A stretch of DNA of 64,000 nucleotides from Prosthecodimorpha staleyi (lineage in GTDB: Bacteria; Pseudomonadota; Alphaproteobacteria; Rhizobiales; Ancalomicrobiaceae): the NCBI RefSeq assembly GCF_018729455.1, contig NZ_JAHHZF010000004.1:340781-404780 (forward strand). Direction: 5' to 3'. Made by a program: the position numbers and the translations under genes. The notes beneath the pieces are model-generated. The model saw only the letters and a program-made list of their open reading frames with translations, did not search any database and was not told the origin of the DNA. Every line of letters begins with the position of its first letter. Position 1 is the first letter of the stretch. Below, in pieces: positions 1-64,000 of the stretch.

Positions 1-150
1 CCCGGGCCGGGGCGGGGGCCGGGCGGCCGGCGGCGAGACGACGAGCCGCACGACCGGGGGCACGCCCGCATCGGCCGCGCCGGGTCGATCGAGACCGGGC
101 ACGGGGCGATGCGGCGGGAGCTCGGCCATTCTTCGGCGCGTCGCGCTCAT
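1..150 (-). CDS. possible partial CDS downstream of the heme receptor, product unknown
   Basis: An open frame starts with ATG at 150, five bases after the stop codon of the heme receptor, and runs off the left edge without a stop (50 codons visible). The visible residues are rich in Pro, Arg, Ala and Val and I recognise no family. The tight spacing fits a cotranscribed gene, but GC-rich DNA readily keeps frames open, and no clear Shine-Dalgarno sequence is present. This could be a real gene start or chance. Confidence 0.3.
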   Translation of the reverse strand, partial: MSATRRRMAELPPHRPVPGLDRPGAADAGVPPVVRLVVSPPAARPPPRPG

Positions 151-155
151 GACCG

Positions 156-2360
156 TCAGAACCGGACGGTCGCGTTGACAGCGAAGGTACGGCCGGGCGA
201 GCGATAGAGTTCCAGCTGGGTGTTGGTCGCGAGCAGGCCGGCCACATCGCGGGCGTTGAAGTAGCTGCGGTCGAAGATGTTCATGACGCCGAAATTGAGC
301 GAGAAGTTCTTGTTCGGCTCCCAGCTGGCGAAGGCGTCGACGACCGAGTAGCCGCCCGGCTTGAACACCGTCGGGTCGCTGACGCGGTCCTTGCCGGCGA
401 CGCCCTTGATGCGCGCCTCCAGCCGCCAGCTCTCGTCCGGGCTCCAGCGCAGGGCTGCGACGGCCGTCAGCGGATCGACCGAGTCGATGCCCTTGTGGGT
501 CTCCTCGTTGGTGCCGTAGGCATAGGCGACGGCGCCGAACAGCGACCAGTCCTTGCGGACCTTCCACTCGCCGCGCGCTTCGGCACCCTTGATCGTGACG
601 CGGTTGACGTTGCGGTATTGATACTGGATCAGCCCGCCCGAGCTGGTGCCGACGATCTCGGTATCGATGAAGTCGCGGTAGAGATTGTAGAACCCGGTCA
701 GCTGGAAGCTCGAGCCGTCGTCGAGCTTTCCGCGCAGGCCGGCCTCGAAGCCGTCGCTGGTCTCCGGCTTCAGGTTCCCGTTGGGCAGGATCTCGTAGCC
801 GTAGAGCGGGTTCGAATAGGCGAAGTTGGCATTGTCGTAGGGCGGCGCCCGGAAGCCATGCGCATACTGGGCGACGAGCCGGAGCTGGTCGTTCAGGTCA
901 TAGGTCGCGCCGAGCTTCGGCGAGATGGCGAACTCGGTCTGCTCCTTGACCTTGAACCCGGCGGCATTGCCGGCGGCGAAGGCCTGATCGGGCTGCGGGT
1001 CGAGATGGTAGACGTCGAACCGAACGGCCGGGATCAGCCGGAAGGCGCCGTAGCGGGCGACATCCTGCACATAGGCGGCCGCCTTGGTGGTGCGGGTATC
1101 CGGGAACTGCTTGTTCGGATAGGTCTCGCCGGCGATCACGTTGGTGGTCGTGCCGGTGGTGAGATTGGTCTCGGTGCGCTTGCGCAACCGCGAGGTCTCG
1201 GTCGAGGTGAAGCTCGCCCCGTAGGTCAGGTCGTGGTCGAAGCCCCAGAACGTGCGGCTGAGCGAGGCCTGCGCGTCGGCGCCGACGATATCCTGATGGA
1301 AGGCGCCGCTGGTCCAGCGGTAGCGGTTCGGCGAGGTGGCGCCGCTGACGCCGCGATACTGCTTGCTGATCTCGGTCCGGTCGACACCAGTATAGAAGAC
1401 ATTGGCCTTGACGTCGTCGGCGAACCACTGGTCGATCGTCTTCGACCATTCGAGGCTGACGCGCTTGCGGTCGGTCGTGTCGATGCCGTCGCTGTCGAAG
1501 ACCGAGGTCGTCCCGATAACACGATCGGTCAGGATTTCCGTCGTCGTACGCTTGTGGAAGCTCTCGAAGGTCAGCTTGGCGATGCCGGTGTCCGGCGTGC
1601 CGAAGACGAACTTGGCGAGCACGTTATCGAGCGTCTGGTCCTGCGGATTGGGCTTCATCGAGCCGTTCGGGCGCAATTCCTCGCCGACCCGGCGGGTATA
1701 GATCACCATGCCCTCGACCGGCCCGGAACGCCCGGCGACGGTGGTGGTGCCGGCGATCGAGTGATCGGCGGAATCGTAGGCGGCCTTGAAGCCGATATAC
1801 CAATCCTTCTCGAAGATGCGCAGGAAGTCCGACGGATCCTTGGTGACGAAGGAAACCACGCCGCCGATCGCATCGCTGCCGTAGAGCGCGGAGGCCGGCC
1901 CGCGCACGATCTCGACCGACTTCAGTGAGTCGAAATCGACATAGTCGCGCGTATAGGTGCCGGGCCCGATCAGGATCGACGGGGCATCGGGGATTTCGAC
2001 GCCGTCGATCTGCAGGCGAACACGATTCTCGCCGATGCCGCGGATGACATAGTTGGTCGTGCCGGTCCGGGTCGGCTGGTTGCCGACCGCAACGCCGGGC
2101 TCGTCGAAGACCAGATCCTGCGGCCGCTTGATCTGCTTGGCGTCGATGTCGCCGGACTTCTTCACGGAGACCGTCGAAGGCGTGTCCCAGAGTTTGGTCG
2201 GCTCGCGTTCCGCCGAGACGGTGATCTCGTCGAACCCATTATAATTGTTTGAGGATTCCGCCTGAGCGTCGGCGGACGCAGCCAGACCCGAGATTGCGGT
2301 GCCCGCCAGCAAGGCGAGCCGCAACGGTGTTACGGCACGTCGGAAGGATCGAAACATCAT
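156..2360 (-). CDS. hmuR: TonB-dependent heme/hemoglobin outer-membrane receptor
   Basis: Outer-membrane receptor that imports heme, or heme from hemoproteins, using TonB energy. A signal peptide (MMFRSFRR, hydrophobic core, cut near ADAQA) is followed by a TonB box-like stretch (DEITVSA), a plug domain (about residues 50-180, with VEIVRGPASALYGSDAIGG) and a beta barrel ending in the usual aromatic residue (NATVRF). The FRAP box and the downstream NGNLKPE segment, near residue 500, are typical of heme receptors of the HmuR/ShmR/BhuR group. I place the start at 2360, ahead of the signal peptide; an upstream start at 2435 would add 25 atypical residues. About 734 residues, normal for the family. 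It is divergent from the hmuPTUV operon, which supports heme as the substrate. Hemophore or hemoglobin specificity cannot be told. Confidence 0.9.
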   Translation of the reverse strand: MMFRSFRRAVTPLRLALLAGTAISGLAASADAQAESSNNYNGFDEITVSAEREPTKLWDTPSTVSVKKSGDIDAKQIKRPQDLVFDEPGVAVGNQPTRTGTTNYVIRGIGENRVRLQIDGVEIPDAPSILIGPGTYTRDYVDFDSLKSVEIVRGPASALYGSDAIGGVVSFVTKDPSDFLRIFEKDWYIGFKAAYDSADHSIAGTTTVAGRSGPVEGMVIYTRRVGEELRPNGSMKPNPQDQTLDNVLAKFVFGTPDTGIAKLTFESFHKRTTTEILTDRVIGTTSVFDSDGIDTTDRKRVSLEWSKTIDQWFADDVKANVFYTGVDRTEISKQYRGVSGATSPNRYRWTSGAFHQDIVGADAQASLSRTFWGFDHDLTYGASFTSTETSRLRKRTETNLTTGTTTNVIAGETYPNKQFPDTRTTKAAAYVQDVARYGAFRLIPAVRFDVYHLDPQPDQAFAAGNAAGFKVKEQTEFAISPKLGATYDLNDQLRLVAQYAHGFRAPPYDNANFAYSNPLYGYEILPNGNLKPETSDGFEAGLRGKLDDGSSFQLTGFYNLYRDFIDTEIVGTSSGGLIQYQYRNVNRVTIKGAEARGEWKVRKDWSLFGAVAYAYGTNEETHKGIDSVDPLTAVAALRWSPDESWRLEARIKGVAGKDRVSDPTVFKPGGYSVVDAFASWEPNKNFSLNFGVMNIFDRSYFNARDVAGLLATNTQLELYRSPGRTFAVNATVRF

Positions 2361-2490
2361 ACCAGCCCCATCGGATGTCGGCTGGCTGGAAGCATCCCGC
2401 TTCTGGCTGGCGTCGTTGAGTGTTCGAACGGGCAATTCACCCGCCTGCTTGACAATGCGATAACGAGACCGAATAAATCCGTCAAGCCTC

Positions 2491-2575
2491 TCTGTAGATG
2501 CACTGAATTATACGAATTCCAAACTACAAGAACTGAACAATGACTCGACGTTCTGTAGTTTTGAATTCCTCAAAA
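2491..2575. promoter_or_regulatory. AT-rich divergent heme promoter with nested inverted and direct repeats
   Basis: The hmuR/hmuP intergenic region is markedly AT-rich compared with its surroundings. AAACTACAAGAAC (2521-2533) and GTTCTGTAGTTT (2550-2561) form an inverted repeat with one bulged base. TTTTGA-attcc-TCAAAA (2559-2575) is a second, perfect one. TCTGTAG...GAATTCC occurs twice in the same orientation (2491-2520 and 2552-2569). In Bradyrhizobium and Sinorhizobium such promoters are controlled by Irr, RirA or Fur together with HmuP. Assigning these repeats to a particular regulator is inference. Confidence 0.5.
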
Positions 2576-2607
2576 TCGAAATTCACGCCGACGACAAGGA
2601 CTCGACT

Positions 2608-2802
2608 GTGCCAGTACAAGAGCCCCCTGCCCGGCAGCCGTCATCGACAGCCTCCGTGCCCCGCCCGGAGGCCGACCGCGGCCTGCCGACCTTCGATTCC
2701 CGCGAACTGGTCGGTATCGGCCGCGAAGCCGTGATCCTGCACGAGGGCCAGGCCTATCGCCTGCGCATCACCAGCAACCGCAAACTGATCCTGACCAAAT
2801 GA
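2608..2802 (+). CDS. hmuP: hemin uptake protein HemP/HmuP
   Basis: Small (64 residue) HemP/HmuP protein. The conserved C-terminal half is present: REAVILHEGQAYRLRI, then NRKLILTK at the very end. The first 30 residues are low-complexity and variable, as in homologues. Translation starts at GTG 2608, with AAGGA at 2596-2600 seven bases upstream. In Sinorhizobium and Bradyrhizobium HmuP is required for, or coactivates, expression of the heme receptor, so a regulatory role at the adjacent divergent promoter is likely here. Its stop overlaps the hmuT start (ATGA), so it is the first gene of the hmuPTUV operon. Confidence 0.9.
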   Translation: MPVQEPPARQPSSTASVPRPEADRGLPTFDSRELVGIGREAVILHEGQAYRLRITSNRKLILTK

Positions 2803-3671
2803 CCCGCTCCCTGCGCCTCGCGATCGCCCTGGTTACCCTTCTCGCCGGTGCGATGCCGGATCCGGCCGCCGCGGTCGACCTCGCCGACACGCCAATCGTT
2901 TCGGTCGGAGGGGCCGTGACCGAGATCATCGCCAGTCTCGGTGCAGCCGAGCGCATCCGCGCGGTCGACACCACCAGCACATATCCGGCGGCCGCGGTCG
3001 CCGGCAAACCCAATGTCGGCTACATGCGGCAGCTGTCCGCCGAGGGCATCCTGGCGCTCGGGCCGGTGCGGGTGATCGCGGTCGAAGGCGCCGGACCGCC
3101 CGACGTGCTGAAACTGCTCGCCGAGGCCGGCGTGAAGATCGACCGGGTCGCCGACGAACCGAGCCCGGCCGGCCTGCTGGCGAAGGTGCGGTCGATCTCG
3201 GCTTTGGTCGGGCGCAAGACCGAGGGCGAGGCGCTGACGGCCGAGATCGAGGCGGGCTTTGCGGCCCTGGCGCGGGAACGCGCGATGCGAACCGCCCATC
3301 CGCGGGTGCTGTTCGTCATCGCGCTACAGAACGGACGGCCGATGGCGGCCGGCGCGAAGTCTGCGGCCGCCGCCATGATGCTGCTCGCCGGTGCCGACAA
3401 CGCCGTCTCGGGTTTCGACGGCTACAAGCCGCTCTCCGACGAGGCGATCGTCGCAGCCGCGCCGGACGCGGTCGTCTTCATGGACCGCCCCGGCCTGACC
3501 GCCGCCGACCTGCTCGCCCTGCCGGCCATCGCGGCGACGCCGGCCGGTCGCAGAAACGCGGTCTTCGGCATGGACGGGCTCTACCTGCTCGGCTTCGGTC
3601 CGCGCACCCCGGCCGCCGCCCGCGACCTGATGGCGGCGCTCGACCGGCATCTTGCCGGGGCGTCGAAGTGA
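2799..3671 (+). CDS. hmuT: heme ABC transporter periplasmic binding protein
   Basis: Periplasmic heme-binding protein that delivers heme to HmuUV. An N-terminal signal peptide (MTRSLRLAIALVTLLAGAM...AAA) precedes a TroA/BtuF-like fold. The family signature is visible: SVGGAVTEIIASLG, DTTSTYP, and NVGYMRQLSAEG, which carries the Tyr expected to contact heme iron. 290 residues, the usual size. The start ATG overlaps the hmuP stop (ATGA), and the stop overlaps the GTG start of hmuU, indicating translational coupling. Related vitamin B12 or siderophore-binding proteins share the fold, but the receptor and hmuP context make heme the best substrate. Confidence 0.9.
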   Translation: MTRSLRLAIALVTLLAGAMPDPAAAVDLADTPIVSVGGAVTEIIASLGAAERIRAVDTTSTYPAAAVAGKPNVGYMRQLSAEGILALGPVRVIAVEGAGPPDVLKLLAEAGVKIDRVADEPSPAGLLAKVRSISALVGRKTEGEALTAEIEAGFAALARERAMRTAHPRVLFVIALQNGRPMAAGAKSAAAAMMLLAGADNAVSGFDGYKPLSDEAIVAAAPDAVVFMDRPGLTAADLLALPAIAATPAGRRNAVFGMDGLYLLGFGPRTPAAARDLMAALDRHLAGASK

Positions 3672-4741
3672 GCGCGGCGGGGACTGTCGCCGTCGCCGAC
3701 CTGACCCGGGCGCGCCGCCGGACCGGCCGGATCGCGCTGATCGGACTCGGCCTGCTCGCGGCCGCCGCCCTGGTGCTGTCGCTCGGCACCGGGCCGCTCG
3801 CCATCGCGCCGGACCGCGTCGTCGCCATCCTGGCCGAAGCCGCCACCGGGCGGGTCGTCCCGGGAACCGATTCCGCCGTGGTGCTGGCGGTCCGGCTGCC
3901 GCGGACGCTCGCCGCACTTCTGGCCGGCGGCGCCCTCGGCGTCGCGGGTGCCCTGATGCAGGGACTTTTCCGCAATCCGCTGGCCGATCCGGGGCTGGTC
4001 GGCGTCTCGGCCGGCGCCGGACTCGCCGCGGCCCTGGTCATCGTACTCGGTGACCGCCTGGTCGGCGCATCAGCATTACCGGCCATGGCGCTGCCCTTCG
4101 GCGCCTTCCTGGGCGGGCTCGCGACCACCGCCCTCCTCTACGCGGTCGCTACGCGCGAGGGGCGGACTTCGGTGACCATCCTCCTGCTGGCCGGTATCGC
4201 GGTCTCGGCGCTGGCCGGCGCCGGAACGGGAATCCTGGTCTATCTGAGCGACGATCGGCAATTGCGCGACCTGACCTTCTGGTCGCTCGGCTCCTTCGGC
4301 GGCACCACCTGGTCCAAACTCGCCGCGACCGGCCCGCTGCTGGCCCTGGCGCTACTCGGCGCCCTGACACTGGCCCGCGCGCTCGACGCGCTCGTGCTCG
4401 GCGAGGCCGAGGCGCAGCATCTCGGCATCCCGGTCGAGCGGATGAAGGCCGCAGCTGTCGTGCTGACGGCACTGGCGGTCGGGGCCGCCGTCGCCACCGC
4501 CGGAGTGATCGGTTTCGTCGGCATCGTGGTGCCGCATCTGGTCCGCCTGATCGTCGGCCCGGCCCATGGCCGCGTTCTGCCCGCCTCCGCTTTGCTCGGC
4601 GCGGCTTTACTGGCCGGGGCGGACACGATCGCGCGCATCATCGTGGCACCGGCCGAACTGCCGATCGGCATCGTCACCGCCCTGATCGGTGCGCCGGTCT
4701 TCCTGCATCTGCTGATCGGCCGCGGGACCCGGCTCGCATGA
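3668..4741 (+). CDS. hmuU: heme ABC transporter permease (FecCD family)
   Basis: Inner-membrane permease of the FecCD/BtuC family, moving heme from HmuT into the cytoplasm. 357 residues with many hydrophobic helices. Family-typical segments include RLPRTLAALLAGGALGVAGALMQ, then NPLADPGLVGVSAGA, and a C-terminal GFVGIVVPHLVRL, the conserved loop that touches the ATPase. Starts at GTG 3668 overlapping the hmuT stop (GTGA) and ends overlapping the hmuV start (ATGA). The order T-U-V matches rhizobial heme loci. Confidence 0.9.
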   Translation: MSAAGTVAVADLTRARRRTGRIALIGLGLLAAAALVLSLGTGPLAIAPDRVVAILAEAATGRVVPGTDSAVVLAVRLPRTLAALLAGGALGVAGALMQGLFRNPLADPGLVGVSAGAGLAAALVIVLGDRLVGASALPAMALPFGAFLGGLATTALLYAVATREGRTSVTILLLAGIAVSALAGAGTGILVYLSDDRQLRDLTFWSLGSFGGTTWSKLAATGPLLALALLGALTLARALDALVLGEAEAQHLGIPVERMKAAAVVLTALAVGAAVATAGVIGFVGIVVPHLVRLIVGPAHGRVLPASALLGAALLAGADTIARIIVAPAELPIGIVTALIGAPVFLHLLIGRGTRLA

Positions 4742-5571
4742 CGCCCATTCTGGACATGAACGGCATCACGGTCACGATCGGCGGCCGCAATCTCATCGAG
4801 GATGTCTCGCTCACCTGCATGGCGGGCACGCTGACCGGCGTCGTAGGCGCCAACGGGGCCGGCAAGTCGACCCTGATGGCGGTCGCCGCCGGTACGCTCA
4901 AGCCGCGCCGCGGGTCGGTCGCGATCGACGGCCGCCCACTCGGACAGTGGCGGCTGGCGGCGCTCGCCGACAAGCGGGCCGTATTGATCCAGAGCGATGC
5001 GCTCGCCTTTCCGTTCGCGGTGCACGAGGTGGTGCAACTCGGCATGGACGGGCGCGGCCGCGGCCTGACCGAACGCCGGCGGCTCGCCATCCTGGAACGC
5101 GCCCTCAGCGTCGCCGATGCCATCCATCTGGCCGCGCGGCTCTATCCGACCCTGTCCGGCGGCGAGCGCCAGCGCGTCCGCCTCGCCCGCATTCTCGCCC
5201 AGCTCGAAGCCGGCCGCACCGTCCACGACCGGCAGCTACTGATCCTCGACGAGCCGCTGGCCGGGCTCGACCTGAAGCATCAGGTCGCCGCGATGGCGGC
5301 CGCGCGCGCCTTCGCGGACGAGGGGCATGCGGTCCTGGCCGTGGTCCACGACCTCTGGGCGGCCGGGCATTATTCCGACTGCGTTCTGGCCCTTCAGAAC
5401 GGCCGGGCGGCCGAATTCGGCTCGCCAGAGACGGTTCTGGCGCCCGAGCGGGTGCGCACGCTGTTCGACCTACCGCCCGGGACGGCGGTCGAGGCCTATC
5501 TGACGGCGGCGCGCGATGCGGCCGGCCGGCGGCCTCCACAAGCCGGTTCGGAACGCAACCCCGCCGACTGA
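4738..5571 (+). CDS. hmuV: heme ABC transporter ATP-binding protein
   Basis: Cytoplasmic ATPase of the HmuTUV heme importer. Walker A GANGAGKST (residues 37-45), signature LSGGERQRVRLAR, Walker B LLILDEPLAGLD and the switch His (VVHDL) are all present. The sequence YPTLSGGERQRV is typical of HmuV/FecE-type ATPases. 277 residues. The short C-terminal tail after the ATPase domain (AGRRPPQAGSERNPAD) is not conserved. Last gene of the operon; it converges on the IclR gene, whose stop lies 43 bases away. Confidence 0.9.
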   Translation: MTPILDMNGITVTIGGRNLIEDVSLTCMAGTLTGVVGANGAGKSTLMAVAAGTLKPRRGSVAIDGRPLGQWRLAALADKRAVLIQSDALAFPFAVHEVVQLGMDGRGRGLTERRRLAILERALSVADAIHLAARLYPTLSGGERQRVRLARILAQLEAGRTVHDRQLLILDEPLAGLDLKHQVAAMAAARAFADEGHAVLAVVHDLWAAGHYSDCVLALQNGRAAEFGSPETVLAPERVRTLFDLPPGTAVEAYLTAARDAAGRRPPQAGSERNPAD

Positions 5572-5614
5572 AGTCCTGCCGGTGGCCGGAGCGACGCCGC
5601 GCGCGTCGATCCGG

Positions 5615-6445
5615 TCAGCCTGGTGCCCTGACCCCGCCCAGGAACCGGGCCGGGTGGCGCAAGGCGGGATCGAACGGCGAAAGGCGGCGACCGATCGCCT
5701 CGGCTTCGCGGTTGAGCAGTTCGACCACCTTGGCACGCCGTTCCGCCGTCAACCGCTCGGTCAGTGTACCGACCGACAGGGCGGCGACGACCCGCCGTGT
5801 GGTATCGAAGATCGGCACGGCAACGCCGATCATGCCGGTCAGCAGTCCGTAGTCGGTCGCCGCATGACCGCTGGCCAGGACCTTCTCGATCTCGGTGCGC
5901 AGGAAGGCTTCATCGATCGGACCGCGATCGATCAGGCGTGGCAGGTTGAATCGGATCACCTCCTCACGCTCGTCCGGCGGCAGATAGGCCAGAATGACCA
6001 GCGAGCCCTGGCCCATGCCGAGGGGGATGCGCCCGCCGATATCTCCGGTGAAACTGCGGATCGGGAAAGGACCGTCGGCGCGGTCGAGGCAGACGACGTT
6101 CAGGCCGGACCGCACCAGCAGGAAGATCGTGTCGTTGAGCGTCGCCGAGAGCCTGAGCAATGCGGGCCGGCAGATGTCGCGCAGATTGTCGGCGGTCTCC
6201 GCCCGCGCGGCGATCGAAAAGAAATCGAGCCCGACGCGGTAGCGCCGGTCGGCCGTGCGTTCGACGAAGCCCTCCGCGGTCAGGTCGCGGGCCAGCCGGT
6301 GAGCGGTCGCTTCGGTCTCTCCGGCCAGACGGGCGAGATCGGACAGCCGCATCCCGTCCGGCGGCGCACCGGCCAGAACGCGCAGCAGGCGCAGCCCGCG
6401 CTGCAGGCTGGTCGGGCCTTTCGGCTCCTCGGCGGTTTTCTGCAT
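5615..6445 (-). CDS. IclR family transcriptional regulator
   Basis: DNA-binding regulator of the IclR family, 276 residues. The N-terminal winged helix-turn-helix is at about residues 12-75 (SLQRGLRLLRVLA...LSDLARLAGETEATAHRLARDL), followed by the effector-binding IclR domain with typical stretches (GMGQGSLVILAYL, TDYGLLTGMIGVAVPIFD, ALSVG). It is divergent from the SDR/flavoenzyme/peptide-transporter operon, with a strong palindrome between them, so it most probably controls that operon and itself. The effector is unknown but should be a product or substrate of the pathway. Start chosen at ATG 6445; its ribosome site is weak. Confidence 0.88.
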   Translation of the reverse strand: MQKTAEEPKGPTSLQRGLRLLRVLAGAPPDGMRLSDLARLAGETEATAHRLARDLTAEGFVERTADRRYRVGLDFFSIAARAETADNLRDICRPALLRLSATLNDTIFLLVRSGLNVVCLDRADGPFPIRSFTGDIGGRIPLGMGQGSLVILAYLPPDEREEVIRFNLPRLIDRGPIDEAFLRTEIEKVLASGHAATDYGLLTGMIGVAVPIFDTTRRVVAALSVGTLTERLTAERRAKVVELLNREAEAIGRRLSPFDPALRHPARFLGGVRAPG

Positions 6446-6474
6446 TCGGAACAGACCTAGGCACGTTGCGCGAG

Positions 6475-6495
6475 AAATTCCGTATATCGGAATTT
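6475..6495. promoter_or_regulatory. palindromic operator, probable IclR-family site
   Basis: AAATTCCG-TATAT-CGGAATTT is a perfect inverted repeat with 8-base arms and a 5-base spacer, inside an AT-rich patch of the iclR/SDR intergenic region. The core TTCCG-N5-CGGAA has the form reported for several IclR-family operators. It starts 29 bases upstream of the iclR start codon and ends 90 bases upstream of the SDR start, so binding could affect both directions. Confidence 0.65.
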
Positions 6496-6584
6496 TTCAA
6501 AAGTTTCTTCCGCATGTCGAGAGCCGGCGTTGACTCGCCGTCGTCACGATGCCGTCATCAGGGCGATCGGATCGGGCGGTGGGC

Positions 6585-7292
6585 ATGGACGGCGGACGCA
6601 AGGTGGCAATGATATCGGGGGCTTCGCGCGGGATCGGCGCGGAGATCGCGGCCGCGCTCGCCGAGGCCGGATATGCGCTTTCGCTCGGTGTCAGACGGCC
6701 GGAAGCCGTGCGCGACCGCTTCGGTGCGGACGGCCCCGATCTCCTGGTCCACCCCTACGAGGCGACCGATCCGGCGGCGGCCCCGGCCTGGGTGGCGGCG
6801 ACGCTAGACCGCTTCGGCCGCATCGACGTGCTCGTCAACAATGCCGGCATCGCCACCTTCGTTGGCCTGGAGGACGGCGATCCGGACGAACTCGACCGGC
6901 TCTTCGCCGTCGACGTCAAGGCGCCCTTCCTGCTGATCCGGGCCGCCCTACCGGCGTTGAAGGCCTCGGGCGCCGGCCGCGTGGTCAATGTCGCTTCGCT
7001 CTCGGGCAAGCGCGTGATGGGGCTCAATGCTGGCTACCAGATGGCCAAGCATGCGGTCGTGGCGCTGACACATGCGGTGCGCCGGCTCGGCTGGGAGCAC
7101 GGCATCCGCGCCACGGCGCTGTGCCCCGGCTATGTGGCGACCGACCTGACCGCAGCGGTCTCCGATCCGCCGCCGGAAGCCATGACCGACCCGAAGGATC
7201 TCGCCCGGCTGGTCGTCACCGTGGTCGGACTGCCCAACACCGCCGCCGTCGCCGAACTTCTCGTCAACTGCCGCTACGAGCACATGCTGTGA
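6585..7292 (+). CDS. short-chain dehydrogenase/reductase
   Basis: NAD(P)-dependent oxidoreductase of the classical SDR family, 235 residues from the chosen ATG at 6585 (MDGGRKVAMISGAS). An ATG at 6549 would add 12 residues without a ribosome site. The cofactor motif SGASRGIG, the NNAG motif, the active-site Ser region (NVASLSGKR) and the YQMAK catalytic Tyr/Lys are all present. First gene of the operon regulated by the neighbouring IclR protein; its stop overlaps the GTG of the [2Fe-2S] gene (GTGA). Likely acts on a hydroxy or keto intermediate of the same pathway; the substrate cannot be deduced. Confidence 0.85.
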   Translation: MDGGRKVAMISGASRGIGAEIAAALAEAGYALSLGVRRPEAVRDRFGADGPDLLVHPYEATDPAAAPAWVAATLDRFGRIDVLVNNAGIATFVGLEDGDPDELDRLFAVDVKAPFLLIRAALPALKASGAGRVVNVASLSGKRVMGLNAGYQMAKHAVVALTHAVRRLGWEHGIRATALCPGYVATDLTAAVSDPPPEAMTDPKDLARLVVTVVGLPNTAAVAELLVNCRYEHML

Positions 7293-7618
7293 CCGCCGTC
7301 CCGCCCGCCCAGCCCGCCACCGCCGACGCCGCGCCGCTGTTCCGCCGCCTGCATCCGCGCGCCGGCGCGACGGTCGCCTTCACGATCGACGGCCGGCCGG
7401 CTGCCGCTCAGGTGGGCGACCTGCTCCTGTCTGCGATCCTGCTCAACGGCGGCGCGCTGCGCCGGTTCGAGTTCGGCGAGAGCCATCGCGCCGGCTTCTG
7501 CCTGATGGGCGCCTGCCAGGATTGCTGGGTCGACCTCGCCGACGGGCGGCGCCTGCGCGCCTGCACGACGCCGGTCGAGCCCGGCATGGCGGTCGTGATC
7601 GACGGAGCCCGGCCATGA
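7289..7618 (+). CDS. (2Fe-2S)-binding protein, small subunit of three-component flavin dehydrogenase
   Basis: Ferredoxin-like subunit of 109 residues with the HcnA/OoxC-type arrangement. The cluster Cys residues lie in FCLMGACQDCWVDL with a later RACTTPV, and there is an upstream VGDLLLSAILLNGG helix. Starts at GTG 7289 overlapping the SDR stop (GTGA); ends overlapping the start of the alpha subunit (ATGA). In opine oxidases, D-hydroxyproline dehydrogenase (LhpBEF) and hydrogen cyanide synthase (HcnABC) such a protein binds two FAD subunits and passes electrons to the respiratory chain. Confidence 0.85.
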   Translation: MTAVPPAQPATADAAPLFRRLHPRAGATVAFTIDGRPAAAQVGDLLLSAILLNGGALRRFEFGESHRAGFCLMGACQDCWVDLADGRRLRACTTPVEPGMAVVIDGARP

Positions 7619-8988
7619 CGGCACCGGCCGCTCCCCGCGTCGTGGTGATCGGAGCCGGCCCAGCCGGACTCCGGGCGGTCGAGGTGCTGGCGCGGGCCGG
7701 CTTGCGTCCCGTACTGGTCGACGAGGCGCCTCGGCCGGGCGGCCAGATCTACCGCCAGCCGCCGGTCGGTGCCGAGCGTCCGGCGGAGGCGCTCTACGGA
7801 CTGGAGGCCGGCAAGGCGCGCGCCCTGCACGCGCTGCCGGCCGAACTCGGCGCCGCGATCGACTACCGCCCCGGCACGCTCGCCTGGGCGATCGAGGACA
7901 ACGGCATCGACCTGCTCGGCCCCAAGGGCTTCGAGCGGCTCGACTTCGACCGCCTGATCCTGGCGACCGGCGCGATGGACCGTATCCTGCCCTTTCCGGG
8001 CTGGACCCTGCCGGGCGTGTTCACGCTGGGCGCCGCCCAGATCGCCTTGAAGGCGCAGGGCATGGCGATCGGCGCCCGGGTGGCGCTGGTCGGCGCCGGA
8101 CCGCTGCTGCCGCTGATCGTGCATCAATACCGCAAGGCCGGCGCGACCGTCGTTGCCGCGCTCGACGTGACGCCCTTCACCGCCAAGGTCGCGGCGCTGC
8201 CGGGCCTGCTGGCCGAGCCCGTGACGCTCGCCAAGGGGCTCTGGTACACCGCCCGCAATGCGGTGGCCGGGCTTGCGATCCGATCCGGGGTCGACGCGAT
8301 CGCCGCGCAGGGGCGCGATCGCGTCGAGGCGCTGGTTTGGCGCGACGCGAAAGGCCGCGAGCATCGCGTCGCCTGCGATGCCGTCGGGGCCTCGTTCGGG
8401 TTGCGCAGCGAGGCGCAACTCGCCGATCTCGCCAAGCTCGATTTCGTCTTCGAGCCGGTCACCCGGCAGTGGATCCCCGACCGGGACGCGGCCGGGCGGT
8501 CGAGCCGGCCGGATGTCTATCTGGCCGGCGACGGCGCCGGCATCGGCGGCGCCGATGCGGCCGAACTGCAGGGCGCCCGCGCCGCGCTGGCGCTGCTCGA
8601 GGATGTCGGGCGTCCGATCGATGCCGCGCGCGTCGCGGCGCTGGACGCACGGCTCGCCCGACAGGCGCGCTTCCGCGCGGCGCTGGAGCGGGCCTATCCG
8701 TTCCCGGCGCATCTGGTCGACGTCATCGGCGACGACGAGATCCTCTGTCGCTGCGAGGGCATCACGGCCGGTACCGTGCGCGCCGCTGCACGCGACCGCG
8801 ACGCCGGCGAAATGAACCGGCTCAAGGCTCTGACCCGGCTCGGCATGGGACGTTGCCAGGGGCGGGTCTGCGGGCAGGCCGCCGCCGAGGTGCTGGCCCG
8901 CGCGCTCGATCGCGATGTCGCCGCGGTCGGCCGGCTGCGCGGCAATCCGCCGGTCAAGCCGATTCCGATCCGGGAGGCGCTGACATGA
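7615..8988 (+). CDS. FAD/NAD(P)-binding oxidoreductase, alpha subunit of three-component flavin dehydrogenase
   Basis: Flavoprotein of 457 residues related to HcnB, OoxA and LhpB. It has an N-terminal Rossmann motif VVIGAGPAGLRAVE, the ATG-type segment LILATGAMDR, a second dinucleotide motif (VALVGAGPLL) and an ATG-like C-terminal region (DVYLAGDGAGIGGADAAELQG). A BFD-like [2Fe-2S] module follows, with Cys in ILCRCEGIT and GRCQGRVCG. The start ATG 7615 overlaps the previous stop (ATGA) and the stop overlaps the beta-subunit ATG. It oxidises an amino acid, imino acid or opine together with its partners; which one is unknown. Confidence 0.85.
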   Translation: MTAPAAPRVVVIGAGPAGLRAVEVLARAGLRPVLVDEAPRPGGQIYRQPPVGAERPAEALYGLEAGKARALHALPAELGAAIDYRPGTLAWAIEDNGIDLLGPKGFERLDFDRLILATGAMDRILPFPGWTLPGVFTLGAAQIALKAQGMAIGARVALVGAGPLLPLIVHQYRKAGATVVAALDVTPFTAKVAALPGLLAEPVTLAKGLWYTARNAVAGLAIRSGVDAIAAQGRDRVEALVWRDAKGREHRVACDAVGASFGLRSEAQLADLAKLDFVFEPVTRQWIPDRDAAGRSSRPDVYLAGDGAGIGGADAAELQGARAALALLEDVGRPIDAARVAALDARLARQARFRAALERAYPFPAHLVDVIGDDEILCRCEGITAGTVRAAARDRDAGEMNRLKALTRLGMGRCQGRVCGQAAAEVLARALDRDVAAVGRLRGNPPVKPIPIREALT

Positions 8989-10145
8989 GCGAGCGGCTCG
9001 ATTGCGACGTGACCGTCGTCGGCGGCGGCATCGCCGGCCTGGCGGCCGCGGTTGCCCTGCGCCAAAGCGGCCTGAGCGTGACGGTGCTGGAAAAGCGCCT
9101 CTGCGGCGCCGGAGCGAGCGGCGTCAATTTCGGCGGCGTGCGCCAGCAGGGCCGCGAACTGGTCGAACTGCCGCTCGCCGCACGGTCGCGCAGGCTGTGG
9201 GACGGGCTCAATGCCTTTCTCGGCGAGGATGTCGAGTTCGAGGCGACCGGGCACATCAAGCTGGCGCGGTCCGAGGCCGACCTCGCCGAACTCGAGCGCT
9301 ATGCGAAGAATGCCGCCGAGTGGGGGCTGGAACTGACCATGCTCGGGCCGAATGCGGTGCGCGACGCACTGCCCTGGCTCGGCGAGAAGGTGGTCGGCGC
9401 CTCGCTCTCGCCGACCGACGGTCAGGCCAATCCGCGCGTCGTCGGCCCCGCCTATGCGCGTCTCGCCCGCCGGCTCGGCGTCGACATCCGCGAGATGACC
9501 GCGGTCGTCGCTGCGGCCCGATCCGGGACGGACCGCTTCACGGTGGAAGCAGCCGGGCTGACGGTCACCAGCCGGCATCTCATCAACACCGCAGGCGCCG
9601 GCGGCGGGCTTCTGGCCGCCGCCTTCGGCGAGGCTGCGCCGGTGACGCCGCTCAATCCCAACATGCTGGTCACCGAGCCGTTGCCCTATTTCGTCGAGCG
9701 CTCGATCGGCGTGGTCGGCGGCGATGTCTATGTTCGGCAGATCCGACGCGGCAATGTCATCTTCGGCGGCGGCTCCGGATGGCATGATGCCGAAAAGGGT
9801 CTCGCACGCCCCGTGACGGAACAGTCGATCGGTGGGATGCTGCGCACGCTGCAGCTGGTCCCCGGTCTGACCCATGCCCAGGTGATCCGCAGCTGGAGCG
9901 GCGTCGACGGCCAGATGCCGGACCACATCCCGGTGATCGGGCCGTCCTCGACGACGCCGGGGCTGGTCCATGCCTTCGGCTTTTCCGGCCACGGCTTCCA
10001 GCTGGGGCCGGTGGTCGGACTGATCCTCTCGGAGCTGGTCCTGTCGGGCCGCACCGAAAGCCCAATCGCGCCCTTCCGCATCGAGCGCTTCGCCGGATGG
10101 GACGGCGCGGCGCCGGCGAGTGGGCCGGTGCATACGGAACACTGA
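8985..10145 (+). CDS. FAD-dependent amino acid oxidase (DAO fold), beta subunit of three-component flavin dehydrogenase
   Basis: DAO-superfamily flavoprotein of 386 residues, probably the catalytic subunit that holds the amine or imino-acid site. N-terminal VVGGGIAGLAAAVALRQSG binds FAD; GASGVNFGGVRQQG is the conserved loop seen in this group; the C-terminal FGFSGHGFQLGPVVG closes the FAD site. Relatives are OoxB, HcnC and LhpF-like beta subunits and glycine/sarcosine-type oxidases. Translationally coupled to the alpha subunit (ATGA at 8985). Followed after 79 bases by the solute-binding protein of a peptide-type transporter that likely brings in the substrate. Confidence 0.85.
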   Translation: MSERLDCDVTVVGGGIAGLAAAVALRQSGLSVTVLEKRLCGAGASGVNFGGVRQQGRELVELPLAARSRRLWDGLNAFLGEDVEFEATGHIKLARSEADLAELERYAKNAAEWGLELTMLGPNAVRDALPWLGEKVVGASLSPTDGQANPRVVGPAYARLARRLGVDIREMTAVVAAARSGTDRFTVEAAGLTVTSRHLINTAGAGGGLLAAAFGEAAPVTPLNPNMLVTEPLPYFVERSIGVVGGDVYVRQIRRGNVIFGGGSGWHDAEKGLARPVTEQSIGGMLRTLQLVPGLTHAQVIRSWSGVDGQMPDHIPVIGPSSTTPGLVHAFGFSGHGFQLGPVVGLILSELVLSGRTESPIAPFRIERFAGWDGAAPASGPVHTEH

Positions 10146-10224
10146 TATCTGCCGGGGCGGCATCCAGCCGGGCCGGAAGACCGAGAACGACGGCCGATCA
10201 CGGTCGCGAGACAGGAGAGCACCG

Positions 10225-11769
10225 ATGAAGCGACATATCCTTGCCGCCACTGCCGCCGCATTCCTCATGGGCGTGGCGTTGCCGGCTTCGGCCGAATCCG
10301 TCCTGACCGTCGGCATGGCCGCTGCCGATATCGGCCAGCTCGATCCGCACCGCGCCACCACCACTCAGGACAAGCCGGTCGTCTCCTGGATGTTCAACGG
10401 TCTGGTGCGCTTCAAGCCGGGCTCGTCGAGCCTTGAGGAACTCGAGCCCGACCTGGCCGAAAGCTGGGACAAGAGCGCCGACGGCCTGACCTGGACCTTC
10501 AAGCTGCGCAAGGGCGTCAAGTTCCACGGCGATTGGGGCGAGATGACCTCGGAAGACGTGGTCTATTCGCTGAAGCGCGCCGCCGACACCAAGACCTCGT
10601 CCTTCGCCTCCGACTATGCCGCTGTGGCCGCCATCGAGGCGGTCGATCCCCTCACGGTGAAGATCGTCCTGAAGCAGCCGATCCCGGCGCTGCTCGGCAT
10701 CGTCGCCAACTATCACGGCGGCAATATCGTCTCCAAGAAGGCCGCCGAAGCGATCGGCCCGGATTTCAAGACCAAGCCGGTCGGTACGGGTCCCTTCGCG
10801 CTGGTCGAATACAAATCCAACGAGAGCCTGACCTTCGTCGCCAACAAGGCCTATTTCCGCGGCGCGCCGAAGATCGACAAGATCGTCTACCGCTTCATCC
10901 CGGCGGACGCCTCGCGCGATCTCGCCTTCACGTCCGGTGAGCTCGACGTGGTCTACGGCCGGCAGGATCAGCGCTGGGTCGAGCGCTTCAAGAAGGAGAC
11001 GAATGTCGTCGTCGAAGTGGTGCAGCCGTCCGAGCTGTCGCTGTTCCACCTGAACCGCACCATGAAGCCGCTTGACGATATCCGCGTCCGCCAGGCGATC
11101 GCCTATGCGGTCGACAGCAAGCAGATGGTCGCCTTCAAGGGTGCGGCGACGGCCCTGCCGCCGGTCTCGGTCATCCCGACCGGCTATCTCGGCACCGACG
11201 AAAAGGCCAAGCTCTATCCGTTCGATCCGGCCAAGGCCAAGGCCCTGCTGGCGGAGGCCGGCCATCCGAACGGCGTCGCCATCAAGGTCCTGCAGACCAG
11301 CCTGCCCACCATGCTGAACTCCATGCAGATCCTGCAGGCCCAGCTCAAGACCGTCGGCATCGACCTGCAGATGGAAGTGGTCGACCACCAGTCCTGGCAC
11401 GCCCAGATCCGCAAGGATCTGTCCGGCGCCAACTACTATTCGGCCGCCCGCTTCCCCGTCGCGGACGTCTATCTGAAGCAGTTCTTCCATTCCTCCGCGA
11501 CCGTGCTCAAGCCGACCGCAGTGACCAACTTCTCGCATTGCGACGTGGCCGACAAGGAGATCGATGCGGCCTCCGTGGCGGTCGATCCGGTCAAGCAGAA
11601 GGAACTCTGGTACGCCGCGCAGAAGAAGATCATCGAGGATGTCTGCGCCGTGCCGCTGTTCGAGCAGCTGCAGGTCTGGGCCCGCCACACCAACGTGGAT
11701 TACGGCTACCAGTTCAAGGGCGCGATCCATCTCGGCCCGGTGATCACCGAAGCCACCACCAAGAAGTGA
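10225..11769 (+). CDS. peptide/opine-type ABC transporter substrate-binding protein
   Basis: Periplasmic solute-binding protein of family 5 (DppA/OppA type), 514 residues. A signal peptide (MKRHILAATAAAFLMGVALPASA) is followed by the family features DPHRATT, FKLRKGVKFHGDW, YSLKRAAD and VRQAIAYAVD. AGGAG lies nine bases upstream of the ATG at 10225. It is followed by GC-rich stem-loops and then by permeases and ATPases, the usual layout where binding protein is made in excess. Ligands of the family include peptides, opines, nickel chelates and glutathione; with the flavoenzyme genes an opine, amino-acid conjugate or short peptide is most plausible here. Confidence 0.9.
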   Translation: MKRHILAATAAAFLMGVALPASAESVLTVGMAAADIGQLDPHRATTTQDKPVVSWMFNGLVRFKPGSSSLEELEPDLAESWDKSADGLTWTFKLRKGVKFHGDWGEMTSEDVVYSLKRAADTKTSSFASDYAAVAAIEAVDPLTVKIVLKQPIPALLGIVANYHGGNIVSKKAAEAIGPDFKTKPVGTGPFALVEYKSNESLTFVANKAYFRGAPKIDKIVYRFIPADASRDLAFTSGELDVVYGRQDQRWVERFKKETNVVVEVVQPSELSLFHLNRTMKPLDDIRVRQAIAYAVDSKQMVAFKGAATALPPVSVIPTGYLGTDEKAKLYPFDPAKAKALLAEAGHPNGVAIKVLQTSLPTMLNSMQILQAQLKTVGIDLQMEVVDHQSWHAQIRKDLSGANYYSAARFPVADVYLKQFFHSSATVLKPTAVTNFSHCDVADKEIDAASVAVDPVKQKELWYAAQKKIIEDVCAVPLFEQLQVWARHTNVDYGYQFKGAIHLGPVITEATTKK

Positions 11770-11780
11770 TCCGGATCGGC

Positions 11781-11805
11781 CGGGCGGCGGCACCGTCGCC
11801 GCCCG
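11781..11805 (+). terminator. stem-loop after the substrate-binding-protein gene
   Basis: CGGGCGGCG-gcaccgt-CGCCGCCCG gives a perfect 9-base-pair stem with a 7-base loop, starting 12 bases after the binding-protein stop. A second, weaker hairpin (CCGTC-CGC-GACGG) follows. There is no T-run. This fits a partial attenuator or an mRNA 3'-end protector that lowers expression of the downstream permeases relative to the binding protein. Confidence 0.5.
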
Positions 11806-11867
11806 ACCGCCACCGTCCGCGACGGCGGCCGGTGAACAATCCTCGGAGAATCACTTAGGGTGGGGCG

Positions 11868-12809
11868 ATGCTGCGTTTCGTGATCAAACGGCTGATCCTG
11901 GCGATCCCGACCCTTTGGGCGGTGTTGACCACCGTCTTCGTCCTTGTCCGGGTGGTGCCCGGCGATCCGACCATCGCCATCCTGGGCGACCAGGCCTCCG
12001 AGGCCGCGCGCGCGGAACTGCGCGACAAGCTCGGCCTGTCCAAGCCGATCCTGGCGCAATATGTCGACTTCATGAGCCAGATCCTGACCGGCGATCTCGG
12101 CCGGTCGCTGTCGACCAACCGGCCGATCGCCGACGACGTGCTGGCGGTGCTGCCCTACACGATCGAGCTGACGCTGGCCGCGCTGGTGGTCGGCACCGTG
12201 CTGGGCGTGCCGCTCGGCGTCCTGGCGGCGCAGAACCGCAACGGCTTCGCCGACTGGTTCGCCCGCATCTTCTCGCTTGCCGGTGTCTCCTTCCCGGCCT
12301 TCGTCTCCGGCATCCTGCTGCTGCTGGTCTTCGCGGTCGAACTGCGCTGGTTTCCGGTCATCTCGACCGCCAACGCGGCCGATCCGGTCGAGCGCCTGCG
12401 CGCCCTGGTCCTGCCGGCGCTCAATCTCGGCCTGCTGATGGTCGCCTATGTCACCCGCGTGACCCGGTCCGGCATGCTCAAGGCGCTCGGCGAGGACTAT
12501 GTCCGCACCGCCCGCGCCAAGGGCCTGCCCTACCGGACGGTGGTCTGGCGCCATGCTTTCCGCAACGTGCTGGTGCCGATCGTCACCGTGGTCGGGCTCT
12601 ATCTCGGCGTGCTGATCGGCAATGCCGTGCTGACCGAGATCGTGTTCAACCGACCCGGCATCGGCAAGCTGATCGTGACCGCCCTCAACCAGCGCGACTA
12701 TTCGCTGCTGCAGGGGCTGATGGTCGTCTCGGCCTTCGCGATCGTGCTCGCCAACATCCTGACCGACCTGACCTATGGCCTCGTGGACCCGCGGGTGAAG
12801 ACGCAATGA
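11868..12809 (+). CDS. ABC transporter permease (DppB/OppB type)
   Basis: Inner-membrane permease of 313 residues and about six helices. The typical N-terminus LRFVIKRLILAIPTLWAVLTTVFVL and the PGDPTIAILG segment of DppB are visible, as is the EAA loop (GMLKALGEDYVRTARAKGL), which contacts the ATPases. AGGGTGGGG precedes the ATG at 11868. The stop overlaps the ATG of the second permease (ATGA). Forms a heterodimer with the next gene product. Confidence 0.9.
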   Translation: MLRFVIKRLILAIPTLWAVLTTVFVLVRVVPGDPTIAILGDQASEAARAELRDKLGLSKPILAQYVDFMSQILTGDLGRSLSTNRPIADDVLAVLPYTIELTLAALVVGTVLGVPLGVLAAQNRNGFADWFARIFSLAGVSFPAFVSGILLLLVFAVELRWFPVISTANAADPVERLRALVLPALNLGLLMVAYVTRVTRSGMLKALGEDYVRTARAKGLPYRTVVWRHAFRNVLVPIVTVVGLYLGVLIGNAVLTEIVFNRPGIGKLIVTALNQRDYSLLQGLMVVSAFAIVLANILTDLTYGLVDPRVKTQ

Positions 12810-13669
12810 GCTCGCCAGCCCCGACCGCCGCCGCGCCACGCTCCTCGGCCTTCGCCCGCGCGACCCGCTCCGGCGGTCTCGCCCTCGGCGTGCTGATCGT
12901 GGTCGCCTCGATCGCGGCCGCCGTCGCCGCGCCCTGGATCGCGCCCTTCGATCCGAACGCACAGGACGTGCTGCTCGTCCTGTCGCCGCCTGACGGGCTG
13001 CATCCGCTCGGCACCGACGCCTTCGGCCGCGACGTGCTCTCGCGCATCCTGTGGGGCGCGCGCATCTCGCTCTATGTCGGCTTCGTCGCGACGCTCGCCG
13101 GCGTGGTGATCGGCACGGTGATCGGCGTCGTGTCGGGCTACTACGGCGGGGTCGTCGACCGGCTGGTGGTGGCGGCGACCGACGTGCTCCTGTCCTTCCC
13201 GCAGCTGATCATGGGTCTCCTGCTGGTCGCCGTGCTCGGCGCCACGCTGACCAACCTGATCATCGCGATCGCGGTCACGGCGGTGCCGGCCTTCATCCGC
13301 ATGGCGCGCGGCTCGACCCTGGCGATGCGCGAGCGCGACTTCGTCGATGCCTGCCGGGCGCTCGGCTATTCGGACATGCGCATCATGTTCCTGCATGTGC
13401 TGCCGAACATTCTCGACGAACTGGTCGTGATGGCCTCGCTCTGGCTGGCCACCGCCATCCGCACCGAATCGACTCTGGCCTTCATCGGCCTGTCGGTGCC
13501 GCCGCCGACCTCGACCTGGGGCGGCATCGTGCGCGAGGGCTTTGACAACCTGCTCGATGCGCCCTGGATGTCGATCTTCCCGAGCCTGGCCATCCTGGCC
13601 GTGATGATCGGGCTCAATCTGATCGGCGACGGCCTGCGCGATGCCACCGACCCGAGGTCGCCGCAATGA
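12806..13669 (+). CDS. ABC transporter permease (DppC/OppC type)
   Basis: Second permease subunit of the peptide-type importer, 287 residues. It has the DppC hallmarks LGTDAFGRDVLSRILWGARISL after the first helix, a run of membrane helices, and the EAA loop (RERDFVDACRALGYSD). The C-terminal GLNLIGDGLRDATDPR is characteristic of the family. Start ATG 12806 overlaps the DppB-type stop, and its own stop overlaps the next ATG (13666), so the four membrane/ATPase genes are translationally coupled. Confidence 0.9.
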   Translation: MSSPAPTAAAPRSSAFARATRSGGLALGVLIVVASIAAAVAAPWIAPFDPNAQDVLLVLSPPDGLHPLGTDAFGRDVLSRILWGARISLYVGFVATLAGVVIGTVIGVVSGYYGGVVDRLVVAATDVLLSFPQLIMGLLLVAVLGATLTNLIIAIAVTAVPAFIRMARGSTLAMRERDFVDACRALGYSDMRIMFLHVLPNILDELVVMASLWLATAIRTESTLAFIGLSVPPPTSTWGGIVREGFDNLLDAPWMSIFPSLAILAVMIGLNLIGDGLRDATDPRSPQ

Positions 13670-14672
13670 CCGCTGCCCTGCGCGACGATTTCGTCCCCGA
13701 CGCCGAACCGCCCTCGCTGGTGGTCGAGGAGCTGACCACCCAGATCCGCGTCGGCCGCACCTGGTACGATGCCGTACGCGGCATCTCCTTCGCGGTCCGG
13801 CCGCGCGAGACGCTCGCCCTGGTCGGCGAAAGCGGCTGCGGCAAGAGCCTGACCGCCCTTTCGGTCATGGGCCTGTTGCCGGCCGGCGTCGGCCGGGTCG
13901 CCGGCGGGCGCATTGTCGTCGACGGGGTCGACATGACCGCCGCCGACGAGCCGACGCGCGAAAGCATGCGCGGCGACCGGATCGGCATGATCTTTCAGGA
14001 GCCGATGACCTCGCTGAACCCGGTCCTGCCGATCGGCTTCCAGGTCGCCGAATCGCTGATCCGCCATCGCGGCCTGTCCAAAAAGGCGGCGCTGAACCGC
14101 GCACGCGAACTGCTCGAACTGGTCCGCGTACCGGCCGCGGCCGAGCGCCTGGACGCCTATCCGCACCAGTTCTCCGGCGGCATGCGCCAGCGCGTGATGA
14201 TTGCGCTCGCGCTCGCCTGCGATCCGAAGGTGCTGATCGCCGACGAACCGACCACCGCGCTCGACGTGACCATCCAGGCGCAGGTGCTGGCGCTGATGGC
14301 CGACGTGCAGAAGCGCGAGGGTCTGGCACTGCTGCTCATCACCCACAATCTCGGCGTGGTCGCCTCGGTCGCCGACCGGGTCATGGTCATGTATGGCGGC
14401 GATGTGGTCGAGAGCGGCCCGGTGCGAGCCTTCTTCGCCCGGCCCTCGCATCCCTATTCGGAGGCGCTGCTCGCCGCCATGCCGCGCATCGACGGCGACA
14501 CGCCGCTGCAGCCGATCGCCGGGCAGGTGCCGACGCTGACGCAGATGCCGACCGGCTGCCGCTTCGCGACCCGCTGCGCGCTGCGCCACGACCGCTGCGC
14601 CGAACTGCCGCCGCTGACCCCGGTCGGCGACGATCCCAATCATCTGGTCCGCTGCTGGGCGAGGATGTCGCC

Positions 14673-14676
<4 letters not shown>
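13666..14676 (+). CDS. ABC transporter ATP-binding protein (DppD/OppD type)
   Basis: ATPase subunit of 336 residues. Walker A GESGCGKS, a Q-loop ([13 protein letters not shown]), signature [17 protein letters not shown] and Walker [14 protein letters not shown] are intact. The C-terminal oligopeptide-transporter extension with clustered cysteines ([14 protein letters not shown]) is present; in this family such residues can hold an Fe-S cluster. Overlaps both neighbours by four bases (ATGA). Acts with the DppF-type ATPase in the next gene. Confidence 0.9.
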
Positions 14677-15644
<968 letters not shown>

Positions 15645-15646
15645 GC

Positions 15647-15664
15647 GCGCGGTTGGGACCGCGC
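15647..15664 (+). terminator. possible hairpin terminator of the peptide-transporter operon
   Basis: GCGCGGT-TGGG-ACCGCGC, a perfect 7-base-pair stem with a 4-base loop, begins two bases after the TAG stop of the last transporter gene. The downstream gene lies on the opposite strand, so a terminator is expected here, but no T-run follows. Confidence 0.4.
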
Positions 15665-15744
15665 CGGGGCGGGAACGGCCGGCCACCGGCATGGATCGAC
15701 GGGTCCCGGTCCCGGGCGCACCGTGCCGTTGGCGCGATCCGCCG

Positions 15745-16713
15745 TCAGCCGGTCCGCTCGGCCTTGGATCGCGAGATAAGGTGGAACAGGCTGCTGCTCG
15801 CCACCACGCCGGCGCCGACGAGCGTCCAGAAGCTCGGCATCGCACCCCAGACGATCCAGGTAATCGCCGTCGACCAGATCAGACCCGAATAGGCGAAAGG
15901 CGCCAGGTCCGACGCTTGCGCCGAGCGATAGGCGAGGGTTGCAAAGCCGATCCCGAAGCTGGACGAGAGCGCGGCACCGACGAACAGGGCGATGTCCCCG
16001 GGCTGCACCGCCACCCCATGACCGATCGCCAGCGGTGCGATGAAGACCGCCGAGAAGGCCGCACCGTAGAAGCTGATGGTCCAGATCGTATCGTCGGGCT
16101 TGAGCCAGCGGGCCGACAACGAAATCGACGCATAGAGGAAGGCACAGGCCAGGATCAGGAGCGAGGCCGGCTGAAAGGCGGCGGAGCCTGGGCGCATCGC
16201 GATCATCACGCCGGTGAAGCCGACCAGAACGGCGATCCATTTCGGCCAACCGACCGCCTCCCGGAAGACGGTCGCGGATGCCACCGTGATGATGAAGGGC
16301 GAGGCGAACAGGATGACGGTCGCCTCGGCGACGCTCAGATACTTCAGTCCGTGAATGTAGAGATAGGCGGCCAGCAGATTGATGGCCCCGCGCAGGGCAT
16401 AGAGCGGCGCATGCGCCGACCAGCGGATCCGATCCCGGCCGATCGCGAATGCCATGAACGCGAGCAGCGGCATCGCCAGGATGCTGCGCACGAGGATGAT
16501 CACCGGCACCTCGTAACGGTCGATCAGGAACTTGGTCATCGTGTCGTTGAGCGTGAAGCACAGCGAGCCGAAGCACATCATGGCGATGGCGCGGATCACC
16601 CCGGGTGAGGCGGTCATCGGGCCGCGTCCGGCGGCGGACAGGGCGTCCGGGGATCGGCGAAGCCGGGCTCGGAAGACGGGCGGCAGTGCGGGCGCGGGCA
16701 CGGGTTCGGGCAT
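15745..16713 (-). CDS. EamA/DMT-family transporter
   Basis: Inner-membrane protein of the drug/metabolite transporter superfamily with about ten helices in two EamA repeats. Family-typical segments are visible (MMCFGSLCFTLNDTMTKFL, LNYIHG-like AYLYIHGLKYLSVAEATVILF, VGFTGVMIAMRPG). Up to 322 residues. The first 32 residues from ATG 16713 are Pro/Arg-rich and unlike the family, and the internal ATG at 16617 (MTASPGV) would give a normal 290-residue protein, so that start may be the true one; neither has a good ribosome site. Probably an exporter of a small metabolite. It stands alone between two operons. Confidence 0.8.
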   Translation of the reverse strand: MPEPVPAPALPPVFRARLRRSPDALSAAGRGPMTASPGVIRAIAMMCFGSLCFTLNDTMTKFLIDRYEVPVIILVRSILAMPLLAFMAFAIGRDRIRWSAHAPLYALRGAINLLAAYLYIHGLKYLSVAEATVILFASPFIITVASATVFREAVGWPKWIAVLVGFTGVMIAMRPGSAAFQPASLLILACAFLYASISLSARWLKPDDTIWTISFYGAAFSAVFIAPLAIGHGVAVQPGDIALFVGAALSSSFGIGFATLAYRSAQASDLAPFAYSGLIWSTAITWIVWGAMPSFWTLVGAGVVASSSLFHLISRSKAERTG

Positions 16714-16782
16714 GCCGGCCCGGGACGCGATGTCGGATCGAGATGGCGCAAGGACGCACCCTAAAGCGGGGATTCGCAGAAT

Positions 16783-16833
16783 GTTGGACGCTCGTCCAAC
16801 GTTTTGGAATGCTATCTTTATATAAGTTGGACG
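16783..16833. promoter_or_regulatory. operator-like repeat GTTGGACG / CGTCCAAC / GTTGGACG
   Basis: A perfect inverted repeat GTTGGACG-CT-CGTCCAAC (16783-16800) is followed 25 bases later by a third copy of the half-site, GTTGGACG (16826-16833). The region between and after them is AT-rich and promoter-like. It lies upstream of the nitronate monooxygenase gene at 16916 and the transporter operon that follows. The BetI-like TetR regulator of this gene group (24997) is the most obvious candidate to bind; that link is inference. Confidence 0.55.
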
Positions 16834-16915
16834 GCCAGCATATTTTCTGTTTACAGGACCGGCATCCCGGCACTAACCTCTTTCCATAGGCGGATCGGAC
16901 GAGGCCGAGGACGGC

Positions 16916-17890
16916 ATGAAGACGCGGGTCACCGAACTCCTGGGCATCCGATACCCGATCATCCAGGGCGGCATGCAGTGGGTCGGCCGCGCCGAACTCG
17001 CCGCCGCCGTCTCCAATGCCGGCGGCCTCGGCATCCTGACCGCGCTGACGCAGCCCGATCCGGAGGCGCTGCGGGCAGAGATCGCCCGCTGCCGGCAGAT
17101 GACCGACGCACCTTTCGGCGTGAACCTGACCATCCTGCCGTCGACCCAGCCGCCACCCTACGAGGCCTATCTGGATGCCGCGCTGGACTCCGGCGTCCGC
17201 ATCATCGAGACGGCGGGACGCAGCCCGAAGGAATTCATCGCCAAGGCCAAGGCGGCCGGCGCGGTCATCGTCCACAAATGCACGGCGGTCCGGCATGCCC
17301 TGTCGGCGGAACGGGCCGGCGTCGACGCGATCTCGATCGACGGCTTCGAGGCGGCCGGCCATCCCGGCGAGGACGATGTCGGCGGCCTCGTGCTGTTCCC
17401 GGCCGCCGCCCGGGCCGTCAAGGTGCCGCTGATCGCCTCCGGCGGCATCGGCACCGGCCGGGGCATGGCGGCGGCGATGATGCTCGGTGCCGAGGGGGTC
17501 AACATGGGTACCCGCTTCTGCGCCACGCGCGAAGCCCCGATCCACGACGCCATCAAGCGCGCCCTGCTCGATGCGTCCGAATGCGACACAAAGCTGATCT
17601 TCCGGACGCTGCGCAACACCGGCCGGGTGTTGAAGAACAGGATCTCGCAGGAGGTGGTCGCACTCGAGACCCGGCCTGGCGGATGCACCTTCGCCGATCT
17701 CCAGCCGCTCGTCGCCGGCGCTCGCGGACGCGGCGCGCTTCAGTCGGGCGAGGTCGACGAGGGTCTGGTCTGGGCCAGCCAGGTCGTCGGCCTGGTCGAA
17801 GACATCCCGACCTGTGCCGAACTGATCGACCGGATGGTGCGCGAGTGCCGGGAGGCGATGCTGAACGGGCTCAGGGCCTTCGCGGCCTGA
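16916..17890 (+). CDS. nitronate monooxygenase (FMN-dependent, NMO/2-nitropropane dioxygenase family)
   Basis: FMN-binding TIM-barrel enzyme of 324 residues that oxidises alkyl nitronates such as propionate-3-nitronate; some relatives are FabK-type enoyl reductases or have unknown substrates. Visible features are IIQGGMQWVGRAELAAAVSNAGGLG at the N-terminus, the catalytic-His segment AAGHPGEDD, and the FMN phosphate loop IASGGIGTGRGMAAAMMLGAEGVNMGTRF. GAGG precedes the ATG at 16916. It sits between an operator-like repeat and a polyamine-type transporter operon, so it may take part in that pathway or detoxify a nitronate analogue. Confidence 0.85.
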   Translation: MKTRVTELLGIRYPIIQGGMQWVGRAELAAAVSNAGGLGILTALTQPDPEALRAEIARCRQMTDAPFGVNLTILPSTQPPPYEAYLDAALDSGVRIIETAGRSPKEFIAKAKAAGAVIVHKCTAVRHALSAERAGVDAISIDGFEAAGHPGEDDVGGLVLFPAAARAVKVPLIASGGIGTGRGMAAAMMLGAEGVNMGTRFCATREAPIHDAIKRALLDASECDTKLIFRTLRNTGRVLKNRISQEVVALETRPGGCTFADLQPLVAGARGRGALQSGEVDEGLVWASQVVGLVEDIPTCAELIDRMVRECREAMLNGLRAFAA

Positions 17891-18048
17891 TCCCGGCGGT
17901 CTCGACCGACGGCGGCCCGATCCGGCAACCCGGCCGGCGCGATCCGGCCGCACGACGACCGACCGGGGTTCCGGTCCAAGAAAACCGGGTGTCAATCCGG
18001 GTCAAGCAACGGATCCACACAAGTGGGTCCAGAAAACGGGAGGAAACC

Positions 18049-19077
18049 ATGGAACTTCGCTTGATTCTGGCGGCCTCGGCCTTTGCGCTGACGGTGCCGG
18101 CCATGGCCCAGGAGACGGTCAGCTACGCATCCTATGGCGGCGCCTATCAGGAGGGCGTCCGCAAGGCGATCCTCGACCGCCTGCCGGCCGAGAAGGGCAT
18201 GAAGGTCGTCGACTACGTATTGGCCGGCGGCATTCGCGACATCCGCACCAAGGTCAAGGCCAAGGCGGTCGACATCGACGTGGCCGAGCTCTACGGCGGC
18301 CTGTGTGACCAGGCGGCCAAGGAAGAGCTGATCGTCCCGCTCGACTATTCGAAGATCCCCAATGCGTCCGGCGTTCCGGAGCATCTGCGCAACAAGAACT
18401 GGGTCGGCTTCACCGCCTATACCACCGTCCTGGCCTACAACAAGGACGTCTACGGCAAGAATCCCCCGAAGAACTGGGCCGATTTCTTCGATGTCGCGAA
18501 ATTCCCGGGAACCCGGGCGATCGGCGGCACCTATCCGTCGACCAATCTGGAGATCGCCCTTTTGGCCGACGGCGTGCCGAAGGAGAAGATCTATCCGGTC
18601 GACATCGAGCGCGCGATCAAGAAGTGGACCCAGTTCAAGCCGAACATCACCATCCGCTGGGCGACCGGCGCGCAGGCGACGCAGCTCGCCACCGCCCGCG
18701 AGGTCGACATGCTGACCATCTGGGCGGCCCGCATCGACGCCGCGATCAAGGAAGGCGCGCCCTACGCCTATACGCTCAACGACGCGGTGATGGACGTCGA
18801 GTGCCTGGTGGTGCCGCGCAACTCGCCCAATCCCGAAGGCGCGATGCGGCTGATCAACCATCTGCTCGATCCGAAATACCAGGCCCGTCTGCCCGACTAC
18901 ATTCCCTACGGGCCGATGAACCAGGATGCCTTCAAGCTCGGACTGATCTCGCCTGAGAAGGCCGCCAAGGTGGTGACCAGCACCGAGAACATCGCCAAGC
19001 AGCTGATCACCGACATGCCCTACTGGGCTGCGCACATCATCGAGGCGCAGACCAAGTGGGATGCGGCGATGCAGTAG
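18049..19077 (+). CDS. spermidine/putrescine-type ABC transporter substrate-binding protein
   Basis: Periplasmic binding protein of the PotD-like (family 1/8) group, 342 residues. A signal peptide (MELRLILAASAFALTVPAMAQ) is followed by ETVSYASYGGAYQEGVRKAIL, typical of this class. GGGAGG lies five bases before the ATG at 18049. It is separated from its ATPase and permease genes by two large palindromes. This subgroup transports diverse cationic or carboxylated compounds, so 'polyamine' is only a fold-based label; linkage to acyl-CoA genes suggests an organic acid or betaine-like substrate. Confidence 0.85.
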   Translation: MELRLILAASAFALTVPAMAQETVSYASYGGAYQEGVRKAILDRLPAEKGMKVVDYVLAGGIRDIRTKVKAKAVDIDVAELYGGLCDQAAKEELIVPLDYSKIPNASGVPEHLRNKNWVGFTAYTTVLAYNKDVYGKNPPKNWADFFDVAKFPGTRAIGGTYPSTNLEIALLADGVPKEKIYPVDIERAIKKWTQFKPNITIRWATGAQATQLATAREVDMLTIWAARIDAAIKEGAPYAYTLNDAVMDVECLVVPRNSPNPEGAMRLINHLLDPKYQARLPDYIPYGPMNQDAFKLGLISPEKAAKVVTSTENIAKQLITDMPYWAAHIIEAQTKWDAAMQ

Positions 19078-19093
19078 CGCCATCCCGTAGCCT

Positions 19094-19154
19094 CCCGGCG
19101 CCCGCGGGCGCCGGGCCGGATTTCGCGATCGCCCTCCCCGCCGGCGGGGAGGGC
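19094..19154 (+). terminator. two tandem perfect palindromes after the substrate-binding-protein gene
   Basis: CCCGGCGCCCGCGGGCGCCGGG (19094-19115) is a 22-base perfect palindrome, and a 24-base perfect palindrome centred on CCCCGCCGGCGGGG follows at 19131-19154. Transcribed, both form very stable hairpins (with a few unpaired loop bases) between the binding-protein gene and the ATPase/permease genes. They probably protect the upstream mRNA and attenuate the downstream part. No T-run follows. Confidence 0.55.
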
Positions 19155-19222
19155 CTGGCCGATCATGTGCGCGGAGGGGTCCGCGCCGGCCGGTCCTGTC
19201 CTGCACGGGTTCCATTCGGGAT

Positions 19223-20326
<1,104 letters not shown>

Positions 20327-20329
20327 GCC

Positions 20330-21238
20330 ATGCAGCCGGCGTCCGCCCTCGCCCCGGTTACCGAAGCCGACCTCGCCGCCAACCAGCGCGCGCTCGACCG
20401 CGCGGCGCGCGCCGAGGACCGGCTGATGTTCCGGCTCACCGTGCCGGCGCTCGCGATCGTGGCGATCCTGATGGTCGTGCCGATCGGCTGGCTCCTGTCG
20501 ATGTCCTTCATCGGCGCCGACGGCGGGCTCGGCTTCGAGAATTACGCGCTGTTCTTCTCGGAGCCGGCCTATGTCCAGATGTTCGTCAACACCTTCGCGA
20601 TCGCCTTCGCGGTCACGGCGCTGTGCCTGATCCTCGGCTATCCGGTCGCCTACGTGCTGGCGATCCTGCCGCCGCGCTGGTCCGGCCTCCTGATGCTCGC
20701 CGTGCTGGTGCCGTTCTGGACGTCCGGGCTGGTGCGCACCTTCTCGTGGCTGATCATCCTGCAGCGCAACGGGCTGGTGAACAAGGCGCTGGTCGCCACC
20801 GGGCTGATCGAACGGCCGATCCCGCTGGTGCACAACATGACTGGCACGATCATCGGCATGGTCCACATCATGGTGCCGTTCCTGATCCTGCCGCTCTACG
20901 CCTCGATGAAGGCGATCGACGGCAACCTGATGCGCGCCGCCGCCAGCGTCGGCTCGACGCCGACCCATGCCTTCTTGCGCGTCTTCCTGCCGCTCTCGAT
21001 GCCCGGCCTGGTCGCCGGCACCATCATGGTCTTCGTGATGTGCCTCGGCTTCTACATCACCCCGGCGCTGCTCGGCGGCGGCAAGGTCAAGATGATCGCC
21101 CAGCGCATCGAGGAATCGATCTCGCTCTATCCGACCTGGGGACCCGCGGCGGCGCTCGCCGTGCTGCTCCTGGTCGTCACCGCTATCTGCCTCGCCGCCA
21201 GCATGCTGCTGGTGCGGCGGCTCAGCACCGACCGTTGA
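20330..21238 (+). CDS. ABC transporter permease (PotB type)
   Basis: Inner-membrane permease, 302 residues. Membrane segments start near residue 35 (FRLTVPALAIVAILMVVPIGWLLSMSF), and the EAA loop is seen in SMKAIDGNLMRAAASVGSTPTHAFLRVFLPLSMPG. An Ala-rich cytoplasmic N-terminus of about 30 residues precedes the first helix. Works with the next gene (PotC type) as the membrane channel of the importer whose ATPase is at 19223 and binding protein at 18049. Confidence 0.88.
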   Translation: MQPASALAPVTEADLAANQRALDRAARAEDRLMFRLTVPALAIVAILMVVPIGWLLSMSFIGADGGLGFENYALFFSEPAYVQMFVNTFAIAFAVTALCLILGYPVAYVLAILPPRWSGLLMLAVLVPFWTSGLVRTFSWLIILQRNGLVNKALVATGLIERPIPLVHNMTGTIIGMVHIMVPFLILPLYASMKAIDGNLMRAAASVGSTPTHAFLRVFLPLSMPGLVAGTIMVFVMCLGFYITPALLGGGKVKMIAQRIEESISLYPTWGPAAALAVLLLVVTAICLAASMLLVRRLSTDR

Positions 21239-21249
21239 GGGGGACGACG

Positions 21250-22056
21250 ATGGAATCCCACGTTTCCCATCGCAACCGGCTCTGGCTCTACATCTTCGTC
21301 GGCCTGGTCGTCTTCTATCTGGTCGCCCCGGCGCTGATCGTCGTGCCGGTCTCGTTCAGTTCCACGACCTCGCTGGCCTTCCCGCCGGCCGGCTGGTCGA
21401 CGCGCTGGTATGAGGCCTTCTTCGGCCAGGAGAAGTGGATCGGATCGCTCTGGGTGTCGCTGCGCGTCGCCTTCGGCACCATGATCCTCGCCACCGTCAC
21501 CGGCATCGCCGCATCCTACGCGCTGCACATGTCGGGTTTCCGGCTGCGCACCGCCATCCGGGCGACGCTGGTCTCGCCGCTGGCGGTGCCGGCGATCCTG
21601 ATCGCGGTCGGCATCTTCTTCGTCTTCGCCCGCCTCGGCGGCCTGCTCAACACCATCCATGGCCTGATCCTCGGCCATGCGGTCGTCGCCATGCCGTTCG
21701 TCATCCTGACCATGAGCGCCGGCTTCGAGAGCTTCGACATGAGCCAGGAGATGGTCGCCCGCAGCCTGGGGGCGAGCCGGTTCAAGGCCTTCATGACCGT
21801 CACCCTGCCGCAGCTCAAATTCTCGGTGGCGACCGCGATGCTGCTCGCCTTCCTGGTCTCCTTCGACGAACTGATCATCTCGCTGATGGTCTCCTCGGGG
21901 CCGGTCTCGACACTGTCGCGGGTGACCTTCGCGACGCTGCGCGACGATGTCGATCCGACGCTCGCGGCGGTCTCGACGCTGATGCTGGTGATGACCTCGG
22001 TGCCGCCGCTGATCCTGCACATCGTCACGACCCGCTCCAAGCGCGAGGACGCCTGA
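21250..22056 (+). CDS. ABC transporter permease (PotC type)
   Basis: Second permease of the first polyamine-type importer, 268 residues from ATG 21250 (MESHVSHRNRLWLY). Typical segments are FYLVAPALIVVPVSFSSTTSLAFPP, then WYEAFFG, and the EAA loop SFDMSQEMVARSLGASRFKAFMTVTLPQLK. GGGGGAC before the ATG may act as ribosome site. The enoyl-CoA hydratase gene follows one base after the stop, which ties transport to CoA-ester metabolism in a single operon. Confidence 0.88.
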   Translation: MESHVSHRNRLWLYIFVGLVVFYLVAPALIVVPVSFSSTTSLAFPPAGWSTRWYEAFFGQEKWIGSLWVSLRVAFGTMILATVTGIAASYALHMSGFRLRTAIRATLVSPLAVPAILIAVGIFFVFARLGGLLNTIHGLILGHAVVAMPFVILTMSAGFESFDMSQEMVARSLGASRFKAFMTVTLPQLKFSVATAMLLAFLVSFDELIISLMVSSGPVSTLSRVTFATLRDDVDPTLAAVSTLMLVMTSVPPLILHIVTTRSKREDA

Positions 22057-22057
22057 C

Positions 22058-22879
22058 ATGCTGGCGGATCTCAACCGGGCGCTGGCCGGCTTCGTCGAAC
22101 TGCACCGCGACGGCCCCATCCTCGAAATCCGGATGGTCAAGACGCCCGTCAACGCGATCTGCCGGCGCTTCAGCCGGGGCCTGGAGCAGGCGGCGCTTTA
22201 CCTCCAGAACGAGCCGGAACTGCGTGTCGGGCTCTTGACCAGCGGCTGCGAGAAGGCGTTCTCGGCCGGGCTCGACTTCCGGCAATCGACCGCGCCGGCC
22301 GGGGCGCCGCGCGAGCCGGGCGCGCAGGAGGGCGGCTTCGGCGGCATCACCACGCTGTGGTCGCTGAAGAAGCCGCTGATTGCGGTCATCGCGGCACCTG
22401 CGATCGGCGGCGGGCTCGAACTGGCGCTCGCCTGCGACATCATCCTGATGGCCGACGAGGCCTATCTGCGCCTGCCCGAACTGGAGCGGGGGCTCATCCC
22501 CGACGGCGGCGGATTGCAGCGACTGCCGCGGCGGATTCCGTACCATGTCGCGACCGCCATGATCTGGACCGGCGAACCGATGTCGGCGGCGGATGCGCTG
22601 CGCTGGGGTCTCGCCTACCGGACCGCGCCGCGCGACCGGATCGACGCCGTAGCCCGGGAGGTCGCCCGGCGGGTGGCCCGCGGCGCTCCGCTGGCGCAGC
22701 AGGCGCTGAAGGAAGCCCTGCGCGCCGTCGACGGCCTGCCGGATCGCCAGGCGATGGCCATGCGCGGCCTGCCGGGGGCCGACCTGACCGTTTTCGAACG
22801 CATGCTGAAGTCGGACGACATGATCGAGGGTCAGCGCGCCTTCCTGGAAAGGCGCGCGCCGCGATGGACGGGACAGTGA
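22058..22879 (+). CDS. enoyl-CoA hydratase/isomerase family protein
   Basis: Crotonase-fold enzyme of 273 residues. The oxyanion-hole segments are seen in KAFSAGLDFRQS and IAAPAIGGGLELALACDIILMADEAYLRLPELERGLIPDGGG; the Glu of ELERG is at the position used for catalysis in many hydratases. It follows the transporter permease directly, so it is cotranscribed. It is not close in sequence to the second hydratase at 22998 and lacks a long C-terminal tail, suggesting a different step (for example isomerisation, or hydration of a branched or substituted acyl-CoA). Confidence 0.85.
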   Translation: MLADLNRALAGFVELHRDGPILEIRMVKTPVNAICRRFSRGLEQAALYLQNEPELRVGLLTSGCEKAFSAGLDFRQSTAPAGAPREPGAQEGGFGGITTLWSLKKPLIAVIAAPAIGGGLELALACDIILMADEAYLRLPELERGLIPDGGGLQRLPRRIPYHVATAMIWTGEPMSAADALRWGLAYRTAPRDRIDAVAREVARRVARGAPLAQQALKEALRAVDGLPDRQAMAMRGLPGADLTVFERMLKSDDMIEGQRAFLERRAPRWTGQ

Positions 22880-22934
22880 GCCGGCACGGCCGGCTAGGGA
22901 CGGGAAACTGAGCCGGCAGGCCGGCGATCGAGGC

Positions 22935-22972
22935 GCCCCGCAGAGGGCGGCCGCCGCCCCGCAAAGGGCGGC
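22935..22972. repeat. imperfect tandem repeat between two enoyl-CoA hydratase genes
   Basis: The 17-base word GCCCCGCAGAGGGCGGC (22935-22951) recurs at 22956-22972 with one change (AGA to AAA). Each copy is itself a partial inverted repeat. It lies just upstream of the second hydratase. No function is evident; it could be a slippage product or form small hairpins. Confidence 0.5.
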
Positions 22973-22997
22973 AGCGGGAAATTTCCGGGAGGCAGGG

Positions 22998-23786
22998 ATG
23001 TACAGGTTTCTTGAGACGGAACGTCACGGCGCGGTCGGGCTGATCGCGCTCAACCGGCCGGAGGCGCGCAATGCGCTCGGCATGGGCATCACCATCGAAT
23101 TGCGCCGGGCCCTGCGCGAGGCGGCCGCCGATCGGACCATGCGGGCGCTCGTTCTGACCGGGCGCGGCGGGGCCTTCTCGGCCGGCGCGGATGTCAAGGA
23201 ATGGGCCGACAAGAGCAAGGGCGACAATCCCTGGCCGGACATGAACTGGGTCGAGGAATCGCTGCGGCTGGTCCAGCAGGTCCACGACATGCCGAAGCCG
23301 ACCATCGCGATGATCGACGGCGCGGCCGTCGGGGCCGGGCTCGACATGGCGCTCGCCTGCGACTTCCGCTACGCGTCCGAGCGCTCCAAGTTCATCTGCT
23401 CCTACACCAATGTCGGCTACAACCCCGACTGCGGCGGCACATGGCTGATGCCGCGCGTCATGGGCCTGGAGGCAGCCAAGCGCTTCGCCTTCACGGGCGA
23501 CCTCTGGACGGCGGCCGTCGCCCTGGAGAACCGCCTGGTCAGCCATGTCAGCCCGACCGACCGGCTCTTTGACGACACGCTCGCCTTCGCCCAGAGGCTC
23601 GCCGCCGGGCCGACGGTGGCCATCGCCCAGGCGAAGAAGCTCCTCAACAGCGCGCACAGCCGCAGTCTGTCCGACCAGCAGCTCGAGGAGGTCGCCGCGG
23701 GCAAGATCTGCGCCCAGACCCAGGACCATGCCGAAGGGCTGGCGGCCGCCAACGAGCGCCGCGCCCCCCGGTTCGTCGGCGCGTGA
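22998..23786 (+). CDS. enoyl-CoA hydratase/isomerase family protein
   Basis: Second crotonase-fold protein, 262 residues. FSAGADVKEW and MIDGAAVGAGLDMALACDFRYASERSKFICSYTNVGYNPDCGGTW carry the oxyanion-hole backbone. At the usual second catalytic position the sequence reads NPDCGGTW, where hydratases commonly have an acidic residue, so the chemistry may differ from plain hydration. GGGAGG precedes the ATG at 22998. It is followed by an acyl-CoA dehydrogenase in the same operon. Confidence 0.85.
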   Translation: MYRFLETERHGAVGLIALNRPEARNALGMGITIELRRALREAAADRTMRALVLTGRGGAFSAGADVKEWADKSKGDNPWPDMNWVEESLRLVQQVHDMPKPTIAMIDGAAVGAGLDMALACDFRYASERSKFICSYTNVGYNPDCGGTWLMPRVMGLEAAKRFAFTGDLWTAAVALENRLVSHVSPTDRLFDDTLAFAQRLAAGPTVAIAQAKKLLNSAHSRSLSDQQLEEVAAGKICAQTQDHAEGLAAANERRAPRFVGA

Positions 23787-23796
23787 GGAGACGGAC

Positions 23797-24957
23797 ATGG
23801 ATTTCGCATTGGATTTCGAGCAGCAGGCGCTGGTGAACTCGCTGGAGGAATTCTGCCGGCGGGAGCTCTACCCGCACGAGGCGGTGGTCGAGGAGCTCCG
23901 CTACGTCCCCGACGAGATCCGGCAGGAGATCCGCCGCAAGTCGAAGGAGGCCGGCTTCGACGGCATGAACCTGCCGGAACAGTGGGGCGGCCCGGGCCTC
24001 GACAAGCAGACCAAGATGCAGGCCGAACGGGTCATGGGCAAACCGTCCACAGCGCTCGGCCAGTGCATGAATCGCGGCGTCACCGGCATCCTGTTCAAGT
24101 GCCGGGACGAGCAGATCGAGGAGTATCTGCTGCCGTCGATCCGAGGCGAGCGCAAGAACGCCTTCGCGCTGACCGAACCGGGCGCCGGATCGGATGCGCG
24201 CGCGATCGTCACCCGGGCCGAACGTCAGGGCGGCGAATGGGTGATCAACGGCGTCAAGCAGTTCATCTCGGCGGCCGACATCGCGGATTTCATCATCCTG
24301 ATCGCCGTCTCCGGCACCGATCAGACGCCGAAGGGGCCGCGCAAGCGCTTTACGGCCTTCCTGGTCGACAAGACCTCGCCGGGCCTGCGCGTCGAGCCGA
24401 TGAAGTCGATCGTCACCCACGGCTACAACCCGACCATGGTCTATTTCGACAATGTGCGCGTGCCCGACAGCAAGATTCTCGGCGGCGAGGGCGAGGGCTT
24501 CAACACCGCCAACGAGTGGCTGTATGACGGGCGCGTCGCCCTATCGGCGCATTGCGTCGGGCGGGCCGAACGCATCTTCGAGATGACCAAGGAATGGGCC
24601 GGCACCCGCAAGGCTTTCGGGCGGACGATCGGCGAGTTCCAGGGCATCGGCTTCAAGATCGCCAACATGGCGATCGACATCAAGCTGGGCGACCTCATGG
24701 TCAAGGAGGCCGCCTGGAAGATGGAAAACGACCAGATGAACCGGACCGAGGCGTCGATGGTCAACTACTACTGTTCCGAGATGGTCTTCCGGGTCGCCGA
24801 CAACGCGGTCCAGATCTTCGGCGGCATGGGGATGATGGAGGATTTCCCGATCCAGCGCTTCTGGCGCGATGCGCGCATCGAGCGGATCTGGGAGGGAACA
24901 TCCGAAATCCACCAGGACGTCATCGCCAAGGACCTGCTGCGGCCCTATCGGAACTGA
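23797..24957 (+). CDS. acyl-CoA dehydrogenase
   Basis: FAD enzyme of 386 residues that introduces an alpha,beta double bond into an acyl-CoA. N-terminal helical domain MDFALDFEQQALVNSLEEF; signature FALTEPGAGSDARAIVTRA in the middle domain; C-terminal RKAFGRTIGEFQGIGFKIANMAID, QIFGGMGMMEDFPIQRFWRD and the active-site region RIERIWEGTSEIHQDVI. In many family members the catalytic base is the Glu of the WEGTSEI segment. GAGGAG precedes ATG 23797. Overall closest in feel to short-chain, CaiA-like or isovaleryl-type dehydrogenases; the acyl group is unknown. Confidence 0.88.
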   Translation: MDFALDFEQQALVNSLEEFCRRELYPHEAVVEELRYVPDEIRQEIRRKSKEAGFDGMNLPEQWGGPGLDKQTKMQAERVMGKPSTALGQCMNRGVTGILFKCRDEQIEEYLLPSIRGERKNAFALTEPGAGSDARAIVTRAERQGGEWVINGVKQFISAADIADFIILIAVSGTDQTPKGPRKRFTAFLVDKTSPGLRVEPMKSIVTHGYNPTMVYFDNVRVPDSKILGGEGEGFNTANEWLYDGRVALSAHCVGRAERIFEMTKEWAGTRKAFGRTIGEFQGIGFKIANMAIDIKLGDLMVKEAAWKMENDQMNRTEASMVNYYCSEMVFRVADNAVQIFGGMGMMEDFPIQRFWRDARIERIWEGTSEIHQDVIAKDLLRPYRN

Positions 24958-24996
24958 CGACCGCAGAACCATCGGCCGGCGGCCGGAAGGAACAAG

Positions 24997-25668
24997 ATGA
25001 AACGGGCGACGAAGCACCGCCAGGCCGGCGAGACGCGACGGACCGAACTGATCGTTGCGACCCTCAAGTCGCTCCGCAAGCACGGCTACCTGAACTCGAC
25101 GATCAACACGATCGCCGACGAGTCCGGGTTGTCACGCGGGCTGATCAATCACTATTTCGACAATAAAGACGACCTTCTGATCGTCGCCCACAAATACTAT
25201 CTGCAGAATGTCGACGATTTCTTTCGTCATGTCGTGATCTCGACCAAGAGCGGGCACTTCGGCAAGTTGCTGCACTCCGTCTTCGTGCCGTTCCTGCGCG
25301 ACACCGGCTATCAGAGGATGCTGATCCACTACATGAGCGCGGCCTTCATCCTGCCGCAGGTGCTCGACATGCACCGGGCGATCTGGGGCCGCTACCGCGC
25401 CAACATCCAGCGGCGCATCGCCGCCGCGGCGCGCGAGCGCGGACTGGAAATGGACACCCGCCTCGCCGCCATCACGCTGACCCAGCTCGCCGACGGACTG
25501 TGGCTCGGCTGGGTGATGGAGGAGAGCTACACGCAGGAGGACTGCCGGCGGATCCTGCGCCAGTGGCTGTGCGACCAATTCCGCGAAGACCCCGAGAAAT
25601 ACCCGCTCACACCCGATTTCGACCTCGTCAACTTCGAGACCGACGCCCCGCTTCCCGATCCGGAGTGA
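24997..25668 (+). CDS. TetR/AcrR family regulator, BetI-like
   Basis: DNA-binding repressor of 223 residues. The N-terminal helix-turn-helix spans about residues 15-60 (RRTELIVATLKSLRKHGYLNSTINTIADESGLSRGLINHYFDNKDDLL), which resembles BetI. The C-terminal ligand domain contains the LADGLWLGW segment typical of the BetI-type C-terminal family. It sits in the middle of the acyl-CoA gene group, between the dehydrogenase and the CoA ligase, so it is the probable local repressor, perhaps sensing a CoA ester or a betaine-like substrate. Confidence 0.85.
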   Translation: MKRATKHRQAGETRRTELIVATLKSLRKHGYLNSTINTIADESGLSRGLINHYFDNKDDLLIVAHKYYLQNVDDFFRHVVISTKSGHFGKLLHSVFVPFLRDTGYQRMLIHYMSAAFILPQVLDMHRAIWGRYRANIQRRIAAAARERGLEMDTRLAAITLTQLADGLWLGWVMEESYTQEDCRRILRQWLCDQFREDPEKYPLTPDFDLVNFETDAPLPDPE

Positions 25669-25724
25669 TGCGGAGGCCGTCACCGAAGGCACCGCGGCAA
25701 GCGGTCGGACGCCTGGAGAGACAC

Positions 25725-27884
25725 ATGCACGATTTCCCCCTGGATGTGGCGGGCGCGCGGATGCGACCGACCCTCCGTCGCAACTTCCGGCGCCTGCTGG
25801 CGCCGCAGCGCATGGCCTTCATCGGCGGCACCCAGGTCGAGCGCACGCTGACCACGCTGCGCGACCGTCAGTTCGCCGGCGAGGTTCACGTCGTTCATCC
25901 CAAGCGGACGGAGATCGCGGGCTATCGCTGCGTGCCGCGGATCGCCGACATCCCGAACCCGCCCGACGCGGTCTTTCTGGCCGTCAACGCGGATGCCACC
26001 ATCCGGGCGCTCGACGAACTGCGCCGGATCGATGCCGGCGGCGTCGTCTGCTACGCCTCGGGTTTCGCCGAGATCGGCGAGGCCGGCGCCGAGCGCAACC
26101 GGGCCTTCATCCAGGCCTCCGGCGACATGGCCGTGGTCGGGCCGAACTGCTACGGCCTGGTTAACTACGTCAACCACGGCAGCATCTGGCCATCGCCCTT
26201 CCCGGTCCTGGAAACGGGACGCGGCGCCGCCGTCATCTCGCAGAGCGGCAACGTCACCGGACACATCGTCTCGAACGGCCGCAGCGTGCCCTATTCCTAT
26301 CTGATCAGTGCCGGCAACCAGGCGGTGCTCGGCTTCGAGGACTATATCGACGGCCTCGTCGACGACCCCAACGTGACCTGTCTCGGGCTGTTCATGGAGG
26401 GCATCAGGGACATCCCCGCCTTTGCCCGGGCCTGCCTGCTGGCCCGCTCGAAGGCCATCCCGGTCATCGTCTGCCGTTCCGGCCGCTCGGACCTGGGCGC
26501 CGCCATGGCGGCCAGCCATACCAGCTCGCTCGCCGGCCGTAACGATTTCTACGAGGCGCTGTTCGCGCGGCTCGGTGTGATCGAGACCGACACGGTGCCG
26601 CAATTCCTGGAAATGATGAAGATCGCCTCGCTGTCGGCCCCGCTCGGCGGCACGCGCTTGACGGTCTCGTCGAGTTCGGGCGGCGACAACGGGCTGGCGG
26701 CGGATTACTGTTCCTTTGCCGGCTTGCATTTGCCGCCGCCGACGGAGGCCGAGGTCGCCGCGATCGAGCCGCTGCTGCCGGAATTCGGCCATGTCTCCAA
26801 CCCGTTCGACTTCACCGCCGGCAATTGGGGCAACGAGAAGCTGCTGACCCCGATGCTGACCACACTTCTGTCTGGCGATGTCGATGCCGGCATGCTGGTG
26901 GTCGACTACGCACCGGCGGGCTCGCCCTATCGGAGCAGCCCCGCGCATGAGGCGATGGATCGCGCGCTGGCCGCGGCCGGAAAGGCGACTGGCAAGCCGG
27001 TCTACCATGCCTCGGTCAATACCGGCGGGATCACGCCGGAGGCCAGCCAGCGGATGATCGCCCAAGGCATCGTGCCGCTGCAGGGCCTGCACGATGCCGC
27101 GCAGGTGATCGCCCGATGGGCCGCCCATGGCGAGCGGATGCGCCGGGACGCCGCCGAGGGCGCCGCCGCGCTCGACCGTCTGGTGCCCCATGCGGTGCCG
27201 GCGCTCACCGGTGCGCCGCGGACCGTCAACGAGGCGGACTCCAAGCGCCGCCTCGCCGCCCACGGTCTCCCGGTCCCCGACGGCCGCGTCCTGTCGCGCG
27301 CCGAGCTTGCCGAACTGCCGGAAGAGGCGGTCGCCGCGCCGATGGCGCTCAAGGCCCTGCATGACGACCTGCCGCATAAGACGGAGGCCGGCGGCGTCGC
27401 GCTCAACCTGCGCGGCCGGGCCGAAATCCTGGCCGCGGCCGACAGGATGAGCGACAGCGTCGCCCGCCACGCACCCGCGATCCGGCTCGAACGGTTTCTC
27501 CTGGAGCCGATGCAGGCGCCGCCGCTCGCCGAACTGATCGTCGGCGTCAAGCGCGACCCGCTGTTCGGCATGGTGCTGGTCATCGGTGCCGGCGGCATCC
27601 TGGTCGAACTGATCAAGGATGCCGTCCCGCTGCTGCTGCCGGTCGGACGGGAGGATGTCGAGAAGGCCTTACGGGGCCTCAAGTGCTTCCCCCTGCTCGA
27701 CGGGTTCCGCGGCCGGCCGGCCGCCGACCTTACGGCGGTCGTCGACGCCGTCATGGCCATCGCGGCCTATGCCGGCGCAAATCTCGACAGTCTGGTCGAA
27801 CTGGACGTGAACCCGCTGATGGTCGGGCCGTCCGGCGCCGTGGCGGTCGACGCGCTGATCGTCGAAGTGCCGAGGCCGGACTGA
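25725..27884 (+). CDS. acetate--CoA ligase (ADP-forming) family acyl-CoA synthetase
   Basis: Single-chain NDP-forming acyl-CoA synthetase of 719 residues. Domains in order: CoA-binding Rossmann domain (about residues 20-140; AFIGGTQVERTLTTL, VVGPNCYGLVNY), succinyl-CoA ligase-like flavodoxin domains (140-480, with the GAAMAASHTSSLAGRNDF segment carrying the expected phosphorylated His), and a C-terminal ATP-grasp domain (about 500-719; AAPMALKALHDDLPHKTEAGGVAL). Start ATG 25725 follows GGAGAG. It would activate an organic acid to its CoA ester, the entry step for the dehydrogenase and hydratases upstream. The acid is unknown. Confidence 0.85.
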   Translation: MHDFPLDVAGARMRPTLRRNFRRLLAPQRMAFIGGTQVERTLTTLRDRQFAGEVHVVHPKRTEIAGYRCVPRIADIPNPPDAVFLAVNADATIRALDELRRIDAGGVVCYASGFAEIGEAGAERNRAFIQASGDMAVVGPNCYGLVNYVNHGSIWPSPFPVLETGRGAAVISQSGNVTGHIVSNGRSVPYSYLISAGNQAVLGFEDYIDGLVDDPNVTCLGLFMEGIRDIPAFARACLLARSKAIPVIVCRSGRSDLGAAMAASHTSSLAGRNDFYEALFARLGVIETDTVPQFLEMMKIASLSAPLGGTRLTVSSSSGGDNGLAADYCSFAGLHLPPPTEAEVAAIEPLLPEFGHVSNPFDFTAGNWGNEKLLTPMLTTLLSGDVDAGMLVVDYAPAGSPYRSSPAHEAMDRALAAAGKATGKPVYHASVNTGGITPEASQRMIAQGIVPLQGLHDAAQVIARWAAHGERMRRDAAEGAAALDRLVPHAVPALTGAPRTVNEADSKRRLAAHGLPVPDGRVLSRAELAELPEEAVAAPMALKALHDDLPHKTEAGGVALNLRGRAEILAAADRMSDSVARHAPAIRLERFLLEPMQAPPLAELIVGVKRDPLFGMVLVIGAGGILVELIKDAVPLLLPVGREDVEKALRGLKCFPLLDGFRGRPAADLTAVVDAVMAIAAYAGANLDSLVELDVNPLMVGPSGAVAVDALIVEVPRPD

Positions 27885-27983
27885 GCCGATGCTGCGGATG
27901 CCGTCGGCGGAGCGCCGCAGCCGGGCGTAGGCCGCAGGGCCGTCGGAGCCATCACGGCAGGAACCAAGCGAGGAGACAAGGCC

Positions 27984-29579
27984 ATGGCACAGGACCAGAC
28001 CGGTCAGCCGCAAACCGGGGCCGAAGCGCTCGTCCACACCCTGATCGCAGGTGGGGTCGACACCTGCTTCGCCAATCCCGGTACCAGCGAGATGCATTTC
28101 GTCGCCGCGCTGGATCGCATCCCGGGCATCCGCTGCGTGCTCGGCCTGCAGGAGAATGTCGTGACCGGGATGGCCGACGGCTATTTCCGGGTGACAGGCC
28201 GGCCCGCCGCGACGCTACTGCATTGCGGCCCGGGCTATGCGAACGGCATCGCCAACCTGCACAACGCGCGCCGGGCCGGCAGTGGCATCGTCAACATCGT
28301 CGGCGACCATGCGGTGGCGCATGTCGCCCACGACAGCCCGTTGACGGCGGATGTCGACGCGCTGGTCGGCGCGACCGCCGAATGGCACGCCTTCTCGACC
28401 GCGCCCGAGCGGATCGGCATCGACGCGGCCCGGGCGATCGAGGCGGCCGGCGACGGCTACGGCCAGGTCGCCGCGCTGGTGCTGCCGGCCGACATTTCCT
28501 GGAGCGCCGGCGGCGTCTCCGCCCGCCCAGCAGTACCGCGGCCGCCGCGCGTGCCTGATCCCGCCATGATCGGCCGAACCGCGCGCGCCCTGCGTTCGGG
28601 GCGCCGGGCGGTGATCATCCTCGGCACGCCGGCGGTGGCGGCCGACCTGCATCCGCTCCTCGCCGGGCTGGCGGCGGCGACCGGCGCGACGCTGATGGGC
28701 AGTTCGACCATCGCCCGCCAGCCGCGCGGCCGCGGCCGTCTGGTCCTGCCGGCGGTGCCCTACCCGGTCGACGACGCGATCGCGCGGCTCGACCCGTTCG
28801 ATGTGGTCGTGCTGGTCAACTGTCCGCCGCCGATCGGCTTCTTCCTCTATCCCGGCCGGCGCAGCCTGCTGCATCGGCCCGATGCCGACGTACTCGTGCT
28901 GTCGCGCGCGGACCAGGATGCGGCGGCGGCGCTTCATGCGCTGGCGTCCGAACTCGGCGTCGCGCCCTTGCCGGTGCCGGCGCCGCCCGCCGCGCCCGTC
29001 CCGGAACTGTCCGGCCCGATCACCCCGGCGGGCTTCGCCGCGGTGGTTGCCGAGGCCCTGCCGGCCGAGGCGATCGTGGTCAACGAGGCGATCACGCTGG
29101 GCGGCGGCTTCGCGGCGGTCATGCCCCATGCCGCGCCCTGCGATTGGCTGACGGTGACCGGCGGCGCGATCGGCGGCGGCCTGCCCCTGGCGACCGGTGC
29201 GGCGATCGGCGCGCGTGCGGATGGACGGTCCGACCGCCGGGTCGTGACCCTGCAGGCGGACGGCTCGGCCGCCTATACGATCCAGGCACTCTGGACGCAG
29301 GCGCGCGAAAGCCTGCCGGTGACCACCCTGCTCCTGAACAACCGCGCCTATGCGATCCTGCTCGGCGAATATGCCAAGGTGGGCGCAGAACCCGGCCCGA
29401 CCGCACGCGACATGATGAGCCTCGACCGGCCGGCGATCGACTGGTCGGCCATCGCCCGCGGCTTCGGCGTCGCCGCCGAGGCGGTGGCGACGCTGGAAGA
29501 TCTCGCGGCGGCGCTGAAACGCGCTCTCTCCCACCCCGGGCCGATGCTTGTGGACGTCCGGTTTCCGCAGGAGGGATGA
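27984..29579 (+). CDS. thiamine diphosphate-dependent enzyme, acetolactate synthase/benzoylformate decarboxylase-like
   Basis: ThDP enzyme of 531 residues in the POX/decarboxylase superfamily. N-terminal Pyr domain with the catalytic Glu in VLGLQENVVTGMADGY; central domain about residues 190-330; C-terminal PP domain with the ThDP/metal motif LQADGSAAYTIQALWTQARESLPVTTLLLNN. GAGGAG precedes ATG 27984. Relatives include acetolactate synthase-like proteins, benzoylformate decarboxylase and oxalyl-CoA decarboxylase. Because an ADP-forming CoA ligase is directly upstream, it may decarboxylate or cleave a 2-oxo acid or 2-hydroxyacyl-CoA in the same route; this is inference. It converges on the DapA-family gene 12 bases away. 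Confidence 0.8.
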   Translation: MAQDQTGQPQTGAEALVHTLIAGGVDTCFANPGTSEMHFVAALDRIPGIRCVLGLQENVVTGMADGYFRVTGRPAATLLHCGPGYANGIANLHNARRAGSGIVNIVGDHAVAHVAHDSPLTADVDALVGATAEWHAFSTAPERIGIDAARAIEAAGDGYGQVAALVLPADISWSAGGVSARPAVPRPPRVPDPAMIGRTARALRSGRRAVIILGTPAVAADLHPLLAGLAAATGATLMGSSTIARQPRGRGRLVLPAVPYPVDDAIARLDPFDVVVLVNCPPPIGFFLYPGRRSLLHRPDADVLVLSRADQDAAAALHALASELGVAPLPVPAPPAAPVPELSGPITPAGFAAVVAEALPAEAIVVNEAITLGGGFAAVMPHAAPCDWLTVTGGAIGGGLPLATGAAIGARADGRSDRRVVTLQADGSAAYTIQALWTQARESLPVTTLLLNNRAYAILLGEYAKVGAEPGPTARDMMSLDRPAIDWSAIARGFGVAAEAVATLEDLAAALKRALSHPGPMLVDVRFPQEG

Positions 29580-29591
29580 GAAACGGCCCGG

Positions 29592-30503
29592 CTATGCCCC
29601 GGCGCCGATCAGCGTTCCGTCCGCGACGAGCGCATCGATCGCCGCGGCCAACCGGTGTTCCGCAGCCTGCGACAGGTCCGTGACCGGCGGCAGGGACGCG
29701 CCGATCGGCAGCCCGATCATCGCGAAGGCGCGGCGGACGCCTTCGGGAAACTGCTCGGCGAACAGGGCGTCCATCAGTGGATGCAGCTTGCGCTGCAGGG
29801 CCAGCGCCTCCGGCACGCGACCGGCCTCGACGAGACGCAAGATCTCCGCCCAACGGCCCGGTACCAACGCGGCGGATGTCAGGACGCCGCCCTTCGCGCC
29901 CAGCATGGCCTGTTCGACGAACAGCGTGTCCTGGCCGGACAGGAGGCAGAAGCGATCGCTGACCCGGTCGGCGACCTGGGCGAAATGGTAGAGGTCGGTG
30001 TTCGACGCCTTCATGCCGACGATCAGGCCTTCCGCCTCCATCCTGGCGATCGTGTCGGGTGCGGTCACCAGATGGGTGCGGAACGGATTGTCGTAGTAGA
30101 GCACGGGCAGCTTCAGTTCCGGCGCCAGGGCGCGGAAATAGCGCAGCACGCCCTCCTGGTCGGGGCGGGCGTAGTAGGGCGCGATCACCATCAGGCCGTC
30201 CGCCCCGGCCTCGCGGCAGAGGCGCGCAGTGTCGACGGCGCCGCCAAGACCGGGGTCGAGCACGCCGCCGATGATCGGCACGCGGCCGGCCGCGGCCGAG
30301 ACGGTGATCTCCATGATGCGCCGCCGCGTGGCGAGATCGAAGGAGGTCGCCTCGCCGGTGCCGCCGAGCGGGACGAGGCCCGAGACGCCCCGGGCGATCT
30401 GGAATTCGACGATGCGGCCGAGACCATCCTCGTCGAGCGAACCGTCGGCCGCGAGCGGCGTCGGAAAGGCCGGAATGAGGCCGCGAAACATCAGTTCTGC
30501 CAT
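29592..30503 (-). CDS. dihydrodipicolinate synthase (DapA/NAL) family lyase or dehydratase
   Basis: Class I aldolase-fold enzyme of 303 residues. PLGGTGEATSF is the substrate-carboxylate loop; the Schiff-base Lys lies in GMKASN and the proton-relay Tyr in YYDNPFRTH (where DapA has YNxPGRT). Biosynthetic DapA is usually about 290 residues, and the changed loop suggests a catabolic relative (for example a KDG-type aldolase or pyrroline-hydroxycarboxylate deaminase). Start chosen at ATG 30503, with GTGAGG six bases upstream; a GTG at 30515 overlapping the aldehyde dehydrogenase stop is also possible. It lies downstream of the aldehyde dehydrogenase and is probably cotranscribed with it. Confidence 0.82.
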   Translation of the reverse strand: MAELMFRGLIPAFPTPLAADGSLDEDGLGRIVEFQIARGVSGLVPLGGTGEATSFDLATRRRIMEITVSAAAGRVPIIGGVLDPGLGGAVDTARLCREAGADGLMVIAPYYARPDQEGVLRYFRALAPELKLPVLYYDNPFRTHLVTAPDTIARMEAEGLIVGMKASNTDLYHFAQVADRVSDRFCLLSGQDTLFVEQAMLGAKGGVLTSAALVPGRWAEILRLVEAGRVPEALALQRKLHPLMDALFAEQFPEGVRRAFAMIGLPIGASLPPVTDLSQAAEHRLAAAIDALVADGTLIGAGA

Positions 30504-30511
30504 GGGCGGCC

Positions 30512-31999
30512 TCACTTGCCGAGATGGATCCAGGTCGCCTTCAGCTCGGTATATTTCTCCAGAGCGTGCAGCGACTTGTCCCGTCCGAAGCCGGACTGCT
30601 TGAAGCCGCCGAAAGGCGAGGAGATATCGCCGTGGTCGAAGCAGTTGACCCAGACGACGCCGGCGCGGAGCGCCGAGGACGCCTTGAATGCCTTGTTGAT
30701 GTCGCGCGTCCAGACCGCAGCAGCGAGGCCGTAGGTGGTGTCGTTGCCGATCCGGATCGCGTCGTCGATGTCTTTCGCGGCAATCGTCGCCAGCACCGGG
30801 CCGAAAATCTCTTCGCGCGCGATGGTCATGTCGTTGGTCACGTCGTCGAACAGGGTCGTCTCGATGAAGCAGCCCGGCGCGGCCACGCGCTTGCCGCCGA
30901 GCCTGAGCGTGGCGCCTTCGGCAAGACCCTTCTCGATGTAGCCCATCACCCGCTCGGTCTGGCGCGCGTCGACCATGGCGCCCATCTCGGTTGCGGCATC
31001 AAGCGGGTCACCGACCTTGATGGCGCTGCCGACTTCGATCACCTTTTCGACGATCCGGTCCTTGATCGAGGCTTCGACGATCAGGCGCGAGCCGGCGTTG
31101 CAGACCTCGCCCTGATTGTAGAAAATACCCCAGGCTGCGGCCGTTGCGGCCTCGTCGAGATCGGGCGCGTCGGCCAGGATGATGTTCGGGCTCTTGCCGC
31201 CGCATTCCAGGCCGACCCGCTTCATGTTGGACTGGCCGGAATATTGAAGGAAATACTTGCCGACCTCGGTCGAGCCGGTAAACGCAACGGCATCGACATC
31301 CATGTGCAGACCGAGCGCTCGGCCGGCCGTTTCGCCGAAGCCGGGCAGCACGTTGAAGACGCCGTCCGGGATGCCGGCCTCGCTGGCCAGGGCGCCGAGC
31401 CGGATCGCCGTCAGCGACGACTGCTCCGCCGGCTTCAGGATGACCGAATTGCCGGCGGCCAGGATCGGACCGATCTTCCAGGCGGCCATCAGGAGCGGGA
31501 AGTTCCACGGCACGACGGCCGCCACCACGCCGAGCGGCTCGCGGCGGATCAGCGAAATCGCGGTCGGCGCGGTCGGAGCGACCTCGTCGTAGATCTTGTC
31601 GATTGCCTCGGCATACCAATCGATGCACTGCGCTGAGAGCGGCAGGTCGACCGCGAGGCTGTCGCGGATCGGCTTGCCCATGTCCAGCGTCTCCAGCAGC
31701 GCCAGCTCCTCGGTGTGGCGCGCAATCAGATCCGCGAAGGCCTTCAACCGCTTCTTGCGCTCGCGCGGCGCCATCCGGGACCAGACGCCCGACACGAACG
31801 CCGCCCGCGCGACCGCAACCGCATGATCGACATCCGCCTGGTCGCAGGCCGCCACCGCGACCAGAACCTCACCGGTCGCCGGGTTGACGCATTCGAAGGT
31901 CTCGCCGGACCGGGACGAAACGTAGCGGCCGCCGACGAAGGCCTGGCCGTTGAGGGTGAGCGCGGCGGCCCGTTGGCGCCAGTCGATCGGAGCGGACAT
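30512..31999 (-). CDS. aldehyde dehydrogenase, PuuC-like
   Basis: NAD(P)-dependent aldehyde dehydrogenase of 495 residues. The catalytic Cys is in NQGEVCNAGSR, the general base Glu in LECGGKSPN, the cofactor loop in VPWNFP and FTGSTEVGK. ETLDMGKPI, WYAEAIDKIYDEVAPT and the C-terminal SGFGRDKSLHALEKYTELK match E. coli PuuC (gamma-glutamyl-gamma-aminobutyraldehyde dehydrogenase) very closely by eye. It is divergent from an XRE-cupin gene of the PuuR type. I infer oxidation of an aminoaldehyde to an amino acid; the precise aldehyde is open. Confidence 0.88.
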   Translation of the reverse strand: MSAPIDWRQRAAALTLNGQAFVGGRYVSSRSGETFECVNPATGEVLVAVAACDQADVDHAVAVARAAFVSGVWSRMAPRERKKRLKAFADLIARHTEELALLETLDMGKPIRDSLAVDLPLSAQCIDWYAEAIDKIYDEVAPTAPTAISLIRREPLGVVAAVVPWNFPLLMAAWKIGPILAAGNSVILKPAEQSSLTAIRLGALASEAGIPDGVFNVLPGFGETAGRALGLHMDVDAVAFTGSTEVGKYFLQYSGQSNMKRVGLECGGKSPNIILADAPDLDEAATAAAWGIFYNQGEVCNAGSRLIVEASIKDRIVEKVIEVGSAIKVGDPLDAATEMGAMVDARQTERVMGYIEKGLAEGATLRLGGKRVAAPGCFIETTLFDDVTNDMTIAREEIFGPVLATIAAKDIDDAIRIGNDTTYGLAAAVWTRDINKAFKASSALRAGVVWVNCFDHGDISSPFGGFKQSGFGRDKSLHALEKYTELKATWIHLGK

Positions 32000-32075
32000 G
32001 TGGACGGTTCCCGGAAAGGATGGCCGAAGCCGGACGCGGAATATGATAGGCTGTTCGCCAGAGGGGCACCACTCG

Positions 32076-32098
32076 AATTTTTGGATTTCTGAAAAATG
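32076..32098. promoter_or_regulatory. AT-rich inverted repeat upstream of the XRE-cupin gene
   Basis: ATTTTT (32078-32083) and AAAAAT (32093-32098) form perfect arms around GGATTTCTG, within an AT-rich island between the divergent aldehyde dehydrogenase and regulator genes. The word GAATTTT is shared with the palindrome found just after the regulator gene (32826-32843). Likely operator of the regulator and promoter element for both directions. Confidence 0.45.
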
Positions 32099-32196
32099 AA
32101 TTGGCAGTCCGGCGCCGCAACGCTATCCTCCCCGACTGTGCAAGCTGGCCCGACGGGGCGGCTTCGTGGCCGGACGACTTCGGATTTACCAACCTC

Positions 32197-32826
32197 ATGG
32201 CGCCCATGACGATCCCCGACACCGCCGCCCGCATGTCTCCCGCGACACCCAATCCGGACGAGGAATCGCTGAAACTGGGTCAGCGCATTCGCGATCTGAG
32301 GTTGAAGGCCGGCATGACGCTGGCCGATCTCGGCAAGGCCACCGGCGTTTCGATCGGGACGCTATCCCAGCTCGAACGCGGCCTGGTCTCGCCGACCGTG
32401 CGCACGGTCTATACCGTCGCCAACGCCCTCGGGGTGATGCCGGCCTGGTTGATCGACCCATCCCAAATGCCTGTTCCGAGTGCTGAAAGTCGCTATATCG
32501 TCAGGGCCGGACAGCGATCCCGCCTGCTCGACCTCAACGGCATCCGCAAGGACATCGCCTCTCCGGCGGCGAGCGACCGGTTGCGCGGCTTCTTCATGGT
32601 CATCCAGCCCGGGTGCAACTCCGGCGCGCAACCCTATTCGCACAAGGGCGAGGAGATCGGCTTCCTGCTGGCCGGTTCGCTCGAGCTGCAGATCGACGGC
32701 GAGACCTTCAGCCTGAACGAAGGCGACTGCTTCGCCTTCTCCAGCCAGAAGCCGCACTCCTTCGCCAATGCCGGCCCCCGACCGGCCACCGTATTCTGGG
32801 TGAATGCGGACATTCCTCCGGCCTAA
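32197..32826 (+). CDS. XRE family regulator with cupin domain (PuuR-like)
   Basis: Regulator of 209 residues. The N-terminal helix-turn-helix is at about residues 25-80 (LGQRIRDLRLKAGMTLADLGKATGVSIGTLSQLERGLVSPTVRTV). A C-terminal cupin follows (about 120-205; HKGEEIGFLLAGSLELQIDGETFSLNEGDCFAFSSQKPHSFAN), which would bind the small-molecule effector. This architecture is that of PuuR, the putrescine-utilisation repressor. Start chosen at ATG 32197; ATG 32206 and ATG 32233 are also possible and none has a strong ribosome site. It stands between a PuuC-like aldehyde dehydrogenase and a polyamine-type transporter, both plausible targets. Confidence 0.85.
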   Translation: MAPMTIPDTAARMSPATPNPDEESLKLGQRIRDLRLKAGMTLADLGKATGVSIGTLSQLERGLVSPTVRTVYTVANALGVMPAWLIDPSQMPVPSAESRYIVRAGQRSRLLDLNGIRKDIASPAASDRLRGFFMVIQPGCNSGAQPYSHKGEEIGFLLAGSLELQIDGETFSLNEGDCFAFSSQKPHSFANAGPRPATVFWVNADIPPA

Positions 32827-32843
32827 TTTCAGAATTTTGAAAT
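32826..32843. promoter_or_regulatory. 18-base palindrome upstream of the second polyamine-type transporter
   Basis: ATTTCAGAATTTTGAAAT is palindromic except at one central base pair and overlaps the stop codon of the XRE-cupin gene. It lies about 160 bases upstream of the transporter operon that starts at 33001. Together with the related AT-rich repeat before the regulator gene it makes a pair of candidate operators bracketing the regulator. Confidence 0.5.
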
Positions 32844-33000
32844 CCCGCATTGCGCTTCGAAAATCGCTCTGCCATATTTCGGCAGGACATCCCCGGGCCT
32901 TCCCCGACGAACCGGCAGATGCCAGGGCCGGGCGGATCCCGGCGCCGACCGGCGATCCTGGCAGGTCGCCCAGACCCGATTTTCGAAGGACGCGCCGACC

Positions 33001-33858
33001 GTGGCCTCATCCACTTCAGCATCGGATCTCGGTCCCGGTACGGCGCTCCTGCTGCTCGCCCCGCTGACCGTGCTGATGGCGGCGATCCTGCTCTATCCGC
33101 TGGGCGTGATCGTCTGGACGAGCGTCAACAATGGCGGCTTCACGCTGTCCGCCTATGCGGACCTCGCCCAGAGCACGCTGTTCCTGAAGGTCCTGCGCAA
33201 CACCTTCGAGATCGCGATCGGCGGCACGCTGATGAGCCTCGTCATCGGCTACCCGGTCGCCATGCATCTCGCGGCCCAGCCCCCGACCCGGCGCACGGCC
33301 TACCTGATCATGGTCATGCTGCCCTTCTGGACCAGCATCCTCGTCAAGAGCTTCGCTCTGGTGGCGGTGTTCGGCAACCAGGGACTCGTCAACCAACTGC
33401 TCGGATTCCTGAGCGGCGGCGCCATCAAGCTGCCGATGATGTTCAACCGCGTCGGCGTCATCCTCGGCATGCTGAACTTCCTGCTGCCGTTCATGATTCT
33501 GTCGATCCTCGGCAGCCTGCTTTCGATCGACCGGCGCCTGATCCTGGCCGCCGAGACCATGGGGGCCGGACCGCTGCGCATCTTCTGGCGCATCACCCTG
33601 CCGCTTTCCATGCCGGGCATGATCGCCGGCATCCTGATCAACGTCACCCTGTCGATCGGCATGTACATCACGCCGGCCCTGCTCGGCGGGCGTCAGGACA
33701 TGATGGTGGCCAACCTGGTCGACTTCTACACGCGCCAGACGCTCGATTGGACCGCCGCCTCGGCCAGCGCCGTCGTGCTGCTTGTGCTGTCCGGCCTGCT
33801 CGTCGCCCTGCTTGGCCGCGTGCGCGGCGCGGCCGGCCTTTCGGGAGCCGGAGCATGA
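33001..33858 (+). CDS. ABC transporter permease (PotB type)
   Basis: Inner-membrane permease of 285 residues, GTG start at 33001. The first helix region is LLLLAPLTVLMAAILLYPLGVIVWTSV, and the EAA loop is SLLSIDRRLILAAETMGAGPLRIFWRITLPLSMPG. Its stop overlaps the ATG of the next permease (ATGA). First gene of a second polyamine-type importer in which the permeases come first and the binding protein last, opposite to the operon at 18-22 kb, so this is not a simple duplication. Confidence 0.88.
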   Translation: MASSTSASDLGPGTALLLLAPLTVLMAAILLYPLGVIVWTSVNNGGFTLSAYADLAQSTLFLKVLRNTFEIAIGGTLMSLVIGYPVAMHLAAQPPTRRTAYLIMVMLPFWTSILVKSFALVAVFGNQGLVNQLLGFLSGGAIKLPMMFNRVGVILGMLNFLLPFMILSILGSLLSIDRRLILAAETMGAGPLRIFWRITLPLSMPGMIAGILINVTLSIGMYITPALLGGRQDMMVANLVDFYTRQTLDWTAASASAVVLLVLSGLLVALLGRVRGAAGLSGAGA

Positions 33859-34661
33859 ACGAGTTGTTCGGATCGAGCCGCTCGGCGCGCATTATCACCG
33901 CGACGCTCGCCTGGCTATGCTATCTCTTCCTGCTGGTGCCGAGCCTGATCGTCATCCCGATCTCGTTCGGCAATCCCGGCCAGATCGAATTTCCGCCGCG
34001 CCAGCTGACGCTCGACCTCTACCGCCAGTTCTTCACCGATCCGGCCTGGTGGGGCTCGATGGTGCAGAGCCTGCTCGTCGCCGTGGTGACCACGCTTCTG
34101 TCGCTGCTGCTCTCGGTTCCGGCCGCCTATGCGTTGGCGCGCTCGCATCTGCCCGGGCGCGGCGGCCTGCAGGGGCTGTTCATGATGCCGATGCTGGTCC
34201 CGGTGATCGTGCTCGGCCTCGGTCTCTATCTGCAATTCTCGAGCTGGGGCCTGCTCGACACCACGGCCGGCATCGTCCTTGCCCATATCATGCTGACCAC
34301 GCCCTACATCATGGTCTCGGTGCTGTCCGGCCTGAAGCATTCGGACATCGCCCTGGAAACGGTTGCGGCGATCATGGGCGCGTCGCGCGTCACGATCTTC
34401 TTCCGGGTCGTGCTGCCGCAGTTGAAAGCCGCGATCGCGGTCGGCGCGCTGTTCGCCTTCCTGATGTCGCTCGACGAGGTCGTGGTCGCCTATTTTCTCA
34501 CCGGCACGCAGGCCATGACGCTGCCGGTGAAAATGTTCAGTTCCATCCGCTGGGAGCTGACGCCGGTGCTGGCCGCCGTCTCCACCCTGCTCACCGTGCT
34601 GTCGCTGCTGATTGCGCTCGGCATCATCGCCCTGCAGCGCAAGACCGAGGCCTCGTCATGA
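33855..34661 (+). CDS. ABC transporter permease (PotC type)
   Basis: Second permease, 268 residues from ATG 33855 overlapping the previous stop. Typical segments are YLFLLVPSLIVIPISFGNPGQIEFPPRQLTLDLYRQFF and the EAA loop HSDIALETVAAIMGASRVTIFFRVVLPQLKAA. Its stop overlaps the ATG of the ATPase gene (ATGA). Partner of the permease at 33001. Confidence 0.88.
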   Translation: MNELFGSSRSARIITATLAWLCYLFLLVPSLIVIPISFGNPGQIEFPPRQLTLDLYRQFFTDPAWWGSMVQSLLVAVVTTLLSLLLSVPAAYALARSHLPGRGGLQGLFMMPMLVPVIVLGLGLYLQFSSWGLLDTTAGIVLAHIMLTTPYIMVSVLSGLKHSDIALETVAAIMGASRVTIFFRVVLPQLKAAIAVGALFAFLMSLDEVVVAYFLTGTQAMTLPVKMFSSIRWELTPVLAAVSTLLTVLSLLIALGIIALQRKTEASS

Positions 34662-35755
34662 CCGTCACCACCGCTCCGGCCATGGTCGAACTGCAGGGCG
34701 TGAGCAAGCGCTACGCCGATGTCGACGCCCTCCACCCGGTCGACCTGACCATCGCCAAGGGCGAGTTCGTCACTCTGCTCGGCCCCTCCGGCTCGGGCAA
34801 GTCGACGCTGCTCAACCTGATCGCCGGCATGGTCGCGCCGAGTTCCGGGCGCATCGTGATCGACGGGCGCGACGCCACCACGCTGCCGACCAACCGGCGC
34901 GGCCTCGGCATGGTGTTCCAGAACTATGCCCTGATGCCGCACATGACGGTGTTCGAGAACATCGCGTTCCCGCTGCAGGTCCGGAGGGTGCCGAGGGCCG
35001 AAATCAAACGCCGCGTCGGCGCGGTGCTCGACCTGATCCAACTCGGCCATGTTGCCAAACGCAGGCCGCGGGAACTGTCCGGCGGCCAGCAGCAGCGCAT
35101 CTCGCTGGCCCGCTGCATTGTCTACAATCCGGCCCTGATCCTGATGGACGAGCCGCTCGGCGCGCTCGACAAGAAGCTGCGCGAGCAGATGCAGCTGGAG
35201 ATCAAGCGGCTGCATGCCGAACTCGGCATCACCATGCTGTATGTGACGCACGACCAGGACGAAGCGCTGACCATGTCGGACCGCATCGTCCTGATGAACG
35301 GGGGTCGCATCGAGCAGCAGGGAACGCCGGACACGCTCTATTTCCGTCCTGAAACGGTCTTCTCGGCCGAATTCATCGGCAGTTCCAACCTCCTGGCGGG
35401 AACGTTCGATGCCGGTCCGGACGGCGGGGCGGTGCTCAGGACGGCGCTCGGGACCTTCCCGGTTCCCGCTCCCGATCGGCCGATCGAACGCGGGGCGAAG
35501 GCCGTGCTGCTGTTGCGGCCCGAGAACATGACCCTCCTGCGCGGCGGCGACACGGTCCATGTCACCGGCCGGATCGAGGATTCGATTCTGCTCGGCGGCG
35601 TCGTCCGGCATTTCGTCCGCTGCGCCGACGGTTCGACGATCATCGTCCAGGAATTGAACCAGCCCGGTCGCGTCGATGCCGAACGCGGCCACGAGGTCGC
35701 GGCCGGCTGGCTGCCCCAGCACGGCCGGCTCCTGCCGGCACCGCCCGCCGGGTGA
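34658..35755 (+). CDS. ABC transporter ATP-binding protein (PotA type)
   Basis: ATPase of 365 residues from ATG 34658. Walker A GPSGSGKST, Q-loop MVFQNYALMPHMTV, signature LSGGQQQRISLARCI, Walker B LILMDEPLGALDKKLR and switch His (YVTHDQDEALTMSDRI) are all intact. A C-terminal TOBE domain follows. It energises the importer formed with the two preceding permeases and the Tat-exported binding protein 59 bases downstream. Confidence 0.88.
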   Translation: MTVTTAPAMVELQGVSKRYADVDALHPVDLTIAKGEFVTLLGPSGSGKSTLLNLIAGMVAPSSGRIVIDGRDATTLPTNRRGLGMVFQNYALMPHMTVFENIAFPLQVRRVPRAEIKRRVGAVLDLIQLGHVAKRRPRELSGGQQQRISLARCIVYNPALILMDEPLGALDKKLREQMQLEIKRLHAELGITMLYVTHDQDEALTMSDRIVLMNGGRIEQQGTPDTLYFRPETVFSAEFIGSSNLLAGTFDAGPDGGAVLRTALGTFPVPAPDRPIERGAKAVLLLRPENMTLLRGGDTVHVTGRIEDSILLGGVVRHFVRCADGSTIIVQELNQPGRVDAERGHEVAAGWLPQHGRLLPAPPAG

Positions 35756-35814
35756 TCCCTGCGGGCGGGCCCCGACTGCCGATCCCATCCCGATATCCGG
35801 AGAGGACTGCTGCC

Positions 35815-36882
35815 ATGACCATGATGACGTTTTCGACTTCGCGCCGCGGCCTGCTGCGCGGCGGTTCGGCCGGCCTCCTCGGCCTGATCGCCGCGCCGGC
35901 GGTCTTCACCGGCCGTTCGGCCGCCGCCGACACCACGCTGACGGTCACGTCCTGGGGCGGCGACTACAACAAGTCGGTGCGCGAGGTCTTCGCCGATCCC
36001 TTCACGGCGGAGACCGGCATCAAGGTGACGCTGGTCGACAACGGCGACATGGCCAAGGTCAAGGCGCAGGTGCTGGGCAATGCGGTGCAATGGGACGTGA
36101 TCGACGCTCCCGCCGCCTTCGCCACCTCGGGTGCCCGCGACAAGCTCTGGGAACCGCTCGACATGGCGATCATCAAGCCGAGCGCACTGGTTTCGCAGCC
36201 GGCACCCGACTACATGCCGATGTATCTCTACAGCGGCGGCCTCTTGTGGGATGCGAAGCGCACCCCGGACGGCAAGCATCCGGTCGATTTCGCCGGCTTC
36301 TACGATTTCGAGCGCTTCCCCGGCCGGCGGGTCATGCGTTCGCTCGCCTCCGAAACGCTCGAAGTGGCGCTCGTCGCCGACGGCGTCGCGCCCAAGGACC
36401 TCTATCCGCTCGATGTCGAGCGCGCCTTCCGGGCCCTCGACCGGATGAAGAAGCACGTCACCAAATGGGCGGCGACCACCCCCGACCAGGTCAACGCGGT
36501 GGTCCAGAACGAGGGCGACTTCTCCTACAGCTACTTCAATCGCGTGAAGTCCGCCCAGAAGTCCGGCGCCGCACTGGCCTTCTCGTTCGAGCAGACGGTG
36601 AACTCGCTCGATTATTTCGCCGTCCCGAAGGGCACGAAGAATAAGGAAGCGGCGATGCGCTTCATCGACTTCTGCCTGCGCGCCGACCGCCAGGTTGCCT
36701 GGGCGGTGCGCGGCTACTATCTGCCGAACAATGTTGCGGCCATCGACGAGGTGCGCAAATCGCCGTCGGGCGACTTCCTGCCGGATCTCAACAACGGCAA
36801 GAACGTCGTCGTCAACTCGGCCTGGTGGGGTGAGAACTACACCGCCATGCAGAAGCGCTATGCCGAGTGGATGCTCACCTGA
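35815..36882 (+). CDS. polyamine-type ABC transporter substrate-binding protein with Tat-type signal
   Basis: Periplasmic binding protein of the PotD-like group, 355 residues. The N-terminus has a twin-arginine motif and hydrophobic stretch (SRRGLLRGGSAGLLGLIAAP, then FTGRSAAA), suggesting Tat export of a folded protein. The mature part begins DTTLTVTSWGGDYNKSVREVFADPF, typical of the class. An AGAGGA stretch lies upstream of ATG 35815. Last transport gene of the operon; oxidases follow on the same strand. Confidence 0.87.
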   Translation: MTMMTFSTSRRGLLRGGSAGLLGLIAAPAVFTGRSAAADTTLTVTSWGGDYNKSVREVFADPFTAETGIKVTLVDNGDMAKVKAQVLGNAVQWDVIDAPAAFATSGARDKLWEPLDMAIIKPSALVSQPAPDYMPMYLYSGGLLWDAKRTPDGKHPVDFAGFYDFERFPGRRVMRSLASETLEVALVADGVAPKDLYPLDVERAFRALDRMKKHVTKWAATTPDQVNAVVQNEGDFSYSYFNRVKSAQKSGAALAFSFEQTVNSLDYFAVPKGTKNKEAAMRFIDFCLRADRQVAWAVRGYYLPNNVAAIDEVRKSPSGDFLPDLNNGKNVVVNSAWWGENYTAMQKRYAEWMLT

Positions 36883-36955
36883 TCGCATCCGGCGACCTGC
36901 CCCGGGACATCCGGGGCAGGATCCCCTTCACCCGTCTCCATCCCGGTCCCGTCTC

Positions 36956-38407
36956 ATGCCCTCCGAAGCCGTTACGTCCGAAGCCCTTCTGGCCGAACTG
37001 AAGTCGATCGTCGGAGAGCGCTACGTGCTGACGGATCCGGTCGACACGGGCGGATTCCTGACCGATCACCGGGCGCGCTACCATGGCAGCGCGCTCGCCG
37101 TGGTGCGGCCGGGCTCGACCGCGGAGGTCGCGCAACTGGCCAGGACCTGCGCGGCTGCCGGCACGGCGATCGTGCCCCAGGGCGGCAATACCGGGTTGTG
37201 CGGCGGCGCGACGCCTCTGGAACCGCGCCCGACCATCGTCGTCCGGCTCGACCGGATGAACCGCATCCGGGCGATCTCGCCGGCAGAGGAGACCATCACG
37301 GTCGAGGCCGGCTGCATCCTGCAGGCCATTCAGGGCCAGGCGGCGGCGCATGGGCTTCTGTTCCCGCTCAGCCTCGGCGCGGAGGGCAGTTGCCAGATCG
37401 GCGGCAACATTTCGACCAATGCCGGCGGCATCGCGGTCCTGCGCTACGGCAACATGCGCCAGCTGGTGCTCGGCCTCGAAGTCGTGCTGGCCGACGGCAC
37501 CGTCCTCGACGGCCTGCGCCGGCTGCGCAAGGACAATGCCGGCTACGATCTGAAGCAGCTGTTCATCGGCGCGGAAGGCACGCTCGGCATCGTCACGGCC
37601 GCGGTCCTGAAGCTCTTCCCGGCGATCCGTACCCGCTCCATCGCGCTGATGCAGGTCGCCTCGGTCGAGGACGCGCTGGCTCTGTTCGCCCGGGCCCGCG
37701 CGGTGTTCGGCGAACGCATCTCGAGCTTCGAGATCATCGGCTCGTCCTACATGGACTTCGTGCTGCGCTACGTCGCCGGCACGGTCATGCCCTTCGCCGC
37801 CAAGGCGCCCTGGTACCTGCTGCTGGAAGCCGGGGATTCGCAGCCGGACGCACCGCTCGCCGCCGCCATGGAGGGCTTCCTGGCGGAGGCCTTCGAGGCC
37901 GGCCTCGTCTCCGATGCGATCATCGCCGCCAGCCTCGCCCAGGAGGAGGCCATCTGGAAGCTGCGCCACGGTGTCACCGGCGAATTCAAGCTGGCCGGCA
38001 AGACCATGTCGCACGACACGTCCGTGCCGGTCGCCGAGCAGCCGGACTTCGTCAAGCGCGTCGAGGCCGGGATTCTCGCCGCCTATCCGGATGCCAACGT
38101 GATGATGGTCGGCCATATCGGCGACGGCAACATCCACGTCGTGGTCCTGTTCCCGCACGAGCGCTTCGCCACCGCGGACGATTTCGAGGCCGCCTCCGAC
38201 GCCATCGACATGATCATCGATGATGTCGCCATGGAGCTCGGCGGCTCGATCACGGCCGAGCACGGCGTCGGGCGGACCTATCGCAAGCGCCTGGCGCGCA
38301 CCAAGAATCCGGACGAACTGGCCCTGATGCGCCAGATCAAGGCCCTTCTCGACCCGGACAACCGGATGAATCCCGGCAAGCTGTTCCTGCCGGCGACCGA
38401 AGCCTGA
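36956..38407 (+). CDS. FAD-binding oxidase, GlcD/D-2-hydroxyacid dehydrogenase type
   Basis: FAD enzyme of 483 residues in the VAO/PCMH family with FAD-oxidase C-terminal domain. The FAD domain (about residues 45-225) shows VVRPGSTAEVAQLARTCAAAGTAIVPQGGNTGLCGGATP and GNISTNAGGIAVLRYGN. The C-terminal catalytic part has GHIGDGNIHVVV with its metal-binding His residues, and ITAEHGVGRTYRKRL. Relatives oxidise D-lactate, D-2-hydroxyglutarate or glycolate. No strong ribosome site before ATG 36956. The first of three oxidase genes placed after the transporter. Confidence 0.87.
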   Translation: MPSEAVTSEALLAELKSIVGERYVLTDPVDTGGFLTDHRARYHGSALAVVRPGSTAEVAQLARTCAAAGTAIVPQGGNTGLCGGATPLEPRPTIVVRLDRMNRIRAISPAEETITVEAGCILQAIQGQAAAHGLLFPLSLGAEGSCQIGGNISTNAGGIAVLRYGNMRQLVLGLEVVLADGTVLDGLRRLRKDNAGYDLKQLFIGAEGTLGIVTAAVLKLFPAIRTRSIALMQVASVEDALALFARARAVFGERISSFEIIGSSYMDFVLRYVAGTVMPFAAKAPWYLLLEAGDSQPDAPLAAAMEGFLAEAFEAGLVSDAIIAASLAQEEAIWKLRHGVTGEFKLAGKTMSHDTSVPVAEQPDFVKRVEAGILAAYPDANVMMVGHIGDGNIHVVVLFPHERFATADDFEAASDAIDMIIDDVAMELGGSITAEHGVGRTYRKRLARTKNPDELALMRQIKALLDPDNRMNPGKLFLPATEA

Positions 38408-38411
38408 CGCC

Positions 38412-39584
38412 ATGCCGACCGGCGCCCTGAACATCGACGATCTGCGCGCCCTGGCTCGGCGGCGCCTCCCGCGCGGCATCTTCGACTATGTCGACCGCGG
38501 CGCCGAGGACGAAGTCGGCATCGCCCGTCTGCGCCGCGCCTTCGACGATCTCGTCTTTCATCCCCGCATCCTGGTCGATGTCGGCAACCGCGATCTCTCC
38601 ACCACGCTGTTCGGTCGGCAGCAGGCCTTGCCGCTGGTGATCGCCCCGACCGCGGCCGCCGGCCTGGTGCATTTCCGAGGCGAGATCGAACTGGCCCGTG
38701 CGGCCGCCGCCGCGGGCATACCCTTCACCATCGCCACCGGCTCGATCACCGAGATGGAGCGGATCCGCGCCGCCAGTTCCGGCGAACTGTGGTTCCAGCT
38801 CTATATGTGGCACGAGCGGCCGTTGTCCTTTCATCTCGTCGATCGGGCCCGGGCGGCCGGGATCGAAACGCTGGTGCTGACCGTCGATACGCCGGCCCTG
38901 CCGATCCGCGAATACAATACGCGCAATGGCTACGAGGTGCCGATCCGGGCCACCCTGCGCGGCGGCATCGACATGCTGCTGCATCCCAGATGGGTGTTCG
39001 GCATGCTCTTGCGCACCATCCTGACCGAGGGTGTGCCGACATACCGCCACTATCCGGAGGGTTTCCGCTCGAAGATCACCCGCAAGGCGACCTGGGAGCA
39101 GGTCCGCCTCGCCGATACGCTCGGTTGGGACGACCTCCGGGACCTGCGCCGCCGCTGGCCGGGCCGGTTGATCCTGAAGGGCATTCTGCGGCCGGACGAT
39201 GCCGTTCGGGCCGTGGCGGCCGGGGTCGACGGCATCGTCGTCTCCAGCCATGGCGCCCGCAATCTCGATGCGGCGGTGCCGCCGATGCAGGTCCTGCCGG
39301 GGATCGCCGAGGCCGTCGCCGGCCGGGCGACGCTGCTCGCCGACAGCGGGGTGCGTCGCGGCGCCGATGTCCTCAAGCTGATGGCACTCGGGGCCGACGC
39401 GGTCATGATCGGCCGCGCGCCCCTTTACGGCCTCTCGGCGGCCGGCATGGCCGGCGCGCATCAGGCGCTCGACATCCTCCGCCGCGAAATGGACGCCACC
39501 CTCGGTCTCATCGGTTGCCGAAGCCCGGCCGATCTCGACGCCAGCCTTGTGACCCGCGCCGCCCACACGGCCGCCGGCTCCTGA
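38412..39584 (+). CDS. FMN-dependent alpha-hydroxy acid oxidase/dehydrogenase (LldD family)
   Basis: TIM-barrel FMN enzyme of 390 residues that oxidises an L-2-hydroxy acid to the 2-oxo acid. Visible: FDYVDRGAEDEVG near the N-terminus, FQLYMW, LILKGILRP (Lys at FMN), the catalytic His and Arg in VSSHGARNLDAAVP, and LADSGVRRGADVLKLMALGADAVMIGRAPLYG at the FMN phosphate. Four bases separate it from the D-hydroxyacid oxidase gene, so D- and L-specific oxidases for a hydroxy acid may act in parallel. Confidence 0.88.
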   Translation: MPTGALNIDDLRALARRRLPRGIFDYVDRGAEDEVGIARLRRAFDDLVFHPRILVDVGNRDLSTTLFGRQQALPLVIAPTAAAGLVHFRGEIELARAAAAAGIPFTIATGSITEMERIRAASSGELWFQLYMWHERPLSFHLVDRARAAGIETLVLTVDTPALPIREYNTRNGYEVPIRATLRGGIDMLLHPRWVFGMLLRTILTEGVPTYRHYPEGFRSKITRKATWEQVRLADTLGWDDLRDLRRRWPGRLILKGILRPDDAVRAVAAGVDGIVVSSHGARNLDAAVPPMQVLPGIAEAVAGRATLLADSGVRRGADVLKLMALGADAVMIGRAPLYGLSAAGMAGAHQALDILRREMDATLGLIGCRSPADLDASLVTRAAHTAAGS

Positions 39585-39598
39585 ACAAGACCAAGACC

Positions 39599-40870
39599 AT
39601 GCTGCAGCCCCTGCCCCCGAATATCTACCAGCTCGACGCGCCGCCCGCCCCGGCCGCGCCGCCGCTCGACGGGTCCTGCCGCGCTTCGGTGGCGGTGATC
39701 GGCGGCGGGATCGTCGGACTTGCGACGGCCCTGCATCTGGCGGAAGCCGGGACCGACGTGGTCGTCCTGGAGGCACAGGAACCAGGCTGGGGAGCGTCGG
39801 GGAACAATGGCGGGCAGGTCAATCCGGGCCTGAAGTTCGATCCCGACGCGGTCGAGGCGGTCTGGGGAGCCGAGCGTGGCCGGCGCATGGTCGAATTCGC
39901 CTGGGACAGCCCGAACCGGACCTTCGCGCTGATCGAGCGCCTCGGCATCGACTGCGAGGCGCATCGCGGCGGGACATTGCGGGTCGCGCGCGGCGCCAAG
40001 GCACGAGTGGGCGTCGAGACGACGGCGCGCCAGTGCATGTCCCGGTCGATGCCGGTCGACTATCTGGACGCCGCCGCAACCGCCCTGCGGACCGGAACAC
40101 CGGCCTATCACGGTGCCATGCTCGATCGCCGCGGCGGCAATCTCAATCCGCTCGCCTATTCCCGCGGTCTCGCCAGGGCGGCGATCGCCGCGGGGGCCCG
40201 GATCCATGGTGCCACTCCGGCGACGGCCGTCCGGCGCAAGGCCGGCGGGTGGGACATCGCCACGCCGCGCGGGACCGTGACGGCCGAAAAGATCCTTATC
40301 GCCACCAACGGCTTCACCGACGACCTCTGGCCGGGCCTGCGGCAGACGATCGTGCCGGTCTACAGCGCCATCGCGGCGACGGAACCGCTCGGGGAGCGGG
40401 CCCGAGAGATCATGGCCGACCGACCGAGCGTCTATGAGAGCGGCCGGATCACCGTCTATTACCGGCTCGACGCCCGGGGACGGCTTCTGATGGGCGGCCG
40501 CGGCCCGATGACGCCGATCGCCTCGGCCGACGCCATCGGCTATCTGACCGACGCGGCTGCGAAGCTGTGGCCGGAACTCGGACGCTTGCGCTGGACACAC
40601 GGCTGGAACAGCCGCCTTGCGGTGACCAAGGACCACTGGCCCCATGTCCACGAACCGGCCGAGGGCCTGCTGGCCTATCTCGGCTGCAACGGTCGCGGGG
40701 TCGCGCTCGGCACGGCCCTCGCCGAACAGCTCGCCGCCCGCCTGCGCCTCGGATCCGAAATCGACCTTCCGATCGTCCCGCCGAAACCGATCGCCTTTCA
40801 CGGCTTCTGGCCGCTCGGCGTCGTCGCCGCGGTCTGGCACGGCCGCATCATGGACCGTCTGGGCTTGTGA
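39599..40870 (+). CDS. FAD-dependent amine/amino acid oxidoreductase (DAO family, PuuB-like)
   Basis: DAO-fold flavoprotein of 423 residues. The first 25 residues contain LPPNIYQLDA and precede the FAD motif VAVIGGGIVGLATALHLAE. GWGASGNNGGQVNPGLK is the loop typical of the PuuB/OrdL group (gamma-glutamylputrescine oxidase and relatives). The C-terminus reads GLLAYLGCNGRGVALGTALAEQLA. Start ATG 39599. Last gene on this strand before the converging LysR gene. PuuB-likeness fits the PuuC-like and PuuR-like neighbours; the amine substrate is not determined. Confidence 0.87.
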   Translation: MLQPLPPNIYQLDAPPAPAAPPLDGSCRASVAVIGGGIVGLATALHLAEAGTDVVVLEAQEPGWGASGNNGGQVNPGLKFDPDAVEAVWGAERGRRMVEFAWDSPNRTFALIERLGIDCEAHRGGTLRVARGAKARVGVETTARQCMSRSMPVDYLDAAATALRTGTPAYHGAMLDRRGGNLNPLAYSRGLARAAIAAGARIHGATPATAVRRKAGGWDIATPRGTVTAEKILIATNGFTDDLWPGLRQTIVPVYSAIAATEPLGERAREIMADRPSVYESGRITVYYRLDARGRLLMGGRGPMTPIASADAIGYLTDAAAKLWPELGRLRWTHGWNSRLAVTKDHWPHVHEPAEGLLAYLGCNGRGVALGTALAEQLAARLRLGSEIDLPIVPPKPIAFHGFWPLGVVAAVWHGRIMDRLGL

Positions 40871-40936
40871 CGCCGGGGACGGCCGCCCGAGCCGTCGAGC
40901 GACCGGCCCGGCGATCGATTTCGGCGACCGCGCCCA

Positions 40937-41836
40937 TCACGAAACGGTTCCGGCTTCCCGCACCATCCAGTCCGCCAAGGCTGCGGCCGGCGCCGAAAGG
41001 CTCGCCGCGGGCACCATCCAGTAGCCGCTCTGCGGACGGACGATGGGCGGTCCGACCGCCACCAGCGTGCCGGCCGCCAGCGCATCGCCGATCAGGCAGG
41101 TCCAGCCGAGCGCGATGCCCTGATCGGCCATCGCGGCCTGCACGACCAGCCCGTAGGTGCTGAGGCTGAGATCGGCGGGGCCGGGGCGGCGTTCGATCGC
41201 CATGGCGGCAAGCCAATCGCGCCAGATGAACCAACGCGGTCGCGGCGTGCTGTCGAGATGCAGGAACGGCAACCCGGCGATCCCGTCCCCGGCGGGGGAC
41301 AGCCCATGCCGCGCCGCAAATGCGGGGCTGCAGACCGGCACCACCTCTTCCTCGAAGAGCTGGACCGCGGTGGGTCCGAAATCGGCGCGCGCGCCGAACA
41401 GGATCGACAGGTCGACCGCATCGGCCTGGCCGGGATCGAGCGATGCCGACGCAACGATATGCACGTCCGCTTCAGGCCAAGCCTTCCTGAAGGCGGCGAC
41501 ACGCGGCATCAGCCAGAGCGACGCGAAACCGTAGTCGGTGAACAGTCGGACCACCGACTGGCTCTGCAGGTTGCGGATTTCCCGGGCTGCACCCTGCAAC
41601 TGGGCGATCGCGACGCCGACGGCCCGGTACATGGCCGCGCCGGCGGGCGTCAGGCTGCTGCCCCGGTGCTGGCGGACGATCAGCGCCGTTCCGACCTGCG
41701 CCTCGAGCGCGCGCACGACATAGCTGACCGCCGGCTGGCTCAGCCCGAGTTCGCCGGCGGCCGCGGTGAGGCTGCCGAGCCGGCCGACCGCCTCGAAGAC
41801 GCGCATCCAGCCCAGATCCAGCGGACAGTCAGCCAT
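40937..41836 (-). CDS. LysR family regulator, likely choline sulfate utilisation regulator
   Basis: LysR-type regulator of 299 residues, GcvA-like. The N-terminal helix-turn-helix is at residues 5-65 (LGWMRVFEAVGRLGSLTAAAGELGLSQPAVSYVVRALEAQVG), followed by a substrate-binding domain with the GcvA-like stretches RLFTDYGFASLWLMPRVAAFRKAWP and GIALGWTCLIGDALAAGTLVAV. It is divergent from the choline-binding protein and choline sulfatase genes, matching the recognised LysR/betC arrangement. It probably activates them in response to choline sulfate or choline. Confidence 0.85.
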   Translation of the reverse strand: MADCPLDLGWMRVFEAVGRLGSLTAAAGELGLSQPAVSYVVRALEAQVGTALIVRQHRGSSLTPAGAAMYRAVGVAIAQLQGAAREIRNLQSQSVVRLFTDYGFASLWLMPRVAAFRKAWPEADVHIVASASLDPGQADAVDLSILFGARADFGPTAVQLFEEEVVPVCSPAFAARHGLSPAGDGIAGLPFLHLDSTPRPRWFIWRDWLAAMAIERRPGPADLSLSTYGLVVQAAMADQGIALGWTCLIGDALAAGTLVAVGPPIVRPQSGYWMVPAASLSAPAAALADWMVREAGTVS

Positions 41837-41845
41837 AAAGCCACT

Positions 41846-41894
41846 CTATGCCAATCATTCAAATTCGGCCTCTGCACAGCATAGGCTATTTGGC
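41846..41894. promoter_or_regulatory. long inverted repeats in the LysR/choline-binding-protein promoter
   Basis: CTATGC (41846-41851) and GCATAG (41879-41884), plus the nested GCCAA (41850-41854) and TTGGC (41890-41894), form spaced inverted repeats in an AT-rich region immediately upstream of the LysR start. LysR regulators bind extended, dyad-containing sites of about this size in divergent promoters. Candidate only. Confidence 0.4.
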
Positions 41895-41991
41895 TGTTTG
41901 ATGTCTCTCCGAGCAAGACGCCGCCCAGAGCGAACGGGCCGATCGTCCTGCCGCACGATCCCGCAGCACGAGCGACACCCGAGGTGATCCG

Positions 41992-42927
41992 ATGAAGCGC
42001 TTCCTCCTCGCCGCGGCCGTTTCGGTTCTGGCCGGCCTGCCCGCGACCGCGGCCGACGACCCGGCCTGCAAGCCCGTCCGCATGTCGGATCCGGGCTGGA
42101 CCGACATCACCTCGACCAACGCCATCGCGTCGACGCTTCTCAAGGCGCTCGGCTATGAGCCCGACGTGAAGACGCTCTCCGTGCCGATCGGCTATCAGGC
42201 CATGAAGAACGGCGAACTCGACGTGTTTCTCGGCAACTGGATGCCGGCGCAACAGCGCTTCATCGATGATCTCACGGCCGCCAAGGCCGTCGAGGTGGTG
42301 GGGACCAACCTTGCCGGTGCCAAGTTCACGCTCGCGGTGCCGAACTACGTCGCCGAGGCCGGAGTCAAGGACTTCAAGGACCTGGCCGCGCATGCCGAAA
42401 AGTTCGGCAGCGAGATCTACGGCATCGAGTCCGGCGCGCCCGCCAATCAGAACATTCAGAAGATGATCAATGCCGGCAGTTTCGGTCTCACCGGCTGGAA
42501 GCTGGTGGAATCCGGCGAGCAGGCGATGCTGTCGCAGGTGAAGCGTTCGGAAGGCCGCAAGAAGTGGGTCGTGTTCCTGGCCTGGGCGCCGCATCCCATG
42601 AACGACGCCTTCAAGCTGACCTATCTGAGCGGCGGCGACGAGTATTTCGGCCCGAACTACGGCGGCGCCGAAGTGCGCACCCTGGCCCGCACCGGCTGGA
42701 CCGCCAAGTGCCCGAATGCCGCTGCCTTCTTCAAGAACCTGAAGTTCGATCTGGCCACCGAGAACGCCATGATGGGAAAGATCCTGGATCAGGGGCAGGA
42801 GGCCGGACAGGCGGCGCGCGCCTGGATCAAGGAGCATCCGGACGCGCTCGGCCCCTGGCTCGCCGGCGTCACCACGCTTGACGGCCGCCCCGGTCTGCCG
42901 GCCGTCAAGGCGGCTCTCGGATTGTGA
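41992..42927 (+). CDS. choX: choline ABC transporter substrate-binding protein
   Basis: Periplasmic binding protein of the ProX/OpuAC family, 311 residues. A signal peptide (MKRFLLAAAVSVLAGLPATAA) is followed by CKPVRMSDPGWTDITSTNAIASTLL, then VPIGYQAMKNGELDVFLGNWMPAQ, closely resembling Sinorhizobium ChoX. The Trp and Tyr residues needed for a quaternary-ammonium cage are present in GWTD, NWMP and FGPNYGG. It is directly upstream of choline sulfatase and divergent from the LysR gene. No choline permease or ATPase gene is present in the window, so the membrane partners must lie elsewhere. Confidence 0.88.
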   Translation: MKRFLLAAAVSVLAGLPATAADDPACKPVRMSDPGWTDITSTNAIASTLLKALGYEPDVKTLSVPIGYQAMKNGELDVFLGNWMPAQQRFIDDLTAAKAVEVVGTNLAGAKFTLAVPNYVAEAGVKDFKDLAAHAEKFGSEIYGIESGAPANQNIQKMINAGSFGLTGWKLVESGEQAMLSQVKRSEGRKKWVVFLAWAPHPMNDAFKLTYLSGGDEYFGPNYGGAEVRTLARTGWTAKCPNAAAFFKNLKFDLATENAMMGKILDQGQEAGQAARAWIKEHPDALGPWLAGVTTLDGRPGLPAVKAALGL

Positions 42928-42988
42928 ACGCCGCGCCGCCGCCGGCTGCCGGACCGGCGGCGGCGCGACCCCGGTCAGGACGAACCCG

Positions 42989-44515
42989 ATGTCTGCCGCC
43001 AAGCCCCGCCCGAATCTCCTTGTCATCATGGTCGACCAGCTCAACGGAACCTTGTTTCCGGATGGGCCGGCCGACTTCCTGCATGCCCCGCATCTGAAGG
43101 CCCTCGCGGCCCGGTCGACCCGGTTCGCCCATGCCTATACGGCGAGCCCGCTTTGCGCGCCGGCACGCGCCGCCTTCATGTCGGGTCAGTTGCCGAGCCG
43201 TACCGGCGTCTACGACAATGCAGCCGAATTCGCTTCCGACGTGCCGACCTTCGCCCATCACCTGCGGCGGGCGGGGTATCACACAGTACTGTCCGGCAAG
43301 ATGCATTTCGTCGGGCCCGACCAACTGCACGGCTTCGAGGAGCGGCTGACGACCGACATCTACCCCGCCGACTTCGGCTGGACGCCCGACTATCGCCGAC
43401 CGGGCGAGCGGATCGACTGGTGGTACCACAATCTCGGCTCGGTCACCGGCGCCGGCGTGGCCGAGATCACCAACCAGCTCGAATATGACGACGAGGTCGC
43501 CTACCATGCCGGGCGCAAGCTCTACGACCTGTCGCGCCGGCAGGACGGCCGGCCTTGGTGCCTGACCGTCAGCTTCACGCATCCGCACGACCCCTACGTG
43601 GCACGGCGCCGTTTCTGGGATCTCTATGCCGATTGCCCGGCGCTCGATCCCGTCGTCGCGCCGATCCCCTTCGAAGACCAGGATGCGCATTCCCAGCGGT
43701 TGATGCTGGCGAGCGACCATGCCGCCAGCACCATCACGCCGGAGGATGTGCGGCGCGCGCGGCGCGCCTATTTCGCCAACATCTCCTATGTCGACGAGAA
43801 GATCGGCGAGCTCCTCGACATCCTCGATCGGGGCCGGATGGCCGACAACACGATCGTCCTGTTCGTGTCCGATCACGGCGATATGCTCGGAGAGCGCGGT
43901 CTCTGGTTCAAGATGAACTTCTTCGAGGGCTCGGCGCGAGTCCCGCTGATGATCGCAGCGGCCGGGCTCGCTCCCGGCCGGATCGACACGCCGGTCTCGA
44001 CACTCGACGTGGTACCGACCCTTGCTGCCCTGGCCGGGATCGATCTCGACGAACTGCGCCCCTGGACGGATGGCGAGTCTCTGGTCGGGCTCGCCTCCGG
44101 CACGGCCGCGCGCGGGCCGGTGCCGATGGAATATGCCGCGGAGGGCTCGATCGCGCCGCTGGTCGCCCTGCGCGACGGCCCGTGGAAACTCGTGCTGTGC
44201 GCGGCCGATCCGCCGCTTCTGACCAATCTCGCCGAGGATCCCGACGAGACCGTCAATCGCGCTGCCGATCCGGGATGCGCCGGCATCCTGGCCGACCTCG
44301 CCGGCCGCATGGCCGCGCGCTGGGATCTCGACAGGTTCGACGCCCAGGTACGCGCCAGTCAGGCCCGCCGGCACGTCGTCTACGGCGCGCTGCGCAACGG
44401 CGCCTATTTCCCGTGGGACTACCAGCCGCTGCAGCGCGCCTCCGAGCGCTACATGCGCAACCACATGGACCTCAACGTCCTGGAGGAAAAGCAGCGCTTC
44501 CCGCGCGGCGAATGA
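42989..44515 (+). CDS. betC: choline-sulfatase
   Basis: Hydrolyses choline-O-sulfate to choline and sulfate, feeding glycine betaine synthesis or sulfur/carbon use. Type I sulfatase fold of 508 residues: [17 protein letters not shown] at the metal site; the catalytic Cys of [13 protein letters not shown] (the C-x-P-x-R motif), converted to formylglycine; [25 protein letters not shown], typical of BetC; and metal-ligand stretch [29 protein letters not shown]. The C-terminal [22 protein letters not shown] is also BetC-like. Start ATG 42989. The Cys-maturing enzyme is not in the window. Confidence 0.92.
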
Positions 44516-45735
44516 CCTCGCCCCAATCGCCCCTCGGTCGGCGAAACCGGCACGATGAGCCGGGCGGCGGCGACAGGTCCCGTGTGATCGAGGACCGATC
44601 CGAGCCGCCGGCGGCGCCGAAAGCCTGATCCGGGTGGACCGCAAGGACGGGCGCGACCGGGGTATGAGAAGCGGCGTCGGGCGGCAGATCGGAACGACCC
44701 GGTCTGCCTTGAAACCCCGATCGGCCATCCGGCGACACGCCCCGGCCAAGACCGGTACCGGCGCCGAGTGCCGAGGGTCAGAAGTCCCGGCGGCCAGACG
44801 AAATCGGATCGGCGCAGAGCGAACTTGTCCATGCGGTACCGCAGCGTATCGCGCGAGACCCCGAGGCGGCGCGCCGCGAGCGTCACGTTGCCACCCTGCT
44901 GCCGCAACGCCTCCACGATCAGCGTGCGCTCCGCATCGACCAGCCCGATCGCATCGGCCGGCTGTCGGCCCGCCGGCGCGATCAGCGGCGCCGGCTCGCG
45001 CAGCGCCAGGTCGGCATCCTCGATCTGGTCGCGGGCGCGCATCAGGCTGGCCTGCTCGATGACATTGCGCAATTCGCGGATATTGCCGGGCCAGACGTGG
45101 CGCAAGAGCGCCCGGCGCGCGCCGTCCGACAGACGCAATCCCGCGCGGCCGTAGCGCCGGCCGAACTCGGCCATGAAGGTCTCGGCGATCGGGATGACGT
45201 CGTCGCCACGGGTGCGCAGCGGCGGCACGTCGAGTGTGATCGTGTTCAGCCGATAGAACAGATCCGAGCGGAACTCGCCCTGGCGGACCCGATCCTCAAG
45301 AGCCGCATTCGTGGCGGCGACGAAGCGCACGTTGATCGGTCGGTCTCGGACGCCGCCGACGGGCCGGATGACGCGCTCTTCCAGCGCCTTGAGCAGCTTG
45401 GCCTGCTGCGACGGCGGCAGTTCGCCGACTTCGTCGAGGAACAGGGTGCCGCCGTCGGCCGCCTGAAACAGCCCGATCTTGCGGTCGCCCGCGCCCGTGA
45501 ACGCGCCGCGCTCGTGCCCGAACAGTTCAGATTCGACAAGCTGCTCGGGCAGGGTCGCACAATTGACCTCGATGAAGGGCTGGGTCGCCCGGGAACCGTC
45601 GAAATGTAATGCACGGGCAACCAGTTCCTTGCCGGTGCCGGTCTCGCCCAGGATCAGGACCGGCAGGCCAGGCTGGGTGGCTGCCGTGTCGCCGCTGCGC
45701 TCGGCCTGGATCAGAAACCGGATGCGTTGCTTCAA
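44449..45735 (-). CDS. sigma-54 dependent activator, N-terminally truncated and with an aberrant C-terminal tail
   Basis: The AAA+ and Fis-type domains of a sigma-54 activator. Walker A GETGTGKE (residues 30-37), the sigma-54 contact loop [10 protein letters not shown], Walker [12 protein letters not shown], the arginine-finger region [10 protein letters not shown], and a Fis helix-turn-helix (about 265-305). There is no sensor domain: homology continues upstream of the TTG at 45735 ([14 protein letters not shown]) for about 15 residues without an ATG or GTG start, then becomes unrecognisable. After residue 310 (about 44810) some 120 Arg/Pro-rich residues follow that match nothing and overlap the 3' end of betC antisense. 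PspF-type activators naturally lack sensors but have proper starts. Probably a decaying gene. Confidence 0.65.
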
Positions 45736-46070
45736 TTGCAGAACCGGTGGTGACTGGCCGACGATCCGGTCGAGCCCGCTGCGGGTCCTCGTGGCACGTT
45801 CAGTGCTGTTGTCCGGCCGGCAATGCGCCGGCCGAATTCCATGGTTGCGGCGTTCCTTGGGCCGCTCCGATCTCGATGCCCTCCCGGCTGGTCGAAAGAC
45901 CGATCCCGAAGAGGTCCGCCAGGTCGTCGAGCAGATACGGCAGCCGCGGCCGCTCGCCCCCCTGCAGGCGGTTGTGGATGCCGACGTCGGCCGAGGCGAA
46001 GGCGCGTGCCGGAGCGGCCCGACCGAGACGGTCGTTGACGCGGTCCTGCGCCGCCGCGGAGGGCGGTCGC
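45736..46070. other. gap between decayed sigma-54 activator and HlyD remnant
   Basis: The first 45 bases on the minus strand continue the sigma-54 activator homology ([14 protein letters not shown]). Beyond that, frames on both strands are open but none gives a recognisable protein; one minus-strand frame reads [27 protein letters not shown], which is protein-like and may be a piece of a lost sensor domain or another gene. Probably degenerate sequence. Confidence 0.4.
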
Positions 46071-46650
46071 AGCCGCATCCTGGAAGCCGACATCGCGCTT
46101 CAACTCGCCCGCGACGGCGAAAAGCGCGTTGCCAAGCTGAGTGCCAGCGGCAGCGCCTCGACGGTCGAGGCCAGTCGGACGGCGGCCGATGCGCTCAGGC
46201 TCGCGGCTGTCCGGGATGGCCTCGTGGCGGAGACCTGGCGGACCGAGATCGCCGCGCGCATGCGGTCGGCCGAGCGCAACGCGTAGATCGAGGGACTGCT
46301 GCAAGCGGTGGCCGGCTTCGAGGGCGAGATCGCCGCCAGCCGCAGCGCGGCACGGCGCCTCGCAGCGGCGATCGAGACCCATCGGGTGCGCGCGCCCGTC
46401 TTCGGGCGGATCGGCGATGCCCTGCCCCTGTCGCGCGGCGCCTACGTGGCGGAGGGGCAGCGCGTCGCCACGATCATACCCGAGGGCGGCCTGATCGCTG
46501 TCGGGGAGTTCGACCCTGCCGCCACGGTTGGCCGTATCCGGGCCGGCCAGCATGCAGTGGTTCGTCTCGACGGCTTTCCGTGGACCCGTTTCGGGACCGC
46601 GCCGGCCACTGTCACGAGGGTCGCCAGCGAGGTGCGCGACGGCCGCGTCC
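46071..46650 (+). pseudogene. HlyD-family membrane fusion protein remnant (type I secretion)
   Basis: A periplasmic-adaptor fragment in one frame: coiled-coil part ([18 protein letters not shown] ... WRTEIAARMRSAERNA), an in-frame TAG at 46284-46286, then QAVAGFEGEIAASRSAARRLAAAIETHRVRAPVFGRIGD and the barrel-sandwich part (GAYVAEGQRVATIIPEGGLIAVGEF). The N-terminal half, including the membrane anchor, cannot be found, and the beta-barrel end runs straight into exporter sequence near 46650, which implies a deletion. Not functional as it stands. Confidence 0.65.
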
Positions 46651-48187
46651 GGGCTCCCCTCGGCGACCTCGACGATGTGCTGCTGGCCTTCGGTTCCGCG
46701 CTTGTGCGCACCGAGCTCGACGGCCGCCCGGCCCTGTTCGCCCTCGTCGGCAGGCGCGGGCTGCACCTTCGCCTGATCGCGCCGGATTTCCGCGAGGTCC
46801 GGGTGCCGGTTGCCCGTATGCGGGACCTGATTGCCGGCCACCTGGAACGGACGGCAGCCGGTCAGGTCGATCGGGTCATCGAACGGGTCGGCATCCCTGC
46901 GGAACGGCGCGGAATTGTGCGCCGCGCGATGCTGCGCGAACGCTTGGGATCGGTTCCGATTGCCGGCCTGTGGACGCTGCGGCTTCCGCCCGAAGCGTCG
47001 TTGCATCGCCATCTCGCCGACGCCCATGCCTATCGCCGGCTGGCCCTGACCGTCCTACTGCTCGCCTCGGTCTTCAGCCTGGAGATTCTCGGGTGGATCC
47101 TGATCGGCTCCGCGGTTCTCGAGGGCCAACTCAATCTCGGCTGGCTTGCCGCCTGGACGCTGTTGATGCTCACCATGGTGCCGGCGCGGGCCGTCGGCGA
47201 GTGGATCGCCGGAACGCTGTCGATCGACCTGGCCGCGTTCCTGAAAGGCCGGCTGCTCGCCGGCGCGCTGCGTTTCGATGTCGATGCCGTCCGCCGCGAG
47301 GGTGCCGGCCAGTTGCTCGGCCGGGTGATCGAGGGGCAGGCCTTCGAGGCGGTCGCCATCGGCGGCGGGCTGGCGACCCTGACGGGATCGTCGAGATCGG
47401 GCTGGCCTTCTGGGTCCTGGCCAAGGGCGCGGGCGGCGGTCTCGAGTTCATGCTCCTCACCGGTTGGCTCGTCGTGGCGGGCGTCCTGGCGCTGCGGTCC
47501 TGGAACCGTCAGGCCGAATGGACCGCCAATCGTCTCGCCCTGACCGGCAACCTGGTCGAGCGCATGGTCGGCCATCGAACGGCGCTGGCGCAGGAGCAGG
47601 CCGGGCGGCGCGACAGGCACGACGACCACGCCGCCAACCACTACCTCGCCATGTCGTCGCGCATGGATGCCGCCGGCGGCAGGCTTCTGGCCCTGATACC
47701 GGGCGGCTGGCTGCCGGTCGGTCTTGCCGGCCTGCGCCGGCCTCACGCCGGTCTGGTCACGATCGATGGTCTCGATCAGGCGACGCTCGGCGACGGCTGG
47801 CGGCGCCTTGCGACCGAAGCGCCGCAGTTTCATGAGAATCACATTCTGACCGGCAGTCTCGCATTCAACCTGTTGATGGGGCGGACCTGGCCGGCGCAGC
47901 CGGCGGATCTCGCCGCTGCCGAGGCGCTGTGCCGCGAGCACGGGCTCGGGCTCGGCGAGCTCATCGACCGGATGCCGGCGGGCTTGATGCAGCCCGTCGG
48001 CGAGACCGCATGGCAGCTGTCGCAGGGTGAGAAGAGCCGTGTCCATCTCGCGCGTGCGCTGCTCCAGGGCGCGCCGCTGACCGTGCTGGACGAGAGCTTT
48101 GCGGCCCTCGATCCCGACAATCTCGAAAGCTGTCTGGCCGCGATCGACCGCAACGCCGGTGCCGTGCTGCTGATCGCCCACCCCTGA
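46651..48187 (+). pseudogene. ABC exporter (ATPase/permease) remnant
   Basis: Remnant of a peptide/protein exporter. It begins with an N-terminal accessory part (DDVLLAFGSALVRTELDGRPALFALVGRRGLHL) and two or three membrane helices (RRLALTVLLLASVFSLEILGWILIGSAV, LAAWTLLMLTMVPARAVGEWIAG). A frameshift at about 47385-47395 moves the reading to another frame (EIGLAFWVLAKGAGG ... ERMVGHRTALAQEQ). After LALIPGGWLPVGLAGL the rest of the membrane domain and the Walker A motif are missing. The ATPase end is intact: QLSQGEKSRVHLARALLQG signature and LTVLDESFAALDPDN Walker B. At least one frameshift and one internal deletion make it a pseudogene. Confidence 0.65.
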
Positions 48188-48340
48188 TCGCCCGCTGCGC
48201 CCGCCCGCCGCCGGACGGGCGGATCGCAGGTTCGGATCGATCCAGCGGCAATGCGCGCCCGGTTTCTGGACCGACGCACTCGGCTCGAACGGAGATCGGC
48301 CTGGTCGACCCGTCCTCGGCCGCACTAAGACGTTGGCGGC

Positions 48341-48928
48341 TCATTGGCCGCGCCGGATCCTGAAGCGGCAGATATGGGAGCCGCTTGCCGCCGCACAGTC
48401 GGTCTCGACGCAGCGGCAGGTCCGGTCGACCAGGGTGGCGTAGAGATGCCCGAACACGGCGGCGTTCCAGGCGCAAAGCGGCGTCGCCGCAGTCTCGCCG
48501 CGGATCAGCGGATTGTCGCGGATCTCGAAGGTCCAGGGATCCACGACCCGGAATTCCCCCGTCCCTGCGAAGGTCCAGGCGTGGCCGGCGATCGCGCGAG
48601 CCAGAAGCCGGGCCGAGAGCGGCGCCGGCAGGGCCTTCAGCAGCATTTGCGCCGGCTTCGGGATGCGATGGGCGAGGATGTAGTCCGCCGTGCCGCGCCC
48701 GGCCTCGGCGGCCATGCCGGCGGCCTGTCGGGGCATCAGGCGGCGCAACGCCCGGTGCAGGCCGGCCGCCTCGGTCTCCGGGATCATCCGGGTCCCGTCC
48801 GGGGTCCCCGCAAGACCGGCGGCCGCCAGCATCCGCCGCGTCCCCTCCGGCCCGTCCTGCCGGTCGATCACCGGCAGAAGCTGCAGGATGGCGTTGGGCC
48901 CGATCCGGTCCCGGCGCGCGGGCGTCAT
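48341..48928 (-). CDS. bchJ: bacteriochlorophyll 4-vinyl reductase domain protein BchJ
   Basis: V4R-domain protein of 195 residues linked to bacteriochlorophyll synthesis. It begins MTPARRDRIGPNAILQLLPVIDRQDG at ATG 48928, two bases after the bchE stop; a longer frame upstream is not used. The C-terminal V4R core ends CVETDCAAASGSHICRFRI with conserved Cys residues. BchJ was first described as the 8-vinyl reductase but later work assigns the main activity to BciA/BciB, so it may instead handle or chaperone the intermediate. The bchE-bchJ order is conserved in purple bacteria. Confidence 0.88.
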   Translation of the reverse strand: MTPARRDRIGPNAILQLLPVIDRQDGPEGTRRMLAAAGLAGTPDGTRMIPETEAAGLHRALRRLMPRQAAGMAAEAGRGTADYILAHRIPKPAQMLLKALPAPLSARLLARAIAGHAWTFAGTGEFRVVDPWTFEIRDNPLIRGETAATPLCAWNAAVFGHLYATLVDRTCRCVETDCAAASGSHICRFRIRRGQ

Positions 48929-48930
48929 GG

Positions 48931-50556
48931 TCAGGCCTGTTCGAGCTGCCGATCGCCGCCGCCGCAGGCCCGGACCTCGGCCCGATCCTTCATCTGCGAC
49001 CGAACGGCCTCCCGCCGCTCGGCTGCCCGCGCGGCGCGGTCGGCGGCGGCATCCCAGTCGTCGAGCTGCGCCTCGGCCAGCGTCCGCGTCTCGTCGAAAT
49101 GGAAGTCGACGGTCTTCTTGGTCTGCGGCCCCCAATAGCCCGCCTTGCCGAGATCGTAGAAGGTCCGCTGGAAGCCGGCCTTCAGGAAGGCATAGAGGCA
49201 GCCGAGCAGATAGCGGCGGCGGAACCCCGTACCGCGCCAGGGATAGTGGAACAGGGCCTTCTTCATGTAGAAGCGGCGGTAGTTGTTCATCACCCCGTCG
49301 AGCAGCTCGCCGCGCTCCATCGCCGCCGGCTTCATGATCGGTGTGACGAAGTTGTACTTGCTGAAGTCGAACACCTCGACCTGGTCCTTGATCTCTTGGA
49401 ACAGCGGGGTGAACGGCCAGGGCGTATACATCGACCAGTTGGCCAGATCCGGCTGCCAGTCCCAGGCCATCCGGTAGGTTTCCTCGAGCGTCTCGGGGGT
49501 CTCGTTGTCGAGCCCGACGATGAACTGCGCCTCGACCAGGATGTCGGCCTCACGCAGCAACCGGATCGCCGTCCGGTTCTCGTCGACCTTGGTCTCCTTG
49601 TTGAAGGTGTCGAGCTTCATCTGCGCCGCCGCCTCGGTGCCAAGGCTGACATGGACGAGGCCGGCGCTGCGATAGAATTTCAGCTCCTCGCGGTCGCGAT
49701 AGATGTCCGTGACCCGCGTGTTGATGCCCCATTTGACCCGGCGCGGCAGGTCGCGCGCGATCAGTTCCTGGCAGAAGGCGACGAACTTCTTCTTGTTGAT
49801 GGTCGGTTCCTCGTCGGCCAGGATGAAGAAGCCGACGCCGTGATTGACGACCAGATCCTCGATCTCATCGACCACGTCCTTCGGATCGCGCACCCGGTAG
49901 TCACGCCAGAATTTCCATTGCGAACAGAACGAACAGGTGAACGGGCAGCCGCGCGCCAGATTGGGGATCGCCACGCGGGTGCCGAGCGGGATGTAGATGT
50001 ATTTCTCCCACTCCAGAATCGACCAGTCCGGCTTGATCTTGGACAGATCCTTGACGGTGCTCGCCGCCGGGGTCGCCACGATCTCGTCGCCGTCGCGGAA
50101 GGCGAGACCCTTGATGGCACGCCGGTCGGCAGGCCAGCGGCCGTCGCGGATGGCGCTCATCAGTTCGGTGCAGATCTCCTCGCCCTCGCCGCGGACGATG
50201 ACATCGACCCACGGCGCCTCGCTCAGCACCTGCTTGTACATGAAGGTGGCGTGCACGCCGCCGAGGACCCGGACCGCGGCCGGCACGACCTCCGCGGCGA
50301 TCTTCAGCACGCCCTCGGCCTTGTAGATCGACGGCGTGATCGCCGTGACGCCGACGGCATCCGGTGCCAGCCGCGCGATCCGCCGCGCCAGCTCCTCGTC
50401 GGCGATGTCGTCGGTCATCGCATCGATGAAATGGATGTCGTCGAAGCCGGCCTGGCGCAGATGGCCGGTCAGGTAGGCGACCCAGGCGGGCGACCAGGTT
50501 CCGGCGATCTCGGCCCCGCCCGAATGGTAGTTGGGATGGACGAAAAGGATCCGCAT
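48931..50556 (-). CDS. bchE: anaerobic Mg-protoporphyrin IX monomethyl ester (oxidative) cyclase
   Basis: Radical SAM/cobalamin enzyme of 541 residues forming the isocyclic ring E of bacteriochlorophyll, with oxygen from water, under low oxygen. N-terminal B12-binding domain ([21 protein letters not shown]...GGVHATFMY); radical SAM motif [12 protein letters not shown]-terminal domain of the BchE type. Start ATG 50556 with GGGAGG six bases upstream is far better than the frame's upstream start at 50577. A perfect TGT-N12-ACA site lies just upstream. No aerobic cyclase (acsF) occurs in the window. Confidence 0.93.
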
Positions 50557-50571
50557 GGCCTGCCTCCCGGG

Positions 50572-50614
50572 TGTCATTTAAGATTGACATTTGATGCGTC
50601 AATTCAATTTGACA
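50572..50614 (-). promoter_or_regulatory. tandem PpsR/CrtJ sites upstream of bchE
   Basis: TGTCATTTAAGATTGACA (50572-50589) is a perfect TGT-N12-ACA match. CGTCAATTCAATTTGACA (50597-50614) is a second site with one changed base in the left half. Their centres are 25 bases apart, and the region is AT-rich, directly ahead of the bchE ribosome site. PpsR/CrtJ represses photosynthesis genes under oxygen by binding paired sites of this kind. Confidence 0.75.
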
Positions 50615-50700
50615 CCAATCAAACACGGGTCGGGCCGGGCGCCTAGTACCGTCCATTGCGGACCTCCGGAGTCTCCGAGGCCGCCTTCCATGGTGGCGTT

Positions 50701-50979
50701 TCAGCCGTCCCGGCGCCGCCAGCGCAGGACCACCTCGCCGAGATGGGCGGCGAGGGCGAGGATCAGGCCGCCGGCGACCATGGCAGGGCCGGCACCGGTC
50801 AGGGCGGCCCTCAGCGCCAGGAGCAGCCCGGCGCCGGCGCCGGCATTGAACAGGATCGCGGCGACGCCCGGCCCGCGGCCAAGGCGCCGGCCGAGCCACA
50901 GCGACACGAGGGTTTCGAGGAGAAGGGCGGCGAGCGCCAGATCGGCCATGCGGCCGCCGGCGAACAGACTGTCGAGCAT
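50701..50979 (-). CDS. small hydrophobic membrane protein between pufC and bchE, unknown function
   Basis: A 92-residue protein with about three membrane segments: LALAALLLETLVSLWLG, GVAAILFNAGAGAGLLLALRA and MVAGGLILALAAHLGEVVL, ending in a basic tail RWRRRDG. AAGGAG lies five bases ahead of ATG 50979, which supports real translation. It lies between the photosynthetic reaction-centre operon and bchE, all on the same strand. I do not recognise a named family. Position suggests a role in pigment-protein assembly or simply a conserved passenger. Confidence 0.65.
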   Translation of the reverse strand: MLDSLFAGGRMADLALAALLLETLVSLWLGRRLGRGPGVAAILFNAGAGAGLLLALRAALTGAGPAMVAGGLILALAAHLGEVVLRWRRRDG

Positions 50980-51299
50980 GCCCGCTCCTTCGGAGTTTCA
51001 ATCGCCGCGGTTCGGCGCCCAGAGGTCGGCGCCCCGAGAGACGTCGCGCGCGGCGGCGTCATCGTCGGGCGGAGGCACGTCGCGCCCGCCACGGGCCGCC
51101 GTCGAGATTGCGCCAATCCCATGTTGAGGCCGGGACCGGACAGGAAGACGCCCCCCGGGGTTCAGGACCGGAGGGCGTCGCTTCGATGGCGGGTGACCAC
51201 CGTGCCGGAGGCATCGAGGGGGGTCCCGGCAGGTCCTGAACCGCGGGTGGCACCATGCTGGGAACGGTCCCGCCCCGCCCTTCGAAAGGAACCGCGCCG
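50980..51299. other. 320-base gap between pufC and the small membrane gene
   Basis: Apart from the hairpin at 51147-51179 and the ribosome site of the small membrane gene, I see no gene here. Open frames on both strands are Arg/Pro/Ala-rich and match no family. Confidence 0.5.
51147..51179 (-). terminator. hairpin downstream of pufC, probable puf operon terminator or mRNA 3' end
   Basis: GACGCCCCCCGG (51147-51158) and CCGGAGGGCGTC (51168-51179) form a 12-base-pair stem with one mismatch and a 9-base loop, about 120 bases after the pufC stop on the minus strand. Only a very short T-run follows. The surrounding 320-base gap (50980-51299) contains no other gene that I can support. Confidence 0.5.
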
Positions 51300-52322
51300 C
51301 TACTTCGGCGTGGTTTCGGTCGCCAGTGCCGGGCGATAGTCCTTCAGCATCGATGCTCCGAGCAGCGGCTTGTTGGCACCCTGGTGGCAGGTCTGGCAGT
51401 TGGCCTTGGCCGGGTCGCCGAGCGGACCCTTGCGGTTGTCGGGGAAGACCGCAGCCAGGAGCGAGATGTAGTCCTTGTTGACCTCCGACACCATGCGCAG
51501 CCCGTGCCAGGCTGTGACACGCTGCGGATTGCTTTCGCTCCAGTTCGAGAAGGAGCGGCTGTTGTGGCAGAAGTCGCAATTGACCCCGAGCGATTGCGAC
51601 AGATGGAACATCAGCGAGTAGGTCATCTCCGTGTCCTGGATCGACTTGGACATGGCGGGCGCCAGGGCGGAGGTGGTCTGCAGGCGGATCTTGCTCGGAT
51701 CGGTCAAAAGCGGAGTGAACGGATCGTCGTAGAGCGCCGTGATGCCGGCGGTCCAGGACGCCTTGTTCTTGCCCGTGCCGGTCGCCGCCATGCCCTGCGC
51801 CTCGGCCGGCCCCGGATTCTGCACCCAGCTATAGGCCGGGACGCCGTTGCCGCGGTGGCAGGTGTAGCAGGTCACGCCGACCTCGCCGACATGGGCCTTC
51901 CACTTCTCATTGATATGCTGCGTCATCTGGAACATGCGACGCGCGACGACCTTCTGGTACTTGGAGTCGTCCTCCATCTTGTCGGTGTTGTGGCAGAAGT
52001 CACAGCCGGCTTCGGGGGCGACCCATTCGTTGATCGCCAGCATGGTCCGGTTGAACTCCTCCTCGGAGAGGTCGCCGAGAACGGTGACGTTCTTGTAGAC
52101 CTCCTTGGCGCGCTTGCCCTCCTGCGAGGCGGGCGGCTGCGCTTCGGGAACCTGGTTGGCCGCGGCGAGCGCCGCGGTCTGCTTCGCGGTGGACAGCTGC
52201 ACCATGCCGGTGCCGCGATAGCCGCTTTGCTTGCTCTCGACCTGCTCCTTGCAGCCGGCGAGCAGGCCGGCGCCGAGAAGAAGCATCAGGGCGGCGGCGG
52301 CGCGTTTCGAGGATGGCGTCAT
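51300..52322 (-). CDS. pufC: photosynthetic reaction-centre tetraheme cytochrome c subunit
   Basis: Periplasmic cytochrome that re-reduces the special pair. 340 residues from ATG 52322, two bases after the pufM stop. A lipoprotein signal (RAAAALMLLLGAGLLAGC) suggests anchoring through a lipid-modified Cys. Four heme-binding CxxCH motifs are present (CDFCH, CYTCH, CDFCH, CQTCH), the full set. Met ligand candidates lie upstream of the motifs (RRMFQMTQHIN, YSLMFHLSQS). Its presence distinguishes this cluster from that of Rhodobacter, which lacks pufC and has pufX. Last gene of the puf operon. Confidence 0.95.
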   Translation of the reverse strand: MTPSSKRAAAALMLLLGAGLLAGCKEQVESKQSGYRGTGMVQLSTAKQTAALAAANQVPEAQPPASQEGKRAKEVYKNVTVLGDLSEEEFNRTMLAINEWVAPEAGCDFCHNTDKMEDDSKYQKVVARRMFQMTQHINEKWKAHVGEVGVTCYTCHRGNGVPAYSWVQNPGPAEAQGMAATGTGKNKASWTAGITALYDDPFTPLLTDPSKIRLQTTSALAPAMSKSIQDTEMTYSLMFHLSQSLGVNCDFCHNSRSFSNWSESNPQRVTAWHGLRMVSEVNKDYISLLAAVFPDNRKGPLGDPAKANCQTCHQGANKPLLGASMLKDYRPALATETTPK

Positions 52323-52324
52323 GA

Positions 52325-53290
52325 TCAGCCTCCAGCCGCCGGGTTGACCACCGGCTTGTCGGGAAGGGGATAGGCGGGGGCCACGCCGTGGTCGACGGCC
52401 CATTGGAACCAGTTGTCGACGACCGTGCCGGTGAGCAGGATGCCGATGCCGCCGGTGAGCGGGCAGAGCACCGCGAACCACCACGCCCAGCGATGGATCG
52501 ATTCCATCGTGGCGTTGAAGCCCATCGTCCAGCGCCAGAACAGGGCGGCCCGTTCGGCAGCCGTGCCGCGATCGACGATCTGCTCCAGTTCGCGTTCGCC
52601 GCCGTAGCGACCGACCGCCAGGATGGTGGCGCCGTGCATCGCGAAGAGCAGCGTCGAGCCATACAGGAAGGCGATCGAGAGGCAGTGGAACGGGTTGTAG
52701 AACAGGTTGCCGTAGCGGATCGAGAAGGCGGCCGTCCAATCGAGATGCGGGAAGATGCCGAAGGGCACGGCCTCGGACCACGAACCCATCATCAGCGGCC
52801 GGATGAAGCCAAGCACCAGGTAGAGCCAGATCGCCGCCGCGAAGGCCCAGGCGACATGGGTGCCCATGCCGAGGGCGCGAGCCCGGACATAGACGCGGAC
52901 CCACCAGAGCAGGATCGATGCCGTCAGGCAGAAGCCGGCGAGCAGCCACCAGCCGCCTTCCGCCATGGGCGGAATCGAGATGCCCCATTTCGGCGACGGC
53001 GGCTCAAGGGCGAGCCAGGGCAGCTGGCGGACGAACTGGATCGGATCCCAGTTCACCGACGCCCACATGTTGAGGCCGATGATCTCGAAGGCGGTGATGC
53101 CGAAGATCAGCGCGGCAAGGCCGGTCCAGCCGAGATAGATCGGGCCGATCTGGGCGTCGCCGAAGCGGCCGAGCAGATGGGAGAAGCCCATGCCGCCCTG
53201 GCGCGACCAGGCGGCGCCAGCGTCGATCACGCCCTCATAGGCGGGCCCGCGGGCCTGGACACGGGTAAAGATGTTGCGAAAGTCGCTCAT
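52325..53290 (-). CDS. pufM: photosynthetic reaction-centre M subunit
   Basis: M chain of the type II reaction centre, 321 residues, five membrane helices. N-terminus [20 protein letters not shown]; characteristic segments include [29 protein letters not shown], then [47 protein letters not shown], which hold the His ligands of bacteriochlorophyll and iron, and [38 protein letters not shown] precedes ATG 53290. The C-terminal tail after VDNWF is long, as in species whose reaction centre carries a cytochrome subunit. Follows pufL by 12 bases. Confidence 0.96.
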
Positions 53291-53302
53291 GTCCGGCCTC
53301 CC

Positions 53303-54127
53303 TCAGTTCCAGATCGGCAGGTCGAGCCACCAGCCCCACCATTCCGGCCATCCGCGCGTCCAGAGCGGGCCGCTGATGATGATGCAGACGGCGCTCCAGA
53401 AGCCCGCGCTGAGGGCGAGCAGGAGGCCGAGCCGGTGGATGCCGAGCGTGCCGATCGAATAGCCGATCGTGTCGCGGAAGAAGGTGTTCTCGTGCTCCGC
53501 GGTCTTCATCGCCTCGCCCTTGGGCGGGTTCGCAGCCGACAGGATCAACGAGCCGTGCAGCGCCAGCGCGAAGGTCGTCGTGAAGAAGAACGACACCGCG
53601 ATCATATGCGCAGGGTTGTAATGGAAATGGAGATACTGGTAGCCGACGTTGGACACCCAGTCCAAGTGGCTGAAGATCCCATACGGGAAGCCGTGTCCCC
53701 AGGCGCCGAGCAGGATCGGCCGGATCACCACCAGCGAGACATAGGCGAAGATCGCCACGCCGAAGGCGAAGGGCACATGATAGTCCATGCCCAGCTTGCG
53801 GCAGATTTCGACCTCGCGCAGCGCCCAGGAGACGAAGGAGCCGATGGCGCAGACCGTGATGATCTGCCAGAGCCCGCCTTCCTGAAGGGGTGCCAGGCCG
53901 AGGCCGTATTTCAGATCCGGCGGTGCGATCGAGATCTGCCAGATGTTCCAGGTCGGACCCAGCGCGGCGCCGTAGACGATCAGCGCGGTCCCGAGGGCCG
54001 CGAAGAAGATCGTGGTGACACCGAAGAAACCGACATAGAACGGGCCGACCCAGAAGTCGAAAAGGTCGCCGCCGACGAGCGTTCCTCCTCGGACCCTGTA
54101 TTTCCGTTCGAAGCTCAGCATGGCCAT
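53303..54127 (-). CDS. pufL: photosynthetic reaction-centre L subunit
   Basis: L chain of the reaction centre, 274 residues. Start ATG 54127 ([21 protein letters not shown]) with GGAGGG seven bases upstream; the open frame begins 21 bases earlier but lacks support. Family segments: [73 protein letters not shown] with the bacteriochlorophyll and iron His ligands, and the final [19 protein letters not shown]. Together with PufM it binds four bacteriochlorophylls, two bacteriopheophytins and two quinones. Confidence 0.96.
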
Positions 54128-54216
54128 GAGGATGCCCTCCACCGGCAACGATCGGCCAGGCGGGCCGGCGTTGTCTTCTCGGGTTTGCGCGCGCAGCGGA
54201 ATTGCGGCGGATGGAT

Positions 54217-54243
54217 CGGCTGCCGGGGGCGATCCGGCAGCCG
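54217..54243 (-). promoter_or_regulatory. pufA-pufL intercistronic stem-loop
   Basis: CGGCTGCCGG-gggcgat-CCGGCAGCCG forms a perfect 10-base-pair stem with a 7-base loop, 11 bases after the pufA stop on the minus strand. In Rhodobacter capsulatus hairpins at the same place protect the short pufBA mRNA from 3' decay and so set the high LH1 to reaction-centre ratio. The same role is likely here. Confidence 0.7.
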
Positions 54244-54254
54244 TCCGGGACGGG

Positions 54255-54446
54255 TCAACCCACCAAAGCGGTCGGCGGGGTGATCACGTGCTGAATCTCG
54301 GCCGTCTTCTTGCGCGGGCCCTCGATCCAGTTGAACCGGTCCGTGCTGAGCAGGATGAAGTGAATCAGCACTGCGAGCACGAACAGGAAGGTGAACAGCG
54401 CGACGAGCGCCCGCCGGGGATCGAAGAGAAGCCAAATCTTGTACAT
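54255..54446 (-). CDS. pufA: light-harvesting 1 (LH1) alpha polypeptide
   Basis: Single-helix antenna polypeptide of 63 residues: [43 protein letters not shown]. The cytoplasmic [10 protein letters not shown] and the His of LIHFILLST (the bacteriochlorophyll ligand) are diagnostic of LH1 alpha. The periplasmic tail ([20 protein letters not shown]) is variable. GGAGA precedes ATG 54446. It lies 13 bases after the pufB stop. Confidence 0.95.
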
Positions 54447-54459
54447 GGTCTTCTCTCCT

Positions 54460-54684
54460 TCAGGTCAGGAACGTGGTCGCGTGCTGGGCGAGCCGCTCGG
54501 CTCCGTCGAGGAGCGTCGAGGCGTAGCCCTTCAGCGGGGGTAACCAGGGCCGCCACATCCAGACGAGCACATGGGCGACCACAGCGACCATCACGAAGCC
54601 GATGAAGCTCTTCATGAAGATGCCGTGGAATTCCTGTGCTTCCTGGTCGGTCAGCCCGGACAACGAACTTTTTGCCTCTGCCAT
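54460..54684 (-). CDS. pufB: light-harvesting 1 (LH1) beta polypeptide
   Basis: LH1 beta antenna polypeptide of 74 residues from ATG 54684 ([42 protein letters not shown]). Both conserved His residues are visible (EFHGIF and [15 protein letters not shown]), the second binding bacteriochlorophyll, with the Trp-rich end of the helix. GGAGG lies five bases upstream. The C-terminus (about 20 residues after PLKGY) is longer than in many LH1 beta chains. A longer open frame upstream is not coding. Confidence 0.95.
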
Positions 54685-54764
54685 GTCGGCCTCCGCAAAT
54701 GTCTTGCCGTTGCCGCGCAGGCCCGCGCGGCTGGGTTCTGCCGCGCCGGACGTCCCGGAGCGGC

Positions 54765-54790
54765 ATTCGGTCGGGCGGTCCCGACCGAAT
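54765..54790 (-). promoter_or_regulatory. pufQ-pufB intercistronic stem-loop
   Basis: ATTCGGTCGGG-cggt-CCCGACCGAAT is a perfect 11-base-pair stem closed by a 4-base loop, between the pufQ-like gene and pufB. It would be a strong 5' structure for the processed pufBA mRNA and is a likely mRNA-processing or stabilising element. Confidence 0.65.
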
Positions 54791-54805
54791 TCTGGAGGGC
54801 TCGTT

Positions 54806-55036
54806 TCAGCCCATGAAACAGTAGGGGATGGCCGCGCGGGCCATCGACCGGGCACGCCCGACGAGGGAGCGCGGCCCCGGCGCGCCGGGCACGAGGCCGG
54901 CAGCTTCCAGGACGATCTGCCAGAGCGCGGCGATCAGAAAGACCGGGAAGGTCGCGAAGAACAGCACGCGATAGGCGGTGGCCTCGCGCTGGCGGCGCAA
55001 TTCGGGCCGGAGCCCGATCGGCAGGGCGGTGGACAT
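54806..55036 (-). CDS. pufQ: PufQ-like small membrane protein
   Basis: A 76-residue protein with a basic N-terminus ([16 protein letters not shown]), one membrane helix ([26 protein letters not shown]) and a C-terminal amphipathic part ([21 protein letters not shown]). Its position, directly between bchZ and pufB, is that of pufQ, whose product is implicated in bacteriochlorophyll biosynthesis and delivery. Sequence likeness to Rhodobacter PufQ is weak by eye, so the name rests mainly on position, size and topology. Confidence 0.65.
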
Positions 55037-55096
55037 CGAAACTTCCCCCGTGTTGTCGTTCTCTGATGCCGCCCTCGGCGGCGCGGGCCGCCGTCG

Positions 55097-56542
55097 TCAG
55101 ACGGCGCCTTCGAGTTCGCTGGTCGCGCGAAAGACGGATGCGGTGGTGACGCGGAGATCGCCGCGGCGGCGGGCGTCGCGTTCGGCGCCGTCGCGCAGGC
55201 GACGTGCCGCCGAGATGCGGACCAGCACCGGATGGCGTTCCAGGGCCGCCTCGAGAGCCTCCTCCGCATTGCGGTCCCAGGCCAGTTCGGCAAGATGTTT
55301 AGCTGGCGTAGGATCGATGCGGTCCAGATCGGTACCGAGCGGCAGGATGTGGAACAGGGCGTCGAACAGGGCGTTGCAGACTTCCTGGACCAGGTAGACG
55401 GCGCCCGAATAGCCCATGAAGGGCGTCCCGGTATGCCGGCGGATGATCGCGCCCGGAAACGAGGCCGGGATGTAGATCGAGCGCCCGCCGGCCTCGGCCG
55501 CATACATGCGTTCGTTGTAGGAACCGAACAGGACGAGCGGCGGCGTGGCCTTCAGGGACTTGCGGACGGCCTCGTTGTCGGTCTTGGCACCGGGAATCCG
55601 CGCCGTCTGCAGCGTGCAGGGAAGGCCCATCTCGTCTTCCAGGAACTGCCGGATGCCGCGCGCATAGGTCTGCGAGGCGACCACCGCGAAGCTCGCGGTG
55701 CCGAAGAAATCCTGCGTCACCGAGCGCCAGAGATCCCACAACGGCTTGATCGTCGTGTGCTTCTCGCGGGCGATGAAGGGTTCGGGATCGAGGCCGAGCG
55801 TCGCGCCGAGGGCGCGCAGGAAGGCGGTGGTGGTGTGCAGGCCGATCGGCGCATGCAGCCAGGGCCGGTCGAGCTGCTCGCACAGGGCCGCACCGAACTC
55901 GCGATAGAGGCAGACATTGACCTCCGCCTCCGCAAGCCGCGGGACATCCGCCAGATGGCTGCCGAGCGGGAAGGTCATGCCGACCTCCGCGCCGATGCCT
56001 TCGATCAGGCGCCGGATCTCGGCGAGATCGGACGGCATGTTGAACATGCCGTAGCTCGGGCCGATGATATTGACCTTCGGCCGTGCATCGGCGGCGCGTT
56101 CTTTAGCCGGCTTTAATTTCTTGGGACCATACTCCTTCCAGAGCCAGGTCAGCGCCCGGTCGGCGCATTGCCATTGGTCCTCGTCTATGGTGCGCGGCAG
56201 GAAGCGTTGGATGTTGGAGCCTTCCGGCGTCACGCCGCCGCCGATCATCTCGGCGATCGAGCCGGTGACGACCACGGCCGGCAGGTCGGGATCGAGCGCC
56301 CGGCGGGCCCGCTTCATCGCGCCCTCGGTGCCGTGCTGGCCGAGTTCCTCCTCGCCGAGCCCGGTCACGACGATCGGCAGCTCATGCGGCGGCAGCGCGT
56401 CGGTATAGTGCAGCACCGAGGTGACCGGCAGGTTCTCGCAGCCCACCGGGCCGTCGATGACCACCTGCAGACCCTTTATGGCGGTGAAGACATAGACGGC
56501 GCCCCAGTAGCCGCCGGCCCGGTCATGGTCGAGGACGAGCAT
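55097..56542 (-). CDS. bchZ: chlorophyllide a reductase subunit Z
   Basis: Nitrogenase-like catalytic subunit of chlorophyllide a oxidoreductase (COR), 481 residues, which reduces ring B to give 3-vinyl bacteriochlorophyllide. [40 protein letters not shown] contains the conserved Cys of the cluster site; further typical stretches are [42 protein letters not shown] and [28 protein letters not shown]. Its ATG (56542) overlaps the bchY stop (ATGA). Works as BchYZ heterotetramer with BchX. Confidence 0.96.
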
Positions 56543-58068
56543 CAGATCATCTCCTCGGCCTTCTTCGCCTTGGAGGCGGATTCGCGCCGGCGGCGCATCT
56601 GTTCGCGGAAGGCGGGGCGCTTCAGCGGCTCGCCGGACCAGACGCCGGCGGTGTCGCCCTCCCCGACCCCGTCGAAGAAGGCTTCCATGCGGTCGAAGCG
56701 CGCCTTGTTGCCGATCGCGCCGTTGACGACATGGGCCAGCGAACCGGCGCCGGCCGCGCCGAACAGCGGGCGCGCAGAGACCAGGTTGGTGAAATAGAGC
56801 GCCGGGATCGCCATCTCCTTGGCCTTCTGCACGACCGGGGTCGTGCCGATGGCGAGATCGGGGCGGATGGCCATGACGGCGGCGACATCGCGTTCGAGCG
56901 AGGCGCGGTAGACGACCTCGACGCCGCGGGCCTCGAGCCAGTTGCGATCAGCCTCCGACCAGGGCGTGCGCGGGCAGGCGGTGCCGACATAGGGCACCTC
57001 GGCGCCGCTCTCGATCAGCAGGCGGGCGACCAGAAGCTCGGAACCCTCGTAGCCGGAGACCGTGATCCGGCCCTTGACGGGAGAGCCGGCGAGCGCGCCG
57101 CGGATGGCGCCGAGCTGGCGGTTCTTGGCCTCGTCGGCGAGACGGGCCGGAACGCCGGCGGCCGCCGCGATCGCATCGAGCCAGGCCATGGTGCCGTCGA
57201 CACCGACCGGCGCGGAGCCGACCACCGGACGCCCGGCCGCTTCGAATTCGCGCACCGAAGCCGTGTAGAAGGGATGGATCGCCGCCACCACGGCGCTGTC
57301 GAGGGCGGCATAGAGCTCGCGCCATTCCCGCGTCGGCACGACCGGGCCGGCGGCGAGGCCCATCGGCTCCAGCATGCGGCCGATGCCGACCGGATCGGCG
57401 GGGAACATCTCGCCGAGCAGCGTCACGGTCGGCCGGTCCGAGGGACCGCCGCGCGGCGCCAGGACCGGGCCGTTCTCGGCCTCCCGGCGGGCGAAGGCGA
57501 GCATCGCGCCGGCCAGAACATCCTTGGCTTCCGCATGGGTCGGCACGCCGAAGCCGGGCACGTCGATGCCGACGATGCGGACGCCGTTGATCTCCTTCGG
57601 CAGCAGCCGGAGTGGCACGCCGGAGGCGGTCGGGACGCACAGATTGGTGACCACGATGGCGTCGTAGAGGGCCGGATCGGCCAGCGCATGGACGGCGTCG
57701 CGGATGTCCTCGAACAGCTTGCCGGTGACCAGCGTCTCGGAATTGAACGGGACGTAGCCGACCGTGCGCTTGGCACCGTAGAAATGCGACGTGAAGGTCA
57801 GTCCGTAGACGCAGCAGGCCGAGCCGGACAGCACGGTCGCAGTGCGACGCATGCGCAGGCCCACCCGCAGCGAACCGAAGGCCGGGCACATGCTCTGCGG
57901 CCGGTCGTGCGGGCCGACCGGATAGTCCTCGGCCAGGCGGTCGAGCAGTTCCGATCCGCCCGCGGCACGGGCGGCGGCCCTGAGGGTCTCCGCCCCGCCG
58001 TGACAGCCGTCATTGACGACGCTGTCGGCGACCGGGGACGGTCCTGCTTCATCGAGGACGACGGTCAT
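56542..58068 (-). CDS. bchY: chlorophyllide a reductase subunit Y
   Basis: Second catalytic subunit of COR, 508 residues from ATG 58068 ([18 protein letters not shown]), twelve bases after the bchX stop; the open frame's first start lies inside bchX and is less likely. Cluster-ligand Cys residues are seen in [89 protein letters not shown] and the final [19 protein letters not shown] are also typical. Cotranscribed in the crtEF-bchCXYZ-puf superoperon. Confidence 0.95.
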
Positions 58069-58079
58069 GGCTGCACCGG

Positions 58080-59063
58080 TCAAGCGGTTTGATAGACGAT
58101 CTCGAGCGACGGCCGGGACAGATCGGAAAGCCCGCACATGTCTTCGAGCGTGGCCGGTTCCAGCACCCAGTCGCGGCCGACATCCTCGCTCTTGAAGAGG
58201 CCGAGCAGGTCGTCCTGGCCGAGCGGCCGCGGACGGACCGGGGGCGCGTCGGCGACATTGCCGGCGAGGTCGTCGAACAGCGGCGCCCAGCGGTCGCCCG
58301 GACGGCCGACGATCTGGTAGTTCGCGCTCTTGCGGCGGATGTCCTCGTCGGCCGGGATGGCCGCAAGCACCGGGATGCCGACCCGATCGGCGAAGGCCTG
58401 CGCCTCGCCGGTGCCGTCATCCTTGTTGATCACCATGCCGGCCACGCCGACATTGCCGCCGAGCTTGCGGAAGTAATCGACCGCCGAGCAGACATTGTTG
58501 GCAACATAGAGCGACTGCAGGTCGTTGGAGGCGACCACGATCACCTTCTGGCACATGTCGCGGGCGATCGGCAGGCCGAAGCCGCCGCAGACCACGTCGC
58601 CGAGGAAGTCGAGCAGGACGTAGTCGAAGCCCCATTCGTGGAAGCCGAGCTTCTCGAGCAGTTCGAAGCCGTGGATGATGCCGCGGCCGCCGCAGCCGCG
58701 GCCGACCTCCGGTCCGCCCAGCTCCATGGCGAAGACGCCGTCACGCTTGAAGCAGACATCGCCGATCTTCACATCCTCGCCGGCCAGCTTCTTGCGTGCC
58801 GAGGTTTCGATGATGGTCGGGCAGGCGCGGCCGCCGAACAGGAGCGAGGTCGTGTCGCTCTTCGGATCGCAGCCGATCAGCAGAACCTTCTTGCCGTTCT
58901 GCGCCATGTTGTAGCTGAGATTGGCGAGCGTGAAGCTCTTGCCGATGCCGCCCTTGCCATAGATGGCGATGATCTGGGTGGTCTTGGTGGCCGGGATCAC
59001 CGGCAGCTCGTCCGGGTCGTGGGTCGGCGTGGCCGCATCCGGCGTCTTGACGATCGTGTTCAT
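58080..59063 (-). CDS. bchX: chlorophyllide a reductase iron-sulfur ATPase subunit X
   Basis: NifH-like ATPase (L protein) that donates electrons to BchYZ. 327 residues from ATG 59063 ([13 protein letters not shown]), overlapping the bchC stop (ATGA). P-loop [20 protein letters not shown]; the [4Fe-4S] Cys residues lie in [20 protein letters not shown] and [20 protein letters not shown]; switch region [18 protein letters not shown] longer upstream frame overlaps bchC and is not needed. Confidence 0.96.
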
Positions 59064-59989
59064 GCCGTAGCCCTCCAGTCGAGGATCATCTTCAGGCAAC
59101 CCGGATCGCTGAAGGCCGTGCGATAGGCCTCCGGCGCATTGGCGGCGGGCGCCCGGTGGGAAATCAGGCCGTCGAGCGACAGGCGCCCCTCGGCAAGCAG
59201 GGCCAGGACGGCGGCGAGATCGTCCGGCCGCCATTCGGCCGCGATGCGCAGTCGGATCTCGCGCATGAAGGCCGGCGGGAAGGCGAAGCTCGGGCGGCCC
59301 TCATAGAAGCCGGCGAGCACGATCTCGGCGCCGGGCGCGGCGCGGGCGACCAGGCTGTCGATCACCTCGCTGTCGCCGCTGGCGTCATAGATGACCGTGT
59401 AGTCGCGGCGCGGATCCTCGTCCGGGTCGAGCACGCGGTAGCCGCGCGCGCCGATCTGGCGGCTGGGGTTGCGCTCGATCACGGTCGGATGGCCGCCGAG
59501 GGCGACGGTCAGGCGGGCCAGCAGCCGTCCGAACACCCCGTGGCCGACGATCAGTTTGGGCAGCGGGCCGCCGGCGAGCGCATGCCGCGCCGTGGCCGCC
59601 AGGGCCAGCAGGGTCCCGTTCGCGCCGAGCGTCTCGTCGATCGGCGTGATCCGCCCGGCATCGACCAGGAGCCGCTGCGCTGCGCCGCCGAACAGGCCCT
59701 TGACGGGTCCGTAGCAGCGGGCCCCCGGCACGAACACGAAGGTGCCCTCGTCGAGCCCGCTCGAGCCCGGATCGACCACCCGGCCGACCGTCTCGTAGCC
59801 CGGCACGAGCGGGTAGCCCATGCCCGGAAAAGGTGGCATCCGACCCGACCAGAGCAACTTCTCGGTGCCGGTGGAAATGCCCGAATAGGCGGTCTCGACC
59901 AGCACGTCCTCCGCGCCGGCGGGTAGGCACCCGACGCGCTCAAGCGCCAGGGCACCGGGATTTCGCAGGACAACGGCGACGGTTTCCAT
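59060..59989 (-). CDS. bchC: 3-hydroxyethyl bacteriochlorophyllide a dehydrogenase
   Basis: NAD-dependent medium-chain (zinc alcohol) dehydrogenase-like enzyme of 309 residues, converting the 3-hydroxyethyl group to 3-acetyl in bacteriochlorophyllide a formation. [21 protein letters not shown] at the start; [37 protein letters not shown] and [21 protein letters not shown] (NAD-binding) are characteristic of BchC. Start ATG 59989 with GGGGAGGAG seven bases upstream. Two PpsR-like sites lie just ahead, giving bchC its own promoter within the superoperon. Confidence 0.95.
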
Positions 59990-60027
59990 GACGCTTCTCC
60001 TCCCCGGAGGCGACACATGACATTGAC

Positions 60028-60071
60028 TGTAAGAGACGCCTGACGGTCTCTTGTGTCAATTCCTATTTACG
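60028..60071 (-). promoter_or_regulatory. tandem PpsR/CrtJ-like sites upstream of bchC
   Basis: TGTAAGAGACGCCTGACG (60028-60045) and TGTCAATTCCTATTTACG (60054-60071) both read TGT-N12-ACG, one base off the TGT-N12-ACA consensus, with centres 26 bases apart. The second overlaps the stop end of crtF. In Rhodobacter, bchC also has an internal promoter with paired CrtJ/PpsR sites at this position. Confidence 0.65.
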
Positions 60072-61241
60072 TTCTGGGATCGCTTTTGTGTCCGCTGTCG
60101 CTGACAGGAGCGACACCAGCATGGGCCTGCGGGTCTGATGACGGCGGATCTCCGCGAAGCCCGCCTCGACCAAAAGGCGGCCGAGTGCGTCGGCCGAGCG
60201 CGGCCGCCCCCGTCCCATGGCCATCAGGTAGAAACCGAAATAGGCGTCGCCCATGCGTTCCGCGCCCGGCGTGCCGGCGAGCGGCTCGGCCACCAGGAGC
60301 CGGCCGCCGGGCGCCAGCGCAGCCCGCGCGGCGCGCAGCAGGGTCAGGACGATCTCGTCGGGATGATCGTGCAGGACGCGGACGAGCGTGATCAGATCCG
60401 CCCCCGCGGGCAGCGGATCGCCGCGGAAGTCGCCCGCGACCACGCGGGCGCGATGGCCAAGCCCGAGGCCGGCGAATCGCGCCTCGGCCAGCCTGGCCAC
60501 CGGCGGCAGGTCGAACAGCACCAGGTCGAGCGCCGGATGGCGCGCCGCCAGGGCGGCCAGAAAGCCGCCCGTGCCGCCGCCGACATCGAGCACGCGCCGG
60601 TGGCGGCCGAAATCGTAGGCGTCGATGGCGTCGCCGTCGACGAAGCCGACCGTCGAGGCCATCAGTTCCGAATAGGCCGCAGCCGGGCTCGCCTCCGTGC
60701 CCGGACCGGCCGCATAGGGCCAGAATTGCGCCAGTTCGGTCCCTCCGGGCGGCGCGTGCAGGAGCGCGACCGGATCGGCGAGGTCGCGATAGAACAGGGC
60801 GTGATGCTCGATCATCCGCTGCAGGCCGGGATTGCCGCGCAAGGCGGCGCCGAGCAGGCCGAGCCCGTAGCGGCCGTCCGGCCGCCGTTCCAGGAGCCCC
60901 AGCGCCACCGAGGCATCCGCCAACCGGGCCGTGGGCTCGGGATCGAGCCCAAGGCGCAGGGCGAGCGCGTCGAGCGCGAGCGCCTCCCCGGCGACGGCAT
61001 CGAACAGCCGAAGCTGCACGCAGGCGAGCAGGATCTGCGAATAGACGAAGCCGGCGCACAGGTCGAAGAGATCGGACGCATGCCGGCTGGCGACCCGCCG
61101 GACGACAGGTAGGTCGGCCGCAAAGCGTTGGAATCGCGGGCTTTCGACCAGCCGGTTGCGCCAGCGGGCGAGCCGGTCGCGCAGACGCGCGAACGGTCCG
61201 TCCCTGACCCTGCCGGCCCAGCCATCGGTCTGGGCGGTCAT
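60063..61241 (-). CDS. crtF: hydroxyneurosporene O-methyltransferase
   Basis: SAM-dependent carotenoid 1-O-methyltransferase, 392 residues, acting on demethylspheroidene-type or hydroxylated spirilloxanthin precursors. N-terminal dimerisation region with FAADLPVVRRVASRHASDLFDLCAGFVYSQILLACVQLRLFDA; SAM site VLDVGGGTGGFLAALAARHP; ARVVAGDFRGDPLPAGADLITLVRVLHDHPDE; typical for the plant-type O-methyltransferase fold. ATG 61241 follows the crtE stop with one base between them. Second gene of the superoperon. Confidence 0.93.
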   Translation of the reverse strand: MTAQTDGWAGRVRDGPFARLRDRLARWRNRLVESPRFQRFAADLPVVRRVASRHASDLFDLCAGFVYSQILLACVQLRLFDAVAGEALALDALALRLGLDPEPTARLADASVALGLLERRPDGRYGLGLLGAALRGNPGLQRMIEHHALFYRDLADPVALLHAPPGGTELAQFWPYAAGPGTEASPAAAYSELMASTVGFVDGDAIDAYDFGRHRRVLDVGGGTGGFLAALAARHPALDLVLFDLPPVARLAEARFAGLGLGHRARVVAGDFRGDPLPAGADLITLVRVLHDHPDEIVLTLLRAARAALAPGGRLLVAEPLAGTPGAERMGDAYFGFYLMAMGRGRPRSADALGRLLVEAGFAEIRRHQTRRPMLVSLLSATADTKAIPERK

Positions 61242-61242
61242 G

Positions 61243-62106
61243 TCACGCCGCCTCGGCCGCCAGTTCTGCCGGTAGGAACTTGCGCGTCTCGCGCAGGATC
61301 ATGGCCTTGAGCATCGCGTCGCCCGGACAGACCGGCACCACGTCGACGGCGCGGGCGACCAGCACCCTCAACCGGTCCATCGCGCCGACCATGCCGAATT
61401 CCCGGGTCGCGCTCGGCCGCCCGAGCGCCGCGTCGCGGCCGACCGGCTTGCCGAGTTCGGCGGGTTCGCAGACCAGATCGCGGATGTCGTCGGCGACCTG
61501 ATAGGCCTCGCCGATCGCCATGCCGAGCGCCCGCCAGGGCTCCGGCTCGAAACCGGCCGCGGCGGCGCCCGCCATGGTGGCGCCCGAGATCAGGGAGCCG
61601 GTCTTTCGGCGGTGATAGTCGGAAAGCCCGATGCTCGGTTCGCATTCCTGGGCCTGGCCGGCGACGATTCCGTTCGGCGCCCCGACCGCATCGGCGACGA
61701 TGCCGATCAGCCGCCGCAGCCGCACTGGGTCGGCAACCCGCCGCGCCAGCTCGGAGAAGGCCAGCACGATCAGGGCGTCGCCGGTCAGAAGCGCGACATT
61801 CTCGCCATAGGCGGCATGGATCGACGGGCGGCCGCGGCGCAATGTGGCATCGTCGAAGCACGGCATGTCGTCATGGACCAGCGAGGCGCAATGCAGCAGT
61901 TCGATGGCGGCGGCGGCGGCGTCGGCCGCGGCCGGCTGGTCGTCGGCGCAGGCGAAGGCGACCGCGAGGGTCAGCCGGGGCCGGAGCCGCGCGCCGCCGG
62001 GAATCACGGCGTCGCGCAGGGCGGCACCGAGCCGCGGGGGACATCCGTCCCTGGCCGTGGCCAGTGCCAGTTCGAGGGCGGTCTCGATGCGGCCTGCAGC
62101 GTCCAT
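61243..62106 (-). CDS. crtE: geranylgeranyl diphosphate synthase
   Basis: Prenyltransferase of 287 residues producing C20 geranylgeranyl diphosphate for carotenoids and the bacteriochlorophyll tail. First Asp-rich motif in HDDMPCFDDATLRRGRPS, second in YQVADDIRDLV; RLRPRLTLAVAFA and KTGSLISGATMAGA are also typical. First gene of the crtEF-bchCXYZ-puf superoperon; divergent from crtD with PpsR sites between them. The central DDMPCFDD shows the short-type loop of bacterial GGPP/FPP synthases. Confidence 0.93.
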   Translation of the reverse strand: MDAAGRIETALELALATARDGCPPRLGAALRDAVIPGGARLRPRLTLAVAFACADDQPAAADAAAAAIELLHCASLVHDDMPCFDDATLRRGRPSIHAAYGENVALLTGDALIVLAFSELARRVADPVRLRRLIGIVADAVGAPNGIVAGQAQECEPSIGLSDYHRRKTGSLISGATMAGAAAAGFEPEPWRALGMAIGEAYQVADDIRDLVCEPAELGKPVGRDAALGRPSATREFGMVGAMDRLRVLVARAVDVVPVCPGDAMLKAMILRETRKFLPAELAAEAA

Positions 62107-62126
62107 GGCGAGCGCTCCTCCGTGAC

Positions 62127-62170
62127 TGTCAGATATTTTTGACTTTCATATCTGTCCAAAAAATATGACA
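62127..62170. promoter_or_regulatory. PpsR/CrtJ sites in the divergent crtE/crtD promoter
   Basis: TGTCCAAAAAATATGACA (62153-62170) is a perfect TGT-N12-ACA palindrome. TGTCAGATATTTTTGACT (62127-62144) has one changed base; centres are 26 bases apart. The 100-base region between the divergent genes is strongly AT-rich. The pair should allow aerobic repression of both crtE and crtD. Confidence 0.72.
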
Positions 62171-62207
62171 CTGCAAGGCAGAGAGTGTCAATCCTGGGAG
62201 CCTGGCC

Positions 62208-63734
62208 ATGTCAGCCCGCGTGGTCGTCATCGGCAGCGGCATGGGAGGTCTCGCGGCGGCGGTCGAACTGGCCACTGCCGGGATGGACGTAACCGTGCTC
62301 GAACGCGCCGGACGGCCGGGCGGCAAGCTCGCCGTGATCGACACCCTGGCGGGTCCGATCGATTGCGGCCCGACCGTCTTCACCCTCAAGCCGATCTTCG
62401 AGGCGCTGTTCGCCAGCGGCGGTGCGCGGCTCGACGACCATGTCCGGCTGGTGCCGGTCGACGTGCTGGCGCGGCATGCCTGGCCGGACGGCAAGCGGCT
62501 CGACCTGCTTGCCGATCCGCTCGAGACCGCCGACGAGATCGGCCGTTTCGCCGGGCCGGGCGAGGCCGGACGCTTCCTCGACTTCTGCCGCGCCGCACGG
62601 CACGTCTTCGACACGCTCGACCAGCCCTATCTGAATGCCGACGGGGCGAGCCTCGCCGGGCTGCTGCGCCGGGCAGGCCTGAGCGGATTGCCCGACCTGA
62701 TCGCCCTGCGCCCGTTCACGTCGCTCTGGAAGGCGCTCGGCGGCTATTTCCAGGACCCGCGCCTGCGCCAGCTGTTCGCCCGCTACGCGACCTATTGCGG
62801 CTCCTCGCCCTTCGCCGCCCCGGCGACCTTGATGCTGGTCGCCCATGTCGAGCGCCTCGGCGTCTTCGCGGTCGAGGGCGGCATGAGCACGATCGCCCGG
62901 GCGGTCGCGGACCTGGCGCAGCGCTGCGGCGCGCGCTTCCGCTTCGCCGCGGAGGCGACGCAGATCGTCGTCGCCCATGGCCGCGCCGTCGGGGTGCGGC
63001 TTGCCGACGGCGATGTCCTGCCGGCCGACATCGTGGTCCACAATGGCGACATCGCCGCGCTCGGCGCCGGCCTGCTCGGCGCGGGCGCCGCCCCGGCCGC
63101 GCCCGCGATGCCGCGGCTGACCCGGTCGCTGTCGGCCGTCACCTGGGCGATCGCCGGAGAGGCCTCCGGCTTTCCGCTGGTCCGCCACAGCGTGTTCTTC
63201 TCGTCGGATTACGGGCGCGAATTCGAGGATCTGTTCCATCACCGGCGCCTGCCGACCGAGCCGACCGTCTATGTCTGCGCCCAGGATCGCGAGCAGGACC
63301 GCGAACCGGGCGGCCCGGAACGGCTGCTGGTCCTCGTCAACGCGCCGGCGGACGGCGATCTGCGCCCCCTCGAACCGCAGGAGTTCGCGCGATGCGAGAC
63401 CGCGACCTTCGCCCATCTGAAGCGGCTCGGCCTGACCATCACGGCGGCGGAGAGCCGGATCACGACGCCCGCGGACTTCGCCCGGCGCTTTCCGGCGACC
63501 GGGGGAGCCCTCTACGGGCGGGCGACCCACGGCTGGTCGTCGGCCTTCCGGCGGCCCGGTCCGCGGACCTCGATCCCGGGTCTCTATCTGGCGGGCGGCA
63601 GCGCTCATCCGGGACCGGGCCTGCCGATGGCGGCTCTGTCGGGACGGCTGGCGGCCCTGTCGGCGATCCGGGACTGGACTTCGACCGCCCGGTCCCACCG
63701 GGCGGCTATGCCTGGTGGTACCTCGACGGCGTAA
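62208..63734 (+). CDS. crtD: carotenoid 3,4-desaturase (1-hydroxy-/methoxyneurosporene desaturase)
   Basis: FAD-dependent carotene desaturase of 508 residues in the CrtI/CrtD family. N-terminal VVVIGSGMGGLAAAVELATAGMDVTVLERAGRPGGKLA binds FAD; FARYATYCGSSPFAAPATLMLVAHVERLGVFAVEGGMSTIARA is typical of CrtD; the C-terminal GLYLAGGSAHPGPGLPMAALSGRLAAL is the second FAD motif of the family. GGGAG precedes ATG 62208. I prefer CrtD over CrtI because of the FAVEGGM and HVERLG stretches and the adjacent crtC. Its 3' end overlaps the apparent start of crtC. Confidence 0.9.
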   Translation: MSARVVVIGSGMGGLAAAVELATAGMDVTVLERAGRPGGKLAVIDTLAGPIDCGPTVFTLKPIFEALFASGGARLDDHVRLVPVDVLARHAWPDGKRLDLLADPLETADEIGRFAGPGEAGRFLDFCRAARHVFDTLDQPYLNADGASLAGLLRRAGLSGLPDLIALRPFTSLWKALGGYFQDPRLRQLFARYATYCGSSPFAAPATLMLVAHVERLGVFAVEGGMSTIARAVADLAQRCGARFRFAAEATQIVVAHGRAVGVRLADGDVLPADIVVHNGDIAALGAGLLGAGAAPAAPAMPRLTRSLSAVTWAIAGEASGFPLVRHSVFFSSDYGREFEDLFHHRRLPTEPTVYVCAQDREQDREPGGPERLLVLVNAPADGDLRPLEPQEFARCETATFAHLKRLGLTITAAESRITTPADFARRFPATGGALYGRATHGWSSAFRRPGPRTSIPGLYLAGGSAHPGPGLPMAALSGRLAALSAIRDWTSTARSHRAAMPGGTSTA

Positions 63735-64000
63735 GCGACGACGGCGCGTCGGCGATCACGGTGATCGGCTTCGTCGGCAGCGTGTTCTCGCCCTACTACG
63801 CCTTCGCGCGCCGGCGCGGGGCCGCCGATCCGGAGAATCATGTCGCCATCAATGTCGCGCTCTACGGGCGCGGGGCCGCCTGGGCGATGACCGAGCGTGG
63901 CCGCCGCAGCCTGAAGCGCGGCCCGGACCTGTTGCAGGTCGGGCCGAGCCGGATGCGGCGCGCGGGGCAGCAGCTGATCGTGGAGATCGACGAGATCGCC
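63674..64000 (+). CDS. crtC: carotenoid 1,2-hydratase (hydroxyneurosporene synthase), 5' part
   Basis: The CrtC frame begins by homology at about 63671: DFDRPVPPGGYAWWYLDGVSDDG, then VIGFVGSVFSPYYAFARRRGAADPENHVAINVALYG, typical of CrtC, which adds water to the carotenoid end group. It runs off the right edge. No ATG, GTG or TTG exists in this frame near the homology start; the first is GTG 63761, just before IGFVGSVF, where Rhodobacter CrtC begins. Either that GTG is used and the upstream likeness is vestigial, or a CTG (63674) or an unseen start is used. It overlaps crtD in another frame by about 60 bases. Confidence 0.75.
   Translation, partial: MDFDRPVPPGGYAWWYLDGVSDDGASAITVIGFVGSVFSPYYAFARRRGAADPENHVAINVALYGRGAAWAMTERGRRSLKRGPDLLQVGPSRMRRAGQQLIVEIDEIA

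Follow-up and report, generated by a model that had tools for sequence, protein, structure and literature searches.

An eleven-gene uptake and breakdown island inherited among scattered alphaproteobacteria, with omega-cationic acids as its presumed substrates

Results

The eleven genes at 16916-29579 of the window, a stretch of 64,000 nucleotides of Prosthecodimorpha staleyi DNA, are one inherited uptake and breakdown unit that is common to scattered alphaproteobacteria. All of them lie on the plus strand (Table 1) and every gene named in an earlier sequence-only reading of this DNA is present. In loci fetched from genome contigs with the ligase as the sole query, the series from the binding protein through the ThDP enzyme was complete in 10/10 cases, the set kept in all of them comprising the binding protein, the transporter, both crotonases (ECH1 and ECH2), the dehydrogenase, the TetR regulator, the ligase and the ThDP enzyme. 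The four gene trees built are concordant in their main groups only, and the same locus, L051, is the first to split in each. Since the full set recurs in ten loci found with the ligase alone and the trees agree in their main groups, chance clustering was rejected. The lack of co-conservation that the earlier reading had named as evidence against itself was looked for and the opposite was seen; its coherent catabolic module of import, CoA activation, desaturation and hydration is supported. The NMO-family gene is less constant, being present in seven of the ten loci (8/11 counting the window), relocated in one and absent from three; L049 and L050 have neither this gene nor the SDR described below. 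The ThDP gene is divergent in 3/10 loci.

Table 1. Features of the island and its flanks in the window
Feature	Position	Strand	Basis or remark
EamA-family transporter, divergent neighbour, accessory	15745..16713	-	relative at same place in 5/10 loci, one cut by locus end
Palindromic operator, presumed TetR site	16783..16800	.	perfect palindrome
NMO-family flavoprotein, closest to PA1024	16916..17890	+	NMO 206.6 bits
Periplasmic binding protein	18049..19077	+	nearer GABA/opine binders than PotD
ABC transporter ATPase, PotA subfamily	19223..20326	+	TIGR01187 387 bits, cut-off 355.6
ABC permease A	20330..21238	+	family search
ABC permease B	about 21250..22056	+	start codon approximate; first in-frame ATG past 21235
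Crotonase ECH1, CaiD-like hydratase type	22058..22879	+	both catalytic Glu kept
Crotonase ECH2, PaaG-like isomerase type	22998..23786	+	Asp116, Asp144; no catalytic Glu
FAD acyl-CoA dehydrogenase	23797..24957	+	family models, tree
TetR-family regulator, BetI-type C-terminal domain	24997..25668	+	family/NCBIfam models
Single-chain ADP-forming acyl-CoA synthetase (ligase)	25725..27884	+	CoA_binding_2, Succ_CoA_lig, ATP-grasp_5
ThDP enzyme, NF005760 family, benzoylformate-decarboxylase-like; presumed 2-oxo-acid decarboxylase	27984..29579	+	model match
PuuC-like aldehyde dehydrogenase, beyond DapA-family gene	30512..31999	-	PuuC 633.9 bits, cut-off 850

The edges of the island are sharp: the layout to the right of 29592 recurs only in L042, a near-identical locus of Prosthecomicrobium hirschii. 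Genes predicted with a crude caller served solely in a search for flanking genes in common. The island does not stand out in base composition (GC 68.5% in the module, 69.3% to its left, 68.6% to its right). The PuuC-like gene is not a PuuC member by its score and stands at that place only in L042, and we regard it as a candidate for the aldehyde oxidation that the island lacks.

In front of the eleven genes, a perfect palindrome, GTTGGACG-CT-CGTCCAAC, starts at 16783, where the earlier reading began its module, and is followed by a second half-site, TTGGACG, at 16827-16833. The palindrome is the sole match in the window at up to 3 mismatches (expected 0.31; at least one match in 27 of 100 shuffles), and because it had first been spotted by eye this test alone is weak. 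The test proper comes from the relatives. In 10/10 of them the best or tied-best match to TTGGACGnnCGTCCAA, with 1-3 mismatches, falls in the gap ahead of the module's first gene (in L049 it is tied with a site elsewhere), while 200 control motifs of the same composition achieved this in a mean of 0.44 and a maximum of 6 of the 10 relatives. The TetR protein of the island is presumed to bind this palindrome. Its description as BetI-like, offered previously as a hint of choline or betaine, was too strong, since the protein stays below both NCBIfam BetI cut-offs (70.3 vs 118 and 69.9 vs 201.3 bits); we therefore reject its identity with BetI and draw no substrate evidence from it.

The importer had likewise been labelled too confidently as PotABCD-like and of cation type. 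Its binding protein reaches 54 bits on the PotD model (cut-off 582), so that PotD was rejected as substrate evidence; its closest solved relative is 4i1d, and Arg228 and Glu251, at the places of Arg203 and Asp226 of 4eq7, are identical in 11/11 module copies. A similar correction applies to the first gene, which had been called a nitronate monooxygenase: among solved NMO/FabK proteins, its product is closest to the NADH:quinone reductase PA1024 (412.3 bits; nearest FabK 205.5). Reductases of the PA1024 class have class motifs, and an NADH:quinone role is predicted for the island protein. PA1024 itself is said, in the part of the source consulted, to serve fatty acid catabolism (PMC10033279).

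ECH1 finds its best model in crotonobetainyl-CoA hydratase, of which it is a non-member at 202.9 bits against a cut-off of 500. Its two hydratase-type Glu, found in 10/10 aligned module copies (the window included, L046 left out), are presumably the catalytic residues of enoyl-CoA hydratase, and in the tree it groups with crotonases from butyrobetaine clusters. In ECH2 the second Glu is absent and an Asp stands in PD[CA]G, which we take to be the catalytic residue of PaaG-type isomerases; this holds for 16/16 aligned sequences (eleven module copies, L060, L085 and three from aru loci). A search of the plasmid collection with ECH2 at E <= 1e-50 gave no match. A 2,4-dienoyl-CoA-reductase-like SDR accompanies ECH2 in L051, L060 and L085, that is, in one of the eleven module copies, which is the deepest, and in two outside relatives.

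The dehydrogenase, whose queries began at 23791 or 23794 with one or two extra residues, carries the ordinary WEGTSEI segment with its presumably catalytic Glu, so that plain desaturation would suffice for it. Module ligases and module dehydrogenases form clades of their own (support 100 and 99, respectively), the ligase clade adjoining the butyrobetaine and aru ligases. The ligase of L085 groups with those of L061-L064, outside the module; around the latter (ligases 43-44% identical) none of the other island proteins was found within the 20 kb fetched. In the plasmid collection the ligase matched 131 records, every one below 60% identity. All 35 aligned ligases have a Trp in the segment of the cation-binding Trp of the DMSP lyase DddX, the more distant L082 and L086 included, and it is therefore not diagnostic; the 4-hydroxybutyrate ligase 8wzu reads NPVDIVG there. 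DddX Trp391 aligns with Thr in the island ligase, though a Trp-Gly four residues on could correspond to it if a gap is allowed.

Homologues of the ligase, the dehydrogenase and the CaiD-type hydratase occur together in all 11 module copies, and the three island enzymes are 36-48% identical to those of gamma-butyrobetaine/carnitine clusters; in the cluster on pRL10 of Rhizobium johnstonii (L054) the values are 37% for the ligase, 47% for the dehydrogenase and 36% for the crotonase. A Pot-type ABC importer is also encoded in two such clusters, L052 and L053. The butyrobetaine/carnitine clusters differ from the island in that they encode BKACE, a dehydrogenase of the carnitine type and, in most cases, a regulator of the GlxA type, in place of which the island has ECH2, the ThDP enzyme, the NMO-family protein and TetR. 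BKACE was found in 9/13 loci assigned to the butyrobetaine group (11/13 counting carnitine dehydrogenase or HADH), whereas none of BKACE, carnitine dehydrogenase and HADH gave a match above 60 bits in 11/11 module stretches (the complete window and, for the other copies, no more than 10 kb to each side of the matched ligase). The two BKACE genes of the organism's own genome are only 34% and 26% identical to that of R. johnstonii.

The ThDP enzyme passes the model NF005760 ('acetolactate synthase large subunit') with 624.6 bits against a cut-off of 363, as do the other copies run (L048, 648.4 bits; L051, 718.7 bits). It is not an AruI orthologue (29% identity over 181 residues; 103.8 bits on NF005712, cut-off 500), and the AruI relatives listed in its own genome are 28-32% identical. 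Relatives within NF005760 adjoin an aldehyde dehydrogenase in three of the five plasmid loci opened among 78 found, two of these also having an aminotransferase; the other two (L057, L058) have neither next door.

A related arrangement is found in the aru operon of Pseudomonas (PA4976-PA4983 type; L094-L096), where a ThDP gene, a ligase (44-45%), a dehydrogenase (46-47%) and ECH2 (43-44%) are adjacent. The ligase-dehydrogenase-ECH2 trio lies beside a relative of 5-guanidino-2-oxopentanoate decarboxylase (2-ketoarginine decarboxylase) in 3/3 of these loci; in the alphaproteobacterium L085 the distance to such a relative is about 5 kb. The loci run against the NCBIfam AruI-family model were L094 and L085. 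Two different ThDP families thus keep the same company, as the aru enzyme is of the AruI family (L094: NF005712, 779.3 bits, cut-off 500) and that of the island of NF005760. The aru dehydrogenase is nearer to the butyrobetaine type (57-58%), and ECH1 and the NMO-family gene were not found in the three aru loci, which do contain an aldehyde dehydrogenase, an aminotransferase, an amino-acid permease and a two-component system (the last two recognised from translations). The island binding protein had no match (E <= 1e-6) to a binding-protein gene near the aru genes. One paper that discusses genes of the PA4978-PA4980 type connects them with a fatty-acid signal rather than with arginine (PMC4412052).

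Because of this context in three lineages, namely the aldehyde dehydrogenase neighbours and the 2-ketoarginine decarboxylase beside the trio, we consider it likely that the ThDP enzyme acts upstream, as a 2-oxo-acid decarboxylase at the first rather than the last step; its earlier assignment as the final cleaving enzyme, a terminal lyase, is rejected on the same grounds. Against the upstream position count the lack of any match to an AruH-like aminotransferase in the 11 module stretches and the occurrence of an aldehyde dehydrogenase match in only three of them, namely the window, L042 and, at a distance of about 4 kb, L050. The nearest outside relative, L060, has no ThDP gene in 15 kb, its contig ending 1.2 kb past ECH2.

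Discussion

Our observations concern the unit, the protein families, the conserved residues, the gene trees, the operator conservation and the gene context, and every reaction of the pathway proposed here is one that we infer. The reading that we put forward, at somewhat less than even confidence, is that the island consumes a small omega-cationic carboxylate and its 2-oxo-acid precursor, that the head group is lost on the dehydrogenase and that the rest undergoes ordinary beta-oxidation. TetR would leave the operator once a pathway compound is present, and the ABC importer would bring in a zwitterion with a carboxylate and a cationic group. The ThDP enzyme would turn the matching 2-oxo acid into an aldehyde, to be oxidised to the acid by an aldehyde dehydrogenase encoded outside the island, and the ADP-forming ligase would convert the acid to its CoA thioester. 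The acyl-CoA dehydrogenase would desaturate this ester and, in the favoured version, the omega head group would leave at this point, as with BbuA on butyrobetainyl-CoA. ECH2 could then shift the remaining double bond from delta-3 to delta-2, the dienoyl-CoA reductase of the deepest copy and the two outside relatives would serve chains of at least five carbons, and ECH1 would hydrate the enoyl-CoA to an ordinary 3-hydroxyacyl-CoA. Core beta-oxidation would finish the breakdown, which would account for the lack of a hydroxyacyl-CoA dehydrogenase, a thiolase and BKACE among the eleven genes. The PA1024-like flavoprotein would pass the electrons of NADH back to quinones.

The substrate is probably an omega-cationic acid resembling 4-guanidinobutyrate, butyrobetaine or 5-aminovalerate, because the island enzymes are related to those of the butyrobetaine/carnitine and aru systems and because the ligase Trp and the Arg228/Glu251 pair are kept. 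The head-group-first order is a more doubtful element, possible rather than probable; it is suggested by the unmatched BKACE, carnitine dehydrogenase and HADH, by the isomerase and hydratase residues of ECH2 and ECH1, by the SDR and by the precedent of BbuA, which in the part of the source consulted removes the head group from butyrobetainyl-CoA anaerobically (PMC8364193). The bbu cluster of Emergencia timonensis resembles our proposal, by description, in that an omega-cationic acid, as its CoA ester, is the substrate of an enzyme with the acyl-CoA dehydrogenase fold; it differs in being anaerobic, in using CoA transferases instead of a ligase and, as far as that description goes, in having no crotonase or ThDP enzyme among its six named genes.

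A betaine-like or amino acid-derived acid, as suggested from the sequence before, is still the most likely class of substrate, given the kinship of ligase, dehydrogenase and ECH1 with butyrobetaine/carnitine enzymes. Within this class a trimethylammonium carboxylate is possible, yet we do not prefer it to guanidino or other omega-amino acids: carnitine routes go on to use BKACE and carnitine dehydrogenase, and neither enzyme has a match in any of the eleven module stretches. For the same reason we think it unlikely that the island follows a route for gamma-butyrobetaine or another trimethylammonium acid in which the head group is retained on a carnitine-type 3-hydroxy-CoA and ECH2 and the ThDP enzyme serve later or side steps: the best model and grouping of ECH1 and the related ligase and dehydrogenase agree with it, but these last two stand in a separate clade, BKACE is present in most butyrobetaine-group loci and in no module stretch, and ECH2 and the ThDP enzyme are left unexplained.

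The nearest solved relatives of the ThDP enzyme are benzoylformate decarboxylases, which could mean an aromatic substrate. Benzoylformate-like decarboxylation of an aromatic or branched 2-oxo acid, followed by activation of the acid and partial beta-oxidation, would also suit the likeness of ECH2 to PaaG of phenylacetate breakdown (165.1 bits, below the cut-off of 345.15). This appears improbable to us: the best benzoylformate decarboxylase match is just 131.6 bits and leaves unaligned the segment of what we take to be the second catalytic His of that enzyme, the eleven genes include no ring-cleaving or ring-hydroxylating enzyme, and both the binding protein, nearer to GABA/opine binders, and the ligase clade, beside the butyrobetaine and aru ligases, point elsewhere. 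We give as little credit to two or more unrelated routes held together by a shared regulator; the inconstant NMO-family gene and the divergent ThDP gene would fit such an arrangement, but the rest of the set, with the ThDP enzyme, is kept throughout with concordant main groups in four trees, and in two further lineages the ligase, the dehydrogenase and ECH2 are accompanied by a ThDP enzyme of another family. A DddX-type lyase for DMSP or beta-alanine betaine, in which both formation and cleavage of the CoA ester fall to the ligase, is highly improbable: DddX (7cm9), of the same superfamily, is the third-best solved relative of the island ligase (205.5 bits) and its phosphorylated His292 is kept, but its cleavage base Glu432 and cation-binding Phe435, as assigned in the part of the source consulted (PMC8163506), align with Ser and Ala, on which ground DMSP lyase identity is rejected, and such a route has no place for the dehydrogenase, the isomerase-type crotonase or the ThDP enzyme.

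Where there had been scattered generic annotations, this analysis delimits a single island that comes with its transporter, a likely site for its regulator and a few testable candidate substrates. It also suggests a reason for the presence of three genes of the PA4978-PA4980 type in the arginine transaminase operon. Should head-group removal take place on the CoA ester, as in our preferred reading, the island would be an aerobic counterpart of the anaerobic BbuA. A bolder conjecture, to which we assign a low probability, is that the island and the Pseudomonas-type aru ligase-dehydrogenase-isomerase trio share one aerobic head-group-first route, in which an omega-guanidino or quaternary-ammonium acid is activated with CoA, sheds its entire head group as free guanidine or a methylamine in a flavin-dependent step and is isomerised to an ordinary enoyl-CoA. 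If true, this would give arginine-type catabolism a second branch next to guanidinobutyrase and would be a biological source of free guanidine.

Results

The sequence-only reading had treated the eleven genes as a single catabolic module, and comparison of gene order across alphaproteobacteria bears this out. Relatives were fetched from genome contigs with the ligase protein (the one-chain ADP-forming acyl-CoA synthetase) as the sole query, and such a single-protein query, which reaches close relatives only, yielded ten loci at 60–95% identity. Their carriers are Prosthecomicrobium, Tianweitania, Defluviimonas, Paracoccus (two loci), Cypionkella, Metarhizobium, Rhizobium, Aestuariivirga and one Hyphomicrobiales bacterium. 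The order of the window is kept in all ten, from the binding protein through the ATPase, both permeases, the two crotonases ECH1 and ECH2, the dehydrogenase and the TetR regulator to the ligase. The gene of the ThDP enzyme lies downstream of the ligase in seven of these relatives and is divergent and adjoining the binding protein in three. That of the NMO-family flavoprotein (NMO) is present in seven, with a downstream position in L048, and was not found in the module stretches searched of L049–L051. The flanks are mostly unshared, except for an EamA transporter common to five of the ten. The island is a real, sharply bounded and co-inherited catabolic unit.

Features of the window and of related loci
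Locus	Positions	Strand	Feature
Window	16783–16800		Perfect palindrome GTTGGACG-CT-CGTCCAAC, upstream of the module
Window	16916–29579	+	Eleven-gene module: NMO, binding protein, ATPase, two permeases, ECH1, ECH2, acyl-CoA dehydrogenase, TetR, ligase, ThDP enzyme
Window	29592–36882	− and +	Separate group: DapA-family and PuuC-like ALDH genes (−); PuuR-like regulator (63.4 bits, cut-off 211) and second Pot-type ABC system (+); arrangement found, among the ten relatives, in L042 only
Window	38412–39584		FMN-dependent L-lactate-dehydrogenase-like protein (310.8 bits, cut-off 376)
L046	4615–5521		Permease gene in two frames in that assembly (frameshift or sequencing error)
L047	3528–4612		ATPase gene in two frames in that assembly (frameshift or sequencing error)
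L082 (own genome, contig C2)	6506–18362		Second dehydrogenase–ligase–Pot-type importer cluster, with a crotonase and, both read by eye, an XRE/cupin-like regulator and an FAD oxidoreductase; ligase 31%, dehydrogenase 36–38% and transporter parts 32–49% alike to the island's
L085 (G352:C126)	1805–16157		Guanidino-compound region

The module is rare in the genome samples examined. At E <= 1e-100 the ligase has matches in 36 of 385 alphaproteobacterial genomes, with identity above 49% in its own genome only (up to two candidates were scored in each genome); the same threshold gives matches in two of the three genomes of the genus and in two of 12 other family genomes, at 39–40% identity. Counting the own genome each time, ECH2 was found in 3/385 alphaproteobacterial genomes by profile (E <= 1e-70) and in 4/398 genomes across the phylum by single sequence (E <= 1e-56). 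One congeneric genome has a ligase 95% identical, the 95% locus in our named collection being that of Prosthecomicrobium hirschii (L042). This patchy distribution suggests horizontal transfer of the module.

The trees, which come from quick maximum-likelihood searches without bootstraps and of which the crotonase tree carries long-branch warnings, each hold one module clade (support 100 for the ligase, 99 for the dehydrogenase, 100 for ECH1 and 99 for ECH2). In all four, L051 splits earliest and the pairs window+L042 and L045+L046 are present; L048–L050 group together in three, ECH2 leaving them unresolved. The next neighbour of window+L042 is L044 in the ligase and ECH1 trees and L043 in the dehydrogenase tree (support 80). 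Nearest outside the module are the loci L060 and then L085 for the dehydrogenase and ECH2, while in the ligase tree L060 stands next to the module and L085 groups with L061–L064.

Across the 22 kb of each relative, no site matches TTGGACGnnCGTCCAA better than the one in the interval that precedes the module's first gene. This holds for all ten, with one to three mismatches (in L049 a site elsewhere matches equally well), and 200 control motifs of the same composition reached a mean of 0.44 and a maximum of six loci out of ten. For the window alone, 0.31 matches with up to three mismatches were expected and 27 of 100 shuffles had one, the real site having no mismatch; this statistic is weaker evidence than the comparison across relatives. 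We infer that the TetR protein binds the palindrome, and the island is probably TetR-regulated. The regulator had been called BetI-like; by its model scores it is not BetI itself.

Among solved proteins, the binding protein is most similar to 4i1d (242 bits), followed by MotA (176) and further proteins that include 4eq7 (135.5), a GABA sensor (6dgv, 134) and an agropine protein (126.5), as against 87.5 (8jv1) and 44 (1pot) for spermidine/putrescine binders. We take 4eq7, labelled as a polyamine protein, to be a GABA binder in which an Arg and an acidic residue hold the carboxylate and the amine; their counterparts in the window protein, Arg228 and Glu251, are kept in all 11 module copies. A polyamine label can easily be wrong for such proteins, as three P. 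aeruginosa binding proteins show: predicted to bind spermidine/putrescine, they have GABA and/or 5-aminovalerate as measured ligands, and one of them is encoded beside the aru (arginine transaminase) regulators (PMC11113362, in excerpt). The NMO protein scores 412.3 bits against PA1024 versus 205.5 against the nearest FabK among solved proteins. The genomic setting of PA1024, which is an NADH:quinone oxidoreductase, reportedly speaks for a role in the breakdown of fatty acids (PMC10033279, in excerpt).

Both hydratase glutamates are present in ECH1 in 10/10 module copies aligned. ECH2 has neither and carries Asp116 and the Asp of PD[CA]G in 16/16 aligned copies, an arrangement of the PaaG/dienoyl isomerase type; the catalytic roles of these glutamates and aspartates are our assumption. 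The dehydrogenase is ordinary at what is presumably its catalytic segment. The ThDP enzyme belongs to NF005760 and keeps, in all 11 module copies too, a presumed cofactor Glu and a presumed catalytic His, the second His not being aligned. Its nearest solved proteins are benzoylformate decarboxylases, a likeness that could point to an aromatic substrate instead of the omega-cationic acid. The ligase is of the ADP-forming family, with the phospho-His kept, and differs from DddX in that Glu432 and Phe435 of the latter (for their roles see PMC8163506, in excerpt) are not kept. A Trp of the ligase is common to 35/35 aligned ligases, distant ones included, and is therefore no pointer to cationic substrates.

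The ECH2 search of the phylum led to three genomes of one Pseudomonas-type genus (L094–L096) with the order ALDH, aminotransferase, relative of 5-guanidino-2-oxopentanoate decarboxylase, ligase, dehydrogenase and ECH2, the last three being 44–45%, 46–47% and 43–44% identical to those of the island. The decarboxylase of L094 falls in NF005712 (779.3 bits, cut-off 500), and those of L095 and L096 were assigned on being 45% identical to that of L085. Beyond ECH2, L094 continues with a permease and a two-component system. The window binding protein has no match at E <= 1e-6 to the gene that encodes a binding protein near the aru genes in the three loci. The order matches that of P. aeruginosa PA4976–PA4983 (aru), part of this numbering being presumed. 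PA4978, PA4979 and PA4980 have been described as an acyl-CoA synthetase, an acyl-CoA dehydrogenase and an enoyl-CoA hydratase/isomerase and tied to a fatty-acid signal (PMC4412052, in excerpt). In the alphaproteobacterial locus L085, about 5 kb separates another NF005712 enzyme (608.2 bits) from a group made up of ECH2, two dehydrogenases, an SDR, a ligase and a CaiD-like crotonase; the space between them encodes an agmatinase-family enzyme and a dimethylargininase-like protein.

Relatives of the NF005760 enzyme (50–54%) occur in plasmids, where five loci were opened of 78 records found. An ALDH adjoins the enzyme in three (L055, L056, L059), together with an aminotransferase in two of those; neither is next door in L057 and L058. 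In L060 no ThDP gene was found in the 15 kb searched.

Ligases 37–43% identical to that of the island are clustered with a dehydrogenase and, in most cases, with a CaiD-like crotonase. Thirteen loci assigned by their neighbours to a butyrobetaine group look like gamma-butyrobetaine/carnitine clusters: nine have BKACE and two more a carnitine-dehydrogenase or HADH match, L084 and L087 having neither. BKACE and carnitine dehydrogenase are part of the known carnitine route (PMC12482172, in excerpt). None of the 11 module stretches has a match above 60 bits to BKACE, carnitine dehydrogenase or HADH; the source genome (6.19 Mb, of which the window is 64 kb) encodes BKACE twice, at 34% and 26% identity to the R. 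johnstonii one.

Discussion

The same ligase–dehydrogenase–ECH2 trio is accompanied by two ThDP families, of which one is a named 2-oxo-acid decarboxylase. The simplest reading is that both would supply the aldehyde from which the acid of the ligase is formed. The ThDP enzyme had been placed late, as a cleaving or decarboxylating step; the gene context of its relatives indicates that it probably acts first. An aldehyde-oxidising enzyme is not among the eleven genes, and an ALDH lies nearby in three of the 11 copies (PuuC-like in the window and L042, another about 4 kb away in L050). Oxidation of the aldehyde to the acid would thus be encoded outside the island.

The dehydrogenase may then let the head group leave from the CoA ester. 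It would in that case give a plain enoyl- or dienoyl-CoA, whose further conversion would call on ECH2 as isomerase, ECH1 as hydratase and a 2,4-dienoyl-CoA reductase. A retained head group would require dedicated enzymes after hydration, as in carnitine clusters, and none is found among the eleven island genes. 5-Hydroxyvaleryl-CoA dehydratase works by a flavin mechanism. It is cited for 5-aminovalerate fermenters (in the reference list of PMC8473912), and BbuA, which has the acyl-CoA dehydrogenase fold, converts butyrobetainyl-CoA to crotonyl-CoA and trimethylamine (PMC8364193, in excerpt).

An SDR resembling this reductase (196–248 bits on 2,4-dienoyl-CoA reductase, its best model, cut-off 318) is located between TetR and ligase in L051, the deepest module copy, and beside the ECH2 clusters in L060 and L085, with no match in the other ten module copies. 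NMO, present in eight of the 11 copies and of the same broad family as the FabK enoyl reductases, could replace this SDR or act as a quinone reductase; strict replacement is disfavoured because L049 and L050 have neither.

We found no published account of the island among the matches listed in the arginine transaminase, carnitine/butyrobetaine and DddX literature, which was searched by subject. Nor was one found in the guanidinobutyryl-CoA literature, as excerpted and largely about polyketides for which it is the starter unit, or among the matches listed, most of them unrelated, for PA4978–PA4980/aruI. A role assigned by Yang and Lu (2007) in their original work on aru may lie outside these matches.

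The substrate class is likely an omega-cationic acid. The arginine-type gene context favours a guanidino head group over an amino or trimethylammonium one, and the SDR favours a chain of five carbons or more over four. With its reactions read from the genes, the island would represent a form of omega-cationic acid catabolism of the butyrobetaine/arginine kind.
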